Origin: a virus
Virus record (IMG/VR): IMGVR_UViG_3300018080_000237
Span: 1-51,112 of that record
Strand: one strand, 5' to 3'
Length of the DNA: 51,112 nt
Shown: positions 1 through 51,112 of the stretch, in pieces
Numbering within the stretch: position 1 is the stretch's first letter
How the letters are laid out: every line of letters starts with the position of its first letter
Notes under the pieces: generated by a model
Told to the model about the DNA's origin: nothing
The model's input: the letters and a program-made list of their open reading frames with translations, nothing else
Databases searched by the model: none
Made by a program: the position numbers and the translations under genes

Positions 1-9
1 GTACAAAAA

Positions 10-17
10 TATAAATA
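10..17 (-). promoter_or_regulatory. Putative TATTTATA promoter for a gene left of the window
   Basis: The plus strand reads TATAAATA, so a minus-strand gene would see TATTTATA, the motif found before many other genes here. It points leftwards out of the window and faces away from the plus-strand motif at 67-74. It predicts a minus-strand gene that starts just outside the window. The motif is AT-only and could occur by chance. Confidence 0.35.
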
Positions 18-66
18 ATTAAATACAATTCCAAATATTTTAATATTTTTTTTCATTTTTTTACAA

Positions 67-74
67 TATTTATA
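67..74 (+). promoter_or_regulatory. Putative TATTTATA promoter of the 90-1535 gene
   Basis: TATTTATA followed by an A-run ends 15 nt before the ATG at 90. This plus-strand copy has the same orientation and spacing relative to its gene as the minus-strand copies, which argues for a real directional signal. No other promoter is evident in bases 1-89. Confidence 0.55.
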
Positions 75-89
75 AAAAACTAAAATAAT

Positions 90-1535
90 ATGAACAATAA
101 TATAAAAAAAATTATAAGAAAACAAGTTGAAAAATTATATGAAACCTTTGAAATTGATAGAGGACATGCACAATATAATCCACAAATAAGCGGAAAAGTT
201 ATCACTGCTATACCAAAAACAAAAGGGAAAGAAGCAGGATATGATTTATCTATTTTTGATTATGATTCCAAAAAAACAACTCATGATTGGATTGAAGGAA
301 GTGAAAACGAAATCAAAGTTGATTTAAAACAAAAATATCCTCAATCAAGAATTATAATTAAAGAATCACGATTATTAACAGAAGTAGATGTTGATGTTCC
401 TGTTACAAAAGGAATTGAAACAACTCTTAAAAAATATATACCAAGAAGACAAGGTCAAGAAAAATTCGCAAAAAAACTAAAGCCACAAAATATTGAAGCT
501 GCAGAACGATTAATAAACAACATTTTAAAATTAGGTAGAGCAGCAAAATTCAATTATGATTTTATAAAAAGCGATTTACATGCTGATATTTTTGATTATG
601 TAATGGAAAGCATAATTGAAAAATGGATAACTGCAGACCCTAAAACTAAAAAGAAAATAGAAGAAGCTATCACTGAAGCGTATAATCCATATTCTCCAAG
701 ATTAAATGGAATTATAATGAATAAAGTTGGAACAGGATTTTATAAACATCCAGAATTACCAGAAGCTTTAGCAGAAGCATGGAGTAAAATTTTTGGAGAC
801 TTAGTGAGTGAATATGAAGTAAAAGATTCAGATAAAACTCGCAAATATAGTTCTTTCAGTGGCTATGTAATATCCTCTATGGTTTACGATTTAATGGATT
901 ATTTCAAACTAAGAAAGGCTAAAAAAACAGTATCATATGATTATCCAGAGCCTGGGGAGTTCGATATAACTAGATATGCTGCTCCAGAAGAACCCGAATA
1001 TGATAACGCAGCTGCAATATTTAGAAGATTTAAAAAAGCAAGCGAAAAAGTTGCAGATTGGTTTGATAAAAATCAACCAAGAAAAGAATCTATTTTATTT
1101 AGGTCAATCGTATGCGATGCATTAACAGCTGAAGAAATCTTAGAAGCATATGCAGATGAAGAACCAAATCCTCTTGTAGATAGAACTGGGAAACCCTTAA
1201 ATATGAAAACCGTTCAAATAGCATTTAATAACATGATGCTCAAAAAACCTTTAGCAAAAGAAATTGGCGAGCAATATGCAGAAGCAGACCCATTCTTTAG
1301 AGGAGATGATGGAGAACCTTTAATTGTGCCAAATAGGTCTGGAAAAGACAGAGATGGGAAACCAAATGCATGGAATTATGGCAAATTTGTAAAACAAGTT
1401 CATGCCCCAACATCAGGAAGAGAGGCAGCTCAAGAAAGTTTGGCAATAAATATCGCAGAAAGTATTATTAAAGAAAAAAAGGAACGCTTCGAAAAACTAT
1501 TACTTGAAAATATAATGAAAAGAATACAAAAATAA
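90..1535 (+). CDS. Hypothetical protein with weak sigma-region-2-like segment
   Basis: This is one of only two plus-strand genes: 481 aa, lysine and glutamate rich, with no signal peptide or membrane segment. The family is not recognised. Residues about 245-290 (AEAWSKIF, then FSGYVISSMVYDLMDYFKL, then KKTVSYD) resemble the layout of sigma-70 region 2: an acidic helix, then an F-x-x-Y helix ending in a basic stretch. A later helix (MKTVQIAFNNMM) could play a DNA-binding part. The resemblance is weak and read by eye. The N- and C-terminal amphipathic basic helices (IIRKQVEKLYE; SIIKEKKERFEKLLLENI) recall those on phage scaffold or virion-associated proteins, so a structural role is an equal alternative. 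A TATTTATA element lies just upstream, and the gene ends at a shared terminator facing the methyltransferase operon. Confidence 0.8.
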   Translation: MNNNIKKIIRKQVEKLYETFEIDRGHAQYNPQISGKVITAIPKTKGKEAGYDLSIFDYDSKKTTHDWIEGSENEIKVDLKQKYPQSRIIIKESRLLTEVDVDVPVTKGIETTLKKYIPRRQGQEKFAKKLKPQNIEAAERLINNILKLGRAAKFNYDFIKSDLHADIFDYVMESIIEKWITADPKTKKKIEEAITEAYNPYSPRLNGIIMNKVGTGFYKHPELPEALAEAWSKIFGDLVSEYEVKDSDKTRKYSSFSGYVISSMVYDLMDYFKLRKAKKTVSYDYPEPGEFDITRYAAPEEPEYDNAAAIFRRFKKASEKVADWFDKNQPRKESILFRSIVCDALTAEEILEAYADEEPNPLVDRTGKPLNMKTVQIAFNNMMLKKPLAKEIGEQYAEADPFFRGDDGEPLIVPNRSGKDRDGKPNAWNYGKFVKQVHAPTSGREAAQESLAINIAESIIKEKKERFEKLLLENIMKRIQK

Positions 1536-1550
1536 TATATTTAATCATTT

Positions 1551-1580
1551 AAAAACTCTGTCTAATCAGGCAGAGTTTTT
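1551..1580. terminator. Bidirectional rho-independent terminator
   Basis: A perfect 10-bp stem (AAAAACTCTG with CAGAGTTTTT) can be extended by two inner pairs to a six-base loop. T-rich sequence follows on the plus strand and A-runs precede it, so it can work in both directions. It lies between the convergent 90-1535 gene and the methyltransferase operon. The last codons and stop of the 1562-2362 gene sit inside the hairpin. Confidence 0.85.
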
Positions 1581-2362
1581 TTTATTCTTTGATTTGCAAT
1601 TTTAACAGCTTCTGAATTATTATCACACCCAATATATTTTCTTCCAAGATTTTGTGCTGAAACTAAAAAACTACCACTTCCACAAAAAAAATCTGCAACA
1701 ATATCTCCCTCATTAGAACTTGCTTTTATAATTCTATTCATTAGATATAAAGATTTTTGATTATCATACCCATTTCGCTCTAAAGCTTTTGCATTTAAAG
1801 TTCTTAAATTTCCATCTTCTAAAAAAGACCAAACATCTTCACAAATTATTCCATCAGCTAAATAACATTTTCTTCCTGCAGTATCAGTAAAATGTTTTCC
1901 TTTTTCATCGACTAAATAATATCTATCTTCATTTCTTGCTGGGATTCTTATTTCATTAAAAGTGTTATTATTTGTTTTAGAATAAAAAAGTATATTATCA
2001 TGTTTTCTTTTAAATGCATTCTTTGGTTTATTCCCCAAATCATAATGCCATATGATTTCATTCCTGAAATTTTTATATCCAAAAATATCATCCATAATAC
2101 ATCTCAGCCAATGAACAATTCTCCAATCCATTTGCAAATAAATACTACCAGTATCTTTCAAAACTCTGTGCATTTCTTTTATTCGTGGAATATAAAAATT
2201 ATAAATGCCATCTTTTTTTGGCTTAATATCTTTGTAATGTTTAAATTTTCGTCCAGTTCCAAATAGTATATCACTGTATATAAGATTGATACAATTACTT
2301 GGTAATCTTTTTAGCAATGATAGATTATCTTCTAAAAAAATTTTATTTACAAAATTGTGCAT
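1562..2362 (-). CDS. Beta-class DNA amino-methyltransferase with altered motif IV
   Basis: This 266-aa protein looks like an N6-adenine/N4-cytosine DNA methyltransferase (N6_N4_Mtase family). The motif order is catalytic motif IV first (about residue 30) and the AdoMet-binding motif DFFCGSGSF near the C-terminus (about residue 224), then GRKYIGCDNN, as in the beta class. The segment LIYSDILFGTGRKF aligns with the usual IYIDPPFGTGKKF of Mod-type enzymes, but the catalytic DPPF reads DILF. The Asp is kept while both prolines are gone, so activity may be reduced or unusual. EDVWSF matches the downstream DVW motif. The gene overlaps the upstream methyltransferase by 20 bp and ends inside the terminator. 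No restriction enzyme gene is nearby, so a role in protecting phage DNA is likely. Confidence 0.85.
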   Translation of the reverse strand: MHNFVNKIFLEDNLSLLKRLPSNCINLIYSDILFGTGRKFKHYKDIKPKKDGIYNFYIPRIKEMHRVLKDTGSIYLQMDWRIVHWLRCIMDDIFGYKNFRNEIIWHYDLGNKPKNAFKRKHDNILFYSKTNNNTFNEIRIPARNEDRYYLVDEKGKHFTDTAGRKCYLADGIICEDVWSFLEDGNLRTLNAKALERNGYDNQKSLYLMNRIIKASSNEGDIVADFFCGSGSFLVSAQNLGRKYIGCDNNSEAVKIANQRIKKTLPD

Positions 2363-3296
2363 TTTTTAGTGTTTTTTCGATACGTTTTTCAATAACATCA
2401 CAAAATTCGGAGGAAATTTCACTCCCTATATAATTTCTATTATTTAAAATACTCATAATCAAAGTGGTTCCGCTTCCTGCAAATGGGTCATATACAACAT
2501 CGCCTACACAACTAAAAAAAAGAATAGCCATTTCTGGAAGTTCTCTTGGAAAAGGTGCAGTATGTCCTAATTTATTTTCGCCTTTATAGTTTATTTTTAT
2601 GACAGGATTCATTTTTATTATATCTCTTCTCCATTTTTTAATTAAATCATCTCTTATTAAATTGTCATCTGTTTTTGAATTATTCATCATAATACTTCTG
2701 GAGCTAAATCTTTTCCCCCTCTTAGATTTAGATTTCGTTTTACAATCAGGATTTTTGCACTCCCAAGACTGAACATTATTTTTTGTAAACGAATTTGATA
2801 CTGTAATGTTTTTATTACAATCGGGACAATTTATTTTTGTTTTATCTATAACATTTTTTTCAGCAATTATAATATGCTCATAACAATTAACAGGCTTTTG
2901 ATAAAATGGATATGGCGGGTTTCCTAAATTTCTTTTGGTTTGTGGCTCACCTTTATCCCATATATAATCGTCAATTATTTCAAATCCAATGTCTTCTAAC
3001 ATACATATACATCTTGCGCCTAACATCAGTCTTTTGACGTTCCATTTGGAGCCTCCTAGATGAGATACAATATCTCCAACATTTAGCACAAAGTATCTAT
3101 GATTTTTTGTCTTTTGAAATATCATAGTAAATATATCTTTCATTTCACTATAATAATCATCCACAGTTTCCCATTGAGAATACTCTCTTGCATTAAAATA
3201 AGGTGGACTTGTAACAGTGAGGTCGATAAAATTATCTGGCATTTTCCTCATTGTTTCCAAATTATGCTCATTATAGTTTTTGTTTATTTCAATCAT
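2343..3296 (-). CDS. Beta-class DNA methyltransferase with zinc ribbon
   Basis: This 317-aa protein has intact methyltransferase motifs: TSPPYFNAREYSQW (catalytic SPPY motif IV) near residue 29, and DPFAGSGTTL (AdoMet-binding motif I) near residue 270, followed by RNYIGSEIS. An SPPY motif with beta order fits N4-cytosine or N6-adenine methylation; the target base cannot be read from the sequence. The middle carries a four-cysteine zinc ribbon (CPDC at about 157 and CKNPDC at about 180) followed by a basic stretch, probably part of target recognition. It overlaps the second methyltransferase gene and lies at the distal end of the sigma/helicase operon. It appears to be an orphan enzyme, probably anti-restriction or regulatory. 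Confidence 0.9.
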   Translation of the reverse strand: MIEINKNYNEHNLETMRKMPDNFIDLTVTSPPYFNAREYSQWETVDDYYSEMKDIFTMIFQKTKNHRYFVLNVGDIVSHLGGSKWNVKRLMLGARCICMLEDIGFEIIDDYIWDKGEPQTKRNLGNPPYPFYQKPVNCYEHIIIAEKNVIDKTKINCPDCNKNITVSNSFTKNNVQSWECKNPDCKTKSKSKRGKRFSSRSIMMNNSKTDDNLIRDDLIKKWRRDIIKMNPVIKINYKGENKLGHTAPFPRELPEMAILFFSCVGDVVYDPFAGSGTTLIMSILNNRNYIGSEISSEFCDVIEKRIEKTLKNAQFCK

Positions 3297-3299
3297 TAT

Positions 3300-3551
3300 T
3301 TATTTTTTAACTACAACAGGCTTAAAATTTGGATTATCAACACGCTGAAACATCCCATTCTCAAGTTTATACATATTCAAATCAGTATCAAAAAAAACTT
3401 TAGTATAATCAATATTTTCTAATACTCGGTCTTTAGCTACATCTTTCACAAGAATTTTTGGGATATCATCCATGTGCAAATAACTTTCAAACATATTATT
3501 TATTTCGCTATGAAATGTAGAATCTTTTTCATCCGTTGGTTTTTTATCCAT
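3300..3551 (-). CDS. Hypothetical protein, 83 aa
   Basis: A small acidic/lysine-rich soluble protein that is not recognised. It starts with ATGGAT overlapping the 3' end of the upstream membrane-protein gene by 8 bp, and its stop lies 3 bp from the methyltransferase start. This packing supports a real gene in the operon. The C-terminal part alternates charged and hydrophobic residues (DLNMYKLENGMFQRVDNPNF), which suggests a small beta-rich fold. No motif suggests a function. Confidence 0.65.
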   Translation of the reverse strand: MDKKPTDEKDSTFHSEINNMFESYLHMDDIPKILVKDVAKDRVLENIDYTKVFFDTDLNMYKLENGMFQRVDNPNFKPVVVKK

Positions 3552-3735
3552 GTCTTAGTATTTTAAATTTCAAAATTTTATTTAATTTAAATCTTATAAA
3601 TCTGTAGATTTTTCTACAAAAATGTGATACTTGTAACAATATATAAAATATAAAAATGACAATCAAAAAAATTAATATGAGCCCTAACGTAATTAGCACC
3701 ACTAACCAGAATTTAATATTTTTTCTAATAATCAT
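3544..3735 (-). CDS. Small single-pass membrane protein
   Basis: 63 aa with one strong hydrophobic helix at about residues 8-35 (FWLVVLITLGLILIFLIVIF), followed by a strongly basic tail that would stay cytoplasmic. It overlaps the helicase gene upstream by 11 bp and the 83-aa gene downstream by 8 bp, typical of translational coupling. It could be a small phage membrane effector or merely an accessory protein. Nothing identifies it as a holin, and its place in a sigma/helicase operon argues against lysis. Confidence 0.6.
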   Translation of the reverse strand: MIIRKNIKFWLVVLITLGLILIFLIVIFIFYILLQVSHFCRKIYRFIRFKLNKILKFKILRHG

Positions 3736-5203
3736 ATATCATAAAATACAAATTATGTTTACTCCTTGAAACAGCTACATAATGAATGTTTTTAGACTCT
3801 GGGTCAATATCATTTATATCAAACGATATCCTGCTTAATTGATTTTTATTTAATAATTTAAGAAACCCACAATCATGCAATACATCGGGGGCAACAGAAT
3901 TCACTACAATACAAGCATCAAACTCTCTTCCTTTGCTTTTATGGATTGTAGTTATAAATTTTTTAGAATCTTTGCAGGCATCAATAAATTCAAATATTTC
4001 TTTATTATTTGCAAAATTATTCTCCGATTTTTTAAGTTTATTTAATTTTCTTTCAAGATTTAAACTAATTTCTCCTTTTTGAAAATCTTTAATATCAGTT
4101 GCAGTAATATAATTAAAATATCTAAGTGGATATTTCCTTTTTAGCAATTCTAATTCAAGCTGTTTGATAACACTATTTGTTCTCACTAAAACTGCAACTT
4201 CATTTTCTCTATCAAGAACATCAATTAAATGTTCTATTGTAAGAATTATCCTCTTGTTAACAATCCCCTTTTTTTCGCTTACCCCTGTCGCTTGTAAATC
4301 AGTATATTTATTAGAATTTTTTATAATTGATTTATCGCTACGAAAATTAACTGTCAAGCTCATTTCTTTAGTTTTTCTTCTTCTTTTAAGCATTTCTTCT
4401 ATTTTATTACAACTAACTCCCGAATACCCGAAAATAGCTTGAAACCTATCCCCAATTAAATAATAATATTTAGCATTTAAAGTAAGAAGTATTTGCATTT
4501 GTATCGTACTTGTGTCCTGATATTCATCAATAAAAATATAATCATATTTATTTTTGAACATATTAAGCCACTTGTCTTCTTTAAATAAATCTCGAACCTC
4601 TATTAACATATCTGAAAAATCTCTACCTTTTACTTCTTTTAAAAACTCACAATATTTATCAAAATAAGCTGGCCTTTCTGTTTTAATATCATCAGCAAGT
4701 TGAAGTTTATAAGCTGAAATGGCAGATGAATAATAATCTATCTCATCATACAAATCATTGATTTTTCGATAAAATTCATCATTAAGTTCATTGTTGTGGG
4801 GGTCTAATGGTTTATATCTTTCTTTAAACCAATTTATAAAATCAAAAAAAGTGACAATCTTTTTAAATTTCCCTGTCTTAGATAAAATACTTAAACAAAA
4901 TGCATGAATAGTTGTTATATGAACATCGCTTCTTCCTATCCTCTGTTTAAGCTCTTCTGTGGCAGCATTTGTAAAGCTGAAAAAAATTATTTTATGTGGT
5001 TTAATTCCATTTTCAAGTAAAAATCTTAATCTTTGTATACAACTGAACGTCTTACCCGAACCTGCTGTTGAAGCTAATACTATTGAATCTCCTTTAATTC
5101 TGTATTCAATAAACTTTCGTTGTTCATCAGTATGTGTTTGTTTTTCTATTTCACCAACTAAATCTAATTGATTTGGTGCAGTATCTTGATTTTTGCTTCT
5201 CAT
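3725..5203 (-). CDS. UvrD/Rep-like SF1 DNA helicase
   Basis: A 492-aa superfamily 1A helicase with all the key motifs. They are Walker A ASTAGSGKTF (residues 44-53), motif Ia SFTNAATEEL, Walker B IDEYQDTS (227-234), motif III LIGDRFQAIFGYSG (251-264), motif IV NFRSD, motif V TIHKSKGREFD and motif VI VAVSRSKHNLY near the C-terminus. It is shorter than bacterial UvrD (about 720 aa), in the range of compact phage helicases such as Dda. Expected role is 3'-5' or 5'-3' unwinding in phage replication, recombination or repair; polarity cannot be read. It lies in the operon after the sigma factor and a 94-aa gene, and before the small membrane protein. Confidence 0.93.
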   Translation of the reverse strand: MRSKNQDTAPNQLDLVGEIEKQTHTDEQRKFIEYRIKGDSIVLASTAGSGKTFSCIQRLRFLLENGIKPHKIIFFSFTNAATEELKQRIGRSDVHITTIHAFCLSILSKTGKFKKIVTFFDFINWFKERYKPLDPHNNELNDEFYRKINDLYDEIDYYSSAISAYKLQLADDIKTERPAYFDKYCEFLKEVKGRDFSDMLIEVRDLFKEDKWLNMFKNKYDYIFIDEYQDTSTIQMQILLTLNAKYYYLIGDRFQAIFGYSGVSCNKIEEMLKRRRKTKEMSLTVNFRSDKSIIKNSNKYTDLQATGVSEKKGIVNKRIILTIEHLIDVLDRENEVAVLVRTNSVIKQLELELLKRKYPLRYFNYITATDIKDFQKGEISLNLERKLNKLKKSENNFANNKEIFEFIDACKDSKKFITTIHKSKGREFDACIVVNSVAPDVLHDCGFLKLLNKNQLSRISFDINDIDPESKNIHYVAVSRSKHNLYFMIYDY

Positions 5204-5212
5204 GATTTTAAA

Positions 5213-5497
5213 TTAAATCCATTCTCCATTAATTTCTTTATTTCGTTGTTCTATTTCTTCTTTTGTCCACATTTCTTTTTTAGCCTCTAAAAATTCAACT
5301 TCTTCTTTTTTTGCCCAAAATATTCTCTTAATTGATGAATCATCAAATGTTTCAAATAAAATTTGTTCCTCATCTTCAACAGGTGTCTTAATTAATTTTT
5401 GTTGTGCTGAGATAATATTGCCATCATTCATCACTTTTTCTTCTTTGAGTTTATAATAATGAATAATTATCTCAATTAAATTATTTTTTTTATCCAT
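5213..5497 (-). CDS. Hypothetical protein, 94 aa
   Basis: A highly charged, Glu/Lys-rich protein. The C-terminal part (FWAKKEEVEFLEAKKEMWTKEEIEQRNKEINGEWI) is probably a long helix or coiled coil. It is packed 2 bp from the sigma factor gene and 9 bp from the helicase gene, so it is co-transcribed with both. No family is recognised. A partner or modulator of the sigma factor is conceivable from position alone, but nothing in the sequence shows it. Confidence 0.7.
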   Translation of the reverse strand: MDKKNNLIEIIIHYYKLKEEKVMNDGNIISAQQKLIKTPVEDEEQILFETFDDSSIKRIFWAKKEEVEFLEAKKEMWTKEEIEQRNKEINGEWI

Positions 5498-5499
5498 AA

Positions 5500-6363
5500 T
5501 TATGATATTCTACAATCTAAAAATTCTCGCAGCTTAGAACTCTTGTTGTATAATCTCAATTTCTTGAGAGCAAATTCTTTAATTTGTCGCACTCTTTCAT
5601 TCGTTAAATCTAATTTTTCGCCAATTTCTTTTAATGTCATTTCTTCATTTGTATCTAATCCAAAATAAAGTCTAACTATTGTGCTTTCTCTTTTTGTGAG
5701 AGTGGATAAAACAGAATTTATTTCTTTTCTAAGAGAGCTCCTATTAGAATTCATTTCTATTAATTCAAATCCTTCTCCTTCTAATTTTTCTTCTACGGTA
5801 CCATCAGGATTTTCACTAAAAATTGATTCACTTAAAGAAACTTCAGGGTTATTTTCCGAGCAATAATTTCTAATATCATCCTCACAAATATCTGCTAACT
5901 GACTAATTTCTTCAGATGTAGGTTCTCTGCTTAAATCACTATATAATTTATTCCTTGCCTTGCTAATTTTATTATTAATATTTATTCTATTTACTGGCAA
6001 TCTAACTATATTCCCATGGTCATATATTGCTTGAAGTATTGATTGACGAATCCACCAAACTGCATAGGATATAAATTTAAAGCCTTTATTTTCATCAAAT
6101 TTTTCTACAGCTTTTATTAATCCTATATTTCCTTCGTTAATTAAATCTTCTAAAGGAATATCACTATATCTAAAATCTTTTGCAACAGAAAAAACAAATC
6201 TTAAATTACATTTTACCAATTCTTTTAATGCCTTATTATCCCCATTTTTGGCTTTTATTGCTAATTCGGTTTGTTCTTCTGAGCTAAGTAATTCAATTTT
6301 TTTTAATTCTTTAAAGTAAGTCTTTAAAGAAATACTATCAAGATTAAAAGCAATGTTTTTCAT
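5500..6363 (-). CDS. RpoD-like (Bacteroidetes-type) sigma-70 factor
   Basis: A 287-aa group 1/2 sigma factor with regions 1.2 to 4 and no region 1.1, the architecture of Bacteroidetes SigA. Region 1.2 is LKTYFKELKKIELLSSEEQ. Region 2 includes NLRFVFSVAKDF, DLINEGNIGLIKAVEKFD and FKFISYAVWWIRQSI, with the WWIRQ of -10 melting intact. Region 3 follows with IVRLPVN. Region 4 has MTLKEIGEKLDLTNERVRQIKE, the -35 helix-turn-helix. It is close to host sigma in regions 2 and 3, so it probably binds host core polymerase and directs phage transcription. It is the second gene of an operon behind a host-like promoter, as expected for a factor made before late genes. The TATTTATA motif is a candidate target (inference). 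Confidence 0.95.
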   Translation of the reverse strand: MKNIAFNLDSISLKTYFKELKKIELLSSEEQTELAIKAKNGDNKALKELVKCNLRFVFSVAKDFRYSDIPLEDLINEGNIGLIKAVEKFDENKGFKFISYAVWWIRQSILQAIYDHGNIVRLPVNRININNKISKARNKLYSDLSREPTSEEISQLADICEDDIRNYCSENNPEVSLSESIFSENPDGTVEEKLEGEGFELIEMNSNRSSLRKEINSVLSTLTKRESTIVRLYFGLDTNEEMTLKEIGEKLDLTNERVRQIKEFALKKLRLYNKSSKLREFLDCRIS

Positions 6364-6373
6364 AAACCATAAA

Positions 6374-6673
6374 TTAATCTCTCCAGTTTAATTCAGAAAA
6401 AAATTGTTTTAATTTTTTAAATTCTTCTTCATTAGCAATATCTAAAAAAGCCTCCTGGGGAACTGGAGGGTCTTGTCTTGCATCAATGCCAGAAAATTTA
6501 AAAGCAAGATATCGAGTTTCATTTCCTCGTTCCCTAAAAGTAACCAAATCAATTTCCAATATTCCGCTTTCTTCTGTTCCGCATTTAAAATAAGTCTTAG
6601 AAGATTCAATTTCTTTAGGGGAATTTTTTGATAATTCTTGTTTTTTTTCGTTAGGTTTGTTTTCTTGAGTCAT
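6374..6673 (-). CDS. Hypothetical protein, 99 aa, first gene of the sigma operon
   Basis: The start is set at 6673 (MTQENKP) rather than the upstream in-frame ATG at 6739. The extra 22 residues would be a hydrophobic leader encoded through a well-formed promoter at 6696-6727, and the 6673 ATG has the A-rich upstream tract typical here. The N-terminal 30 residues are polar and disordered (Lys/Glu/Ser). The rest looks like a small alpha/beta domain (TRYLAFKFSGIDA, then DIANEEEFKKLKQFFSELNW). It lies 10 bp upstream of the sigma gene. Function unknown. Confidence 0.75.
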   Translation of the reverse strand: MTQENKPNEKKQELSKNSPKEIESSKTYFKCGTEESGILEIDLVTFRERGNETRYLAFKFSGIDARQDPPVPQEAFLDIANEEEFKKLKQFFSELNWRD

Positions 6674-6695
6674 TTTGTTTTTTTTAAATTTAAAA

Positions 6696-6727
6696 CAAAA
6701 ATATAAAAAAATTATAGAAAACGCAAA
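6696..6727 (-). promoter_or_regulatory. Host-like Bacteroidetes promoter of the sigma/helicase/methyltransferase operon
   Basis: On the minus strand TTTG (6724-6727) is followed after exactly 20 nt by TATTTTTG (6696-6703), matching the Bacteroidetes TTTG-N19-21-TAnnTTTG consensus. It lies 22 nt before the chosen ATG at 6673. This would serve the run of genes down to the terminator at 1551-1580. Confidence 0.6.
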
Positions 6728-6778
6728 TAAAAATTGCATTAATTTTATAATTAGAAAATATAAAAATTTTAAATTAAA

Positions 6779-7114
6779 TTATATAGCACGAACTGGCTTA
6801 TATTTAAGGATTTTATTCATTTTTATCGCATCCAATTCTAATCCTGCTCCTTTATTTAAAACTAAGTTTAAGTTTTTTGATAAAGCATCTTCTAATAATT
6901 CAAAACTTAATCTAGTTCCATTTATAGCAAATCCTCTTTCATAAAACTCAACTTCCCACGGAGATGCAGTATGTGAATCAAATTTAACTATTTTTTCAAC
7001 TGGACTAGATACAGGCTTTGTTATAGCTTGTTGTGAAGCAATTGTTTCAGGAGTATTTTGAACATCGGCTATTTGTTCTGCAATAATTTTTCTTAATTTA
7101 CTTTGCTCATCCAT
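6779..7114 (-). CDS. Hypothetical protein, 111 aa
   Basis: A small protein with a Gln/Thr/Pro-rich linker near residues 18-40, then a compact domain (ASPWEVEFYERGFAINGTRL, then FELLEDALSKNLNLVLNKGAGLELD). Not recognised. It has its own TATTTATA element 14 nt upstream and about 105 bp of intergenic sequence before the next gene, whose host-like promoter faces the same way. Its promoter class suggests expression with the structural genes, so a minor virion or assembly protein is possible. Confidence 0.7.
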   Translation of the reverse strand: MDEQSKLRKIIAEQIADVQNTPETIASQQAITKPVSSPVEKIVKFDSHTASPWEVEFYERGFAINGTRLSFELLEDALSKNLNLVLNKGAGLELDAIKMNKILKYKPVRAI

Positions 7115-7128
7115 TTAAACTAATTTTT

Positions 7129-7136
7129 TATAAATA
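7129..7136 (-). promoter_or_regulatory. Putative TATTTATA promoter
   Basis: The coding strand reads ACTATTTATAAAAAA, ending 14 nt before the ATG of the 111-aa gene. Same motif, orientation and spacing as before the portal, tape measure and terminase genes. Confidence 0.55.
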
Positions 7137-7163
7137 GTGTAAAAAAATAAGCCTATAAATTTA

Positions 7164-7373
7164 TTATTGTATAAATGATTCAGATTTTTTTTGTGAATCT
7201 AAAATTTTTTTAATTTCTTTTTCTCTTCTCCACTTCTCTAATTCACGCTCACATTCAAATTTTTTTCTTCTATGATGTTTATTTTTCGAAATTTTTTTTG
7301 ATTTTATATCTTTTTTAATATTTTTTTTATGTTTCGCTCTGCGTTGTTTTTTATTTTTATTGTTTTTTTTCAT
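7164..7373 (-). CDS. Very basic small protein, 69 aa
   Basis: Over half of the first 45 residues are Lys or Arg (runs such as KKNNKNKKQRRAKHKKNIKK and HHRRKKFE), followed by a charged helix. The lysine codons are mostly AAA, so part of the bias reflects AT-richness. It looks like a nucleic-acid-binding or DNA-condensing peptide, but no family is recognised. It sits between two other small genes of unknown function, with no clear promoter of its own. Confidence 0.55.
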   Translation of the reverse strand: MKKNNKNKKQRRAKHKKNIKKDIKSKKISKNKHHRRKKFECERELEKWRREKEIKKILDSQKKSESFIQ

Positions 7374-7435
7374 TATAAAATATTCTTTTATTTAAAAATA
7401 AGAAAATAATAAAAAAAAATAAATAGGAATACAAT

Positions 7436-7756
7436 TTATTTTGATAATATTTTTTCTATTAAATTTTTTAAATCAGAAAGTCTGAATTCAAAAATCCAAC
7501 CAGCAGGAGCAGTTTTTTCATTATACTTTGCTTCAATTCCAAGTTTATTTTTTATTTCACGTTCAATTACTGCAATTAAATATTTTTTAAAATCCTCATC
7601 TAAATCAAATATCTTATGAGATTTAGGAATATATTGAATAAATCCATCTTCAATATTAACAAGTATTAAAAATTCCCATTCATCTATAATTGTTGTTGCC
7701 TCTGTATATGTTTTTTTTAATGTTTCAAAAATAAGATGCCTTAAATTATTTTTCAT
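7436..7756 (-). CDS. Hypothetical protein, 106 aa
   Basis: A small alpha/beta protein. The N-terminus MKNNLRHLIFETLKKTY is an amphipathic helix of the kind often seen on phage assembly proteins, followed by strands (EWEFLILVNIEDGFIQYIP) and a closing helix. Not recognised. It is the first gene after the nrdJ terminator and has its own TATTTATA element 12 nt upstream of its ATG, so it is expressed independently of the replication operon. Confidence 0.7.
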   Translation of the reverse strand: MKNNLRHLIFETLKKTYTEATTIIDEWEFLILVNIEDGFIQYIPKSHKIFDLDEDFKKYLIAVIEREIKNKLGIEAKYNEKTAPAGWIFEFRLSDLKNLIEKILSK

Positions 7757-7768
7757 ATTTTCATTTTT

Positions 7769-7776
7769 TATAAATA
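7769..7776 (-). promoter_or_regulatory. Putative TATTTATA promoter
   Basis: TATTTATAAAAAA on the coding strand, 12 nt before the 7756 ATG and directly downstream of the nrdJ terminator, as expected for a promoter that restarts transcription. Confidence 0.55.
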
Positions 7777-7785
7777 ATGAAAAAA

Positions 7786-7816
7786 AAATCGCCTTAACAA
7801 AAAGCTAAGGCGATTT
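7786..7816 (-). terminator. Rho-independent terminator of the replication/nrdJ operon
   Basis: A perfect 11-bp stem (AAATCGCCTTA at 7786-7796 with TAAGGCGATTT at 7806-7816) with a 9-base loop. On the minus strand the stem is followed by a run of eight T. It lies 25 bp after the nrdJ stop. Confidence 0.88.
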
Positions 7817-7840
7817 AACGAAAATCAAATTATTAAAATT

Positions 7841-10800
7841 CTAACATTTTGAAAAACCACAATCTTTGCATTTTAAACATCCTTCTTGAAATATTAAACC
7901 CTTATATGCTCCGCAACTTGGACAGTTTTCGGTAGAACTTTCTCCGTCTTTAATGTATTTTTTTAAAGTACGAGCAATAGCTTTTGCAAACGAAACAATA
8001 GTTCCTTCTGCTTTATTCAATTGCTCATATATATATTTTATATCTACTCCATGGCGCAAACAAGTTGAAATCATCCTAGTTAATGCTTCCTGTTCATCTT
8101 TTTCAAATAAATCTCCAATATCATAAAATTCAAAACCGCCTACTTCTAATGAATATAAACCGCTTTTTATTTTCGTCAATACCCCTTTTTCAAATTTTGA
8201 AGAAAGTTTAATTTTCTTTTTCTTAAAGGCAAATGCTTCATAAGGGTCATCTTCTAAAATTCCAACAATTACTGTCCATTCTTTTCCAATTGCTGTTAAA
8301 TGATGAATTTCACAAGGTAATCGTTTTGGCCTTTTTGAAGCTGAACGTTTAATTATTCTGCCATTATTTTCTTCTTCTTCTTCTTCTTTTCCTTCTTTAT
8401 TTTTTTCAGATAATACTGACGACATAGTTCCAGTTCTATAAGTAGTCCCACCCTTTACAGTCCCCGTTTTATATAATTTTAAATAAACATTTTTAAATTC
8501 TTCATACGGAAAATCATTTGGAATATTTATCGTTTTTGACATTGCAGAATCTATATAACGAGACAAAACTGCCATTGTATCTATATGTTCATCAATTGTT
8601 AAATTGCTGATATTTTTAGCCCATTCAGATTTTTCGTCCCATTCACCTTTTTCTTTCAAATAACTTACAGCATAATCTTCTACTAATGTTTCTTTTAATA
8701 ATCCACGATTTTTATCTATTTTGTATGTTACATTATTAAAAACACATTTTAATAAATTTTCATCTCCCTCTTTCATCCATTCCCATTTAATTTTTTCATC
8801 ATCTAATTTTGCATATTTTAAGTTTTTCCAATCAATATTTTTTGGTAATAATAAACCATCAGGCGGATAAGGAATTATTGCAGTTCTAATATATTCATAT
8901 AAAAATATTGGTTCTAGACCGCTGCTTATACCTTGTGCTAATATTGATGTATTACCAGTTGGCTGTATAGAAAGCAAATGAGAATTTCTTATGCCATATT
9001 TTTTAATTAATTTTATAGTTTCTTCTTCTAAATTTTTTATAAAATTACTTTGTAAATATTTATCTCTATCGAACAATGGGAAAGGCCCTTTTTCTTTTGC
9101 TAATCTAGCTGACGAACTATATATCTCATTCGTAAGAAAACTCATAAGCTCTTTTGTTAATTTTAAAGCTTTTTTGCTTCCATATGCAGTTTTCATCATT
9201 AATAAAGCTGAACCATAACCCATAATACCTATTCCCACTCGCCTTTTATCTCGTAAATTATCTTTTTGTGATTTCAATGGAACATATGTTATATCATTCA
9301 CGTTATCCATAAATCTAACTATAGTAGGTATAAATTTCCTAAGATTTTCGTAATCCCAATTGTTTCCTTTTACAAACTGTGTTAAATTAATAGAGCCTAG
9401 CAAACAGACACCCCCAATTGGAAGAAGCTGCTCTCCACAAGGATTTGTTGCACTAATAAACTCTATATAATATAAATTATTTAATCTATTGATAGTATCA
9501 GCAAATAAAATTCCTGGTTCATTGCGATTATATGTTGATTTCATTATAATATCCCAAAGTTCATTCGCATCTTCAAATGTTTTATAAACAACTGTTTTCT
9601 TACCTGATTTTTTCCACTTTTTTAGATTTCCATCCCAATTTTTATCATAATATTTTTTATCATCATCAAAATCTGGAAATTCTAAATTCCATGGTTTATT
9701 ATTTTTAACAGCATCCATAAATTCATCAGTCACAAGAACACTCATATTAAATTTTGTTAATCGACCAGAAGTTAATTTTGCTGTTATAAACTCTTCAATA
9801 TCAGGATGCCAAATGCTCATAGTTACCATTTGTGCTCCTTTACGTATTTTAGATTTTGATTTTTTATGTTGCGATTTTCTACCACTTCCCGCAGTAATAA
9901 CATCAGATTGAGTATCCCACATATCCAACATTCTAACAGAACCTGGAGTTTCATTCGCAATTCCAGAAACAAATCCGCCTCTTGGTCTCATAACATCAGC
10001 ACAAAAACCATATCCACCTTCACTTTTTAATATTAAAGCTTGTTTTCTTAATGTTGCCAAAATTCCTTCCATAGAATCTTGGTGTTTTCCTTCAAAGCCG
10101 TCAACAAAACAGTTGTGAACAATAATATTGTTTATTATATAACTCTGGTCTTTTTCAACAGATATATTATAAACATATCCCTTATAATCTATTTCTTCTT
10201 TAGAAAAAGATTCAACAAGATGTAATTTTTCTTTTTTTGTAGAATTATCAATTATTGTTTTGACACCATTATATTGTTTTTCTCTTAGTGCTTCATTTAT
10301 TCTATTGTCCTTATATTCTTTTTTAGAATTAAAAATAAATTTTTTTGAAAATTTAGACGATAAAGCTATACACGGCGCATCTTTATATTTTTTATTAGAA
10401 GCAACAACATATCTTTTTCTACACGGAATCTTTATCATATTAAATAATGCCTGTAAATCATTTATCAAACTCTCGTTTTGCATTGCTATTATAGAACTTC
10501 CTTTTTTATCAATAAAACCATCTGCATCAAAAACTCCCAATAAAAAACTAAATTTAATATCTTCAGAAGATTCCCAGATAAATTCTGGCACTTTTTTTCT
10601 AGAATAGCCTTTTCCACAAATTTTTTCTAAAAACTTTGCTAAAACAACATTGCTTTTTCTTAAATAAATACATTCTTGATTTTTTGAATCATTTATATTA
10701 ATATCTATATCAAAAATTTTTTCAATTTTTTTCTTTAAAAATAATAATTGTGAATATTCTTTTTTATTAAAAGCAATATTAAATCCGTCTGTATCTTTTG

Positions 10801-11533
10801 CTGTAGAAAAAACACTTCCATCCCCAATGTATCTTCCTAAAAAATAGGCAAAATCTTTATCTAAATTAATTTTTCTTTTTATTTTTTTGCTACATCTGGT
10901 CATAATTGCTCCATTACCTCCTATACAATTTGTAGATGTTGAAATATAATTATCATCAACTTGATAACCATAATTTGAAAAATATTCAGCCAAATCAATT
11001 GTTTTATTATTATTAGTTTGACTCATTAATAAAACCAATTTTTTATTATTTTCAGATTTTTCCCATTTATCATCACCTTGATAAAAAGGATGTTCTTTGG
11101 TTGAATAAATATCATCTGTTAAATAAGATGATTTATATACATCTAATTTTCCTTCATAATATCTTTTTGTTGTTGCATTAACTTTTTGCCATCTTCCCTT
11201 ATGCGTTAATACATAATCTCCTTGTTTTACATTTTTAATAGCAACGTACCCTTTCTTGGTTAATACGTTGGCTTCTGGGGAAAAACAATTTATTAACGTG
11301 GTGCCTTTCAAATTTGTACCAGCATTAGATAATATTCTTCCACCAGGAACAAATTTAAAACCTTCAAATATAGATGCAAATTTTTCTGCCCAAAAATCTT
11401 TATCCTCTTCTATAGAAGCTATACTTTTTGCAACTCTTAAAAACATTCCATTAATATCTTCATCCCCAAATTTATATGTGTGTTCAAAAATTTCTTTGCT
11501 GAAATCATTTAAAAATTTAGTATTTGTAATCAT
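7841..11533 (-). CDS. nrdJ: Class II (adenosylcobalamin-dependent) ribonucleotide reductase with intein
   Basis: 1230 aa, made of an 838-aa reductase interrupted by a 392-aa intein. The intein sits between LIN and CFVDGF, at the conserved first redox cysteine. Reductase marks are NPCGEQLLP (radical cysteine with conserved Asn and Glu), QPTGNTSILA, a TSCPD-type domain near residues 1080-1180, and a C-terminal zinc ribbon CPSC...CLKCKDC ending FSKC, characteristic of NrdJ. Class II enzymes work with or without oxygen and need no small subunit; none is present in the window. It makes deoxyribonucleotides for phage replication. It is the last gene of the operon that contains primase-helicase, exonuclease and RecA, and is followed by a strong terminator. 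Activity of the gene requires splicing of the intein. Confidence 0.95.
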   Translation of the reverse strand: MITNTKFLNDFSKEIFEHTYKFGDEDINGMFLRVAKSIASIEEDKDFWAEKFASIFEGFKFVPGGRILSNAGTNLKGTTLINCFSPEANVLTKKGYVAIKNVKQGDYVLTHKGRWQKVNATTKRYYEGKLDVYKSSYLTDDIYSTKEHPFYQGDDKWEKSENNKKLVLLMSQTNNNKTIDLAEYFSNYGYQVDDNYISTSTNCIGGNGAIMTRCSKKIKRKINLDKDFAYFLGRYIGDGSVFSTAKDTDGFNIAFNKKEYSQLLFLKKKIEKIFDIDININDSKNQECIYLRKSNVVLAKFLEKICGKGYSRKKVPEFIWESSEDIKFSFLLGVFDADGFIDKKGSSIIAMQNESLINDLQALFNMIKIPCRKRYVVASNKKYKDAPCIALSSKFSKKFIFNSKKEYKDNRINEALREKQYNGVKTIIDNSTKKEKLHLVESFSKEEIDYKGYVYNISVEKDQSYIINNIIVHNCFVDGFEGKHQDSMEGILATLRKQALILKSEGGYGFCADVMRPRGGFVSGIANETPGSVRMLDMWDTQSDVITAGSGRKSQHKKSKSKIRKGAQMVTMSIWHPDIEEFITAKLTSGRLTKFNMSVLVTDEFMDAVKNNKPWNLEFPDFDDDKKYYDKNWDGNLKKWKKSGKKTVVYKTFEDANELWDIIMKSTYNRNEPGILFADTINRLNNLYYIEFISATNPCGEQLLPIGGVCLLGSINLTQFVKGNNWDYENLRKFIPTIVRFMDNVNDITYVPLKSQKDNLRDKRRVGIGIMGYGSALLMMKTAYGSKKALKLTKELMSFLTNEIYSSSARLAKEKGPFPLFDRDKYLQSNFIKNLEEETIKLIKKYGIRNSHLLSIQPTGNTSILAQGISSGLEPIFLYEYIRTAIIPYPPDGLLLPKNIDWKNLKYAKLDDEKIKWEWMKEGDENLLKCVFNNVTYKIDKNRGLLKETLVEDYAVSYLKEKGEWDEKSEWAKNISNLTIDEHIDTMAVLSRYIDSAMSKTINIPNDFPYEEFKNVYLKLYKTGTVKGGTTYRTGTMSSVLSEKNKEGKEEEEEENNGRIIKRSASKRPKRLPCEIHHLTAIGKEWTVIVGILEDDPYEAFAFKKKKIKLSSKFEKGVLTKIKSGLYSLEVGGFEFYDIGDLFEKDEQEALTRMISTCLRHGVDIKYIYEQLNKAEGTIVSFAKAIARTLKKYIKDGESSTENCPSCGAYKGLIFQEGCLKCKDCGFSKC
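10112..11287 (-). other. Intein in NrdJ with LAGLIDADG homing endonuclease
   Basis: A 392-residue intein. It begins at Cys1 (C-FSPEANVLTKKGYV, codon 11285-11287) and ends IINNIIVHN (Asn codon 10112-10114), with Cys as the +1 extein residue. Block B has the expected T-x-E-H (STKEHPFYQ). Two LAGLIDADG-type motifs are visible, FLGRYIGDGS and LLGVFDADGF, indicating a complete endonuclease domain. Cys1, the terminal His-Asn and Cys+1 are all present, so splicing competence is expected. Insertion next to the catalytic LINCFV motif is typical for inteins. Confidence 0.93.
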
Positions 11534-11575
11534 TTGTATCTTATTATTTTTAATGTTTTTTAAATTATTTTAATT

Positions 11576-13540
11576 TTATTCATCTATAAAATTTTCTATA
11601 CTTTCTTCATATTGCGCTTGTTGAAGCAAAAGTGAATTTATCGCATCTGAATCTGATTTACTTGTTTCACGATAATCAAATGGACTAATTCCATTTTTTT
11701 CACTTTTATCTTCTTCTTTAATATCTGGGTCAGCATATTCTAAATATCTATTGGATGACCTACTGAATTTTAATCCAACATTACCTGGAATTCCAATAAG
11801 TTTTTGCTTTTTAATTTTTTGAGACCTGAACTGTACAGAAGTATCTCCTTTATCTGTTGAATAATACGGTCTATAAGTGCACAAAATATTATCACATTTA
11901 TTATTCCACATTGCACCTCCTGCTAAATCATAAAAATCAGGACATTGATAGTTTCCATCATTTTTCTTTTGAAGAGTAGATTTTGGGTGAGCAATTATAA
12001 TTTTATAAATATTGTGAAGCAATGAAAACCTTTTTTCTGCAGAAAGATAATCTGAAATATATCTATCATCACGCCCATGTTTTCCCCAATCATTATCAAG
12101 TTGATTAAAAGGGTCTGTAAGACATCCTTCTATTCCGTGTTTAACAATTAATTTTTCAAACATATCATTAATATAGTGTGGCGTAGGAGAGTTATCTTTT
12201 GGATATATAAAATAAAAATGCTCCATCATAAAATCCATTCCAATACAATATTCTTCAAAAGTCATTCTAACATTTGAAGCAGTTCCTATTCCTTTATAAT
12301 CTAAATCTGTTGGTTTCCCAATATATGTGTGAATTAAATCTTTATAAAAATCTGTTGGCGGATTTTGTTCAGGACTAAAAACCCCCCATTTTGTACCTTC
12401 CCTAATGGATTTTATCAACATTAATTGTAACATCATTAAAGTTTTTCCATGATTACCTATTCCACCCATTAAAGTTACTTCCCCTTTTTTCCAACTCCAA
12501 TGCGGGTCAATAGTCTTAAAATATGTTGTAGTTCCTTTTGCATCGCCATATTTATAACTACGAATCATTTCATCTCTAATATCATTTAAATAAATGATGT
12601 CTTTTAATGGAGCATTAGGATTAATTTCCATTCCCTCTGGAGGATTTCCAAGTTTATCAAACTTAGCAGTGCTAAATTGGTGAACATATGAAATATATAC
12701 TTTAGTAACAATATCAACATAATCTTCAGGGTCAACATGAGAAGCGGCGTTTAAATAATCATGTTGTAATTTTTGTATAGTAATTTCTTTTGGTATTCCA
12801 AATCTATTGCATGCTGATGATAGATGCATTAAAAAATTATATTTATTTCCATCAACGTAGTTTTCTGATTTATGAATCCATATTTTCAGTTTTTCATATA
12901 TGGCATCAAAATCTGTAATAGGATTAATAATTTCTTGCTGATTTATTTCTTCTTTCGGCTCTTCTTCAACCATAAAATCAAATATCTTTGATTTTTTATT
13001 TATATATATATTTGGGTCAAAGCTTTCATAACAAATTCTTCCGATGTCCTTTAATTCGTCCAAAGTTGGCTCATTGTAGTAATATTTTAAACCTTGAAAA
13101 TATTTTTCATGATTTTCGGGTATTGGTGGAATTTTCACAATTATTTTTAATCCATTCCCACCTGGTGATAAAAAACAGGCATATGTATATTTATCTGAAA
13201 TCATTCTTTGGCGAATCTCAAATAATCTTTCATTTAAACCATCAAAATCTATTGCAATTAACCCAGAATGCTGTATTAAACCATTATTAGCTCTTCTTTT
13301 AAATTTTCCAGAAAAACAAATGGCAGGTAATTGTTTTTTTAATTCGTTCTTTTCTTTTTTTGTTTCGGCAGACCTTATTTGTTGAATTAAATCTACTCTT
13401 TTGCCTGACCTAATTCTTTCTAAAACAAAATCAACAGAGACAACCCAAGGATTGTAAGAATCTCTATATGTTTTAAACATGGTGACGGCTCTATCTAACA
13501 CCATTTCTTCTTGTACAATATTTGAATTATTTTTTGTCAT
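11576..13540 (-). CDS. Primase-helicase (VirE-N/BT4734-like primase domain plus DnaB-like helicase)
   Basis: 654 aa in two parts. Residues about 60-180 carry LIAIDFDGL (DxD metal site, residues 94-102) and SPGGNGLKI, the signature of the BT4734/VirE-N primase-like domain common in Bacteroidetes elements. Residues about 320-600 are a RecA-fold replicative helicase with Walker A GGIGNHGKT (359-367), an SPEQ segment after it, the Walker B-like GCLTDPFNQLD and an IIAHPKST motif typical of DnaB/TWINKLE helicases. It probably unwinds and primes the phage fork. The start overlaps the upstream gene by 14 bp. A strictly helicase-only role is possible, since primase activity is inferred from the motif. 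Confidence 0.88.
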   Translation of the reverse strand: MTKNNSNIVQEEMVLDRAVTMFKTYRDSYNPWVVSVDFVLERIRSGKRVDLIQQIRSAETKKEKNELKKQLPAICFSGKFKRRANNGLIQHSGLIAIDFDGLNERLFEIRQRMISDKYTYACFLSPGGNGLKIIVKIPPIPENHEKYFQGLKYYYNEPTLDELKDIGRICYESFDPNIYINKKSKIFDFMVEEEPKEEINQQEIINPITDFDAIYEKLKIWIHKSENYVDGNKYNFLMHLSSACNRFGIPKEITIQKLQHDYLNAASHVDPEDYVDIVTKVYISYVHQFSTAKFDKLGNPPEGMEINPNAPLKDIIYLNDIRDEMIRSYKYGDAKGTTTYFKTIDPHWSWKKGEVTLMGGIGNHGKTLMMLQLMLIKSIREGTKWGVFSPEQNPPTDFYKDLIHTYIGKPTDLDYKGIGTASNVRMTFEEYCIGMDFMMEHFYFIYPKDNSPTPHYINDMFEKLIVKHGIEGCLTDPFNQLDNDWGKHGRDDRYISDYLSAEKRFSLLHNIYKIIIAHPKSTLQKKNDGNYQCPDFYDLAGGAMWNNKCDNILCTYRPYYSTDKGDTSVQFRSQKIKKQKLIGIPGNVGLKFSRSSNRYLEYADPDIKEEDKSEKNGISPFDYRETSKSDSDAINSLLLQQAQYEESIENFIDE

Positions 13541-14309
13541 TATTTAATGTTAAAAAATCTTTTGGTACATATGCCTCTTCATCTATTTTATCAAATACTT
13601 CTTCTTCTTTTGATTTTATCCTCTCAATTGATTGATTTAAATATGATTCAAATTTATCCCCAAACAATGTCTCTGGTCGCACAAATGCAGCATACTTTTC
13701 ATCCTTATGCCATTCATTATATTTAATATCAATTACTTTTTTAAAATCTAATATAGTATAGCCTTTATTTATCCAAAATGCTATATTATTAACGGTTCTG
13801 TATAATGTTGAATCATACTTTTTTCCTGTTTTTTCATTTAAATATGTTACTATTTCTTTAGCGCTATCTGTTTGTTTGATATTAATATATATATTATCTT
13901 TTTTAGCCTCTTCACGTTTATTATAATCTGCCACAAGTCTTTTTGAATAATATGCACCATTTTCTTCTATTTGCTTAATAATTCCATATCTATTTAACTC
14001 TTCCCATGCCAAATCGAATTCTCCATTTTGTTTATCAAACAGTTTTCTAATATCATCTTCATCTAAGATTTTATTTTTTGCAACTAAAAAACCATATGGG
14101 TCAGACAAATGCATATAGCATAGCATATCAATCCAAACACCCTTTGTAGCGTAACTACATAATTTCAACTCGGTGTCAGTCAGCCAGTCTTTTGGAAGAA
14201 GAAGGATTGGATTATTTACTTCTTTGGAATTTCTATAATCCTTTATCGCTTCCAACTTCATTTTTTCTTTTTTTTCCTTATCTATTCTCTTTTGCTTAGC
14301 AGTAGTCAT
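13527..14309 (-). CDS. Replisome-organiser-like protein with Phg_2220_C-type domain
   Basis: 260 aa. Residues about 150-225 (IVTYLNEKTGKKYD, FKKVIDIKYNEW, VRPETLFGDKFESYLNQ) match the conserved phage C-terminal domain TIGR02220, found on replication initiation and helicase-loader proteins. The N-terminal part (LLLPKDWLTDTELKLCSYA, EELNRYGIIKQIEE) looks like a winged helix. Its gene overlaps the primase-helicase start, which fits a loader acting on that helicase at the origin. The loader role is inferred from domain and position. Confidence 0.82.
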   Translation of the reverse strand: MTTAKQKRIDKEKKEKMKLEAIKDYRNSKEVNNPILLLPKDWLTDTELKLCSYATKGVWIDMLCYMHLSDPYGFLVAKNKILDEDDIRKLFDKQNGEFDLAWEELNRYGIIKQIEENGAYYSKRLVADYNKREEAKKDNIYINIKQTDSAKEIVTYLNEKTGKKYDSTLYRTVNNIAFWINKGYTILDFKKVIDIKYNEWHKDEKYAAFVRPETLFGDKFESYLNQSIERIKSKEEEVFDKIDEEAYVPKDFLTLNNDKK

Positions 14310-14317
14310 TTTTAAAA

Positions 14318-14767
14318 TTAAGATTTTAAAAGCATTTCTTTATTTCTTTCATTTAATATATTTTGAAAATCTTTAGATAAATCAGCATAAAAATAAAAAT
14401 AATTAACATTATCATTTATAATACCTTCTTGAAAAATAATATCTTCTAGTTCCAAGCTTTTATCTTTTAAAAAATAATAAAAATTAGAATTATATTTCAT
14501 TGTATTTTTTTGATAATCTAATAATTCTGTATTAAAATCATGTATAATTTTATCCTTGTAATAAGTCCTGAAACTAATAACACCTTTTGATTTTTTTTCT
14601 GGTGCAAGTTCACTAAAAACAATATTAACATCATCGCTTATTATTATTTCTCTCTGATGAAGAATATTGCCATTATATTCCATTTTAAATGAAATAAATC
14701 TTTTTGCATCTGGCAAATTTAATTTTTTAATTTTTTCTAAAATTTCATTTCTGTTTGTTATTTCCAT
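14318..14767 (-). CDS. Hypothetical protein, 149 aa, in replication operon
   Basis: A mixed alpha/beta protein that is not recognised. It begins with a charged helix (NRNEILEKIKKLNLPDAKRF), followed by strand-rich sequence and a C-terminal helix. It lies 7 bp after the exonuclease gene stop and 8 bp before the replisome-organiser start, so it is co-transcribed with replication genes. No catalytic motif is visible. Confidence 0.7.
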   Translation of the reverse strand: MEITNRNEILEKIKKLNLPDAKRFISFKMEYNGNILHQREIIISDDVNIVFSELAPEKKSKGVISFRTYYKDKIIHDFNTELLDYQKNTMKYNSNFYYFLKDKSLELEDIIFQEGIINDNVNYFYFYADLSKDFQNILNERNKEMLLKS

Positions 14768-14774
14768 ATTGTTT

Positions 14775-15779
14775 TTAAATTTTTTGTTGTTTTTCTTTTG
14801 TCATAAGATTATAAAAAGGAGCAAAAAATAAACTAAAATATGAATCATCTATAAAAGTTGAAAATCCATCATCAACAAACATCTTAATAGCAGTTTCAAT
14901 GCTTCTATTTGAATCTAATTTTTTATATAATACATTATTTATTTCTTGTTTTGCTTCCTCATTATAAAAAGGCTGTCTCAAATTCATTAATTTAGCATTC
15001 CTATAAAGAACATGATGACTATCAATTATTTTATCATATAATTTTAACTTCTTTTCTCTTTTTTTATTGTAACATTCTTCAACTAACCTCTTATATGTAT
15101 ATTTCTCATTTGCCATTGCAGGAAAATTTTTAAGAAGATTATTTGTTGTTACACCATTCACACCACCAATATCATCAGAATTATCTCCATCAAAACATTT
15201 AAATAAAAGAACATTTTCATGAGTATATCCATAGTGTTCTTTGAAATTATCGATATTTACTAAAGTAAATTTATCGGGAGTTAAAATACTAACTTTTTCA
15301 GAAACTAATTGTAAATAATCTTTATCTCGACTGTAAATAGTAAAATTTTCATTCTCATTTGTACTATACAGAATATACAATGCTATCAAATCATCTGCCT
15401 CAATTAAATCAACCTCTACTTGCCTTACAAATAATTCTTCTAAATAATTTTTTAGTACGATTTTCTGTTGTAATAATTCAAATTCATCAGCATCATCGGA
15501 ATTTTCTATTCCTTCTGTTGTTATTATACGTTCTTCTGCTTCCCAATCTTTTTTTCTGTTTGCTTTATAAGGTTTGTAAATTTCATATCTAAGTTTTCCA
15601 GCATTAAAGCCATCCCACATAACAATAACTCTGTCTGGTAATACTTTATTCATAACGGATTTCAAACTATCAAGAAAACCAAAAACTCCCCCGCATTGTT
15701 TTCCGTTGGCTACTAAACTCCGTCTTTTATAAAAATTTTTCTTTAAATTCCACTGACCATCAACAAGTAATGTTTCCAT
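14775..15779 (-). CDS. 5'-3' exonuclease (FEN/RNase H-like)
   Basis: 334 aa of the flap-endonuclease family (DNA polymerase I 5'-nuclease domain, T4 RNase H). Metal-binding acidic residues are visible in order: LLVDGQ near the N-terminus, VMWDGFN, EADDLIAL, SRDKDYLQL and the helix-3-turn motif DGDNSDDIGGVNGV. It would remove RNA primers and flaps during phage replication and supply 3' ends for recombination. It lies between a homing endonuclease gene upstream and the hypothetical 149-aa gene downstream. The 82-bp gap upstream contains TATATTTG but no matching -33 element. Confidence 0.9.
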   Translation of the reverse strand: METLLVDGQWNLKKNFYKRRSLVANGKQCGGVFGFLDSLKSVMNKVLPDRVIVMWDGFNAGKLRYEIYKPYKANRKKDWEAEERIITTEGIENSDDADEFELLQQKIVLKNYLEELFVRQVEVDLIEADDLIALYILYSTNENENFTIYSRDKDYLQLVSEKVSILTPDKFTLVNIDNFKEHYGYTHENVLLFKCFDGDNSDDIGGVNGVTTNNLLKNFPAMANEKYTYKRLVEECYNKKREKKLKLYDKIIDSHHVLYRNAKLMNLRQPFYNEEAKQEINNVLYKKLDSNRSIETAIKMFVDDGFSTFIDDSYFSLFFAPFYNLMTKEKQQKI

Positions 15780-15846
15780 CTAATGTAATATATCTTTTAC
15801 ATTGTTTAACAATAATTTATTTTTTGTAGTCTATGCTTTACATTAA

Positions 15847-15858
15847 CAAATATAAATA
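15847..15858 (-). promoter_or_regulatory. Possible promoter before the exonuclease gene
   Basis: The minus strand reads TATTTATA directly overlapping TATATTTG, so both element types coincide. It is about 70 nt upstream of the ATG at 15779, farther than at other genes, and no TTTG lies 19-21 nt upstream of it. A partial inverted repeat (TAATGTAA / TTACATTA) borders the gap. Weak evidence. Confidence 0.25.
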
Positions 15859-15861
15859 ATA

Positions 15862-17013
15862 TTATTTTTTATTAATATATTTTTCTTTATATTTTTTTTC
15901 AGATTTTTTTGTAAAAATAATCTGATTAGATTCATAAAGAAATTTTATTTTATTACTAGATAAAAAAGGAGGGTCAATCATTTCATATTTTAAACCATTA
16001 TTTTTACAAAACTTTTTAGCTGCTCTTTTTTTTTCAATAACATCTTTAGTATTTTGTAATTTAGTCGGTTTCACTTCTACCATTTTTTTGTTCTCTATAA
16101 TAAAATCTGCAAAACTGTTTTTCTCTTTTCCTTTTTCATCAATATATGTGATTTTATATTTTCTTTTTTCTGCGCTCTCCCATAAAAGATTTTTCTTTTC
16201 TATTACATTAATCATATATGATAATTCGTGCAAACTTCTAAAAAACCAATTTTTATACCATCCAGACCATCCATTCCCTGCACCTTTTGGTGGCGGTTTT
16301 CCAAACCAAAAATTTTTTCTACCAGATAAACCTTGAGATAATTTTTTTCTCCATGCAATATCTCTTTTTTTAGCTTCTTCTTCTCCATATTTTTTAAACC
16401 AAATATTATATAAAGTGCCTCTTTTATATGCTGGATTTTTCTCACCAGAAAATGCTTCAGAAAGTTTTTTTCTATATTCCTCACTTCTAGTTTTTTCTAT
16501 AAATTTTTTTCTCTTTTCGCTTTTTTTATTGCTTTCGCTTATTTTTTTTCTTGTTTCTTTAGTATGTTTTTTATTAAAAAAAGGATTATTTTTTCCCGTT
16601 TGTTTTTTTCCTAAATTTTTATTACTACAATGAATGCATATACTTTTTCTTTTTTGGGCAACATCTCTATTCCATTTATTTGTATATTTTATTTGATTCT
16701 TACATTGTGGACAATCTCTAAACCATTCTTTTTTTGTTTTATTAATATAAGCATTTTTTTTCTTTTTTTCTATAGATGCCTTAACAAAAGATTTTACAGC
16801 ATTTTGGTTTAACCATATTTTTTTAACATATTCTATTTGTTCATCAGTAAGAACTCTTTTATTATATTTTCTGGTTTTCAAAAGAGTTTCATATTTTTTA
16901 TTCAAATAAACACAGTTTTTACATAGTTTTTGGTTTCTTTCTGCTCTATTTCTGCTTTTTTTATTTGTATAAATTATTTCATTTTTACATTGAGGGCATT
17001 TTCTTTTAAACAT
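15862..17013 (-). CDS. Free-standing homing endonuclease, NUMOD3 plus PD-(D/E)XK
   Basis: 383 basic residues. The N-terminus has two zinc ribbons (CPQC...CKNC at about 6-36 and CPQC...CIHC at about 101-131). The middle has NUMOD3-type DNA-binding repeats (NPFFNKKHTKETRKKISESN; SGEKNPAYKRG; LSGRKNFWFGK). The C-terminus has a TnsA-like nuclease core: RSLHELSYM, then SFADFII and MVEVKPTK (the D and E-x-K pair), then a basic helix. This fits a homing or mobility endonuclease lodged between recA and the exonuclease gene. It carries its own TATTTATA element, unlike its neighbours, so it is probably transcribed late and independently. Confidence 0.85.
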   Translation of the reverse strand: MFKRKCPQCKNEIIYTNKKSRNRAERNQKLCKNCVYLNKKYETLLKTRKYNKRVLTDEQIEYVKKIWLNQNAVKSFVKASIEKKKKNAYINKTKKEWFRDCPQCKNQIKYTNKWNRDVAQKRKSICIHCSNKNLGKKQTGKNNPFFNKKHTKETRKKISESNKKSEKRKKFIEKTRSEEYRKKLSEAFSGEKNPAYKRGTLYNIWFKKYGEEEAKKRDIAWRKKLSQGLSGRKNFWFGKPPPKGAGNGWSGWYKNWFFRSLHELSYMINVIEKKNLLWESAEKRKYKITYIDEKGKEKNSFADFIIENKKMVEVKPTKLQNTKDVIEKKRAAKKFCKNNGLKYEMIDPPFLSSNKIKFLYESNQIIFTKKSEKKYKEKYINKK

Positions 17014-17029
17014 AATATTTAGTATTTTT

Positions 17030-17037
17030 TATAAATA
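17030..17037 (-). promoter_or_regulatory. Putative TATTTATA promoter of the homing gene
   Basis: ACTATTTATAAAAAA on the coding strand ends 16 nt before the homing endonuclease ATG. It is inside an operon otherwise driven by a host-like promoter, suggesting the mobile gene brought or acquired its own late signal. Confidence 0.5.
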
Positions 17038-17099
17038 GTTATAAAAAAATCTATTATCGAAAATTCCTTAAAAAATTTTAAAATAACTTTTAAGACCCC

Positions 17100-18113
17100 T
17101 TAATCTAAAGATACAGAATCCCAATATTTATCGTATTCCAAATCCCATCCATTTTTATATTTATTTTTGTATTCATCAATTATTTTTTTATCATCACTAA
17201 TAAATCCATGGTCTGTACAAAGAATATTACCACGAGCAGCCACATTTGTTATATGATTTTTCTCAACAACCAATGCAGACTTAATCCCGAATGCTACTTT
17301 TGCTCCATCTTTTGTTGCTGTAACTTTAGATGACCTACTCATAATGCCCCCTTGTCTAAATACCAAAGACGATGCCAAATATACACCATCTCCACCATAT
17401 GGTTCTAATGTAGAAATAGTTGATGGTGGCTTAGGTGGTGCTGTATAAGCATGATTAACTATGAACAAACTATTAGTATAAGGATATTCTTTTTTTCTAG
17501 TTGCATTAATTTTTGGCCCTATATATCTTGTTATTTGAGCTCTTAATATACGTGCTGTTACCATCATAGCAGTTTTCCCACCATCTTCTTGTTGCGCCTC
17601 CCATTCTGCTTTAGATGGAGTTGTTCCTATACTGTCCCACAAAAATATTATATCATAATTTAACTCCCCTTTTTCTTGACTTTTTATAGTTTCCGATATT
17701 TTTGCGATACCATCTTCAATAGTTTGAATATTATCAAAAGCTATACAATCATCTTTTATAAGGCCCATAGTTTCTGCTCTTTTCCAACTCCATTTATTTT
17801 CTGTTATGATTAAAACTGGCAAAATTCCTTCTTCTTGAGCATGTACAGCAGCCTCTATCAACATTGTGCTTTTTCCTGTATCTGATTTCCCATATACGCA
17901 AATTACGTGGCCCAAAGGCAAGCCAGGCAATTTAGTTACATCTTTAAATGCAGGGCTCATGCCAAACCATTTCTGTTTTTTAAATTCAGTTTCTTTGATT
18001 TTATTCTTAGCTTTATAATCCGATAGTTTAATAAATTTTCTTTTAATTTTATCTTCTTGCTCTGAATTTTTCTGTGAAGATTTTTTTTCTAAATCTTTTT
18101 CATCTTTTGCCAT
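17100..18113 (-). CDS. RecA/UvsX-like recombinase
   Basis: 337 aa. A polar N-terminal extension of about 50 residues is followed by the RecA core with Walker A GKSDTGKST (residues 75-83), a glutamate-bearing TENKWSWKRAE segment, Walker B YDIIFLWDSIGT (about 150-160) and a later FIVNHAYTAP segment in the place of the RecA strand that precedes the DNA-binding loops. TLEPYGGDGVYLASSLVFR matches the loop 2 region of RecA. It would catalyse strand exchange for recombination-dependent replication and repair. It is the second gene of the replication operon, after the zinc-ribbon protein. Confidence 0.93.
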   Translation of the reverse strand: MAKDEKDLEKKSSQKNSEQEDKIKRKFIKLSDYKAKNKIKETEFKKQKWFGMSPAFKDVTKLPGLPLGHVICVYGKSDTGKSTMLIEAAVHAQEEGILPVLIITENKWSWKRAETMGLIKDDCIAFDNIQTIEDGIAKISETIKSQEKGELNYDIIFLWDSIGTTPSKAEWEAQQEDGGKTAMMVTARILRAQITRYIGPKINATRKKEYPYTNSLFIVNHAYTAPPKPPSTISTLEPYGGDGVYLASSLVFRQGGIMSRSSKVTATKDGAKVAFGIKSALVVEKNHITNVAARGNILCTDHGFISDDKKIIDEYKNKYKNGWDLEYDKYWDSVSLD

Positions 18114-18134
18114 TTTATAAAATTTTTAAATTTA

Positions 18135-18551
18135 TTAATAATTCTGTTGTGGGTAATTACCTTGTTGTGGTTGTTGCTGTGGTTGTTGATACTGCTGTTG
18201 TTGTGGCTGCTGATATTGTTGTTGCTGTTGTGGTTCAAAAGGTTGCCACATTAAACTTTTATCTTGATTTGTCCTAAGATACACAACATTTTTATCATCT
18301 TGCCTTTGTCCAAAATTTAATCTTGCTTTGCATTTTTTACAATAGACATAAGCATATTTAAAATTCTTTTCGGCTGTAATATGTCCGCCCAAATCTAATT
18401 CATCTGAGCCGCATATACCGCATTTATGAACATCGCCAAATGATAATTTAGATGCCTCAATAATTACATCATGAAAACTTTCGCCTTCAACTATAAAAGT
18501 ATGAACTTCTTTTCCGATTCTCTTTCGGAGTGATTTTTGAATTTTTGCCAT
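18135..18551 (-). CDS. Zinc-ribbon protein with Gln-rich prion-like tail (ssDNA-binding candidate)
   Basis: 138 aa. Residues 1-105 hold a compact domain with a four-cysteine ribbon (CGICGSDELDLGGH and YCKKCKARLNFGQ), a layout seen in a conserved phage family that lies next to recombination genes. Residues about 108-138 are almost only Gln, Tyr, Pro and Asn (repeats of QQQYQQP, ending YPQQNY). The tail is encoded by GTTGTTG-rich simple sequence on the plus strand. SSB-like proteins also carry disordered Gln-rich linkers, so an ssDNA-binding or recombination-mediator role is plausible, but no OB fold can be demonstrated by eye. It is the first gene of the replication operon behind a good host-like promoter. 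Confidence 0.8.
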   Translation of the reverse strand: MAKIQKSLRKRIGKEVHTFIVEGESFHDVIIEASKLSFGDVHKCGICGSDELDLGGHITAEKNFKYAYVYCKKCKARLNFGQRQDDKNVVYLRTNQDKSLMWQPFEPQQQQQYQQPQQQQYQQPQQQPQQGNYPQQNY

Positions 18552-18576
18552 TTTGTTTTTGTTTTTAAATTTTTAA

Positions 18577-18608
18577 CAAAGATAATTATTTAAAATTTTA
18601 AAAGCAAA
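18577..18608 (-). promoter_or_regulatory. Host-like Bacteroidetes promoter of the replication operon
   Basis: TTTG (18605-18608) then 20 nt then TATCTTTG (18577-18584) on the minus strand: a full match to the Bacteroidetes -33/-7 consensus, 25 nt before the ATG at 18551. No TATTTATA is present in this gap. Confidence 0.7.
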
Positions 18609-18643
18609 TTTTTTGATTAATTAATTTAAAAAATTAATACTTT

Positions 18644-21600
18644 TTATTTAAGCAACGCAACATAATCTGCCTCATTCATTAAAGTATATGTAAAAGTATT
18701 TCCCCAATTTTTGATTGCAAGTTTGATAATACTAATAAATTGTGCAAAATCTGATGGAGAAGAGAAAACTTGGCAGCCTGCTGACCACTTATCAACATAT
18801 GTTGATTTATGAGAAGGACTTGCTCTATGTATATTAGCAGCAATTATTTCATAAACAATATTTTCTTCATTTAAATTAAGTTTATCGTCTTTGGTATTAT
18901 CCCTGTAAAAATAAATAGCCCCTTTTTGTTTCAACGCTTCATATCCTTTATGAAAATTTAAATAATAAGAACTTTTATATTGTCCTTCTTTCATTATAGC
19001 AGTTCCTTGACTAGTTATAGGGCTTCGTAAATAATAATTTCCTGGAGTAGTAGTTACAGGATAAGTTTTTAAAATCCATTCACCACCATATTTCCAGAAT
19101 ACAGCTATAAAATCATCAAATAGATTTTTTTGACTTAATCCTTGTCTAAGACCAACAATATTTAAATTATAATTTTTATTTTCTTTTTCTCTAATCTCAT
19201 ATCCTTTGCTTTTCATTAACTGAATTAATGTTTCTACGTTGATTTTTTTTCTAAATTCTTCCCTTGGCCCTGCATCATTATATGCTATTAAATTAGCTTT
19301 GTCTTCAGCAGTATAACCTGCTTCATTAGCAATTGGCGCAGCTACTGGCCCCAAATCTTTTAAATAACCAAGTGTTATTGGTGGAATTCCTCCATAACCG
19401 CCCTCCACAGAAAATCTCATTCTTATTCCCTCAAAATTAGTTTCCATATTATTTGGTGTAATAGAGTGTTTTACTTTCATAATTTGATATAAACCACCAA
19501 ATAAAGGCATAGAAGACAGAAAAAAATATTGCATAGGATATACTTGAGCATTTCCAATAATATCACAAGTAGCTCTATAACTTCTTCCCTCTAAAACAGG
19601 AAGCATAGAACAATCTGTAGTTACTGTTTTATTAGTATTTTCATCATCAACCAATCTTTGTAAATTAATAATACTTTCTGCTGTTGGTTTTGTGTCTTCA
19701 GTACCTACAGAAATATTTTTAACAATTTGATTTTCTACAGAACCAAATTTAATATCAATCGCATTAACATCAAATTCATTTTGTTTTCCAAAATCCATTA
19801 ATGTAGCTGGGTCATCATTACTTAGCTTGCTTCTTGTTTCTGGGGTAGGAGTAAATATTACATGAAAATAATTTACAGGATGAATTTGTAAGCCATAAGT
19901 TGTATATGGTTTAAAAATATCTTTTATATTATTTGCTTGAGAATCTCCTGGAAATGGAACAAACACAAAATTATTTTTTGTGCATAATTGTTGAATCATA
20001 TTTAAAACAGTCGTGTTCGCATTAGGTTTATATAATGGCTCTATATTAATTATTGAATCTTTAACATATATTGGGTCTTCTTTTTCTTTTTCTAAATTTT
20101 GATTAATATTTCGTAAAGGATAATCATAGACGAATGTTCCATTGCTAAGATTAGCAAAATTGTCATTTGCTCCCCCTTCAATGTGATGTCCACCATATAA
20201 CTTCTCTAATGCTTCTGGCAATCCTTCCCCCGTCATATTTTCTACATTACATATATAACCTTTTGTATGCGTTAAGCCTGTTTCAGTTTGTATAGTAGAA
20301 GCAACACTATTCCATTGATGAAAGATGGTATGCATTTGTTTATAAATCAAATTTCTTTCGTTTCCTGCTTTACCTAAAACTCTTCCAATAACCCTACTGC
20401 GTTCTTCTTCAATTTTTTCTATTTTAAGTTTTATGTTTTTACACATTTGTTTAATATATACTCGCTGATTTCTTCCTTTAGGTCCTATAACAAATGGGCC
20501 AAAAACCAAATCATCTCCTTGATAGCGATTATCTTGATGAGTATAAACTGTAAATGCCAAATTTTCTGGCTTTGCATCTTCAGAACCTTCCCCAACTCTT
20601 TTTGTCCATAAAAATATATCTCCAAATTCTTCTGTTGAACCTGTAAAATTGTAAATATTATTTGGCGGGTTTTTTAATGAAGTATAACTTAAAACTCTTT
20701 TTGCTTCAATATATTTATTAATTGTTTTAATTCTCTCTAAAATGTCTCCTTCTTCATCTTCTAATTTATCAATTTTTACAATTCCTAGTGGCTCTGGTTG
20801 AAATTTAAGCCCTAAATTTCCGCTCCCTACGTCTTTATCCTCATCTTGAAATTCTGTATCTGTTATTGAACTATTTTTTTCTTCTAATTTTATTACATCA
20901 GAACCTTCAAACATTACCATATAATATTTATCTGGTTGTCTGTTAGGAACAAAAAATGGCAATCCATTATTCATAACTCTAGGGGAAGTCAAAGTTTTTA
21001 TATTAACAAAAGTTAATTCTGATGGCTCATTTGTTTTATCAGGCGATGTTGTGGTATTTAAAGTTTGTTGGGGAATATAATTATATATTATATGTTTTAA
21101 AGTTAATACATTATCTCCATATTTTAGTTCTCCTGAATCTATAGCTTTATTAAAATTTGAAAGCCCTTCAATTGTAGATATATTATAATCATCTGGGTCT
21201 AATTTACCTAAATTCATTATAACAGGATAATTCAAAATTTCTTCATTAACAGGCTCTTTGCCAACATTGAAACCACTATTTAATTTAGAAACTGTTAAAA
21301 ATGTAGGATAAAAAACTCCTTTTCCATATTTTTCTCCATTTGCTACCAAAAAATCATCACCATCACTGCTTAAAAGTTTATCAAAAAAAGTTACAAAACG
21401 CTTTAAACTATCTCTTTCATCATCTGACATATCTCCCAACATTTCGCTAGTAATATTTTCAGAATCTTCATTGGCTAAATCAATTATATTATCTTCATCT
21501 CCATCTCTATCTGTTGATTTACCTTTCCCATAATCTCCTGGCAAATTTGGGTCATTGCTTCTTGTTAAGTAAGCTGCTATTCCAGAACGAATTAAAACAT

Positions 21601-22750
21601 TTGTTATAATACTTCCCACATAAGGTTTATATGGATTGTCTTGCAATATTTCTAAATTATTTATACGTTTTTTTAATACTGAACTGCTTTCGCCTATATC
21701 ATCAGAGTCTCCTAAGTTTCTCGCTATCCCTGCCGTAATAGCTTCAATAAATTGGTCTACAAATTTCATTTCAAAATTATCGACCCCAACATCACTACTA
21801 CCCTCTACTGTTTCCAATTCAAGTTTTGTTGCGGGAACTTCTTCTTTATCTTTATTTATAATTAAAGGAAATGAGTTTCCAATTAAAATTTTTCTATTAG
21901 CCCTACGAATATCTTTATTCTCATTATAACCTTTTATTCCAGCTTCTAATATATGTCCTAAAATTAAACCTGCATCTTTAGCTATTTGACTAAAAATTTC
22001 TGATATAGTTATTTTGCGTAACTGAGTTTTAGTTGCTTGATAAGTCCTTCTTTTTATCTCTTCAGTAATTTTATCAATATTTGAATCAATTCTTTTTAAA
22101 ACATTTATTTTTGCATTTGAAATATTTGTATCAGTAAGGTCTACATCAGCATATCTTATACCTGGCATTGTTTCTATTCCAGTTAATGATGTAACCACAC
22201 CTGGAACTCTTCCTTTAAGACCTGACAAAACAGGGCCATTTTCATCTTTTTTTGCATTTAATAAAAGATAAGCATTAAATTTAGATATTTCAGAAATATT
22301 ATCTAATTTTTCTTTTTGTTCTTTTTCGTTTTCTAATCCTGGTTCTTTTATATCTTCTGGATTTGGAAAATAAATTGATTGAAATCCTTTTATAGGTATA
22401 TTGTTTACTATGCCAAGAAGAGTTGTATTATATTTAAGTGTTTTATCTTTAAGAATAGCAGAAGCAACATTATATTTTATTGAACTCATTTGCTTTAAAA
22501 TCAAATCAAATTCTTTAGTTTTTTCTGTTCTTTTAACTTCTACTTGTTTTCCAATTTTAATAAGATTAAAAATGCTTGTTTTCTTTTTATTTGGAGTTGA
22601 ATCTTGTCTAAGCTTTTCTGCTGCTAATAAATAGAGAAAAGGCATATCTGCAAAAAAACCCCATTGATTTGGCACAAAACTTGCCCTAATATCATAACTA
22701 CCATCATTTGGATTATAAGATACCTCAGTTTTTTTTAATTTAATATCCAT
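18644..22750 (-). CDS. Tail/baseplate hub protein with C-terminal YkuD-like cell-wall domain
   Basis: 1368 aa. The N-terminal stretch (VSYNPNDGSYDI, FVPNQWGFFADMPFLYLLA) continues a fold begun in the upstream reading frame. Residues about 985-1130 (DVNAIDIKFGSVENQIVK, SYRATCDIIGNAQVYPMQYF, GGLYQIMKVKHSITPNNMET) have the character of phage tail hub proteins of the gp27/gpD type. The last 150 residues include YYLRSPITSQGTAIMKEGQY and NIHRAS...DKWSAGCQVFSS, giving H-x14-S-A-G-C, close to the H-x14-17-[ST]-H-G-C of L,D-transpeptidase (YkuD) domains but with Ala for the second His. A peptidoglycan-acting role at injection is inferred. It is the last gene of the tail cluster and is probably continuous with the next feature. 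Confidence 0.88.
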   Translation of the reverse strand: MDIKLKKTEVSYNPNDGSYDIRASFVPNQWGFFADMPFLYLLAAEKLRQDSTPNKKKTSIFNLIKIGKQVEVKRTEKTKEFDLILKQMSSIKYNVASAILKDKTLKYNTTLLGIVNNIPIKGFQSIYFPNPEDIKEPGLENEKEQKEKLDNISEISKFNAYLLLNAKKDENGPVLSGLKGRVPGVVTSLTGIETMPGIRYADVDLTDTNISNAKINVLKRIDSNIDKITEEIKRRTYQATKTQLRKITISEIFSQIAKDAGLILGHILEAGIKGYNENKDIRRANRKILIGNSFPLIINKDKEEVPATKLELETVEGSSDVGVDNFEMKFVDQFIEAITAGIARNLGDSDDIGESSSVLKKRINNLEILQDNPYKPYVGSIITNVLIRSGIAAYLTRSNDPNLPGDYGKGKSTDRDGDEDNIIDLANEDSENITSEMLGDMSDDERDSLKRFVTFFDKLLSSDGDDFLVANGEKYGKGVFYPTFLTVSKLNSGFNVGKEPVNEEILNYPVIMNLGKLDPDDYNISTIEGLSNFNKAIDSGELKYGDNVLTLKHIIYNYIPQQTLNTTTSPDKTNEPSELTFVNIKTLTSPRVMNNGLPFFVPNRQPDKYYMVMFEGSDVIKLEEKNSSITDTEFQDEDKDVGSGNLGLKFQPEPLGIVKIDKLEDEEGDILERIKTINKYIEAKRVLSYTSLKNPPNNIYNFTGSTEEFGDIFLWTKRVGEGSEDAKPENLAFTVYTHQDNRYQGDDLVFGPFVIGPKGRNQRVYIKQMCKNIKLKIEKIEEERSRVIGRVLGKAGNERNLIYKQMHTIFHQWNSVASTIQTETGLTHTKGYICNVENMTGEGLPEALEKLYGGHHIEGGANDNFANLSNGTFVYDYPLRNINQNLEKEKEDPIYVKDSIINIEPLYKPNANTTVLNMIQQLCTKNNFVFVPFPGDSQANNIKDIFKPYTTYGLQIHPVNYFHVIFTPTPETRSKLSNDDPATLMDFGKQNEFDVNAIDIKFGSVENQIVKNISVGTEDTKPTAESIINLQRLVDDENTNKTVTTDCSMLPVLEGRSYRATCDIIGNAQVYPMQYFFLSSMPLFGGLYQIMKVKHSITPNNMETNFEGIRMRFSVEGGYGGIPPITLGYLKDLGPVAAPIANEAGYTAEDKANLIAYNDAGPREEFRKKINVETLIQLMKSKGYEIREKENKNYNLNIVGLRQGLSQKNLFDDFIAVFWKYGGEWILKTYPVTTTPGNYYLRSPITSQGTAIMKEGQYKSSYYLNFHKGYEALKQKGAIYFYRDNTKDDKLNLNEENIVYEIIAANIHRASPSHKSTYVDKWSAGCQVFSSPSDFAQFISIIKLAIKNWGNTFTYTLMNEADYVALLK

Positions 22751-23079
22751 GTTACTCTTCTGCCTAAATAGCCTTTAAATGTAAAATAAAATTTGGGCGG
22801 TGGCCAATTAAATAATGCAGACCTATCAAGAACTCCACCTTGTTGAACTACAGTCTTACCATATAAATCTTTTATAGTAATTTCAACTATTGGTTGTAAT
22901 GAGGTGTTTACTTCAACATCTATATTTGTAATTCCGAATCCCGTGCTTTCTCTAAAAAAACTTGTTGAAAATGTTTCTTTTCCAGTATAATCATATCCTG
23001 TTCCATCAACACAAACTACAAGTCTAGCATCTAAAAACAAATCCTTAATATTAAATCTTTCTGCAGATTCTACAGGCAT
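22735..23079 (-). CDS. N-terminal part of the hub gene (probable frameshift) or small baseplate protein
   Basis: 114 aa ending in FKGYLGRRVTWILN, overlapping the hub start by 16 bp in the -1 frame. Such segments (FxGYLG followed by a strand and then YNPNDGSYDI) normally run on without a break in phage tail proteins. Adding one T in the AATTAAAAAAAA tract just at the junction gives ILNLKKTEVSYN in a single frame, so the two reading frames look like one gene of about 1480 codons interrupted by a one-base deletion, real or from sequencing. Taken as a separate gene it would still be a baseplate-associated beta-rich protein. Its start follows an A/T-rich tract with TATAAATT. Confidence 0.75.
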   Translation of the reverse strand: MPVESAERFNIKDLFLDARLVVCVDGTGYDYTGKETFSTSFFRESTGFGITNIDVEVNTSLQPIVEITIKDLYGKTVVQQGGVLDRSALFNWPPPKFYFTFKGYLGRRVTWILN

Positions 23080-23090
23080 TTTTATAAATT

Positions 23091-23396
23091 TTAAATTAAA
23101 TCTTTATTCACAATAATTTGCGAAACTATTTCACTAATAACATCTTCTTCTGGAAAAGGGATTCTAATAACTGTATTATCTGGAATATCATATTCATAAT
23201 AATATTCTGGATTTGCCCACAAAATAATCTTCCCCAAAGTTTCATCTTCATATATTTCACCAGCTATTTTATCTAATCGATTGAAATTTTTATTATATGT
23301 AACATATTTATCAGTCTTCCTAATAGAAATTTCAATAGGCGGCATATTTTTCAATTCTTTATTTTCTCGCAAATATTGATAAAAATCAAAAGGCAT
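23091..23396 (-). CDS. LysM/GpX- or gp53-like baseplate protein
   Basis: 101 aa. The core (KYVTYNKNFNRLDKIAGEIY, DETLGKIILWANPEYYYEYD, IPDNTVIRIPFP) matches the pattern of phage tail proteins with a LysM-like fold (P2 GpX type) and of T4 gp53-like wedge proteins: D-x-IA-x-x-x-Y, then ILWANP, then I-P-x-x-T-x-x-x-IP. It lies between the repeat-rich tail protein and the hub fragment, consistent with a baseplate or tail-completion role. A TATTTATA element is 18 nt upstream. Confidence 0.8.
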   Translation of the reverse strand: MPFDFYQYLRENKELKNMPPIEISIRKTDKYVTYNKNFNRLDKIAGEIYEDETLGKIILWANPEYYYEYDIPDNTVIRIPFPEEDVISEIVSQIIVNKDLI

Positions 23397-23414
23397 AGCA
23401 TTATACTTTTTTTA

Positions 23415-23422
23415 TATAAATA
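23415..23422 (-). promoter_or_regulatory. Putative TATTTATA promoter of the hub gene cluster
   Basis: CTATATTTATATAAAAAAA on the coding strand, 18 nt before the ATG at 23396, between the repeat protein and the baseplate genes. Confidence 0.5.
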
Positions 23423-23453
23423 TAGTTAATTAAAAAAATAAATTAAATAATTT

Positions 23454-26400
23454 TTATCTTTTTGGGCCGTAATATCCCCCTTTGTCTGTAGATAATGGTG
23501 GGTCTCCTTCTTCAATACCCCAAGGACCAATAATATTAAATTGAACAGTAACAGAAACCCACATGGGTTGAGCTCTTAATTTACCATTAAGCCCCTTATC
23601 ATTAAAACTCCACGGTGCATCAGCATAATCATAAGAAACAGAATTTACAACAATATCATGATTAAACCACGTTCCTAATCCGATATGGGCTATCGGTGGT
23701 CTTGTAAACATAAATCCTGTATCTGGAATAATATTTCTTGCTGGTCTAGTTAATTTTTCTAAAAATTCAACTCTTCTTTCAAAATCAACATCATCTCCAG
23801 AAAAAAATGCTGGTTGAAACATTAAACCTTGATTCATCTGATTTAATCGTGTAATTGTATCTGCTAAAGTTGTAACAACATCTCCATTTTCACGACTTGG
23901 CTGTGTAATATTAGACATATAAATATTTCCGATAACATCTGATGATTCAGAATAATTTGGGTCTTTTGATAAAATTTCTTGTTCATTAATTTCATCATTT
24001 AAAGAATTGCTTTCAACTTGTAAATCTTCTTTACTTTTTGATTTTTCAGCATCTTTAGGTTTTTGACTTTTTAATTCTCTGATAGTTTGTTTTAATGTTC
24101 TTCTTTCCTCTTTTAAATTCGTTCTTTGTTCAGCAGTAGCGGTTGGAATTTCGGCATTTATTTCATTAATTCTTTCTTCCATTTTATTTATTTCATCATC
24201 AATATCTCCAATATCATTATCATAATTTTCGACTTGTTTATCAATTCCTGCTTTTTGCTTTTTTAACATTTCAATTTCAAGGTCTTTTTTACTATAATCT
24301 GTGAAATGTCTATTAAGTCTTATAGCCTGATGGTCTCTTATATTACCGCTTCCATAATCTCTTCCTATTAATACTCTTTGAGAATAATCTGTTAAAACAT
24401 AAAAAGTAATGCTTCCATTTCGTGAAGAATTATTATAAGTATATACAGGTTCAGGCCTTCCTAAAAATAGATTTTCATTCCATGATGCATTTGCAGTATT
24501 TTGAAAACTTTGAATATATGGTGGAAAATATATTGTTTCTCCACCATTTATTGAATAATTTTTAAAATAAAATATTAATTTAGCTGCTTCTCTTGATGGA
24601 GCATATGGGTTTTTAATGGTAAATCTTTGTTTAGAAACTCTTTTGGCATTATTTTTCATGCCAATTACAAATTCTTTTCCATTATAATTTGCACCCCTAG
24701 GTCCATCTATTCCTTGTATGTTTCTAAAATTCTCTGCAAAATTAATACTGCTTTCACTTATATCTTTAAGAATTTTTTTAACACCTTTTCTGCCTGTTTT
24801 AAAATCAACATCATCAAGAGGATTTCCTGCTGTACTTTTAGCGGCTAACGAGCCTTCAGTTTTTAATAGTTTATCTGCTTCTCCTTTTACATAATTTCCT
24901 TCATCATCTGCAACAATAGATTTTGCACGGTCAGCATATTTTAAATCTTTATCAAAAGCCCCAATGGTTTTTTCTATTAAATCTCCAAAAAGAGGTATAG
25001 CCTCATTTGCTGCATATGCATTTAATACACTTGCCCCCATTTCTCCAGGAGAATATCCATTAAATTTTGAAATATTAAGTATATATGGATTTGCTTCTAC
25101 ATTATATCTTCTTATAATATTAGTTAATCGACCTTCCATATAAGTAATATTAACATCATCTACTGGAACATCAGCAGCATCTCCTTTTGCTATTTGAACT
25201 TTTCTGCTTGGCTCGTCAGAAATACCAAAATATTCTTGAGTATTTAAAAGCGTGTTGAAACTTTGGTATGGGGATTTATTACTATATTCTATACTTCTGG
25301 CTATGTTTTCCAAACTATATTGTATTGGAGATTGATAACCCAAAATACCTTCGAGTTCATCTGGTGGAGTATATGGTAAACTCGCTATATTTGGTTTCTT
25401 TGTGTCCTCTAATAAAGATGGACTTGTTGAATAATTATACCTGTTCCAATAGTATGTATATTTATTTTGAGTAACCATACTGCCCATTATACTTCTTGAA
25501 GATTTTTCTAAATCTATTGATTTCGGAACATTTCTCAACATCATTAAATTCCTAAACAAAAGACCCATTGTCCATACTCTTGAAATTCCTATAAAAGTGC
25601 TGGTACCTAAAGCAGAAATATTAACTCCAAAAAGCCCTCCAGAATTATGTGATAATTGTTCTTTCAAATAAGGAACAGAATCTAATAATAGATTGGTTGA
25701 TGTTGATACATTTTTAGATAAATCTCCCAATCTAAAATTTTCTGAAGTTGTTAATAAATCACCCCCGCCCTTTCTATTGCCTTTTCCTTTTGTACTACTT
25801 ATTCTAAATGATTTAAAATCATCTTCCAAATCACTTTCAATTGATACATTTTTAGTTAAATTATCTTTTCTATATTGTTCTGAATTTGTATCTAAATCCG
25901 ATTCGCTTTCTGCATTATTCGCCAAATCGTCATCCCTATATTGCTTGGAATCTGTTTCTAAATCTGTTATGCTCCCTGTGTTTTTTGCTAAATCATCATC
26001 TCTGTATTGTTTAGAATCTGCTTCCAAATCAGCCTGAATATCTTCGTTTTTAGATAAATCATCTTTTCGATATGCTTCTGAATCTTTCTCTAAATCAGTT
26101 GTAACAGATGCATTTTTAGATAAGTCATCTTCCCTATATAATTTTGAGTCAGTTTCTAAATCAGTTTCAACAGCTTCGTTTTGTGATAAATCATCTGCTC
26201 TATAAACTGGAGAATCATTTTCTAAATCTGATGATATTGATTTATTTTGTGCTAAATCATCTTTTCTATATGTTTCTGAGTCTTTTTCTAAATCAGTTGT
26301 GACTGCTTTGTTTTGTGCTAAATCAACTTTTCTATATGCTTCCGAGTCTTTTTCTAAATCTGATTCGGTAGACTTATTTTTTGATAAGTCATCTTTTCTA

Positions 26401-27695
26401 TGAGACTCTGAAATGCTTTCTAAATCCGATTCTACAGATTTGTTTTTTGATAAATCGTCTGCTCTATATATATTTGAATTTTCTTCTAAATCAGCTGTTT
26501 TGGCTTGATTTAACGAGAGATTATCTTTTCTATAAGTGTTGCTATCATTTTCAAGATTTGTGTCTTTAGAAGCATTTAAACTTATATCATTTTTCCTAAA
26601 TTCTTTTGAATTTTCTTCTAAATTTGTCGAAACAGATTTGTTTTTTGATATATCATCTTCTCTAAATTCTTCTGACATCTTTTCAAGGTCAGAAGATTTT
26701 GACATATTTTTTGATAAATCATCAGTTCTAAATGCAACAGAGTTGGTTTCTAAATCTGATTTGGTAGACTTATTTTTTGATAAATCATCTTTTCTATATG
26801 CTTCTGAATTTTTTTCTAAATCAGTTGTGTCTGTTTTGTTTTGTGCTAAGTCATCTTTTCTAAATCCTTCTGATAATTTTTCTAAATTTGTATCTTGATT
26901 ATCATTTGAAGCAACATTGTCTTTCCTGAATTGCTCAGAAATTTCTGCAAGGTCTGTTTGAGTGGGGGCATTACGTGCTACATCATCAACCCTATGCTGT
27001 TTAGAGCTACTTTCTAAATCTTGTAATTGTTTGGTGTTTCTTGCTAAGTTATCTTTTCTGAATTGATGAGAAATTTTTTCTAAATTACTTTCAGTAGTTT
27101 TGTTATGCGTTAAACTATTTTTTCTATATTCTTTTGAAATATCTTCTAAATCTGCTTCGCTTTTTACGTTTTTAGCAGTTTGATTTTCTCTATATGTGCC
27201 AGATTTGTCTTCCTCTCTATCTTTAAAATAAGATTGAGTTTTGTTTTTTGCTAAACTTTGTCTTCTGATACTTTCAGATTCTTTCATCAAATCAAAATCT
27301 GAATCTAGATTTTTTGCAGTAGCATTTTTTCTTATTTCTTCTGATTGTTTCAAAAGATTTTCAGTGCCTTGATGCATTTTTTCTCTGGCTAATATAGATT
27401 TTCTGAAATTTTCTGATATTTTTTCTAAATCTGAATGTTCAGATACTTGTTTAGCCAGAAGAGTATTTCGTATTGCTATAGAACTTTCTTCTAAATTGGT
27501 ATCAAAAACTTTGTTGTTTTTTGCAAGCAAATCGTTTCGAACTTCAGGATAATAAATATCATATAGACTCGTAATCTTTTTAAGATTTTTAGACATAAGT
27601 TGTTTTCTGACCTCAGAAGAATAAGCTCCAAAGAAATTCTTAAATTTCTTATCCAATCTTTCTTTTTCGTAATTTTCGTCTATATATGAAAACAT
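23454..27695 (-). CDS. Giant tail/baseplate protein with about 29 tandem 22-residue repeats
   Basis: 1413 aa. From about residue 25 to 680 the protein consists of tandem units close to 22 residues, with the pattern [SA]KN-x5-DLE-x2-S-x2-YR-x-DDL. About 29 units can be counted; the central ones are the most regular and the ends degenerate. The C-terminal half is a different domain set: a Lys/Glu coiled coil near residues 1130-1240 (KKQKAGIDKQVENYDNDIGD) and beta-rich segments (LIFYFKNYSINGG, GSITFYVLTDYSQRVLIG, WVSVTVQFNIIGPWGIEEGD) like tail or baseplate proteins. It sits between the tape measure and the baseplate hub. The repeats would form an extended helical or coiled rod, perhaps a fibre, spacer or internal ruler. 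The role is inferred from position. Confidence 0.85.
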   Translation of the reverse strand: MFSYIDENYEKERLDKKFKNFFGAYSSEVRKQLMSKNLKKITSLYDIYYPEVRNDLLAKNNKVFDTNLEESSIAIRNTLLAKQVSEHSDLEKISENFRKSILAREKMHQGTENLLKQSEEIRKNATAKNLDSDFDLMKESESIRRQSLAKNKTQSYFKDREEDKSGTYRENQTAKNVKSEADLEDISKEYRKNSLTHNKTTESNLEKISHQFRKDNLARNTKQLQDLESSSKQHRVDDVARNAPTQTDLAEISEQFRKDNVASNDNQDTNLEKLSEGFRKDDLAQNKTDTTDLEKNSEAYRKDDLSKNKSTKSDLETNSVAFRTDDLSKNMSKSSDLEKMSEEFREDDISKNKSVSTNLEENSKEFRKNDISLNASKDTNLENDSNTYRKDNLSLNQAKTADLEENSNIYRADDLSKNKSVESDLESISESHRKDDLSKNKSTESDLEKDSEAYRKVDLAQNKAVTTDLEKDSETYRKDDLAQNKSISSDLENDSPVYRADDLSQNEAVETDLETDSKLYREDDLSKNASVTTDLEKDSEAYRKDDLSKNEDIQADLEADSKQYRDDDLAKNTGSITDLETDSKQYRDDDLANNAESESDLDTNSEQYRKDNLTKNVSIESDLEDDFKSFRISSTKGKGNRKGGGDLLTTSENFRLGDLSKNVSTSTNLLLDSVPYLKEQLSHNSGGLFGVNISALGTSTFIGISRVWTMGLLFRNLMMLRNVPKSIDLEKSSRSIMGSMVTQNKYTYYWNRYNYSTSPSLLEDTKKPNIASLPYTPPDELEGILGYQSPIQYSLENIARSIEYSNKSPYQSFNTLLNTQEYFGISDEPSRKVQIAKGDAADVPVDDVNITYMEGRLTNIIRRYNVEANPYILNISKFNGYSPGEMGASVLNAYAANEAIPLFGDLIEKTIGAFDKDLKYADRAKSIVADDEGNYVKGEADKLLKTEGSLAAKSTAGNPLDDVDFKTGRKGVKKILKDISESSINFAENFRNIQGIDGPRGANYNGKEFVIGMKNNAKRVSKQRFTIKNPYAPSREAAKLIFYFKNYSINGGETIYFPPYIQSFQNTANASWNENLFLGRPEPVYTYNNSSRNGSITFYVLTDYSQRVLIGRDYGSGNIRDHQAIRLNRHFTDYSKKDLEIEMLKKQKAGIDKQVENYDNDIGDIDDEINKMEERINEINAEIPTATAEQRTNLKEERRTLKQTIRELKSQKPKDAEKSKSKEDLQVESNSLNDEINEQEILSKDPNYSESSDVIGNIYMSNITQPSRENGDVVTTLADTITRLNQMNQGLMFQPAFFSGDDVDFERRVEFLEKLTRPARNIIPDTGFMFTRPPIAHIGLGTWFNHDIVVNSVSYDYADAPWSFNDKGLNGKLRAQPMWVSVTVQFNIIGPWGIEEGDPPLSTDKGGYYGPKR
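25660..27640 (-). repeat. 66-bp coding tandem repeat array
   Basis: About 29 head-to-tail units near 66 bp encode the 22-residue repeats of the giant tail protein. DNA copies are diverged at synonymous and non-synonymous sites, but on the plus strand the words TTTTCTAAATC and GATAAATCATC recur every 66 bp. There is no spacer or dyad structure; these are protein repeats, not CRISPR. Confidence 0.9.
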
Positions 27696-27708
27696 GGTTT
27701 AGCTTTTT

Positions 27709-27716
27709 TATAAATA
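27709..27716 (-). promoter_or_regulatory. Putative TATTTATA promoter
   Basis: ATTATTTATAAAAAAGC on the coding strand ends 13 nt before the giant repeat-protein ATG at 27695. Confidence 0.55.
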
Positions 27717-27741
27717 ATAATCAAAAAAAATAAATTATTAT

Positions 27742-29031
27742 TTAAACCAAAAGCTCTTTGGTTAGAATTTTCTCAATATCGTTGAATTTTGTATAAGGTA
27801 TTCTGATTAGTTTTATATTATTCTTCTTTGCATACTCTGTTTTGATTTTGTCGTTTTGTTGAGTTTTTTTAAAATTTTGTTTTATCTTTGTGTTTGACTG
27901 ACTTCCAAAAGAAATCGGCTCATAGTGTTGTTTTCCGTCATATTCTATTAATATATTTTTTTCTTTTATATAAAAGTCAAATGGTAAACATCTTTTGTTT
28001 TTACAGTCTGAATATTTTTTTTGGTATATAAAATTAATTTTTTTTGTTTTTAAAAAACCTCGTATTATTTTTTCCCCTTTTGATTTATTGTTACAAATTG
28101 GACATCCATCTCTATTTAAATGATTCATCGGTGTTTGTTTGAATTCGCCATGTTTTTTACATATAATTATTATTTTTGTATGATTATTTTTATATTTAAT
28201 ATTAGAATAATCATATTCATCTCCATGAATTTTTTTTGCCCTTTCTATAAATTCAGATGTTGTTAGTTTAATATTTCTAGCGCATTTTTGGCATCCATTA
28301 CCGCTCAAGTGATTCACAGGAGACTGTTTAAATTTTCCATGAATTGAACATATAATTTCTACTTTTGTTCTGTTGTTATTATAATTAACATTAGAATAAT
28401 CATATTTATTTCCATGAATTTTTTTTGCTTTTTTTATAAAACCTTTAGTCGTTAATTTAAAATTTTTCGCACACTTAGGACAACCGCTTCCTTTTAAATG
28501 ATGTATGGGCATTTGTTTAAATATGCCATGTTTTTTACATATAATTTTTACTTTAGTATAATAATCTCTATAGATAATATTAAAATAGTTATATTTATTT
28601 CCATGAATTTTTTTTGCCCTTTCTATAAATTCAGATGTTGTTAATCTTACATTTCTAGCACATTTCGGACATCCACAACCTCGGAGATGCTCATTTGGTT
28701 TTTGCTGAAACTCACCATGAATAGAACATATAATTATTATTTTATTATTATAGCTCTTATATATAGATTTAGAATAATCATATTTATCTCCATGAATTTC
28801 TTTTGCTCTTTTTATAAATTCAGATGTTGTTAATCTGATATTTCTAGCACATTTTGGACATCCACTGCCATTCAAATGATTCACAGGAGATTGTTTAAAA
28901 TTTCCATGAATTGAACATATAACTTCTACTTTTATTCTATTGCCGTTATAATCAACATTGGAATAATCATATTTATTTCCATGAATTTTTTGTGCTTTTT
29001 CAATAAATTCTTCTGTTGTTAATCTTTTCAT
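27742..29031 (-). CDS. Free-standing homing endonuclease with five DUF723-like repeats and Vsr-like nuclease
   Basis: 429 aa. Five tandem units of about 63 residues each contain TTSEFIERAKKIHG, KYDYSN, ICSIHGxFKQ, NHLxGxGCPKC. Each has a C-x2-H and a C-x2-C pair that could bind zinc, the pattern of DUF723-like DNA-binding repeats. The C-terminal 130 residues are a Vsr/PD-(D/E)XK-like nuclease: KCLPFDFYI-type strand (RCLPFDFYI), ILIEYDGKQHYEP, then KTEYAKKNNIKLIRIPY. This fits a homing endonuclease with modular DNA recognition. The gene overlaps the small ribbon-helix-helix gene by an ATGA and lies between the tape measure and the repeat-protein genes. Confidence 0.87.
   Translation of the reverse strand: MKRLTTEEFIEKAQKIHGNKYDYSNVDYNGNRIKVEVICSIHGNFKQSPVNHLNGSGCPKCARNIRLTTSEFIKRAKEIHGDKYDYSKSIYKSYNNKIIIICSIHGEFQQKPNEHLRGCGCPKCARNVRLTTSEFIERAKKIHGNKYNYFNIIYRDYYTKVKIICKKHGIFKQMPIHHLKGSGCPKCAKNFKLTTKGFIKKAKKIHGNKYDYSNVNYNNNRTKVEIICSIHGKFKQSPVNHLSGNGCQKCARNIKLTTSEFIERAKKIHGDEYDYSNIKYKNNHTKIIIICKKHGEFKQTPMNHLNRDGCPICNNKSKGEKIIRGFLKTKKINFIYQKKYSDCKNKRCLPFDFYIKEKNILIEYDGKQHYEPISFGSQSNTKIKQNFKKTQQNDKIKTEYAKKNNIKLIRIPYTKFNDIEKILTKELLV
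28095..29028 (-). repeat. Five coding tandem repeats of about 190 bp
   Basis: The DNA behind the five DUF723-like units keeps high similarity between copies (for example TAATATTTCTAGCACATTT and ATTTCCATGAATTGAACATAT recur), suggesting fairly recent internal duplication. Copies 1 and 4 are especially alike in the N-N-R-x-K-V-E segment. Confidence 0.75.
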
Positions 29032-29186
29032 TTCGAAATAGAATTAAGATATTCTTCAAAAAGCCATGAAAAAAACTTTGATTTATTTTTTAATTCTATT
29101 TCCTCTAATTTTTCATAAAGTTCTTCTTTAATATATAAAGAAACAACCTTTTTTTTATTTTCTTTTTTTATTTTTTTTCTTCCCAT
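29028..29186 (-). CDS. Ribbon-helix-helix protein, 52 aa, coupled to homing endonuclease
   Basis: Read directly from the minus strand: start ATG at 29184-29186, stop TGA at 29028-29030. A basic N-terminal arm (GRKKIKKENKKK) is followed by VVSLYIKEELYEKLEEIEL, KNKSKFFSWLFEEYLNS: one beta strand and two helices, the CopG/Arc ribbon-helix-helix layout. The stop overlaps the homing endonuclease start as ATGA, so the two are translationally coupled. It probably represses its own promoter or modulates the endonuclease. A TATTTATA element lies 23 nt upstream. Confidence 0.8.
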   Translation of the reverse strand: MGRKKIKKENKKKVVSLYIKEELYEKLEEIELKNKSKFFSWLFEEYLNSISK

Positions 29187-29209
29187 AAATATAATTTTTT
29201 ATTGTTTAT

Positions 29210-29217
29210 TATAAATA
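29210..29217 (-). promoter_or_regulatory. Putative TATTTATA promoter of the RHH/homing gene pair
   Basis: CCCCTATTTATAATAAAC on the coding strand, 23 nt before the 52-aa gene. Confidence 0.5.
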
Positions 29218-29239
29218 GGGGAAAAAATATAAAATTAGG

Positions 29240-29383
29240 TTATAAACCAAGTTTTTTTGATTTTTTAAAATAATTTTCTAGCAACCTGTTTATCAGTTTG
29301 TTTTTATCAAAACTATTTTCATCTAATTTTTTAATAATTTCTGGAGAAAGAGCTATGTTTACTTTTTTAGCTTTTTGTTTCAT
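29240..29383 (-). CDS. Second ribbon-helix-helix protein, 47 aa
   Basis: Start ATG at 29381-29383, stop TAA at 29240-29242. The sequence KQKAKKVNIALSPEIIKKLD, then NSFDKNKLINRLLENYFKKS, shows the same strand-helix-helix plan as the neighbouring 52-aa protein, though the two are clearly diverged. A DNA-binding dimer of CopG/Arc type is expected. It lies between the tape measure stop and the TATTTATA element of the RHH/homing pair, so it could act on that promoter. It has a host-like promoter of its own, unlike its neighbours. Confidence 0.75.
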   Translation of the reverse strand: MKQKAKKVNIALSPEIIKKLDENSFDKNKLINRLLENYFKKSKKLGL

Positions 29384-29398
29384 AATTTATGTTTTAAT

Positions 29399-29430
29399 AA
29401 AATATAATTATTTTAATTTAAAAAATCAAA
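29399..29430 (-). promoter_or_regulatory. Possible host-like promoter of the 47-aa RHH gene
   Basis: TTTG (29427-29430), 20 nt, then TATATTTT (29399-29406) on the minus strand: one mismatch to TAnnTTTG with correct spacing, 15 nt before the ATG. An early-type promoter on a small repressor-like gene would separate it in time from the late genes. Confidence 0.4.
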
Positions 29431-29442
29431 TCTTTAAACAAA

Positions 29443-32400
29443 TTAAAGGTCATACGCATTTGTATCACGTATTATTGTTTCACTCAATACTCTGCCATTC
29501 GGAAGAGTTAATTGAACAACAATTGGCTTTTGGGTACCACCTGCACCCGCAGCACCACCTCCACCTCGTAATGCATTTGCAAAATCTGCCAATGCGCTTG
29601 TTACTGTTGTATTAGCAGTAGCTTCGGCAAACTGTTTAGAAATTTCTTTTAATTTCTCTAATTTATCCATACTTAATTCTGCCAATGCATCTTTAAGTTT
29701 TTCTACACTTGCAGCAAAAGAAGACATGGCTTTATCTGCAATAACCATTCCTTGTGAAAAATCTTTCATGGCCATACCTACTATATTAAGGGGTTCAGCA
29801 AGCATAGCTATTCTTGCAAGTTTATCAAATATATCACCTCCAAAAAATTTTCCAATAGCTGAACCAATTCCTGCAATAATTGAACCTCCTCCAAAAGCAG
29901 CTAAAGCAATACTCAAAGCAGTAATAGAACCAGCTAAGGCTAAAATTCTTAATGGGTCAATATCTCCTAATTTAACTATTGAATCAGCGATAGCTGTTAT
30001 TACTGTAGCTATTGCGACTCCAACACTTTCAATAACAGCTCCGATTCCTGTGAAAAATGCTTCTATAAACGGGGCCGCCGCACCAAGCGCTTGTCCTAAT
30101 AATTTAAGAGCAAACGCTAATCCTATTATTACAGGAGTAAATGCATATGCAATAGGTATCGCTGGAGCTGCTGACATTAATGCTGTGAAAAATGCTGCCA
30201 AGCCACGTCCAGCTGCACGCATTATTGTTACAAAAGTTTTTCCAACTGCTTTTGCAATAGAAGTTATTACATCTACAATACCTTTACCGATTTTTGATAA
30301 TACTTTAAAAATATTAGTAAAAATATTTCCTATACCACCAACTACTTTTGCTGCACCTTTTTGAAGACCTGCTAAACCCCCAAATCCACCCACAGGGGCT
30401 GTTGACGCAACTGGAGCGCCGCCTTTTGGCAAGCCTCCTCTAAACGCACCTGCTATAGATTGACCTATATTTTTCCATGCCTGTGGCTTAAAAATATTTC
30501 TAAGAATTCCAAGATTCCTTGCGAATCCTTTTGTTATAAAAGCTCCAAATTTTAAAACATGACCTCCAAATGCCGCTGTTGCTATAACAAAACCTAAAAT
30601 CCATTTTCCCCACTCACCTGTAGCATCCATAACTTTATTAAAAATATCACCAACAAATTGTAAAACTTTTGTTAATACTTTTAGAACAGGTTCAAAAACG
30701 GTTAATGCATATAAAAACGAATCAGTAAACCCTTTAAATGTTTCTCTTAGGCTCATATTTGCTTTTGCTCTTTCTTCTATCGCTTTTTCTTCTTCTTGGA
30801 TTTGTTTATAAATAGCTAGTGCTTGTTCTTGGGTTAATTGACCTAAACTATCTAATCCAGCTTTGTCTAATAGGCTTCCTTCTTTGACTACTCCTTCAAC
30901 ATCAACTTGGTCTAAAATCATCGATTTCATCGCATCTTCATCAATTGGTTTACCAGCTTCATCCGTCATCCCTTTAAATGTCATCGATGGCATCATATCC
31001 ATTTTTCTGGCATCCTCAGCATTTTTTCGAGTCATTTCCATCATTTCGCCAAGCGATATGCCTAATGAATCTGCAACAATTTGTAATCTATCTTTATCAA
31101 CAGGGCCAAAAGCAAATTTCATTTTGCCCTCCGCATCTTCTGCCCAATGTCCAATATCATCTCCCATTTTTGTTAATAATTTCATCAATTCTTGGGGAGA
31201 AGTTCTTGCCGCCGCAAGAAGCTGCATCGGGTCAATATTTGCAAATGAGCCACCTGCAAGCTGAAGTTCTGCCGCCATTTCGATTGCCGAATCAATCTGT
31301 CTAGCTCTTTTTGCTATATCAAAAACACTATCAATATTTATCCTTAATCTTTCGGCTTGTGCTGTCATTTTAATAAGGCTTTCTTCTCCCCCAGAAAAAC
31401 CAAATTCTTTCATTAATTTTAAATTTCTTGCTATACCTTCCATCATTCTTCTGGAGCTTACACCAAATAACCCAGCTTGTACATTTATATCAACCATATA
31501 ATCTTTTGCTTGTTCCGCAGAATATCCAATTTTCATTAATTCACTTCCTATTTCAGCTATATCTTTAACAGATGCACCAGTAGCCATTTTAATTGCTTGA
31601 AAGTTTTCTGCAGCTCCTATTAAATCATCTGTTTGTACTGTTCTTAATTCGTCAGCCATTTCTCCCATTAATTCAGCATTATCTTCTAATGTCATCCCAA
31701 GACGAGAAGAACCTCTCGCTAAATCTGTCATGCGGGAAGCACTGTCTTCAAAATTTGCACTTGTGGTTCTTTGTAATTGATGTATAGTTTCATCAAATTG
31801 AAGTAAAATAGGAATAGCTTGTCGTGCTATATTTTTGGCAATTTGTTCAAAACCTTTGGCTATATTAAAAACAGGCTTTTCTGTTTCTTGAACTTGTTTT
31901 TTTAAATCTGATTGAGCTTTTTTTGCTGAAATAAGGCTTTTAACAACACTGATTTCTTCTTCGCCTAACAATGTTGTAGTTTCTAATATTTCTGCCGCAT
32001 TTTCCCCTAGCTGCTCAGTTAATGCTGCAAAATCTTTATTTAATAAATTGTTTATTGCTTGTTGTTTTTCATAATCACTAGACAAAGCATTTATAAATTG
32101 TAATTGTGCTGGTATCTCATCATATATTTTTTTCCTTTCTTTATCTAATTCCTTAACTTCTTTAAACACTTCTTGCATATCCTTTTCAGTAATCAAATTT
32201 TTGTCTCTTAATTTTTTTAATTTTTCGTTATCTTTAAGAAATTCACCAAAAGGTTTTTCAATATCTTTTTGTAAGATATTTGATAGTTTTTCTAATTCTG
32301 TAATGGGGATTTCTTTGCCTAAACCAGTTAAAGTTTCAGATATTTTTTCAGTAAATGCAGTTTGTGATTTAGAAATTGTGCTATAAATTTTTTCTACATC

Positions 32401-32697
32401 ATCTTCGCTTATAATATTTTCAAAAGCTTTCCCAAGTTTTTCATTCACTATAACACTTAAATCTCTTACAGCTTCAGACATTTGGTTAAGTTGTTCAACT
32501 TGCTTCGCTATGTCTTCTGTTGTTTTTGGAACTTTATCAAACCATTGAGCACCACTAACGCCAAATATTTTGCTAGAAATACCATCCCAAAGATTAGTGA
32601 GTTCTTCAGTAACCTTTTTGGTTTTCTTTTGTACTTCATGATATTCATTAGCAAGTTTTATAGCATTTTTGTACGCTTCAGGATTGATATTTGCCAT
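29443..32697 (-). CDS. Tail tape measure protein
   Basis: 1084 aa. The N-terminal 320 residues are long charged helices, coiled-coil in character. Next comes a typical tape-measure segment (FEDSASRMTDLARGSSRLGM, then MKEFGFSGG, then MAAELQLAGGS). The C-terminal third alternates hydrophobic helices (about 700-720, 870-900 and 910-990, for example IPIAYAFTPVIIGLAFALKL) with Gly/Ala/Lys-rich stretches. The last part ends in a Gly-rich turn and a strand motif KPIVVQLTLPNGRVLSE. It sets tail length and reaches the host membrane during injection. It is followed by the RHH/homing insertion and preceded by the terminator at 32770-32801. Confidence 0.92.
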   Translation of the reverse strand: MANINPEAYKNAIKLANEYHEVQKKTKKVTEELTNLWDGISSKIFGVSGAQWFDKVPKTTEDIAKQVEQLNQMSEAVRDLSVIVNEKLGKAFENIISEDDVEKIYSTISKSQTAFTEKISETLTGLGKEIPITELEKLSNILQKDIEKPFGEFLKDNEKLKKLRDKNLITEKDMQEVFKEVKELDKERKKIYDEIPAQLQFINALSSDYEKQQAINNLLNKDFAALTEQLGENAAEILETTTLLGEEEISVVKSLISAKKAQSDLKKQVQETEKPVFNIAKGFEQIAKNIARQAIPILLQFDETIHQLQRTTSANFEDSASRMTDLARGSSRLGMTLEDNAELMGEMADELRTVQTDDLIGAAENFQAIKMATGASVKDIAEIGSELMKIGYSAEQAKDYMVDINVQAGLFGVSSRRMMEGIARNLKLMKEFGFSGGEESLIKMTAQAERLRINIDSVFDIAKRARQIDSAIEMAAELQLAGGSFANIDPMQLLAAARTSPQELMKLLTKMGDDIGHWAEDAEGKMKFAFGPVDKDRLQIVADSLGISLGEMMEMTRKNAEDARKMDMMPSMTFKGMTDEAGKPIDEDAMKSMILDQVDVEGVVKEGSLLDKAGLDSLGQLTQEQALAIYKQIQEEEKAIEERAKANMSLRETFKGFTDSFLYALTVFEPVLKVLTKVLQFVGDIFNKVMDATGEWGKWILGFVIATAAFGGHVLKFGAFITKGFARNLGILRNIFKPQAWKNIGQSIAGAFRGGLPKGGAPVASTAPVGGFGGLAGLQKGAAKVVGGIGNIFTNIFKVLSKIGKGIVDVITSIAKAVGKTFVTIMRAAGRGLAAFFTALMSAAPAIPIAYAFTPVIIGLAFALKLLGQALGAAAPFIEAFFTGIGAVIESVGVAIATVITAIADSIVKLGDIDPLRILALAGSITALSIALAAFGGGSIIAGIGSAIGKFFGGDIFDKLARIAMLAEPLNIVGMAMKDFSQGMVIADKAMSSFAASVEKLKDALAELSMDKLEKLKEISKQFAEATANTTVTSALADFANALRGGGGAAGAGGTQKPIVVQLTLPNGRVLSETIIRDTNAYDL

Positions 32698-32710
32698 TTT
32701 TAACTTTTTT

Positions 32711-32718
32711 TATAAATA
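32711..32718 (-). promoter_or_regulatory. Putative TATTTATA promoter of the tape measure gene
   Basis: ATTATTTATAAAAAAAG on the coding strand, 13 nt before the ATG at 32697, directly after a terminator. Confidence 0.58.
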
Positions 32719-32769
32719 ATTAATAAAAAAAATTAAATAATTGGCGAAATATATAAAAGAAAGAAACAA

Positions 32770-32801
32770 AAAAAGGTCTAGAAAAAATTCTAAACCTTTT
32801 T
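32770..32801 (-). terminator. Rho-independent terminator after the 168-aa gene
   Basis: AAAAAGGT pairs with ACCTTTTT and, after one mismatch, TAGAA with TTCTA, leaving a four-base loop. On the minus strand it is followed by a run of T then GTTTCTT. It separates the 32825-33331 gene from the tape measure promoter. Confidence 0.78.
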
Positions 32802-32824
32802 AAAATTATCTAAATTATATTAAA

Positions 32825-33331
32825 TTAATCTTTTGCTCCGTTTTTTAACCAGTCATATCCTGCTTGATTACTCATTGATGCTAAATTGCCATTTATATAC
32901 TCTGCTGTTCTTTTCATATTAGAACCACCAGTAGTCATCATTCCTTCTAGCCAAGCAGTTTTACGGTATTCTTCAGCTGCCTGGGCATTGCTCATATTTT
33001 GCATCAATCCATTTCTATATTCTAAAACTCTTCTAATATTTTGGTAACCGCTTGAAACTGAACTGCCTCTTCCTCTGGCTTTATCTTCAAACATTGAAAT
33101 ATATCCAGTTTGAACAGTTGCCAAATGGTAGCAACCTTTAACAAGTTGATATAAAGCGATAATATATGTTATTACAAACAAGCCTTGAATCCAAAACCAT
33201 TGATTAGATGTCCAATCTAAATCAATCATACATTTAAAATAATAACTTTTTTCAATAACTGGGCCTTTAACAATCCATACCATTGATAAAATTACTCTTA
33301 ATAAACCGCTAATTAATCTATTTATATACAT
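32825..33331 (-). CDS. Membrane-associated protein, 168 aa
   Basis: Two hydrophobic segments at about residues 6-24 (LISGLLRVILSMVWIVKG) and 47-66 (WIQGLFVITYIIALYQLVKG), then a soluble C-terminal half with two similar units (NIRRVLEYRNGLMQNMSNAQ and NMKRTAEYINGNLASMSNQA), each with R-x-x-EYxNGxxxxMSN. Not recognised. Position among tail genes and its own terminator suggest a virion-associated or membrane-interacting protein used in injection, but this is inference. No clear TATTTATA precedes it. Confidence 0.75.
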   Translation of the reverse strand: MYINRLISGLLRVILSMVWIVKGPVIEKSYYFKCMIDLDWTSNQWFWIQGLFVITYIIALYQLVKGCYHLATVQTGYISMFEDKARGRGSSVSSGYQNIRRVLEYRNGLMQNMSNAQAAEEYRKTAWLEGMMTTGGSNMKRTAEYINGNLASMSNQAGYDWLKNGAKD

Positions 33332-33411
33332 TTTAATATAATTTTAATTTATACTCTCTATATATATTATACGAAAAAACAAGAAAAAAGTTTCAAAAAA
33401 TTAGTTTTTTT

Positions 33412-34683
33412 TTATAATGGTTTACCAATTTTTTTGGGCAGTTCTTCACCTGCTGGCTCTTCGGGTGGTTCTGTTGGAGCAATTGGCTCTTCTTCTTTAG
33501 AATAAATATATTTATCAATATTTAAAAAGTTTTTCAGCCATTTTAAAATTTGACTCATTTTAGCTCTTAATCCTTTTCCAGTTATATTAAAAATTAAATC
33601 TATATAAATTTTATTAATATAATCCAATAATTGCTCAGCTTCTTCTGTAAAATTATCTCCTTCAACATTATTAAATAAATTTCTTAAATTACTAAAGCCA
33701 TTATATCCTGTTAAATCCCCTAATTCTATAAGTCTCTTGGCTTTAATCAGCTTAGAAGAAAAAATACCATTTAATAAATCCTTTTTAAGTTTCAAAAATA
33801 CATCTCTTTCTGCAATGGTATTAAAAGACAAATCAAACTCCCTATCAAAATTTAATTTTGGGTCAACAGAAAAGTCAATTTTTTCTTTTAAAATAGGAAT
33901 ATAATCATATTCTCTTAAAACATTTATATTTTTAACTATATCTATATTTATAATTCCTTTTAAATTAAAAGGTTCTCCTTTTTTAATTATTCCTTTATTG
34001 TTTTCATACAACAACCTAATATTTTCCCATGCTACTAATACATTTTTTTCAAATGGTATAATTTTAAAAATAAAAGTAGAATCGACTTCATCTAATCTTT
34101 TTAACAATTTAAAACCAATTTTTTTATTTTCTTCATTAGTAATAACTAAGTAATAATTAAGAGGAACACTAACTAAATCTACTTCATCATATACCCCCTC
34201 TTCAATATCATTTCTTCCTAAAATACCAGTTTTATTATCATAATATGTGCCTGTAATAAAATTTTGGGCAGGTGCTTTATATCCAAGATTATTTGCATTA
34301 TATTTCTCTCCCATAAATCTTCCGCCCAAAAAAGAAGAACTCTCTGAATAATCAAAAAACTTTCTTCCTTTAAAATCTCCATTATACCATATTCCAGCAA
34401 ACTCAACTCCTTTCTTGGTGAGCCATATTCCTTGCGCTTCATATGTTCCTTCAATTAACCATTTTAAATGTTCATTTTCCCAAACTTCATTGTTTTCTAT
34501 ATCCCACAAAGCATTGTTGCTAAAAAGTCTTACAGGATTCCATTGTGTTGGTCCTTTAATATAACTAAATCCGCCTGGTTCACCTTTCATAAAATATTCA
34601 TTTTTACTTTTCTTAAAAACTCCTCCGAAAAGTGCCTCATTCTGAATATCAATTTCATTCAATTTTTTAATTGGGTCTTTCAT
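33412..34683 (-). CDS. Hypothetical tail-region protein, 423 aa
   Basis: The N-terminal 200 residues hold repeated short motifs with G-x-W/F and aromatic turns (GTYEAQGIWLTKKGVEFAGI, GDFKGRKFFDYSESSSFLGG, NFITGTYYDNKTG), like MORN-type beta-hairpin repeats. The middle is alpha/beta, and the C-terminus ends in a helix followed by an acidic Pro/Glu tail (EEEPIAPTEPPEEPAGEELP). Not recognised as a family. Its late-type promoter and place between baseplate and tape measure genes suggest a structural or assembly role. Confidence 0.78.
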   Translation of the reverse strand: MKDPIKKLNEIDIQNEALFGGVFKKSKNEYFMKGEPGGFSYIKGPTQWNPVRLFSNNALWDIENNEVWENEHLKWLIEGTYEAQGIWLTKKGVEFAGIWYNGDFKGRKFFDYSESSSFLGGRFMGEKYNANNLGYKAPAQNFITGTYYDNKTGILGRNDIEEGVYDEVDLVSVPLNYYLVITNEENKKIGFKLLKRLDEVDSTFIFKIIPFEKNVLVAWENIRLLYENNKGIIKKGEPFNLKGIINIDIVKNINVLREYDYIPILKEKIDFSVDPKLNFDREFDLSFNTIAERDVFLKLKKDLLNGIFSSKLIKAKRLIELGDLTGYNGFSNLRNLFNNVEGDNFTEEAEQLLDYINKIYIDLIFNITGKGLRAKMSQILKWLKNFLNIDKYIYSKEEEPIAPTEPPEEPAGEELPKKIGKPL

Positions 34684-34696
34684 TCTATTTATTTTT

Positions 34697-34704
34697 TATA
34701 AATA
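34697..34704 (-). promoter_or_regulatory. Putative TATTTATA promoter
   Basis: ACTATTTATAAAAAATAAA on the coding strand, 13 nt before the ATG at 34683. Confidence 0.55.
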
Positions 34705-34720
34705 GTATAATTTTTTATAG

Positions 34721-35764
34721 TTATCGAATTTTACCTTTATTCATTCTGGCTTGTTGAACAGCTTTTTCTTCAGCTTTATTTTTCTTTTCTATTTCTTCTT
34801 CGATGCGATTTATATGCCATTTTCTTGAAAAAACAGGCATTTGTTCTGCATTATCCCAAGTAATGCCTTTTCCATAATAAGTTATTAAGAATACTTCTTC
34901 TGCTACGCTATTTGCATAATTGGAAGGTAAAGATAAAAAATCATATCCAAAATCTAATTTTCTTTGAAAATCATGTGAACAAAATTCACATTGATGATTG
35001 AATATGTTTTTCACTCCTATCTTATTTTTTTCGATAAATTTGTTTAATTCAATTGCATCGTATTTAGGAATATTTTTAATAATTTTTTTGATTTTGTTTT
35101 TATCTCGGACACCATTTAATTCAGAAATTGCTGAGACTAATTTATTTGTTTCTGTAGTTTTAATTTTTGTATTTATACCTAAATCTTTATAAATAATAAA
35201 ATCTTCAGTATCTTTTTCAATATTTTCTATTTCATCTCCAAATGTTAATAGTTTTGTCTTACCACTTAATCCAGATTTTGATAAACAAAAAGCAAATTCA
35301 TTATTTTCGTCTGGCTCATCTTCATTTTCTTTAAATTCTAATTTAGAAAGATATAGCATAAATTCACCTTCTTTTTTACAGCTTGGGCATTCATAAGGAA
35401 ATGTAATAGAATCTCCATAAGCTGTTGACCTTAAAAAAATCAAAAGTGCTTGAAAATCGCTTAATAATAAATCTCTTATATTAATATCATTATCGATAAT
35501 AAGATTATTCAAAATAAGCTCTATTCCCTTCCCTGATTCCATTAATAAAGAATCGGTTAAAATATTCTCTTCAATTGCAGATAAATATCTAATTAATAAA
35601 GATTTCTTTTTGTTTGGATAAAAAGTGCCTTTAGAGGGGAGATTGATTATACTAAATCGTCTTTTTAAATCAATATTATTATTTTCTGATTTTTGAAAAT
35701 CATAAAATCCCTCTAAAAATGAATCTAAAGATTTTTTAATATCTTGAAATTTTTCTTCAAGCAT
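34721..35764 (-). CDS. T4 gp26-like baseplate protein, paralog 1
   Basis: 347 aa. INLPSKGTFYPNKKKSLLIRYLSA, ENILTDSLL, LLLSDFQALLIFLRSTAYG and a four-cysteine ribbon (CPSC at about 124 and CEFC at about 281) are the signature of the T4 baseplate (gp26-type) family. These proteins act in baseplate hub assembly. The next gene upstream encodes a paralog with the same order of motifs. Compared with it this copy has a longer C-terminus with a charged tail (EEEIEKKNKAEEKAVQQARM). It starts 5 bp after the paralog stop, so the pair is co-translated. Confidence 0.85.
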   Translation of the reverse strand: MLEEKFQDIKKSLDSFLEGFYDFQKSENNNIDLKRRFSIINLPSKGTFYPNKKKSLLIRYLSAIEENILTDSLLMESGKGIELILNNLIIDNDINIRDLLLSDFQALLIFLRSTAYGDSITFPYECPSCKKEGEFMLYLSKLEFKENEDEPDENNEFAFCLSKSGLSGKTKLLTFGDEIENIEKDTEDFIIYKDLGINTKIKTTETNKLVSAISELNGVRDKNKIKKIIKNIPKYDAIELNKFIEKNKIGVKNIFNHQCEFCSHDFQRKLDFGYDFLSLPSNYANSVAEEVFLITYYGKGITWDNAEQMPVFSRKWHINRIEEEIEKKNKAEEKAVQQARMNKGKIR

Positions 35765-35769
35765 CGAAA

Positions 35770-36606
35770 TTAAAGTTCAGCATCTGGATAGAAAAGCCTA
35801 TAATTTAATGGTACATCAGCATCAAAAACATGACCACAATTGTCACAAGTAAAAGCATAATTAAAGTCTACACCAGGAGAAATTAATCTTACATATTCTC
35901 TAAATGCTATAGAATCTTTCATAGGCATTGCCTCAACCAATTTTCCAATATAAATTTTATCCCTATTGCCCTTCACAGCCATAATTTGAATTTTATATCT
36001 CTCTGTAATAATTCTTGAAACTTTATAGGTGCTTTTTTTACCCTTTGTGCCTGTTGTGGAAAATTTCGATAAGTAATTCTCATCTTTACCATTTAATAAT
36101 CTGAATTTAATTGGAATCTTCATAACAGGCAAATCAAAATCATATTCTAAATTTTCATCTGGCTCAGTGTCAGGGAATTTTAATTGTAGTTTATCTAAAT
36201 CAACATCTGGCGAAAATTCTTCATCACATGATGGACATGTCATTGAACCTGGTTGATATATATTTCCTAAACCAGTTTTTCTTAAATGAAGCAAGACTGC
36301 ATTTCTATCTCCAATTAACATATCATCTGGACGAAGTGTTGGGTCAATAATTGCAACCTGAAGAAGTGCATCTAAAACTTTTCCAGACCTTAAAAGTTCT
36401 GGTGAAAAAAGTATATTATCTTCATTTGCTGTCAAATATTTAACTTCTACAGCTTGTTGTTTATTCGGGTAAAAAATACCCTTAGATGGTAATTCTACTT
36501 GTTCAGTAGGCACCTCAAATTCTCTATCAATAAACTCTTCAGGAACTTCATCTTTAGCTGTTTTATCTGTGTTTCCTATAACAACTTTACTTTCTTTTTC
36601 AGTCAT
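35770..36606 (-). CDS. T4 gp26-like baseplate protein, paralog 2
   Basis: 278 aa. VELPSKGIFYPNKQQAVEVKYL, ANEDNILFSPELLRSGKVLD, DMLIGDRNAVLLHLRKTGLG and cysteines CPSC and CDNC mark the same baseplate family as the downstream gene. The central segment FRLLNGKDENYLSKF is typical of this family. It is closer to the usual family length than its neighbour. A TATTTATA element is located farther upstream than normal (55 nt). The duplication suggests a heteromeric or sequential role in baseplate assembly. Confidence 0.87.
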   Translation of the reverse strand: MTEKESKVVIGNTDKTAKDEVPEEFIDREFEVPTEQVELPSKGIFYPNKQQAVEVKYLTANEDNILFSPELLRSGKVLDALLQVAIIDPTLRPDDMLIGDRNAVLLHLRKTGLGNIYQPGSMTCPSCDEEFSPDVDLDKLQLKFPDTEPDENLEYDFDLPVMKIPIKFRLLNGKDENYLSKFSTTGTKGKKSTYKVSRIITERYKIQIMAVKGNRDKIYIGKLVEAMPMKDSIAFREYVRLISPGVDFNYAFTCDNCGHVFDADVPLNYRLFYPDAEL

Positions 36607-36661
36607 AATATTTAATGTTTAAGTTTAATAATTTAAAATCAATAATTTAAACTATTGTACT

Positions 36662-36669
36662 TATAAATA
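36662..36669 (-). promoter_or_regulatory. Putative TATTTATA promoter, distant
   Basis: CTTATATTTATAAGTAC on the coding strand, 55 nt before the gp26-like paralog 2 ATG. The sequence is palindromic (CTTATATTTATAAG), and spacing is unlike the other copies, so confidence is lower. Confidence 0.35.
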
Positions 36670-36732
36670 TAAGCTATTAAAAAAATAAAATAAATAGAAA
36701 AAAATTTTTTATTTTCCAATTCTTTATGAAAA

Positions 36733-37293
36733 TTAAACAACTTCAGGAGGAAGAGGAGATTCTAATCTTTCTGGCGTTTCTTCTTCTGGGGTTTTTTTTT
36801 CTAAATCTTCTGTGGCTTTGTCTTCTAATTCTTGTTGTTCAATGGATTTTTCTAAACCTTTAGAAACATCTTTAACTTGTTCTATTCTATCTTCGGTGTT
36901 TTTAACTTGAGCAACTTTAAATGCTCGCATTCTTGCATCTAAATCGGGGTCTCCTTGTTGTTGAATAGCAAGAGCCCTTTTTTCTCCTGTTAACATATCT
37001 TCAAGAGGAGCAAGAATTTTTTTATCTACAACATCTTTTTGTTTTATTAAATTTTGCATTTCTTCATTTTCTGCTTCTGAAAAAAAATGCTTTTCTAAAA
37101 TTTCACGAATAATATATCTTATGTTTTGCTCAGTCACTTTCTTTTTTTTCTTTTTAGGTAATTTTTTTGCTTTTACTTTAGTCCATGCAGGTTCCCATAT
37201 CCATTTCCACTTTTCTGGTGTTTCTGCTTCGCTGCCATATTGATTACGTTTTGCATATATAAATTTTAATTGTTGCTGGCTTTTTGCGGGCAT
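36733..37293 (-). CDS. Hypothetical virion-assembly protein (MPAKS-type), 186 aa
   Basis: The start is placed at 37293 (MPAKSQQQLKFIYAKRNQYG) rather than the upstream ATG at 37362. The extra residues would be low-complexity AT translation and would cover the TATTTATA element at 37311-37318. The N-terminal MPAKSxxQ motif is common on small phage proteins. It is followed by a poly-Lys tract (KKLPKKKKKK), a helix VTEQNIRYIIREILEKHFF and a long Glu-rich coiled-coil C-terminus. An internal scaffold or head-core role is conceivable; no function can be assigned. Confidence 0.75.
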   Translation of the reverse strand: MPAKSQQQLKFIYAKRNQYGSEAETPEKWKWIWEPAWTKVKAKKLPKKKKKKVTEQNIRYIIREILEKHFFSEAENEEMQNLIKQKDVVDKKILAPLEDMLTGEKRALAIQQQGDPDLDARMRAFKVAQVKNTEDRIEQVKDVSKGLEKSIEQQELEDKATEDLEKKTPEEETPERLESPLPPEVV

Positions 37294-37310
37294 TTTTTTA
37301 TTTATTTTCT

Positions 37311-37318
37311 TATAAATA
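37311..37318 (-). promoter_or_regulatory. Putative TATTTATA promoter, minus direction
   Basis: TATATTTATAAGAAAATAAA on the coding strand, 17 nt before the start chosen at 37293. It supports that start over 37362. Confidence 0.5.
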
Positions 37319-37384
37319 TATAATAAAAATATTAAATTTTTATTTTTTTTTCTCAAAAACATTCAGTTTAAAAAAAAACAAAAA

Positions 37385-37392
37385 TATTTATA
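37385..37392 (+). promoter_or_regulatory. Putative TATTTATA promoter, plus direction
   Basis: AAAATATTTATATACACAC on the plus strand, 29 nt before the ATG at 37422. With the minus copy at 37311-37318 it forms a divergent pair about 65 bp apart. Confidence 0.45.
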
Positions 37393-37421
37393 TACACACT
37401 ATTAACCTATAAAACAAAGGT

Positions 37422-38033
37422 ATGGAAAAACAACTGTTAGAATTAGGCCCTGTTTTGGGAGTCTGGGGTACATTAGCAATAATTGTGATATATTTAACTT
37501 ATAGTATAGTCAAAGATATTATACGAAACAAAAGAGAAAAAATTAAAAACATTGCTATTGATAAATCTCAAGCCGCTATTTTCAAACACCTAAACGAAAC
37601 GTCCAAAATAAATACAGAAATCCTAAGATATTTAAAAATTGCTACAAAACAATATTCAGAAGAAATAACAGAAAAGCAATTAGATATTATTATAGATAGA
37701 ATTTATAATAATACAAAATATAAGGTTTTTGAGTATGCGATGACAGTTAAAAAGCATAATAAAGTTCACGAAAATGAAAAGGAAGTGAAAGCAAAACTTC
37801 GTGCTTATATTGAAAATATATATATATCAGACTATCTTGCCTTAAGTGAATTTAAATTTAAAGGGAATGAATTAAGCACATTTTTAAAAGAAGAAACAAA
37901 AGATGCAATTACAGAAGAAGTAATTAAAATTGTGTTTAAATATGAATTTTATGAATCACACAAAGTATTAATGAGTTATTTAACAAATTTTTTTGATAGA
38001 GCTAAAAATACATTATTAGCAGAAATATCTTAA
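37422..38033 (+). CDS. Membrane-anchored hypothetical protein on the opposite strand
   Basis: 203 aa. One N-terminal transmembrane helix at about residues 12-30 (VWGTLAIIVIYLTYSIV) is followed by a basic stop-transfer segment (RNKREKIKN) and a long helical cytoplasmic domain rich in Lys, Glu and Ile. This is one of two plus-strand genes; it lies convergent to the polymerase C-terminal gene with 8 bp between stops, and no terminator hairpin is obvious there. Opposite orientation and own promoter suggest an accessory (moron-like) gene, for example an envelope protein acting on the host or on superinfecting phage. This is inference; no family is recognised. Confidence 0.78.
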   Translation: MEKQLLELGPVLGVWGTLAIIVIYLTYSIVKDIIRNKREKIKNIAIDKSQAAIFKHLNETSKINTEILRYLKIATKQYSEEITEKQLDIIIDRIYNNTKYKVFEYAMTVKKHNKVHENEKEVKAKLRAYIENIYISDYLALSEFKFKGNELSTFLKEETKDAITEEVIKIVFKYEFYESHKVLMSYLTNFFDRAKNTLLAEIS

Positions 38034-38041
38034 TGAAAATA

Positions 38042-40327
38042 TTAATCATCCCATAAATTATTTTTAACTTTTTGAAATTTAGCATTACTTTTAAAGTTAA
38101 TGAACCCTTTTTTATTTCTAACAAATTCCGATATATAAACACCACCTTTTTCTAATTGAGAGTAAATTTTATTATGCATTTTATCAAAGGCTCTCAACGT
38201 TGTTGTACTAATACCGTCTCCGACTCTCATTTGTAAATATTTTTTCCCTTTCACAGAATCTAATTCTTTAAATGTTTCAACAACAAAAAAATAATAATCA
38301 TTTTCAGAAAAATTTATAATGCTTTCAATAACTCTACCCGCTCTTTCTCTTAATTGATTCTTAATGTTTGCCATTTTTTCTATTTTTTCTAAATCAAAAT
38401 TGCATACTTCTATAAATTCTTTTTTCTTTTGCAATTCAGGTGTCTCTTCATATTTCGAATTTTGTAATTGTGATTCAAAACCTGAGGAACTTAGATTAAA
38501 CAATGCTATCTGATTTTCAGCAACTTTTTTTCTCTTTCTTGTTTTTAAATCAATTAGATGGTCTCTCGATTTAGACCAATCATCAAAAACACCAGCCTTA
38601 ACTGCTGCTCCAAATGAAGTCTTATTAAATTTAGAAAATTTTAAACTAAAAAATTCTGCCATACTAATTGTATCTAATGTTTTTTCATTTTCTTTAAGCA
38701 ATTGCATTAATTCTTTATAAGCTATATCTCCCATACCAGTAATGCCTGAAAATCCCATTGAAATTTCTTTGTCCCCAGTCATTGTCCATTTCCATCCAGA
38801 TTTTCTTGATGGAGTTTTTATTTTAATGCCTCTAGACATTGCGGCAGCAATCGTAGAAGCAAGCCATCTTTTTTGTTCTTCCTTTTTGCTTCCTTTTGGA
38901 TAGTTTAATAAGCATGCATAAAATTCAGTAGGATAATAATGTTTAAGATATAAAGTTTGCATTGCTAAATATGTGTAACTCAAACTGTGACTACGATTGA
39001 ACGAATATCCCAAATATTTATTAAGCCAGTTTTTTATTTTATCAATTTCTCCTTTTTTATAACCATTTTTTTCTGCTCCATCTAAAAATTGATTCCAATA
39101 TTTTTGAAAATTTTTATACTTATCGCCATTTAATTCTTTCTCGGTTAATTCTTCTCCTTTGGCTTGTTTTTTAAGCAAATCTCCTGCAATATCCATATAT
39201 CTTCTTAACATATCCCCATCGCCAAGCGACATTCCCGCAATTTGATTTGCAATAAACATAATTTGTTCTTGGAAAATTAATACCCCATTGGTTCTTCCTA
39301 ATATTGGCTGTAAAGCTGGATGAATATATTCTATTTTATCTGGATTAAATTTATTTTTAATATACTCTTCATGGGCACCTATTCCCATAGGGCCTGGACG
39401 GTATAAAGCAGCAGCTGCAACTGCCTCTTCAAAATTTTCTACTTGCATACCTCTAATTAAAGCATTCATCCCAGAGCTCTCAAATTGAAATATACCATTA
39501 TTTAAACCTAACCTTAATTCGGTATATAAATTAATATCAGTTATATCAACATAATCAATTTTATCTTGTATATCTATTCCTTTTGTTTCTTTAATAAGAT
39601 TTATCGTGTCTCTAATCACATTCAAAGTATCTAATTTTAACATATCTAATTTTAATATGCCTAATTTTGATAAATCTTTACCGCTTTTATCAGCTTCTTG
39701 AAATGCAGTAACAACAGTTTTTTTTGAAGCAATTATATTAGTTGGAATATATTCCCAAGACGGGCCTGGAGTAATAACAACTCCTGCTGCATGTTGTCCT
39801 ACTCCTCGAATTTGTCCTTGTAGTTTTAATGTTTGTTGTAAAATTTCTTTATTTTCAGGATTTTTTAACCAAGATTTAACTACAGGGCTACAATTTTTAT
39901 CGTTTGGCCACTCATCAAACCACCAATTTAATCTATAATCTACTTTTAACCAATTTGGCATTTCTTCTGTAACTCTAAACACATCAGAGTCATATCCTGT
40001 TTCTTCTGGACCACGATGAGCTCTGACGACATCTTTCAAACATGCTTTTTCATTAAATGTTAAAAAAGTTGCAACAGGCAAAACTCTTTCTTTGCCATAT
40101 TTGTTAATTAAAAATTCATTTGTGATATTATCCGTATTAGATTGGTAATCTATGTCGATATCAGGGGACGAATTGTGTATTAATATGCTAAAATTCAGCA
40201 AATTATCACACTCATCTAAATCTTTACTTGATGAAAAAAATAAATTATCTTTATCAAATGATAAATCATAAACCTTTTTTCCATTATATTTTATTTTTTT
40301 TATTTGTTTTATTTTAGAAATTTTCAT
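38042..40327 (-). CDS. dnaE: DNA polymerase III alpha (DnaE-like), C-terminal half with split-intein C part
   Basis: 761 aa: 52 residues of C-intein, then a 709-aa polymerase half starting SSPDIDIDYQS. Catalytic aspartates are in PDIDIDY and in KLDMLKLDTLNVI. Other alpha-subunit motifs are YRPGPMGIGAHEEYIKNK, GVLIFQEQIM, FNRSHSLSYTYLAMQTLYLK and the helix-hairpin-helix GFSGITGMGDIAY; a C-terminal OB-like region follows. Joined to the 460 residues of the N-terminal gene it gives a polymerase of about 1169 aa, the normal DnaE length. The ATG follows the endonuclease stop directly (TAA then ATG), so it is translated with that gene. Function requires protein trans-splicing. Confidence 0.95.
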   Translation of the reverse strand: MKISKIKQIKKIKYNGKKVYDLSFDKDNLFFSSSKDLDECDNLLNFSILIHNSSPDIDIDYQSNTDNITNEFLINKYGKERVLPVATFLTFNEKACLKDVVRAHRGPEETGYDSDVFRVTEEMPNWLKVDYRLNWWFDEWPNDKNCSPVVKSWLKNPENKEILQQTLKLQGQIRGVGQHAAGVVITPGPSWEYIPTNIIASKKTVVTAFQEADKSGKDLSKLGILKLDMLKLDTLNVIRDTINLIKETKGIDIQDKIDYVDITDINLYTELRLGLNNGIFQFESSGMNALIRGMQVENFEEAVAAAALYRPGPMGIGAHEEYIKNKFNPDKIEYIHPALQPILGRTNGVLIFQEQIMFIANQIAGMSLGDGDMLRRYMDIAGDLLKKQAKGEELTEKELNGDKYKNFQKYWNQFLDGAEKNGYKKGEIDKIKNWLNKYLGYSFNRSHSLSYTYLAMQTLYLKHYYPTEFYACLLNYPKGSKKEEQKRWLASTIAAAMSRGIKIKTPSRKSGWKWTMTGDKEISMGFSGITGMGDIAYKELMQLLKENEKTLDTISMAEFFSLKFSKFNKTSFGAAVKAGVFDDWSKSRDHLIDLKTRKRKKVAENQIALFNLSSSGFESQLQNSKYEETPELQKKKEFIEVCNFDLEKIEKMANIKNQLRERAGRVIESIINFSENDYYFFVVETFKELDSVKGKKYLQMRVGDGISTTTLRAFDKMHNKIYSQLEKGGVYISEFVRNKKGFINFKSNAKFQKVKNNLWDD
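40172..40327 (-). other. Split intein, C-terminal fragment
   Basis: 52 residues at the start of the C-terminal polymerase gene. Block F is VYDLSFDKDNLFFSS and block G is NFSILIHN with Ser as +1 residue. The Asn codon is 40172-40174. All C-terminal splicing residues (His-Asn and Ser+1) are present. It matches the N-fragment at 41424-41705 in position within the polymerase. Confidence 0.93.
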
Positions 40328-41377
40328 TTATTTTATTTGATTTTTTAAAAACATTAAAATATTATCCTTATTGCTATTCCAATCAGTTTCCCAAATTTCA
40401 AAAAACATACAATTTAAAATATTGATTACTTCATTTTTTCTTTTTAAATCATCTTTCCAAACTTCTGATGCTAATTGATGTCTTATTTGATGATAATAAT
40501 CATAATTATAAATTTCAGGGTTACAATGCCAATAATCTCCCATAATTTCTATAACTATATTGTATTGTTCATTATAAAAATCAAGCATATAAAATTTACG
40601 TTTATTTATAATTAAAACCTTTTGACCAAATTTTGAATTTACATGATATGAGTTTGTGAAACCAATTTTTTCGATTTCTGAAATTATTATTTTTTCTAAA
40701 TTAGAACTTCCTTTATAAACATGATGGTTTCTTTTCTTTGCATTATCAATTTGCCATTTTTCATCTTTAAAAAAATTATCTATTCCATATAAAGTTTTCA
40801 TTGTAATAGTAACAGAAGAATAATGACAACCTCGCTCAAGAAACCAATTAACTCCATATCTCTCATTTATAGTATTTGAAATTTTATTTTTAATTTTTTT
40901 AGATTGAATTGGAGCTGTTAATCCAGTTGTTCCCAAACCTTCATTTAAACTTTTCTCAAATTTTTTTCTATATTCCTTTGTAGTGTAATACATAGATTTA
41001 TAATCTTTTTCATCAATTAAATACCCTAATTCCCAGAATTTCTTCCCAGTTCTGTTTGGATGAAGACTTATTTTTTCAATTCTATTATAATATGGATTTT
41101 TATATTCTATAAAACAATTAGTTGGTGAATATTCAACACCATTAGATTTAATATATAATCTTAAATCATCATTTCTTAAATCTAATCTTGGACGCAAATA
41201 TATATCATCAATTAAACCAATATATTTTTCTTTAAAATATAATTTTTTACCTTTTAAAAATCTATAAGAAACATATAAATCTGACTTATAAGGCCAATCC
41301 TTTTTTTCTTCTTCCGTTGCTTTTGGAAAATTAAAAATTTCTCTTAACTTTTTTTGTATTTCTTCTTTTGATTTCAT
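40328..41377 (-). CDS. Vsr-like endonuclease lodged in the broken polymerase gene
   Basis: 349 aa. The N-terminal 220 residues contain DNA-recognition-type sequence (KSLNEGLGTTGLTAPIQSKK; NTINERYGVNWFLERG). The C-terminal 130 residues are a Vsr/EDxHD-type nuclease: YMLDFYNEQYNIVIEIMGDY followed by WHCNPEIYN, then VWKDDLKRKNEVINI and FFEIWETDW. Endonuclease genes of this kind between the two halves of split-intein genes have been described as fractured genes (Dassa et al. 2009, from memory). It would cut intein-less polymerase alleles and spread the whole arrangement. A TATTTATA element is 25 nt upstream. Confidence 0.87.
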   Translation of the reverse strand: MKSKEEIQKKLREIFNFPKATEEEKKDWPYKSDLYVSYRFLKGKKLYFKEKYIGLIDDIYLRPRLDLRNDDLRLYIKSNGVEYSPTNCFIEYKNPYYNRIEKISLHPNRTGKKFWELGYLIDEKDYKSMYYTTKEYRKKFEKSLNEGLGTTGLTAPIQSKKIKNKISNTINERYGVNWFLERGCHYSSVTITMKTLYGIDNFFKDEKWQIDNAKKRNHHVYKGSSNLEKIIISEIEKIGFTNSYHVNSKFGQKVLIINKRKFYMLDFYNEQYNIVIEIMGDYWHCNPEIYNYDYYHQIRHQLASEVWKDDLKRKNEVINILNCMFFEIWETDWNSNKDNILMFLKNQIK

Positions 41378-41402
41378 AAAAAAATTTAATTTAGTCTTTA
41401 TC

Positions 41403-41410
41403 TATAAATA
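41403..41410 (-). promoter_or_regulatory. Putative TATTTATA promoter of endonuclease and polymerase C half
   Basis: CTATATTTATAGATAAAG on the coding strand in the 43-bp gap between the N half of the polymerase and the endonuclease gene. It would let the endonuclease and the C half be transcribed apart from the N half. Confidence 0.45.
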
Positions 41411-41420
41411 TAGAAAAAAA

Positions 41421-43085
41421 CTAAAAAACAAATAAAAAATCACTTTCCAATATTTCATCAACCCTAATTTCAATTCTTTCCCCTTTCCTTAAAACAGGAA
41501 CTATGTGACAACCAGTAAGTTCTATTTTCGCTCCGTCAAGTGTTTCTATCTCATAAATTTCTTCATTTTTTTTTAAGTCTCTTTCGTGAATTTGTATTAA
41601 TTTTCCTAATCCTTTTTCTGTTTGTACTGGGTCACCAATTTCAATTTCTTTGATATTTTTATAAATTCCGTTTTTTAAAAGAACATTGCAATTTTCAGTT
41701 AAACAGTTCCTTGTGGGATTAAGAAATCTCTCAAAATATAAATCAAACCTGATAGGGTCAATTTTAGTTATATCTAAACAATATGACAACAAAGAACCAC
41801 AGGCACTTCCTCTTCCAGGGCCTATCATATAGCCTTTTTGATTATAATCTCGAATTATCTCCCAATTTACGAGAAAATAATCCAGCATTTTTTTATCATC
41901 TATAACTTTAAGTTCATAATTTAACCTATCAAGATATTTTTGAGTTGTTTCATCATTTATTTCAATGATGTTATTTTCTTTATATTTATTTAATTTCTGT
42001 TTTAATTTACCAAATGCTAATTTGTAAATAATCTCTCTTGTGTCTGTTGTTTTAAAGTAATCAATTACATCTTGTGTTGGTTCATATTTAGGAAATTTTT
42101 CAACTCCTATCTCAAATTCGAAATTACATTTTTCTGCAATTTTTAATGTATTCTTTAAACAAGCATCAATAAATTCATCAGGATAATTAAATTTAAATAA
42201 TTCATTAAACATATAAAAATCACTACTACTTAAAAAATATAAATGTCGAGTATTAAATTTAAAAGAATTATCTAATTTGCTTCTATGGTTTATTGCTAAA
42301 AGCGTATCTTGTAATTTATTGTCCTCTGGATAAGCATAATGTACATCACTAGTTAAAATAGGCATTATTTTATACTTCTCTGCCATTTTTAACAGAAATG
42401 AATTATATCTTTTTTGAATTGACAACTCATTAAATTGTAATTCAATTACAAAATTTTCTCCGAATTCTTCATGAAGGCGTTTTAAATATAACTCTGCTTC
42501 CCATTCTTTATTGTCTAATAATAATTTTGCTATTTTATGTGCAACACAAGATGTTGTTATAATCAACCCTTCTTTGTGTTGTATTAGTTGTTCCGTTGTA
42601 ATTCTTGGTCTATAATAAAAACCTTCTGAAAATGATAAATATGCTAATTTATTTAAATTAACATATCCTTGCTTATTCATTGCAAGTATTATTTGATGGG
42701 AATTTCTACCTTCATCTTTTTTTGTCTTATGTTGTCCTATTTCATCGTTAATATAAGCTTCTATACCAAAAATTGGCTTTATGCCAGATTCTTTACATTT
42801 TTTAAATAATTCAAATGTACCAGATAAAGTTCCGTGGTCAGTAATTGCAAGCGCAGGTTGATTATATTCTTTCGCTAATTTCACATAATCATCAATAGAA
42901 CCTGCTCCATCCAAAATTGAGTGAAAAGAATGGGTGTGTAAATGAACCATAGGTTTGTAATTACCTTGTATTCTCTGAAAATTTGGGTCTGAATTTGTTA
43001 TTGTTTGTCCCTGGTTTTGTTGCTGAGATTTCTTTTGTTCTTCGCTTCTTAAATCTAAACTATTTAGTTGTACTTTATCAGACAT
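41421..43085 (-). CDS. dnaE: DNA polymerase III alpha (DnaE-like), N-terminal half with split-intein N part
   Basis: 554 aa: 460 residues of polymerase followed by 94 residues of N-intein. After a Gln-rich leader the PHP domain is clear (MVHLHTHSFHSILDGAGS, LAITDHGTLSG, KPIFGIEAYIN). The palm begins at GPGRGSACGSLLSYC and ends DLYFERFLNPTRN, just before the catalytic PDIDIDY that lies in the other gene. Thus the break splits the active site, and neither half can be a polymerase alone. The upstream gap (43086-43171) contains TATATTTG, close to the host-type -7, but a TTTG only 16 nt upstream. Confidence 0.95.
   Translation of the reverse strand: MSDKVQLNSLDLRSEEQKKSQQQNQGQTITNSDPNFQRIQGNYKPMVHLHTHSFHSILDGAGSIDDYVKLAKEYNQPALAITDHGTLSGTFELFKKCKESGIKPIFGIEAYINDEIGQHKTKKDEGRNSHQIILAMNKQGYVNLNKLAYLSFSEGFYYRPRITTEQLIQHKEGLIITTSCVAHKIAKLLLDNKEWEAELYLKRLHEEFGENFVIELQFNELSIQKRYNSFLLKMAEKYKIMPILTSDVHYAYPEDNKLQDTLLAINHRSKLDNSFKFNTRHLYFLSSSDFYMFNELFKFNYPDEFIDACLKNTLKIAEKCNFEFEIGVEKFPKYEPTQDVIDYFKTTDTREIIYKLAFGKLKQKLNKYKENNIIEINDETTQKYLDRLNYELKVIDDKKMLDYFLVNWEIIRDYNQKGYMIGPGRGSACGSLLSYCLDITKIDPIRFDLYFERFLNPTRNCLTENCNVLLKNGIYKNIKEIEIGDPVQTEKGLGKLIQIHERDLKKNEEIYEIETLDGAKIELTGCHIVPVLRKGERIEIRVDEILESDFLFVF
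41424..41705 (-). other. Split intein, N-terminal fragment
   Basis: 94 residues beginning with Cys1 (CLTENCNVLLKNGIYKNIKE, codon 41703-41705). Block A and block B (ELTGCHIVPV, T-x-x-H) are present, and the reading frame stops just after the block B region (ESDFLFVF), as in natural split inteins. With the 52-residue C part it makes a 146-residue mini-intein without a built-in endonuclease. Confidence 0.93.
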
Positions 43086-43100
43086 TTTAAAATATTATTT

Positions 43101-43128
43101 CAAATATATAATGCAACAAAAATACAAA
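43101..43128 (-). promoter_or_regulatory. Possible host-like promoter before the polymerase N half
   Basis: TATATTTG (43101-43108) on the minus strand lies 15 nt before the ATG at 43085; TTTG at 43125-43128 is 16 nt upstream of it, shorter than the usual 19-21. No TATTTATA is present. An early promoter here would separate polymerase expression from the surrounding structural genes. Confidence 0.3.
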
Positions 43129-43171
43129 AAAATTTAATAAGATAAAAATTTATTAAATGAAAATTTTATAA

Positions 43172-43390
43172 TTAATAATAATCACTATCATAATCTTGCT
43201 TCTGCTTTTTAATCTTTTCTCTTATCGTAAATCCTAATTCTTCCAGCTCTTTGATTTTTTTTCTGATTTTAATTCCCGATTTTTTAAAATCAGAATAGCT
43301 AAAGAATTTTTTAAATTCAGACTGACATTCATCACGAATTTGTTTAAATTTTTCCCAATCCTCTTTTAAATTATAATAATCATTAATCAT
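43172..43390 (-). CDS. Hypothetical protein, 72 aa, after portal
   Basis: A charged helical protein (FKQIRDECQSEFKKFFSYSD, KIKELEELGFTIREKIKKQK) with no recognised domain. It starts within the end of the portal gene (8-bp overlap), so it is translationally coupled to it. Genes in this place in T4-like phages often encode small head or prohead-core proteins, but here that is only positional inference. Confidence 0.65.
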   Translation of the reverse strand: MINDYYNLKEDWEKFKQIRDECQSEFKKFFSYSDFKKSGIKIRKKIKELEELGFTIREKIKKQKQDYDSDYY

Positions 43391-46300
43391 TTTTTTTATT
43401 ATTCTTATCTAAAATAGAATCAATATCTTCAAACATTTTTTTGGTTTCATTAATCACTTTTTCGCTTCCTTCAATCAACACATTCTTATCATCTTTTGTT
43501 TCAACTACTTCTCCTTCCTCAATTATCTCCGCATCTTCGATTACTATTTTTTTATTACTTAAATTGTTTGGCACACTTTCTAACGTATTATTTAAACTAT
43601 CTATTAATTTTTCGGTTTTAAGAGCAAGTTTATTGCTTTTTTCAATTAACACATTATCTTCATTTTTCTTTGCCTCTCTTTTTTTCTTAATTATTGATTC
43701 ATCTTCACCTAATAATTCAGTTAATAATTTATCGGCATTTGTATCAGATTCTTTAAGCAATTTATGTAATTTTTTTCTTTTCTCGCTTTCTGTTATAGGT
43801 GCTCCACCGCCTGCTGGTGCTCCTGCACCTGCCGCTGGTGCTGCCTCTGGTGCTCCTGCACCTGGAGCTGGTGCACCACCTGGAGGAGCCGCTCCTAAGT
43901 CTGCCGCCATTTCTCCGCCAGCACCCATTTCAGCACCACCAACTTCACCTGGCGCTTCAATTCCACCTTCTGCAGCCCCACCTAATGCACTCGCTGCACC
44001 AAACCCTTCTCCTGCTGCTGGCTCTTCTCCTGGTGGAACTTCACCTAATTCCTCTGGCGTTTGTGCTTCAAATTTTGCATCCAATTCCCTAAATAATCCA
44101 ATTTTTCTGTATGCTTCAACAGCTGAATCAATTTCTGCAAATATTTTCTTCTCAACTTTTTTCTGCTTCAAAATTAATTTAATTTCGGAATCTGAGAATC
44201 CAAGTATTTTTTGCATGGCCCATGTGTATGAAGTGGGGGATGTAGCTTCAGCACTGAAAAATTCTTTAAATACTTCTAATCTACCTTTCATTGTTTCAAG
44301 TTTCAACAATTCTTGTTGAGTAGATGGATTAGTAAATGTTAAAGTAAAATTATCTATATCATCTCTAAAACCTAAAAAATATAAATGAACATTTGCAACT
44401 CTTCTTAATTCAAGCAATACCGCCTCTTGAATAGAATTTATCGTTCTTGCAAAACGTAAATCTGCCTGAGATAATGTGCTTCCTCCTGGCATAGATTCCG
44501 CAAAATTTAAATATGTTTTAGGAACCTGTAAAGCTGCGAACAATTTATTCTGAAGGTACTCTATATCGGCTATTTCGGCAAGATTTGAATTTTTTGTAAA
44601 AACTCCACAAGAAAGAGCAAAATTATGAAAATCATGATATTTTTCATTTCCGTCAATAGTAATTGTTCCAGTATCTATTTTTTCATCTAAAAATTCGATT
44701 GATACTATTTTATGATTATAACATTCAATTTTTTCTTTAAAATCTCTAAAATTATCATAACCAAAACTCATTAACAATTTACACAAATTATTATGAGTAA
44801 AATAATCCATTTTCTTAAGATGTTTGTTTTCTTTGTTTAATTTATAAAATTTTTCCAAAAACCAAGAATTTTCAGAATTAATTACGTTTAAAATATTTTT
44901 TGAACTACATTGACCATTTTTATATAATTCTACAACAAAATTTAATAATTCATCAGAATATTTATAATGTTGCTTCTCTTTTATTTTTTTTCTGTAATTT
45001 TTATCTTTCCATAATTCTTTAGAAATTATACTTTGTTTTAATTTATATTTTGGGGTATTTTTAACTATTTTAAGCGATTTGCTTGTTTTTTTATAAAACT
45101 CTTTTTTATATTCTTCATATTCTAATAATTCCCTTATTTTTATAAATCCCTTTTCTCCATTTTTTTTACTTATATTTGCTCGTTTTTTCCTATCTTCTTC
45201 AGATAAATTATTAAAATAGTTTTTAATTCCATTAGAAATAGCTTTATTATGTTCTATTTCTTTTTCACTACTTCTATTTTTATAATAATTAATACGAGCA
45301 GCTTTTAATCTATTATTAACATTTTCTCTGAAAAAAATATCATTATCATATTTTTCTTTAAAAGCTAAATATCCTGCTTTTGACCATTTAATTATATTAT
45401 CACTATGATATTCACGGTGGTCTTTATTATTCATCCAATAAAGATTTTCTGGATTATTATTATACCTATCAAAATCGTTATGATGAATAGTTAATTTAGA
45501 ATAATTCTTATATTTTTCATTATAAACAAATTCATTTCTTTCTCCAAGCCCATCAAAATAATTATTAACAACTCTATGTGTGAATTTCCATTTATTAGAT
45601 TTATGGTCATAAATTTGTTCATAATCATTTCTTCCTTTTAAATTATCATTTTTGATTTTCTTAAATCTTTTATTAAAAGACCATAAAGATTCACCTATTT
45701 CTAATTTTTTTGCCTCTTTTTCCCCATTAAATCTTGTTGGAAATTTATGGTCAGGAGTGACTATTATTGTCTCGCCATTATCTAATGTTATTTTAACAAC
45801 ATCTGTATTTCTTCGAGTAATGCCAGCCCATGAAATTTTCCCAGGAACAATTTCTCCAGATTCTGGATTTATAGAATAAGACCAAAGTTGTTTTCCTTCT
45901 TTATATTCTTTAATTATATCTTTTAGTTCCAAACTCCTTCCATCTAATAAATCAATTTTTGTATCTAATGCCAAACAAGCTCCAGGAAGTGTTTCTATTT
46001 TAGAAGCCCTATCTCCACGAATAGGAATAAAATAATCCTCTGTAACATTCATAGGATTATATTTTTGATGCATATTTCCTGTTTGTGAATCTACAACTGG
46101 TTGTTTTTTTACTTGATTTTGTATTTTACCCATATATGTTTTAACATCAGCATCAGGTAAAGTTCCAACTTCAATATAAAAAACACGTCTTTCAGGAGCA
46201 CGTGTGTTATGTACAGGTATTCCATTTGCAATAAAATTGTGCCATTTATTATCAACTGTTATATCATAAACATCCCTTTTTTGAACTTCTTCTGTTATAA

Positions 46301-48221
46301 TAATATTTTCATATTCTGGTAATTCAAGTTGAGTTAATGTAATTATAAAAACTTCTGTCTCTTTTATTGCTCTGTTGTTTTCTTTATCAATTATATGAGA
46401 CTTTTTAATTCTATTAGTTAATTTTCCAGAATTTAAACCTATAGAACTCCAAAGTTCTTTAACATCTTCTATTAGTTTTTTATTACATAATTCAAGTGTG
46501 CAAAACCAAGTTCCTTTTCGTGTATGTCTTATACATCCATCTGCATCGCATAAACCTAAAATCAAAGCCTTTCTTATAGAAGGTTTACAATTAAAAACCC
46601 AACTTGGAATTCTTTTATTTTTAGCTCCTTTAATAAAACCTAAATCTTCAAAAATTTTGCTTGCATATTCAGAATTCACTGTATAATTCCCACAACCATG
46701 TTCGCTTCTTTTGTCTAAATCAAAATTTACTTTACCAAAAAATTTCTCTAAAAGATTAGAATAATATTCATTAATTTTTTTATTTACACCTCCTGCAAAA
46801 CAAACAGAGTTTTTTCTGATGCTTCCATCTCCCAAAAGAAATCCAAAAAGTTGTGCAAATTCTTCATTTACATATTTAGGAACATTTATCCTTTCCGAAT
46901 TGTTTTGTCCTTTATTTGATATTATTAGTTTTTCTGAATCTAAATTAAATTTTTCACAAACATTTTTTGCAATATTTATTGGGATATTTTTATTTTCTGT
47001 ATATAAAAATTGTTTTATTCTATCTTCATTGTATTTTTTAGTAGAACATTCTCTCATTAATTGCGAAATATTATCATAAGAATTATTTCTGAATATTTTT
47101 CTTTGTGTTTCGTCCAATTTCGCAAAAATTTCTTTAAAAATAGTTCTAATTTCTTTTTCTTGTATATTTATATTTTTAGTAGAAATATTTATTAATTTAT
47201 GTTTCTTAATTTTTAAATCTTGTGCATCTACATACTTAATTACACCATCTTCATTAACTAATACAGGATGCGTTTTTGTACAGATTATTTCTTTGTGTTT
47301 AGACGCTATTTTTAAAACTTCTTTTTCTCCATTATTAATATGATTAACAATATTGCCAAAACATAGTTCACCCGTATCCGTATATGATATAATTCTATCT
47401 TTTGTATTTAAATCTTTAATATATTTATAACCATTATCTGTTCGAATTCTTGTTTCGCCATCTAAACAATACCTGTAAACTAACATCGCATCCTCAGACA
47501 ATTGTAATTGTTTCCACAATTTTCTTGATGAATCGAGAATCGACCTTCCGTATGGAAGTTTACGGCTATCTTCTAATAATCTAAAATGAGCAACTTGCCA
47601 TTCTTCAAAATAATCTCCTGTAGTTTCCCATCTGAATCTAACCGAATCAATTCTTCCATCATGTCCTTCCTCTCTATGAACTTCTTCCATTGGCAATGTA
47701 AGAAAATCATAAATTCCTACATCTTTATCAATATTTAACAAAACAAAATAATCACCATATTTAACTAAATCTCTAACCCATAGTCTTAAATTAAAGTCTG
47801 CATTTAAAACATTTTTAAACAAATCATTTAATACTTCTTTGACCCTTGTGTTTTCTGAAAAAACTTCTAATATTCCTCCCCTTTCACTTCTCGTTAAACA
47901 CTCATCTCGTATGATGTTGAGCGCTGCAGCAATTTCAGGAGATGCATCCATTGCCCTAAAGTCTTGATATGCACTAATTCTGTCTGTATCGAAATATACT
48001 GTCCTAGTATATAAATCATGAGCTATTTTATGAACTTGCCAGTCTAAAAATTGTTGTTGCATATTTTCAATGCCACTACCTGGTTTTAAATCTGGCATTG
48101 TTGAATAAGGAGTTGTTCCTCTAGTTGCGCTTAATCCAGGAGTAAACGATGCATCAAAAGTTTTCCTTCTGTTTTTTTTAACAGCGTCTAAAACGCCTGC
48201 AAATATACTTTGTTCTGCCAT
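43383..48221 (-). CDS. Portal protein (gp20-like) with two inteins
   Basis: 1612 aa. Removing two inteins (421 and 463 aa) leaves a 728-aa portal. Extein marks are IAHDLYTRTVYFDTDRISAY, DASPEIAAALNIIRDECLT, LWVRDLVKYGDYFVLL, EEWQVAHFRLLED...PYGRSIL and FIPIRGDRASKIETLPGA with NLAEIADIEYLQNKLFAALQ, all typical of T4-type portals. The C-terminal 270 residues hold an Ala/Gly/Pro/Glu low-complexity stretch and then a Lys/Glu helical tail. The portal forms the dodecameric ring at the head vertex through which DNA is packed. It lies next to the terminase gene. Both inteins must splice for head assembly. Confidence 0.93.
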   Translation of the reverse strand: MAEQSIFAGVLDAVKKNRRKTFDASFTPGLSATRGTTPYSTMPDLKPGSGIENMQQQFLDWQVHKIAHDLYTRTVYFDTDRISAYQDFRAMDASPEIAAALNIIRDECLTRSERGGILEVFSENTRVKEVLNDLFKNVLNADFNLRLWVRDLVKYGDYFVLLNIDKDVGIYDFLTLPMEEVHREEGHDGRIDSVRFRWETTGDYFEEWQVAHFRLLEDSRKLPYGRSILDSSRKLWKQLQLSEDAMLVYRYCLDGETRIRTDNGYKYIKDLNTKDRIISYTDTGELCFGNIVNHINNGEKEVLKIASKHKEIICTKTHPVLVNEDGVIKYVDAQDLKIKKHKLINISTKNINIQEKEIRTIFKEIFAKLDETQRKIFRNNSYDNISQLMRECSTKKYNEDRIKQFLYTENKNIPINIAKNVCEKFNLDSEKLIISNKGQNNSERINVPKYVNEEFAQLFGFLLGDGSIRKNSVCFAGGVNKKINEYYSNLLEKFFGKVNFDLDKRSEHGCGNYTVNSEYASKIFEDLGFIKGAKNKRIPSWVFNCKPSIRKALILGLCDADGCIRHTRKGTWFCTLELCNKKLIEDVKELWSSIGLNSGKLTNRIKKSHIIDKENNRAIKETEVFIITLTQLELPEYENIIITEEVQKRDVYDITVDNKWHNFIANGIPVHNTRAPERRVFYIEVGTLPDADVKTYMGKIQNQVKKQPVVDSQTGNMHQKYNPMNVTEDYFIPIRGDRASKIETLPGACLALDTKIDLLDGRSLELKDIIKEYKEGKQLWSYSINPESGEIVPGKISWAGITRRNTDVVKITLDNGETIIVTPDHKFPTRFNGEKEAKKLEIGESLWSFNKRFKKIKNDNLKGRNDYEQIYDHKSNKWKFTHRVVNNYFDGLGERNEFVYNEKYKNYSKLTIHHNDFDRYNNNPENLYWMNNKDHREYHSDNIIKWSKAGYLAFKEKYDNDIFFRENVNNRLKAARINYYKNRSSEKEIEHNKAISNGIKNYFNNLSEEDRKKRANISKKNGEKGFIKIRELLEYEEYKKEFYKKTSKSLKIVKNTPKYKLKQSIISKELWKDKNYRKKIKEKQHYKYSDELLNFVVELYKNGQCSSKNILNVINSENSWFLEKFYKLNKENKHLKKMDYFTHNNLCKLLMSFGYDNFRDFKEKIECYNHKIVSIEFLDEKIDTGTITIDGNEKYHDFHNFALSCGVFTKNSNLAEIADIEYLQNKLFAALQVPKTYLNFAESMPGGSTLSQADLRFARTINSIQEAVLLELRRVANVHLYFLGFRDDIDNFTLTFTNPSTQQELLKLETMKGRLEVFKEFFSAEATSPTSYTWAMQKILGFSDSEIKLILKQKKVEKKIFAEIDSAVEAYRKIGLFRELDAKFEAQTPEELGEVPPGEEPAAGEGFGAASALGGAAEGGIEAPGEVGGAEMGAGGEMAADLGAAPPGGAPAPGAGAPEAAPAAGAGAPAGGGAPITESEKRKKLHKLLKESDTNADKLLTELLGEDESIIKKKREAKKNEDNVLIEKSNKLALKTEKLIDSLNNTLESVPNNLSNKKIVIEDAEIIEEGEVVETKDDKNVLIEGSEKVINETKKMFEDIDSILDKNNKKND
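43797..44060 (-). repeat. GC-rich low-complexity tract in the portal tail
   Basis: About 260 bp rich in GCT/GGT/CCT/GCA-type codons encode short Ala-Gly-Pro runs (APPGGAPAPGAGAPEAAPAA). It is the most GC-rich place in an otherwise very AT-rich window, and the opposite strand is open as an artefact. The encoded linker is probably disordered. Confidence 0.8.
44589..45977 (-). other. Portal intein 2, HNH endonuclease type
   Basis: 463 residues, from Cys1 (CLALDTKIDLLDGRSLELKD, codon 45975-45977) to NFALSCGVFTKN (Asn codon 44589-44591), with Ser as +1. Block B is IIVTPDHKF (T-x-D-H). The insert carries an HNH endonuclease: LTIHHNDFDRYNNNPENLYW, then NKDHREYH, followed by a long basic helical region. 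The penultimate residue is Lys instead of the usual His, a known but minority state. Insertion is after LPGA in the conserved ETLPGA-NLAEIADIEYL core. Confidence 0.92.
46206..47468 (-). other. Portal intein 1, LAGLIDADG type
   Basis: 421 residues, from Cys1 (CLDGETRIRTDNGYKYIKDL, codon 47466-47468) to NFIANGIPVHN (Asn codon 46206-46208), with Thr as +1. Block B is IICTKTHPVL (T-x-T-H). LAGLIDADG motifs are LFGFLLGDGSI and LILGLCDADGCI. All splicing residues are canonical. Insertion is between AMLVYRY and TRAPERRVFY in the portal. Confidence 0.94.
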
Positions 48222-48234
48222 TTTTTATGTTTTC

Positions 48235-48242
48235 TATAAATA
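48235..48242 (-). promoter_or_regulatory. Putative TATTTATA promoter of the portal gene
   Basis: ATTATATTTATAGAAAAC on the coding strand, 13 nt before the portal ATG at 48221, in the 61-bp gap after terminase. Confidence 0.58.
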
Positions 48243-48282
48243 TAATATAAAATATAAACAATTTAAATTTAAAAATCAAACT

Positions 48283-50025
48283 TTATCCATATAACCATGA
48301 CAAATCATCATCAGTATCTTTCCTTTCAGCACCATATAATCCCTCAGAACTTTCAGTTCCAAAAAATATACCGCTTACGCCAGTATCTTCCCCTTTTTTC
48401 TCTCCTATTTCTTTATCTTCTTCGCTGCTACTTTTTTGACTTAAATTTTGAGATGTAAATGAAATATTGTCTAACATATTTTTTGTCATTTCTTTAGTTA
48501 AAATAACATTATTATATTCTGTATCTCTAATAAATAATCCTATAGCTATAGCAAATATTAAATCATCATTAAAACCCTTTTCGGCTTCTGGTCTATCTTT
48601 GTTTTGAATAAAATTTCTAAATTCTGCCAATAATCTTTCTGAATATATTTTTAAGCCGCCTTCTCTTAGGTGAGTTCTTAAATTATTAATAACTAAAGGC
48701 CTTGTTTTTTTTGTTGTTTGGAATCCTGGAATTATAGCATTTTCATCAACTTTAAAATCATATGGTCTAACATATATTTCAGTAACAGATTTTGAAAAAA
48801 ACATACGTTTATATGCTAACTTTCTGTTTAAATCTAAAGCAGTCGCTAAACCAAAACTATTACATTCAACAACAGCATATGCATAATTATATTCTCTGCC
48901 TACTTGATTAACTATTACAGCCAATATATCAGGGGAAATTTTGTCTTTAAATTCTGCTACTTGTTCTAAATTCTCTGCATCAATAACTTGTATTGTTGAA
49001 AAATCTGTACCATCTCCACGGGCTACATCAACTCCTAATAAATATTTTTTATTTTCTTCTGGTTTCTTCCAAACATAAAAATTTGTTTTATAATCAACAA
49101 ATCTTTTTCCTGGGTCATTTTTCCAATCATAATATGAAATTTTTGGCACATAATCTTCTTGTAAAAGTCTCTTTTCATATTTATTTATCAATTCATTTTC
49201 AATAGCTAATCTTTTAGAGCCTTCAAATGATAAATCTAATTCTTGTGCTATTACAACAGGGTCATAATGAAATTTTTTGCATTGTTCTTCATACCAAGGA
49301 CTCCAATAATATTTTTCTCCTGATTCATCAGTCTTAACTTCAAGACCTTTTGCGCAAAATGGATTTTGTGTCCAGTGTACTTTTGTTGTAACAAAATCAT
49401 CTGGTGTTTTGATTTGCTTATCTGCCGTTATCCACGTTTTATGGTAAAGATTTCCTGTCCCATTAGGGGTTGAAATCATTATACACTTACCTTGTGTTTT
49501 AGATAAAGCAAGTCCTGCCGCCATCCAAATAGCATTTGCGTCTTTAATAAAAGCCGTTTCATCTAAAACAAGAAGAGTTAAAGCATCTCCACGACCAGCA
49601 TCTGGACTACTAGCTTTTGCTTCTGCATAAGAACCATTTGAAAATTCAATTCTTTTTGTGTTGTTTGTTTTTATTTCATCTGGACGTAACCAATCTGGCA
49701 AATACTGAATAAATTGTTTTACATGACCTAAAAATCTAACCGCTCCTGCACCGTCATTTGCTATAATTAAAATTTTTTCATCATCTCTGCATACTAGTCT
49801 CCAAGCTACATAACCTGCCGTTATAACACTGAGTCCTGTTTGGCGACTTTTAAGAACTATGTTATTTTGATATTTATGAAATTTTTCAACACATTCTTCT
49901 TGATAAGTAAAACAAGTCATTCTATCAATCTTGCTTTTCTCTCCATCAAAAACATAACCATATGTATTAAGAAAATACAAAGGATTTGTAGCACATTTAA
50001 TATATTCTCTTTGTTCAAATGTCAT
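48283..50025 (-). CDS. Terminase large subunit
   Basis: 580 aa of the gp17 type. The ATPase domain has Walker A-like LKSRQTGLS (residues 58-66), the preceding adenine-binding Q (YQEECVEKF), Walker B LLVLDETAFI (151-160) with catalytic Glu, and coupling motif MISTPNGTGN. The nuclease domain follows with LLGVDVARGDGTDFS (about 325-340), AYAVVECNSFG and a later acidic site FNDDLIFAIAIG. It packages and cuts phage DNA at the portal. The C-terminal 60 residues are Ser/Glu-rich and end LSWLYG, perhaps the portal-docking tail. It is directly upstream of the portal gene. Confidence 0.96.
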   Translation of the reverse strand: MTFEQREYIKCATNPLYFLNTYGYVFDGEKSKIDRMTCFTYQEECVEKFHKYQNNIVLKSRQTGLSVITAGYVAWRLVCRDDEKILIIANDGAGAVRFLGHVKQFIQYLPDWLRPDEIKTNNTKRIEFSNGSYAEAKASSPDAGRGDALTLLVLDETAFIKDANAIWMAAGLALSKTQGKCIMISTPNGTGNLYHKTWITADKQIKTPDDFVTTKVHWTQNPFCAKGLEVKTDESGEKYYWSPWYEEQCKKFHYDPVVIAQELDLSFEGSKRLAIENELINKYEKRLLQEDYVPKISYYDWKNDPGKRFVDYKTNFYVWKKPEENKKYLLGVDVARGDGTDFSTIQVIDAENLEQVAEFKDKISPDILAVIVNQVGREYNYAYAVVECNSFGLATALDLNRKLAYKRMFFSKSVTEIYVRPYDFKVDENAIIPGFQTTKKTRPLVINNLRTHLREGGLKIYSERLLAEFRNFIQNKDRPEAEKGFNDDLIFAIAIGLFIRDTEYNNVILTKEMTKNMLDNISFTSQNLSQKSSSEEDKEIGEKKGEDTGVSGIFFGTESSEGLYGAERKDTDDDLSWLYG

Positions 50026-50027
50026 AA

Positions 50028-50339
50028 TTATAATCCTATATAAATAACATTGCTTGCTTGTTCATCAGAAATAGCTTTATAAATATCAGACATATAAATA
50101 ACTCTTGTATTATTATTCTTTATTCTAAACTGATATGTACCATAAGTATCGGCTGACCAAACAGCAGAATAAATTCCACGAGAAGCATCTTCTAAAGAAG
50201 TTGTAATAGTAATTCCTGTATATAAATCCCCATCAAGATACATAGCCACATCAAATGTAGCTGGCACCACTGGATTGTTATCTGTATCAACTGATACAAA
50301 ATTTTCATATACTGTTATTCCTGTCGTTATTTTAAACAT
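50028..50339 (-). CDS. Small beta-rich virion-type protein, 103 aa
   Basis: Predicted beta-sandwich character (FKITTGITVYENFVSVDTDN, TFDVAMYLDGDLYTGI, GIYSAVWSADTYGTYQFRIK), like small Ig-like or BppU-type phage domains. It is 2 bp upstream of the terminase start and 5 bp after the next gene, so it is in the same unit. A small head or neck decoration protein is a reasonable guess; no family is recognised. Confidence 0.72.
   Translation of the reverse strand: MFKITTGITVYENFVSVDTDNNPVVPATFDVAMYLDGDLYTGITITTSLEDASRGIYSAVWSADTYGTYQFRIKNNNTRVIYMSDIYKAISDEQASNVIYIGL
50039..50046 (-). promoter_or_regulatory. Putative TATTTATA promoter of terminase
   Basis: GTTATTTATATAGGATTAT on the coding strand, 13 nt before the terminase ATG. 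It lies within the last codons of the 103-aa gene, so it is an internal promoter in a packed gene cluster. AT-only codons there could also yield the motif by chance. Confidence 0.42.
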
Positions 50340-50344
50340 ATATT

Positions 50345-50617
50345 TTAAAGTATTTTTCTCTTTCTTTTTCCAATTATTAAAGGCTTATTTGGCTTTATTT
50401 TTGGAAACACTTTATTGTCAAATTCAAAATCAAAATTTTTTCTTATACTCATATTATAAGTATTGCCACTTGTATCGGATATATAAATTTGAGATGTCAG
50501 CGGGTCATAATTTATTTCATCAATTATAAAAGGGATATCGTTATCATCATATATAGTCATCCCTATAACTGTTTCTTTTAATAAAATTTCTATAAAATTT
50601 GTTTCTTGCTTAGCCAT
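50345..50617 (-). CDS. Hypothetical protein, 90 aa
   Basis: A small beta-rich protein (ETVIGMTIYDDNDIPFIIDE, SQIYISDTSGNTYNMSIRKN) ending in a basic tail KPLIIGKRKRKIL. It is packed between two small genes with 2-5 bp gaps. Not recognised; co-expression with terminase suggests a head or neck accessory protein. Confidence 0.68.
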   Translation of the reverse strand: MAKQETNFIEILLKETVIGMTIYDDNDIPFIIDEINYDPLTSQIYISDTSGNTYNMSIRKNFDFEFDNKVFPKIKPNKPLIIGKRKRKIL

Positions 50618-50619
50618 AA

Positions 50620-51108
50620 TTATTCATATTTTGTGTATATTCCATTAACAATTATATCTTTGAGCGCATTAATAACCATACTCCAAGTTACACCGTCTGG
50701 CAATGTATATCCTTTTTCTTCTAATCCTTGCCCAATAAAACCATTGGTTGATTCAATAAAATCCATTATTCCGTCATTATTATCATCATAATTTTTTCCT
50801 ATTCTCCCTATTTGAATATAATAAGTAATTAATAATTCGACAGTATCAAATAAATCTTCTGCATCTAACCTGCTTAGATATTTTAATATTTCTCTTTTAG
50901 CATAATACCATCTTGTTGAACAAACATCAAGAAATTTTTTATGATGCTTGTGCCAACATTCTAATACAAAGTTTTGAGCAACTGCTTGCTCCATTCCTTT
51001 TGTCGTTATTAAATACATCACTTTATCAGTATCATTATCATATGCCACATATTCTATAAGAATATCTTTTTCTATATTTGTCCAAGCTGACCAAGGCTTA
51101 GTAGTCAT
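50620..51108 (-). CDS. Hypothetical protein with EF-hand-like calcium loop, 162 aa
   Basis: A helical protein (FLDVCSTRWYYAKREILKYL, DLFDTVELLITYYIQIG) followed by DDNNDGIMDFIE, which fits the 12-residue EF-hand loop (D1, N3, D5, G6, D9, E12). Such single loops also occur as dockerin-like or structural calcium sites. It is the first complete gene of this cluster in the window; the ATG is at 51106-51108, only four bases from the window edge, so an upstream start cannot be excluded. Position before terminase suggests a head-completion, neck or small-terminase role, which the sequence does not prove. Confidence 0.72.
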   Translation of the reverse strand: MTTKPWSAWTNIEKDILIEYVAYDNDTDKVMYLITTKGMEQAVAQNFVLECWHKHHKKFLDVCSTRWYYAKREILKYLSRLDAEDLFDTVELLITYYIQIGRIGKNYDDNNDGIMDFIESTNGFIGQGLEEKGYTLPDGVTWSMVINALKDIIVNGIYTKYE

Positions 51109-51112
51109 TATA

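Follow-up and report, generated by a model that had tools for sequence, protein, structure and literature searches.

Gene neighbourhood of the repeat protein

The window, by which we mean the whole 51-kb stretch of DNA analysed here, is the entire record of a large T4-like virus of bacteria, obtained from environmental DNA. Its terminase is T4-like, with Flavobacterium phage immuto as the nearest named relative (35%), and its portal is T4-like as well. The repeat gene (23454..27695 (-)) encodes a tail-tube initiator-like protein of 1413 aa with an N-terminal repeat arm. Along the coding strand, the gene order is tape measure, repeat gene, gp25-like gene and hub. The tape measure protein (29443..32697 (-); 1084 aa) was recognized by matches to tail tape measure PHROGs, and the gp25-like baseplate wedge protein or sheath initiator (23091..23396 (-)) by phrog_7145 and alignment; both are syntenic neighbours. 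The baseplate hub occupies 18644..23079 (-). The first-pass annotation had placed the repeat gene between tape measure and hub, which is confirmed in the window and in its relatives: every relative seen has the order tape measure, this gene, gp25 and hub, and in all array-bearing ones the gene lies between the tape measure gene and the gp25-like gene. Phage tape measure proteins are likewise long, helical and repetitive tail proteins, with a length possibly linked to that of the tail; in the window virus, however, the tape measure is a separate gene and not the repeat gene.

Two features of this neighbourhood were seen in the window but not in the relatives read. The hub is encoded by two ORFs (22735-23079 and 18644-22750) that overlap at 22735-22750 (-) in a run of eight A. 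It is a single ORF in relatives, and the split reflects either a programmed frameshift or a sequence error. Between the tape measure and the repeat gene, an ORF at 27742-29031 (-) carries about five 63-aa treble-clef (DUF4379) repeats, and its tail resembles an endonuclease domain by eye. This ORF was not seen at the corresponding place in the relatives read, where the tape measure gene directly adjoins.

A tube-initiator-like domain at the C terminus

Sequence searches of Pfam, PHROGs and the PDB with the 1413-aa protein returned no credible match. PDB matches of a C-terminal profile (alpha-galactosidase, coiled coils) were dismissed as chance or generic, and weak Listeria protease matches of a repeat-consensus query were taken as chance. 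An AlphaFold model of the C-terminal part, computed from 23 sequences, features a beta domain (residues about 1034-1390; 23526..24596 (-)) with a coiled coil inserted into it (residues about 1133-1242; 23970..24299 (-)), the latter also delimited by structural alignment. The mean pLDDT is 58, and most of the beta domain and the insert reach about 70-90. The insert is missing from the orthologues of immuto, Microcystis phage Mel-JY01 and the uncultured phage LR756508.

The modelled domain matches baseplate chains of PVC (6j0n_b; VIA Z 11.2, rmsd 3.2 over 143 residues) and AFP (6rao_G; VIA Z 11.1, ~145 residues). Baseplate chains of phiCD508 and P1 follow with a VIA Z of about 10, and the A-1(L) initiator 8kea_R with a VIA Z of 9.3 but an rmsd of 8.9. 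Coiled-coil entries in the same VIA list reflect the insert only and were disregarded. In BFVD, Foldseek matched the model to viral entries annotated as contractile injection system tube protein (E 5.9e-5 and 2.7e-4); on the PDB alone its matches were weak, with a best E of 0.035. Profile comparison (hhalign) with T4 gp48 and gp54 gave <1%, a test that gp48 and gp54 also fail against each other (<1%).

The tube initiators of A-1(L) (PMC10966104) and Mu (PMC11915804) are hexamers and contain a tube-like barrel domain. In Mu, the genes are ordered TMP gp42, initiator gp43 and hub gp44 (PMC11915804); in T4 the order is 29-48-54, that is, tape measure and then gp48 and gp54. Based on the tube-like fold and a gene order matching those of T4 and Mu, the 1413-aa protein is very probably a baseplate tail-tube initiator of the PVC/AFP, A-1(L), Mu and T4 gp48/gp54 type. 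The earlier description of a tail protein with a beta-rich tail domain after the array is supported. The free filament or independent fibre that it had also considered becomes less likely, because the beta domain has a tube-initiator-like fold and the array would be an arm on this ring domain.

The window protein has a tube-like beta domain and a gene near the tape measure and hub in common with PVC/AFP 6j0n_b and 6rao_G, A-1(L) gp18, Mu gp43 and the P1 and phiCD508 chains. Those chains comprise about 160-280 aa without a repeat arm, whereas the window protein contains an extra ~640 residues of 22-mer array and the coiled-coil insert. No LysM domain or other match was found for it in Pfam; a LysM or alpha/beta second domain, seen in several initiators, is not universal in the family (PMC11915804). 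T4 gp48 (364 aa) and gp54 (320 aa) resemble the window protein in that their genes are placed after the tape measure, and both phages are T4-like, but neither T4 protein contains repeats.

An array of 22-residue units

Residues 1-57 form an N-terminal cap (27525..27695 (-)), defined by alignment and kept in all array-bearing relatives, that contains two decayed unit-like RxxL-x-KN motifs (residues about 30-60). The repeat array (residues 58-680; 25656..27524 (-)) follows, and behind it lies a conserved glycine-rich hydrophobic segment, GVNxxGxGTxxFxGxS (residues 684-720; 25536..25646 (-)). Within residues 1-700, self-identity reaches 0.40 for a lag of 22 residues and 0.32-0.34 for lags of 44, 66, 88 and 110; any other lag gives <=0.12, with no signal at lag 11. 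Residues 701-1413 have no period by the same measure. A unit profile detected 25 units with scores of 22-55, whereas 200 shuffles scored no higher than 11.5; 21 of the 25 are consecutive at a spacing of exactly 22 (residues 173-634; 25794-27179 (-)). The 22-residue tandem repeat reported in the first-pass annotation is therefore real. Gaps of 46-47 residues between scored units hold decayed units; taken together with the RxxL-x-KN motifs, these make its figure of about 29 units a fair count.

The unit consensus is L-[SA]-K-N-x4-[ST]-[DN]-L-E-x-D-S-x2-[YF]-R-x-D-D. Four positions, N4, L11, S15 and R19, are nearly invariant across units, and their codons are mixed (N4: AAT 13, AAC 11), which indicates that the array is conserved at the protein level.

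Predicted structure of the array

In an AlphaFold model of residues 1-634, each unit contains one helix of ~13-16 residues, and the chain is broken every 22 residues. The mean pLDDT is 52 and the pTM is 0.17. Structure prediction of the repeat, proposed in the first-pass annotation and run here on a monomer, thus yielded a regular helix per unit but no confident packing. The first-pass annotation had called a hendecad-type coiled coil or a helical solenoid plausible on the grounds that 22 is twice 11, and the helix predicted in each unit would be compatible with this. However, the modelled helices end in every unit, 53% of 319 family units have a proline at linker position 6 and 19% have one at position 17, and a hendecad coiled coil is further disfavoured by the flat self-identity at lag 11. 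This renders a continuous rod or solenoid highly improbable. Judging from the model, the unit most likely consists of a short amphipathic helix and a linker, and the array is probably a flexible chain of beads rather than a rigid rod; the low confidence of the model leaves room for order acquired on binding a partner.

Array-bearing and array-less relatives

The 22-mer array, together with the N-terminal cap, the hydrophobic segment and the C-terminal domain, is present in about 15 distinct viral contigs of up to 388 kb. This family was found by a degenerate DNA motif scan, a C-terminal profile and gp25-anchored scans. Neither direct tblastn against phage records nor a protein-level scan of viral contigs turned up relatives, probably owing to low-complexity filtering and divergence. 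No 22-mer array was found among the 50,697 phage records searched, and a gp25-anchored scan of prokaryote genomes also found no relatives.

Two further groups of relatives are array-less and have tape measures of about 600-650 and 830-857 aa. Profile comparison of the core gave 99.9% between the 22-mer group and the array-less set and 98.5% between the 22-mer group and the immuto/Mel-JY01/LR756508 set, with controls at <1% in both cases; over all groups, core homology was 97-99.9%. In two array-less relatives, L038 (6717-9974) and L039 (5683-9960), the insert of the tube-like domain holds a stretch that by eye resembles an OmpA-type peptidoglycan-binding domain.

Our literature searches found no description of a comparable repeat-arm protein, in line with the earlier remark that no described equivalent was known. 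The papers covered contain no account of the 22-mer family. Its protein is best seen as an atypical form of an established tail component and not as a new kind of system.

Turnover of the array

In the window, the DNA identity of adjacent units is mostly 0.65-0.77 in the better-conserved stretches; pairs close to the N-terminal end and the final pair have 0.45-0.58. The first-pass annotation had described near-identical central units and decayed ends: the centre is indeed more alike than the ends, but its units are not near-identical. Near-identical neighbours (DNA identity 0.9-1.0) are present in the five relatives L012, L017, L034, L043 and L044, revealing that the array turns over by tandem duplication. 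This lineage-specific duplication supports the proposed growth inside the array. In three relatives, L032 (5471-9949), L034 (5489-9955) and L043 (5435-9955), the last array units are a 31-residue variant (KNVxSxQTIDxH...QYG) and constitute a second unit type.

The array-less relative L038 has a single unit-like motif at its N terminus (score 12.3, compared to 7.1 for the best of 30 shuffles), which on its sequence is a possible seed for amplification. A single N-terminal unit is suggestive in L064 and L047; in the remaining array-less relatives, the search for a single-unit ancestor at the N terminus gave nothing significant against shuffles.

Unrelated arrays at the same position

The orthologue from LR756508 (484-kb record) has the core, the position and an N-terminal repeat array in common with the window protein. 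Its units, in contrast, are about 17 residues long and strongly acidic (net charge of -249 over 900 aa), unlike the 22-mer. No relatives of the LR756508 gp25 were found among viral contigs. The Mel-JY01 orthologue (WWT39329.1, a hypothetical protein of 2255 aa) likewise combines the orthologous core and position with an N-terminal tandem array, which consists of about 18 units of ~44 residues with unrelated sequence and near-neutral charge. By eye, neither the 17- nor the 44-residue units are related to the 22-mers, and other orthologues lack any array. Arrays have therefore probably been built at least three times, from units of 22, 17 and 44 residues, in the corresponding part of the protein. 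The N-terminal parts of the orthologues reach about 1900 residues.

These unrelated units in sister lineages, the clear recent duplications in L017 and L044 and the low-confidence array model would all fit a disordered spacer that grew by replication slippage and is tolerated at the free end of the arm, with a unit number that has no function. Such a spacer would not be expected to retain its asparagine, leucine, serine and arginine in the protein while the codons of old units vary, nor to stay within 533-762 aa over 14 divergent viruses, and we consider it rather unlikely.

Array length and tape measure length

One function suggested in the first-pass annotation was that of a second ruler; here this was considered as an arm that would run along the tape measure. 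In the 22-mer group, the length of the array correlates with that of the tape measure (r 0.90, and 0.92 for independent contrasts with n 13). When five groups are compared, the N-terminal part becomes longer with the tape measure (r 0.93), unlike the hub (-0.78) and the C-terminal part of the same protein (-0.93). The correlation in the 22-mer group rests mainly on L017 and L044: r drops to 0.53 without these two viruses, and the length of a gp26-like gene correlates as well. The relatives of immuto, with N-terminal parts of 322-549 aa and tape measures of 940-1220 aa, break the correlation; adding this group and Mel-JY01 lowers r to 0.72 (p 0.07 for six group means). Alignment of the tape measures revealed scattered indels and no clean ruler indel. 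A rule of one unit per tube ring was rejected because there is no fixed ratio between units (about 29, 50 and 18-20) and tape measures (about 1100, 1600 and 1350). Coupling of the array to the tape measure is thus possible, but a ruler running along the tape measure is unlikely. The broader idea that initiators of this phage group repeatedly evolve giant repeat arms accompanying the tape measure protein, as an anchored second ruler, sleeve or chaperone with a unit number tuned to tail length, is unlikely too.

Possible role of the repeat arm

Fibre shafts are commonly long, variable, repetitive and polar in sequence. The array has the same properties, and its unit types differ between lineages, which would be consistent with the shaft of a surface fibre or whisker projecting from the baseplate. 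However, the arm extends from the N-terminal side of a tube-ring domain, which in solved structures is located inside the baseplate. Its free end carries just the short conserved cap and no receptor-binding or fibre domain, and no fibre family was matched in Pfam or PHROGs. A fibre or whisker shaft therefore appears improbable.

We favour, with some confidence, an initiator whose arm of duplicated helix-linker beads presents a repeated binding motif during assembly. The ring protein would be the starting point for tail-tube polymerisation in a large T4-like myovirus, as with PVC/AFP, A-1(L) gp18, Mu gp43 and T4 gp48/gp54, and by analogy six copies would form the ring. Tandem duplication of the 22-residue unit would have lengthened the N-terminal arm, such that about six flexible arms, each a string of ~29 helical beads, would extend from the base of the tube. 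The unit may be a motif that binds another component of the tail and is used repeatedly, probably while the tail is being assembled; whether it has such a binding role or is a plain spacer is an even call.

Typical tube initiators are small ring proteins. The long arms described here recur among large phages that span a broad group. If this recurrence is selected, something at the tail base favours long repetitive arms. Given an arm anchored at a predictable point and a variable number of units, a role in tail length, tape measure handling or DNA ejection is testable. Mel-JY01 is a carrier with a named host (Microcystis), for which virion work may be possible.

Other features of the window

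Two neighbouring genes at 34721-36606 (-) both match the baseplate hub family phrog_150 and are likely a duplication. The DNA polymerase III alpha gene is fractured (38042-43085 (-)) in a split-intein arrangement: the part at 41421-43085 ends in an N-intein (Hint), and the part at 38042-40327 starts with an apparent C-intein, just before the catalytic SSPDIDID motif. A free-standing DUF7487-like ORF between the two parts (40328-41377) is probably a homing endonuclease. The portal (43383-48221 (-)) and ribonucleotide reductase (7841-11533 (-)) genes each contain a LAGLIDADG intein.

What the first reader, a model, noticed from the sequence alone, without database searches (positions are those of the whole stretch)
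38042..43085. Fractured DNA polymerase: split intein plus intervening endonuclease at the catalytic PDIDIDY motif
The N half ends ...FLNPTRN followed by a 94-aa N-intein. The C half begins with a 52-aa C-intein followed by SSPDIDIDY. A 349-aa Vsr-like endonuclease gene sits exactly between. The sequence shows all splicing residues (Cys1, T-x-x-H, His-Asn, Ser+1), and the joined exteins have normal DnaE length. Fractured genes with split inteins and such endonucleases are established from marine metagenome data. A replicative polymerase broken inside its active site, with the C half translationally chained to the endonuclease, makes phage replication depend on trans-splicing. The N and C halves may also sit under different promoters.
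Basis: partly seen in the sequence, partly recalled or inferred. Interest (0 to 1): 0.88.

Follow-up and report, generated by a model that had tools for sequence, protein, structure and literature searches.

The report
Phage DNA polymerase joined from halves
A virus of bacteria encodes its DNA-copying enzyme as two separate proteins with a DNA-cutting gene lodged between them; self-splicing protein tags should weld the halves into one enzyme, and related viruses carry the same enzyme whole or broken into as many as four pieces.

Summary
In this IMG/VR phage contig dnaE (Pol III alpha) is broken into an N half (41421-43085) and a C half (38042-40327), both minus strand. A 94-aa IntN and a 52-aa IntC carry all class 1 splicing residues, and a 349-aa Vsr-like endonuclease gene sits between the halves. 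The junction lies three residues before the first catalytic Asp. The insert is exactly 40172-41705 (1534 nt, so no single frame is possible). The arrangement recurs in nine other phage lineages in IMG/VR (plus one truncated contig). Uninterrupted close relatives show the exact empty site. Site occupancy is as scattered on the polymerase tree as shuffled labels (7 changes in 19 taxa), and IntN, IntC and endonuclease are under purifying selection. This fits a fractured gene (Dassa 2009 type): a split-intein/endonuclease homing element. Splicing and cleavage are inferred, not shown. Several DnaEs are therefore in three pieces and one, in a single contig, in four. No earlier report of a phage dnaE broken this way was found in the library searched. 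New variant of a known kind.

The parts
41706..43085 (-). DnaE N-extein, 460 aa: PHP domain and start of the Pol III alpha palm, ending FERFLNPTRN; no DnaQ-type exonuclease domain, unlike most relatives
41424..41705 (-). IntN, 94 aa, Cys1, T-G-C-H block B, stop codon 41421-41423
   Evidence: Pfam Hint and Intein_splicing; same length in 9 of 10 lineages
41378..41420 (-). 43-nt gap between N-half stop and endonuclease start; no promoter signal above chance, no terminator
40328..41377 (-). 349-aa Vsr-like (EDxHD-like) endonuclease: N-terminal region plus C-terminal nuclease domain (about residues 222-349) with invariant D266, E277, GDYWH-N, W329
40172..40327 (-). IntC, 52 aa, block F VYDLSF, ends LIHN; ATG directly abuts the endonuclease stop
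38042..40171 (-). DnaE C-extein, 709 aa plus stop: Ser+1, catalytic PDIDIDY, finger domain, HHH; empty at the second intein site (FNR|SHS)
40172..41705 (-). The complete inserted element (IntN + endonuclease + IntC), 1534 nt, placed exactly between the codons N and S of the uninterrupted gene
   Evidence: comparison with empty alleles L025, L026, L032, L035

Best explanation
This is a fractured dnaE gene: a mobile element made of a split intein and a free-standing Vsr-like homing endonuclease sits in the catalytic motif of the phage Pol III alpha. The N half carries IntN and the C half carries IntC. The separately translated proteins would associate through the oppositely charged intein halves; Cys1, the block B His, terminal Asn and Ser+1 would then carry out class 1 protein trans-splicing, giving one 1169-aa polymerase whose catalytic Asp pair lies at positions 4 and 6 of the C-extein. 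The endonuclease, translationally coupled to the C half, would cut uninterrupted dnaE alleles of co-infecting phages so that repair copies the whole 1.5-kb element. After fixation the endonuclease can decay while the split intein must stay, because the polymerase needs it. Shown from sequence: anatomy, conserved residues, exact empty sites, patchy occupancy, purifying selection, endonuclease loss with the split retained. Inferred: ligation, DNA cleavage, homing.
For: All class 1 splicing residues are present, and in all ten lineages. PDB sequence matches of IntN+IntC include TFIIB inteins, Hedgehog Hint and gp41-1. Precise 1.1-1.9-kb inserts lie between the same two codons, against DNA that is 85-90% identical (L014/L035) or 80-87% identical (L027/L032) and lacks them. 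Occupancy flips at least 7 times among 19 DnaEs and five sister pairs differ; shuffled labels give a mode of 7. dN/dS between L014 and L105 is 0.05 IntN, 0.17 IntC, 0.09 endonuclease, 0.06-0.10 exteins. Net charge is -6 on IntN and +3 on IntC. Endonuclease lost or eroded with the split kept in L011 (1011-bp deletion) and L250/L017. Fold search gives Vsr (1cw0, prob 0.98) and I-Bth0305I (3r3p, prob 0.77) among the best nuclease matches.
Against: No splicing, cleavage or homing has been observed. Foldseek E-values for the nuclease are above 0.001. Horizontal movement of the intein relative to its host gene is only suggestive: extein clades are not rejected by intein or endonuclease data in most tests (AU p 0.07-0.38; one rejected at 0.019), although L027 and L014 share 76% of IntN with only 50% of the exteins. 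The endonuclease-free L011 allele rests on one contig.
Confidence: 0.9

Rival explanations
1. The two halves work as a non-covalent two-subunit polymerase without splicing, as the endonuclease-split NrdA of phage Aeh1 does; the intein halves are relics.
For: A phage enzyme broken by an inserted endonuclease is known to function in pieces without splicing (Aeh1 NrdA, discussed in PMC3653736).
Against: All catalytic intein residues are intact in all ten lineages and IntN/IntC are under purifying selection; the seam lies next to the catalytic Asp pair; intein halves persist even where the endonuclease is gone.
Confidence: 0.05
2. Ordinary contiguous intein with an internal endonuclease, split only by sequencing or assembly error.
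For: Contiguous inteins do exist at the two other sites in relatives (L033, L034, L115).
Against: The insert is 1534 nt (not a multiple of 3) with a stop after IntN residue 94; the same stop position and separate endonuclease frame recur in independent metagenomes; none of the IMG/VR matches to the site-1 junction pattern is contiguous.
Confidence: 0.01
3. The halves are joined at the RNA level by an intron around the endonuclease.
For: Phage homing endonucleases are often intron-encoded (PMC3943268).
Against: No Rfam match anywhere in the window; uninterrupted relatives show that the intein parts, not just the endonuclease, are the inserted sequence; intein motifs are intact.
Confidence: 0.01
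4. The polymerase is a decaying, non-functional copy and the phage uses another replicase.
For: Unlike most relatives the N half lacks the DnaQ-like exonuclease domain, and the contig is a fragment, so another polymerase cannot be excluded.
Against: L020/L115, L030 and L034 also lack the exonuclease and are otherwise intact; catalytic motifs are conserved and exteins are strongly constrained.
Confidence: 0.03

Closest known systems
Fractured genes with split inteins and Vsr-like endonucleases from Global Ocean Sampling data (Dassa et al. 2009, doi 10.1093/nar/gkp095; not held, known from citations and memory)
   Same: Phage or environmental DNA/nucleotide-metabolism gene broken by a split intein, free-standing Vsr/EDxHD-type endonuclease gene between the halves
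   Different: Host gene here is Pol III alpha (dnaE); as far as I recall the 2009 set comprised gp41 helicase, NrdA/NrdJ and IMPDH. Here empty alleles, loss of the endonuclease and three separate fracture sites in one gene are seen
Split PolB of Pseudomonas jumbo phage MIJ3 (PMC6892783) and split PolB inteins of T4-like phages and other sources (Aes123, CP21; PMC11923092, PMC12707363)
   Same: Replicative phage polymerase interrupted by a split intein; MIJ3 has an HNH endonuclease gene between the halves
   Different: B-family polymerase, different insertion site, HNH or no reported endonuclease; Aes123 and CP21 are cysteine-less
Cyanobacterial split DnaE inteins (Synechocystis, Nostoc) and Trichodesmium dnaE
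   Same: DnaE joined by protein trans-splicing; Trichodesmium dnaE is split and carries several inteins (Liu and Yang 2003, cited in PMC5874633)
   Different: Different insertion site (Y|CFNKSHS from general knowledge; the relatives' site 2, FNK|SHS, is only a few residues away), halves far apart on a cellular chromosome, no endonuclease between them
I-Bth0305I / EDxHD homing endonucleases and Vsr
   Same: Nuclease domain of the same general fold and a similar motif (D, E..GDYWH, WE)
   Different: Weak structural E-values; N-terminal region unlike those known; nearest Pfam family is DUF7487 (weak)
Aeromonas phage Aeh1 NrdA (genes in pieces, mobE)
   Same: Phage enzyme gene broken by a homing endonuclease
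   Different: No intein; works without splicing

Membership tests
Class 1 split intein | Cys/Ser at position 1 | tested here: met
   Cys1 in 10 of 10 lineages
Class 1 split intein | Block B T-x-x-H | tested here: met
   TGCH in the window; T..H in all ten
Class 1 split intein | Block F Asp, terminal His-Asn and nucleophile at +1 | tested here: met
   YD, HN and Ser+1 in all ten
Class 1 split intein | Two separate reading frames broken at the usual endonuclease position, complementary charge | tested here: met
   94 + 52 aa, separate ORFs, charges -6 and +3
Class 1 split intein | Trans-splicing activity | not testable with these tools
   needs co-expression
Fractured gene (Dassa type) | Host gene broken, with a free-standing endonuclease gene between the intein halves | tested here: met
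Fractured gene (Dassa type) | Uninterrupted homologues with an exact empty site | tested here: met
   L025, L026, L028, L029, L032, L034, L035, L248
Fractured gene (Dassa type) | Homing of the element into empty alleles | not testable with these tools
   patchy occupancy fits; activity not shown
Vsr-like / EDxHD homing endonuclease | Conserved catalytic motif | tested here: met
   D266, E277, G280, D281, Y282, W283, H284, N286, W329 invariant in an alignment of 40
Vsr-like / EDxHD homing endonuclease | Vsr / I-Bth0305I fold | tested here: inconclusive
   model pLDDT 96; Vsr 1cw0 prob 0.98, E 0.025; 3r3p prob 0.77, TM 0.62 by target, E 0.29
DNA polymerase III alpha (DnaE) | PHP, C-family palm with catalytic Asp pair, fingers | tested here: met
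   Pfam; PDB alignment to Pol III alpha at 1e-51 to 1e-58, D4/D6 on E. coli 401/403
Cyanobacterial split DnaE intein | Insertion at Y|CFNKSHS, distant genes, no endonuclease | tested here: not met
   window inserted at NPTRN|SSPDIDIDY, genes adjacent with endonuclease; FNR|SHS region uninterrupted

The most novel reading that the evidence does not exclude
In this group of mostly aquatic phages the replicative DNA polymerase has been fractured repeatedly at three sites in its catalytic core, each with its own split intein and its own endonuclease. Members carry DnaE whole, in two, three or four separately translated polypeptides, assembled by up to three diverged and probably mutually non-crossing split inteins. 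The four-piece case (L250/L017, contig IMGVR_UViG_3300017917_005124) would be the most fragmented naturally trans-spliced enzyme I know of.
Probability: 0.75. Interest if true: 0.8.

Novelty: new variant of a known kind. Interest (0 to 1): 0.64.

Why it matters
It puts a fractured gene in a replicative C-family polymerase of phages, at the residues that do the chemistry. It also supplies what such cases usually lack: matched empty, occupied, endonuclease-less and multiply broken alleles. That makes several questions directly testable: how a split intein arises and why it is hard to lose, whether a free-standing endonuclease mobilises two intein halves at once, and how several split inteins in one protein avoid joining the wrong pieces. 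The three diverged pairs in one natural enzyme are also candidate tools for multi-segment protein assembly.

Tried and rejected
Single-sequence search of viral contigs with the C half found nothing; the junction DNA pattern and alignments did. The same pattern in 84,980 bacterial and archaeal genomes gave only chance matches, no dnaE intein. SparkleGoddess and Bacillus phage PS1 looked intein-bearing from tblastn extents but are uninterrupted. No RNA family in the window, so no known intron. Promoter scan gave nothing above shuffles. Intein versus extein tree conflict was mostly not significant. Some dN/dS values were discarded because slices were misframed or held a stop (L014/L035 C1, L035/L026 C1, L014/L027 endonuclease).
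Full report
WHAT IS THERE. The window is a 51,112-base linear IMG/VR virus record, 28% G+C, with T4-type portal, baseplate and terminase genes. Its large terminase is among the nearest (35%) to Flavobacterium phage immuto, and the primase has a Bacteroidota-type N domain, so a Bacteroidota host is likely but not shown. On the minus strand lie, in order, the DnaE N half 41421-43085, an endonuclease ORF 40328-41377 and the DnaE C half 38042-40327. Pfam reads PHP and DNA_pol3_alpha up to profile position 99 in the N half, then Hint and Intein_splicing; the C half resumes DNA_pol3_alpha at profile position 99 and continues through the finger domain.

THE SEAM. N-extein ...FERFLNPTRN is followed by Cys1 of a 94-aa IntN and a stop; the C half starts with a 52-aa IntC ending LIHN, followed by SSPDIDIDY. 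Aligned with E. coli Pol III alpha the C-extein begins at residue 398, so its Asp 4 and 6 fall on 401 and 403, the catalytic pair by general knowledge. The joined protein would be 1169 aa.

NOT CHANCE, NOT AN ASSEMBLY SLIP. A DNA pattern for His-Asn-x-x-Pro-Asp-x-Asp-x-Asp found nine further lineages in IMG/VR after collapsing near-identical contigs: L009/L105, L014/L108, L005/L027, L015/L111, L020/L115, L002/L112, L003/L030, L006/L033 and L017/L250. All are split at this site. IntN is 94 aa in nine of ten (96 in L112), and the endonuclease stop overlaps or lies within 11 nt of the C-half start in all nine that keep the gene intact, so the coupling is conserved. An eleventh, truncated contig (L273) also carries the site-1 IntN. 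The pattern found no dnaE intein in 84,980 bacterial and archaeal genomes.

THE EMPTY SITE. Close relatives L025, L026, L028, L029, L032, L034, L035 and L248 carry dnaE uninterrupted at the same codons. L014 (occupied) and L035 (empty) are 87-88% identical in DNA on both sides of a 1553-nt insert; L027 and L032 are likewise a near pair, 82-85% identical next to the insert. In the window the insert is 40172-41705, 1534 nt, not a multiple of three. L029 has Gly instead of Ser at +1.

MOBILITY. On a tree of 19 exteins site-1 occupancy needs at least 7 changes; five sister pairs differ, and shuffled labels give 7 as the commonest value. Gain and loss cannot be told apart by such counts. Intein and endonuclease similarity sometimes runs against the extein tree (L027 and L014: IntN 76%, exteins 50%; L027 and its extein neighbour L115: 47% and 52%), but formal tests mostly do not reject agreement.

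SELECTION AND DECAY. Between L014 and L105 dN/dS is 0.05 for IntN, 0.17 for IntC, 0.09 for the endonuclease and 0.06-0.10 for exteins; synonymous sites are near saturation, so these are rough. L011 equals L002 here but has lost 1011 bp of the endonuclease, leaving its C-terminal tail and both intein halves (one contig). In L017/L250 the endonuclease is reduced to a remnant. The split thus outlives the endonuclease, as the homing cycle predicts for a break that cannot be undone without a precise fusion.

THE ENDONUCLEASE. Weak family matches (DUF7487, PHROG 3339 homing endonuclease) and an alignment of 40 give an invariant core D266, E277, GDYWH-N, W329. AlphaFold models are confident (pLDDT 87 whole, 96 for the C-terminal domain). 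Among PDB matches Vsr (1cw0) and I-Bth0305I (3r3p) stand out, together with mitoribosomal proteins of Toxoplasma, but no E-value is below 0.001. I call it Vsr-like with good, not final, support.

BEYOND THE FINDING. The same polymerase has two more intein sites. Site 2 (FNK|SHS, close to the cyanobacterial DnaE site) is split with another endonuclease carrying a GD(Y/F)FH motif in L112, L030 and L248, split in L250 and L267, split also in the distant L251 and L252, and contiguous in L033, L034 and L115. Site 3 (GRG|SAAGS) is split in L017/L250, L266, L267, L272, L273 and L274 and contiguous in L033, L263, L265 and L269. Hence DnaE is in two pieces in the window, three in L112 and L030 (and probably L267, whose contig ends early), and four in L250 (N1, a 164-aa middle piece with an intein half at each end, C1, C2). 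The three L250 inteins share only 24-44% identity, and the site-2 charges are reversed (IntN +2, IntC -10), which should hinder cross-joining. The four-piece gene rests on one contig; L273 independently shows the double-ended middle piece.

MECHANISM. Two co-directional halves are translated separately, their intein halves assemble, and class 1 trans-splicing restores the catalytic motif; the endonuclease spreads the cassette into empty alleles. The anatomy is shown; ligation, cleavage and homing are inferred from established behaviour of split inteins and homing endonucleases.

COMPARISON. It works like, and by every sequence-testable feature belongs to, the fractured genes of Dassa 2009. Split PolB with an HNH gene (MIJ3, PMC6892783) and split PolB inteins (PMC12707363, PMC11923092) show that phage polymerase splitting is not new in itself. 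Searches of the held paper library found no report of a phage dnaE case or of a naturally three- or four-piece trans-spliced enzyme; most subscription papers are not held, so this is not proof of novelty.

Noticed in passing
window 43383-48221 (-): T4-type portal gene carries two contiguous inteins: 46206-47468 (421 aa, LAGLIDADG) and 44589-45977 (463 aa, HNH).
   Followed up: partly
window 7841-11533 (-): Ribonucleotide reductase large subunit (NrdA) with a LAGLIDADG intein of about 390 aa.
   Followed up: no
window 27742-29031 (-): 429-aa ORF with CapR/DUF4379/DUF723 repeats, the architecture described as a new homing endonuclease outgroup in PMC12350094; no intron found by Rfam around it.
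   Followed up: partly
window 15862-17013 (-): 383-aa free-standing NUMOD3 + TnsA-like endonuclease between a 5'-3' exonuclease gene and a UvsX-like recombinase gene.
   Followed up: no
L261 2753-5714 (Streptococcus phage vB_SagM-GXN1, PQ819873): In a cultured phage, what looks like the large terminase is split by two split inteins: an ORF starting with an IntC and ending in IntN plus an endonuclease-like stretch, then a second ORF with IntC and the terminase C-terminus. The N-terminal piece was not in the 2.7 kb upstream.
   Followed up: partly
L262 6218-9515 (Prevotella phage Lak-B4, MK250023): SF2 helicase fractured inside its DEC-CHH motif by a split intein with a 413-aa ORF between the halves (read with TAG=Q).
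   Followed up: partly
L250/L017, L033, L267, L273: Three-site fracturing of DnaE, with split and contiguous versions of the homologous inteins; site 1 never seen contiguous.
   Followed up: yes
window 41706-43085 versus L009, L014, L005, L015, L002: These relatives fuse a DnaQ-like 3'-5' exonuclease to the N-terminus of DnaE; the window's phage, L020, L030 and L034 lack it.
   Followed up: no
L035 6004-8160: Empty-site relative has one in-frame stop in the C-extein (RVGR*IRDP), probably a sequencing error or a dying copy.
   Followed up: no
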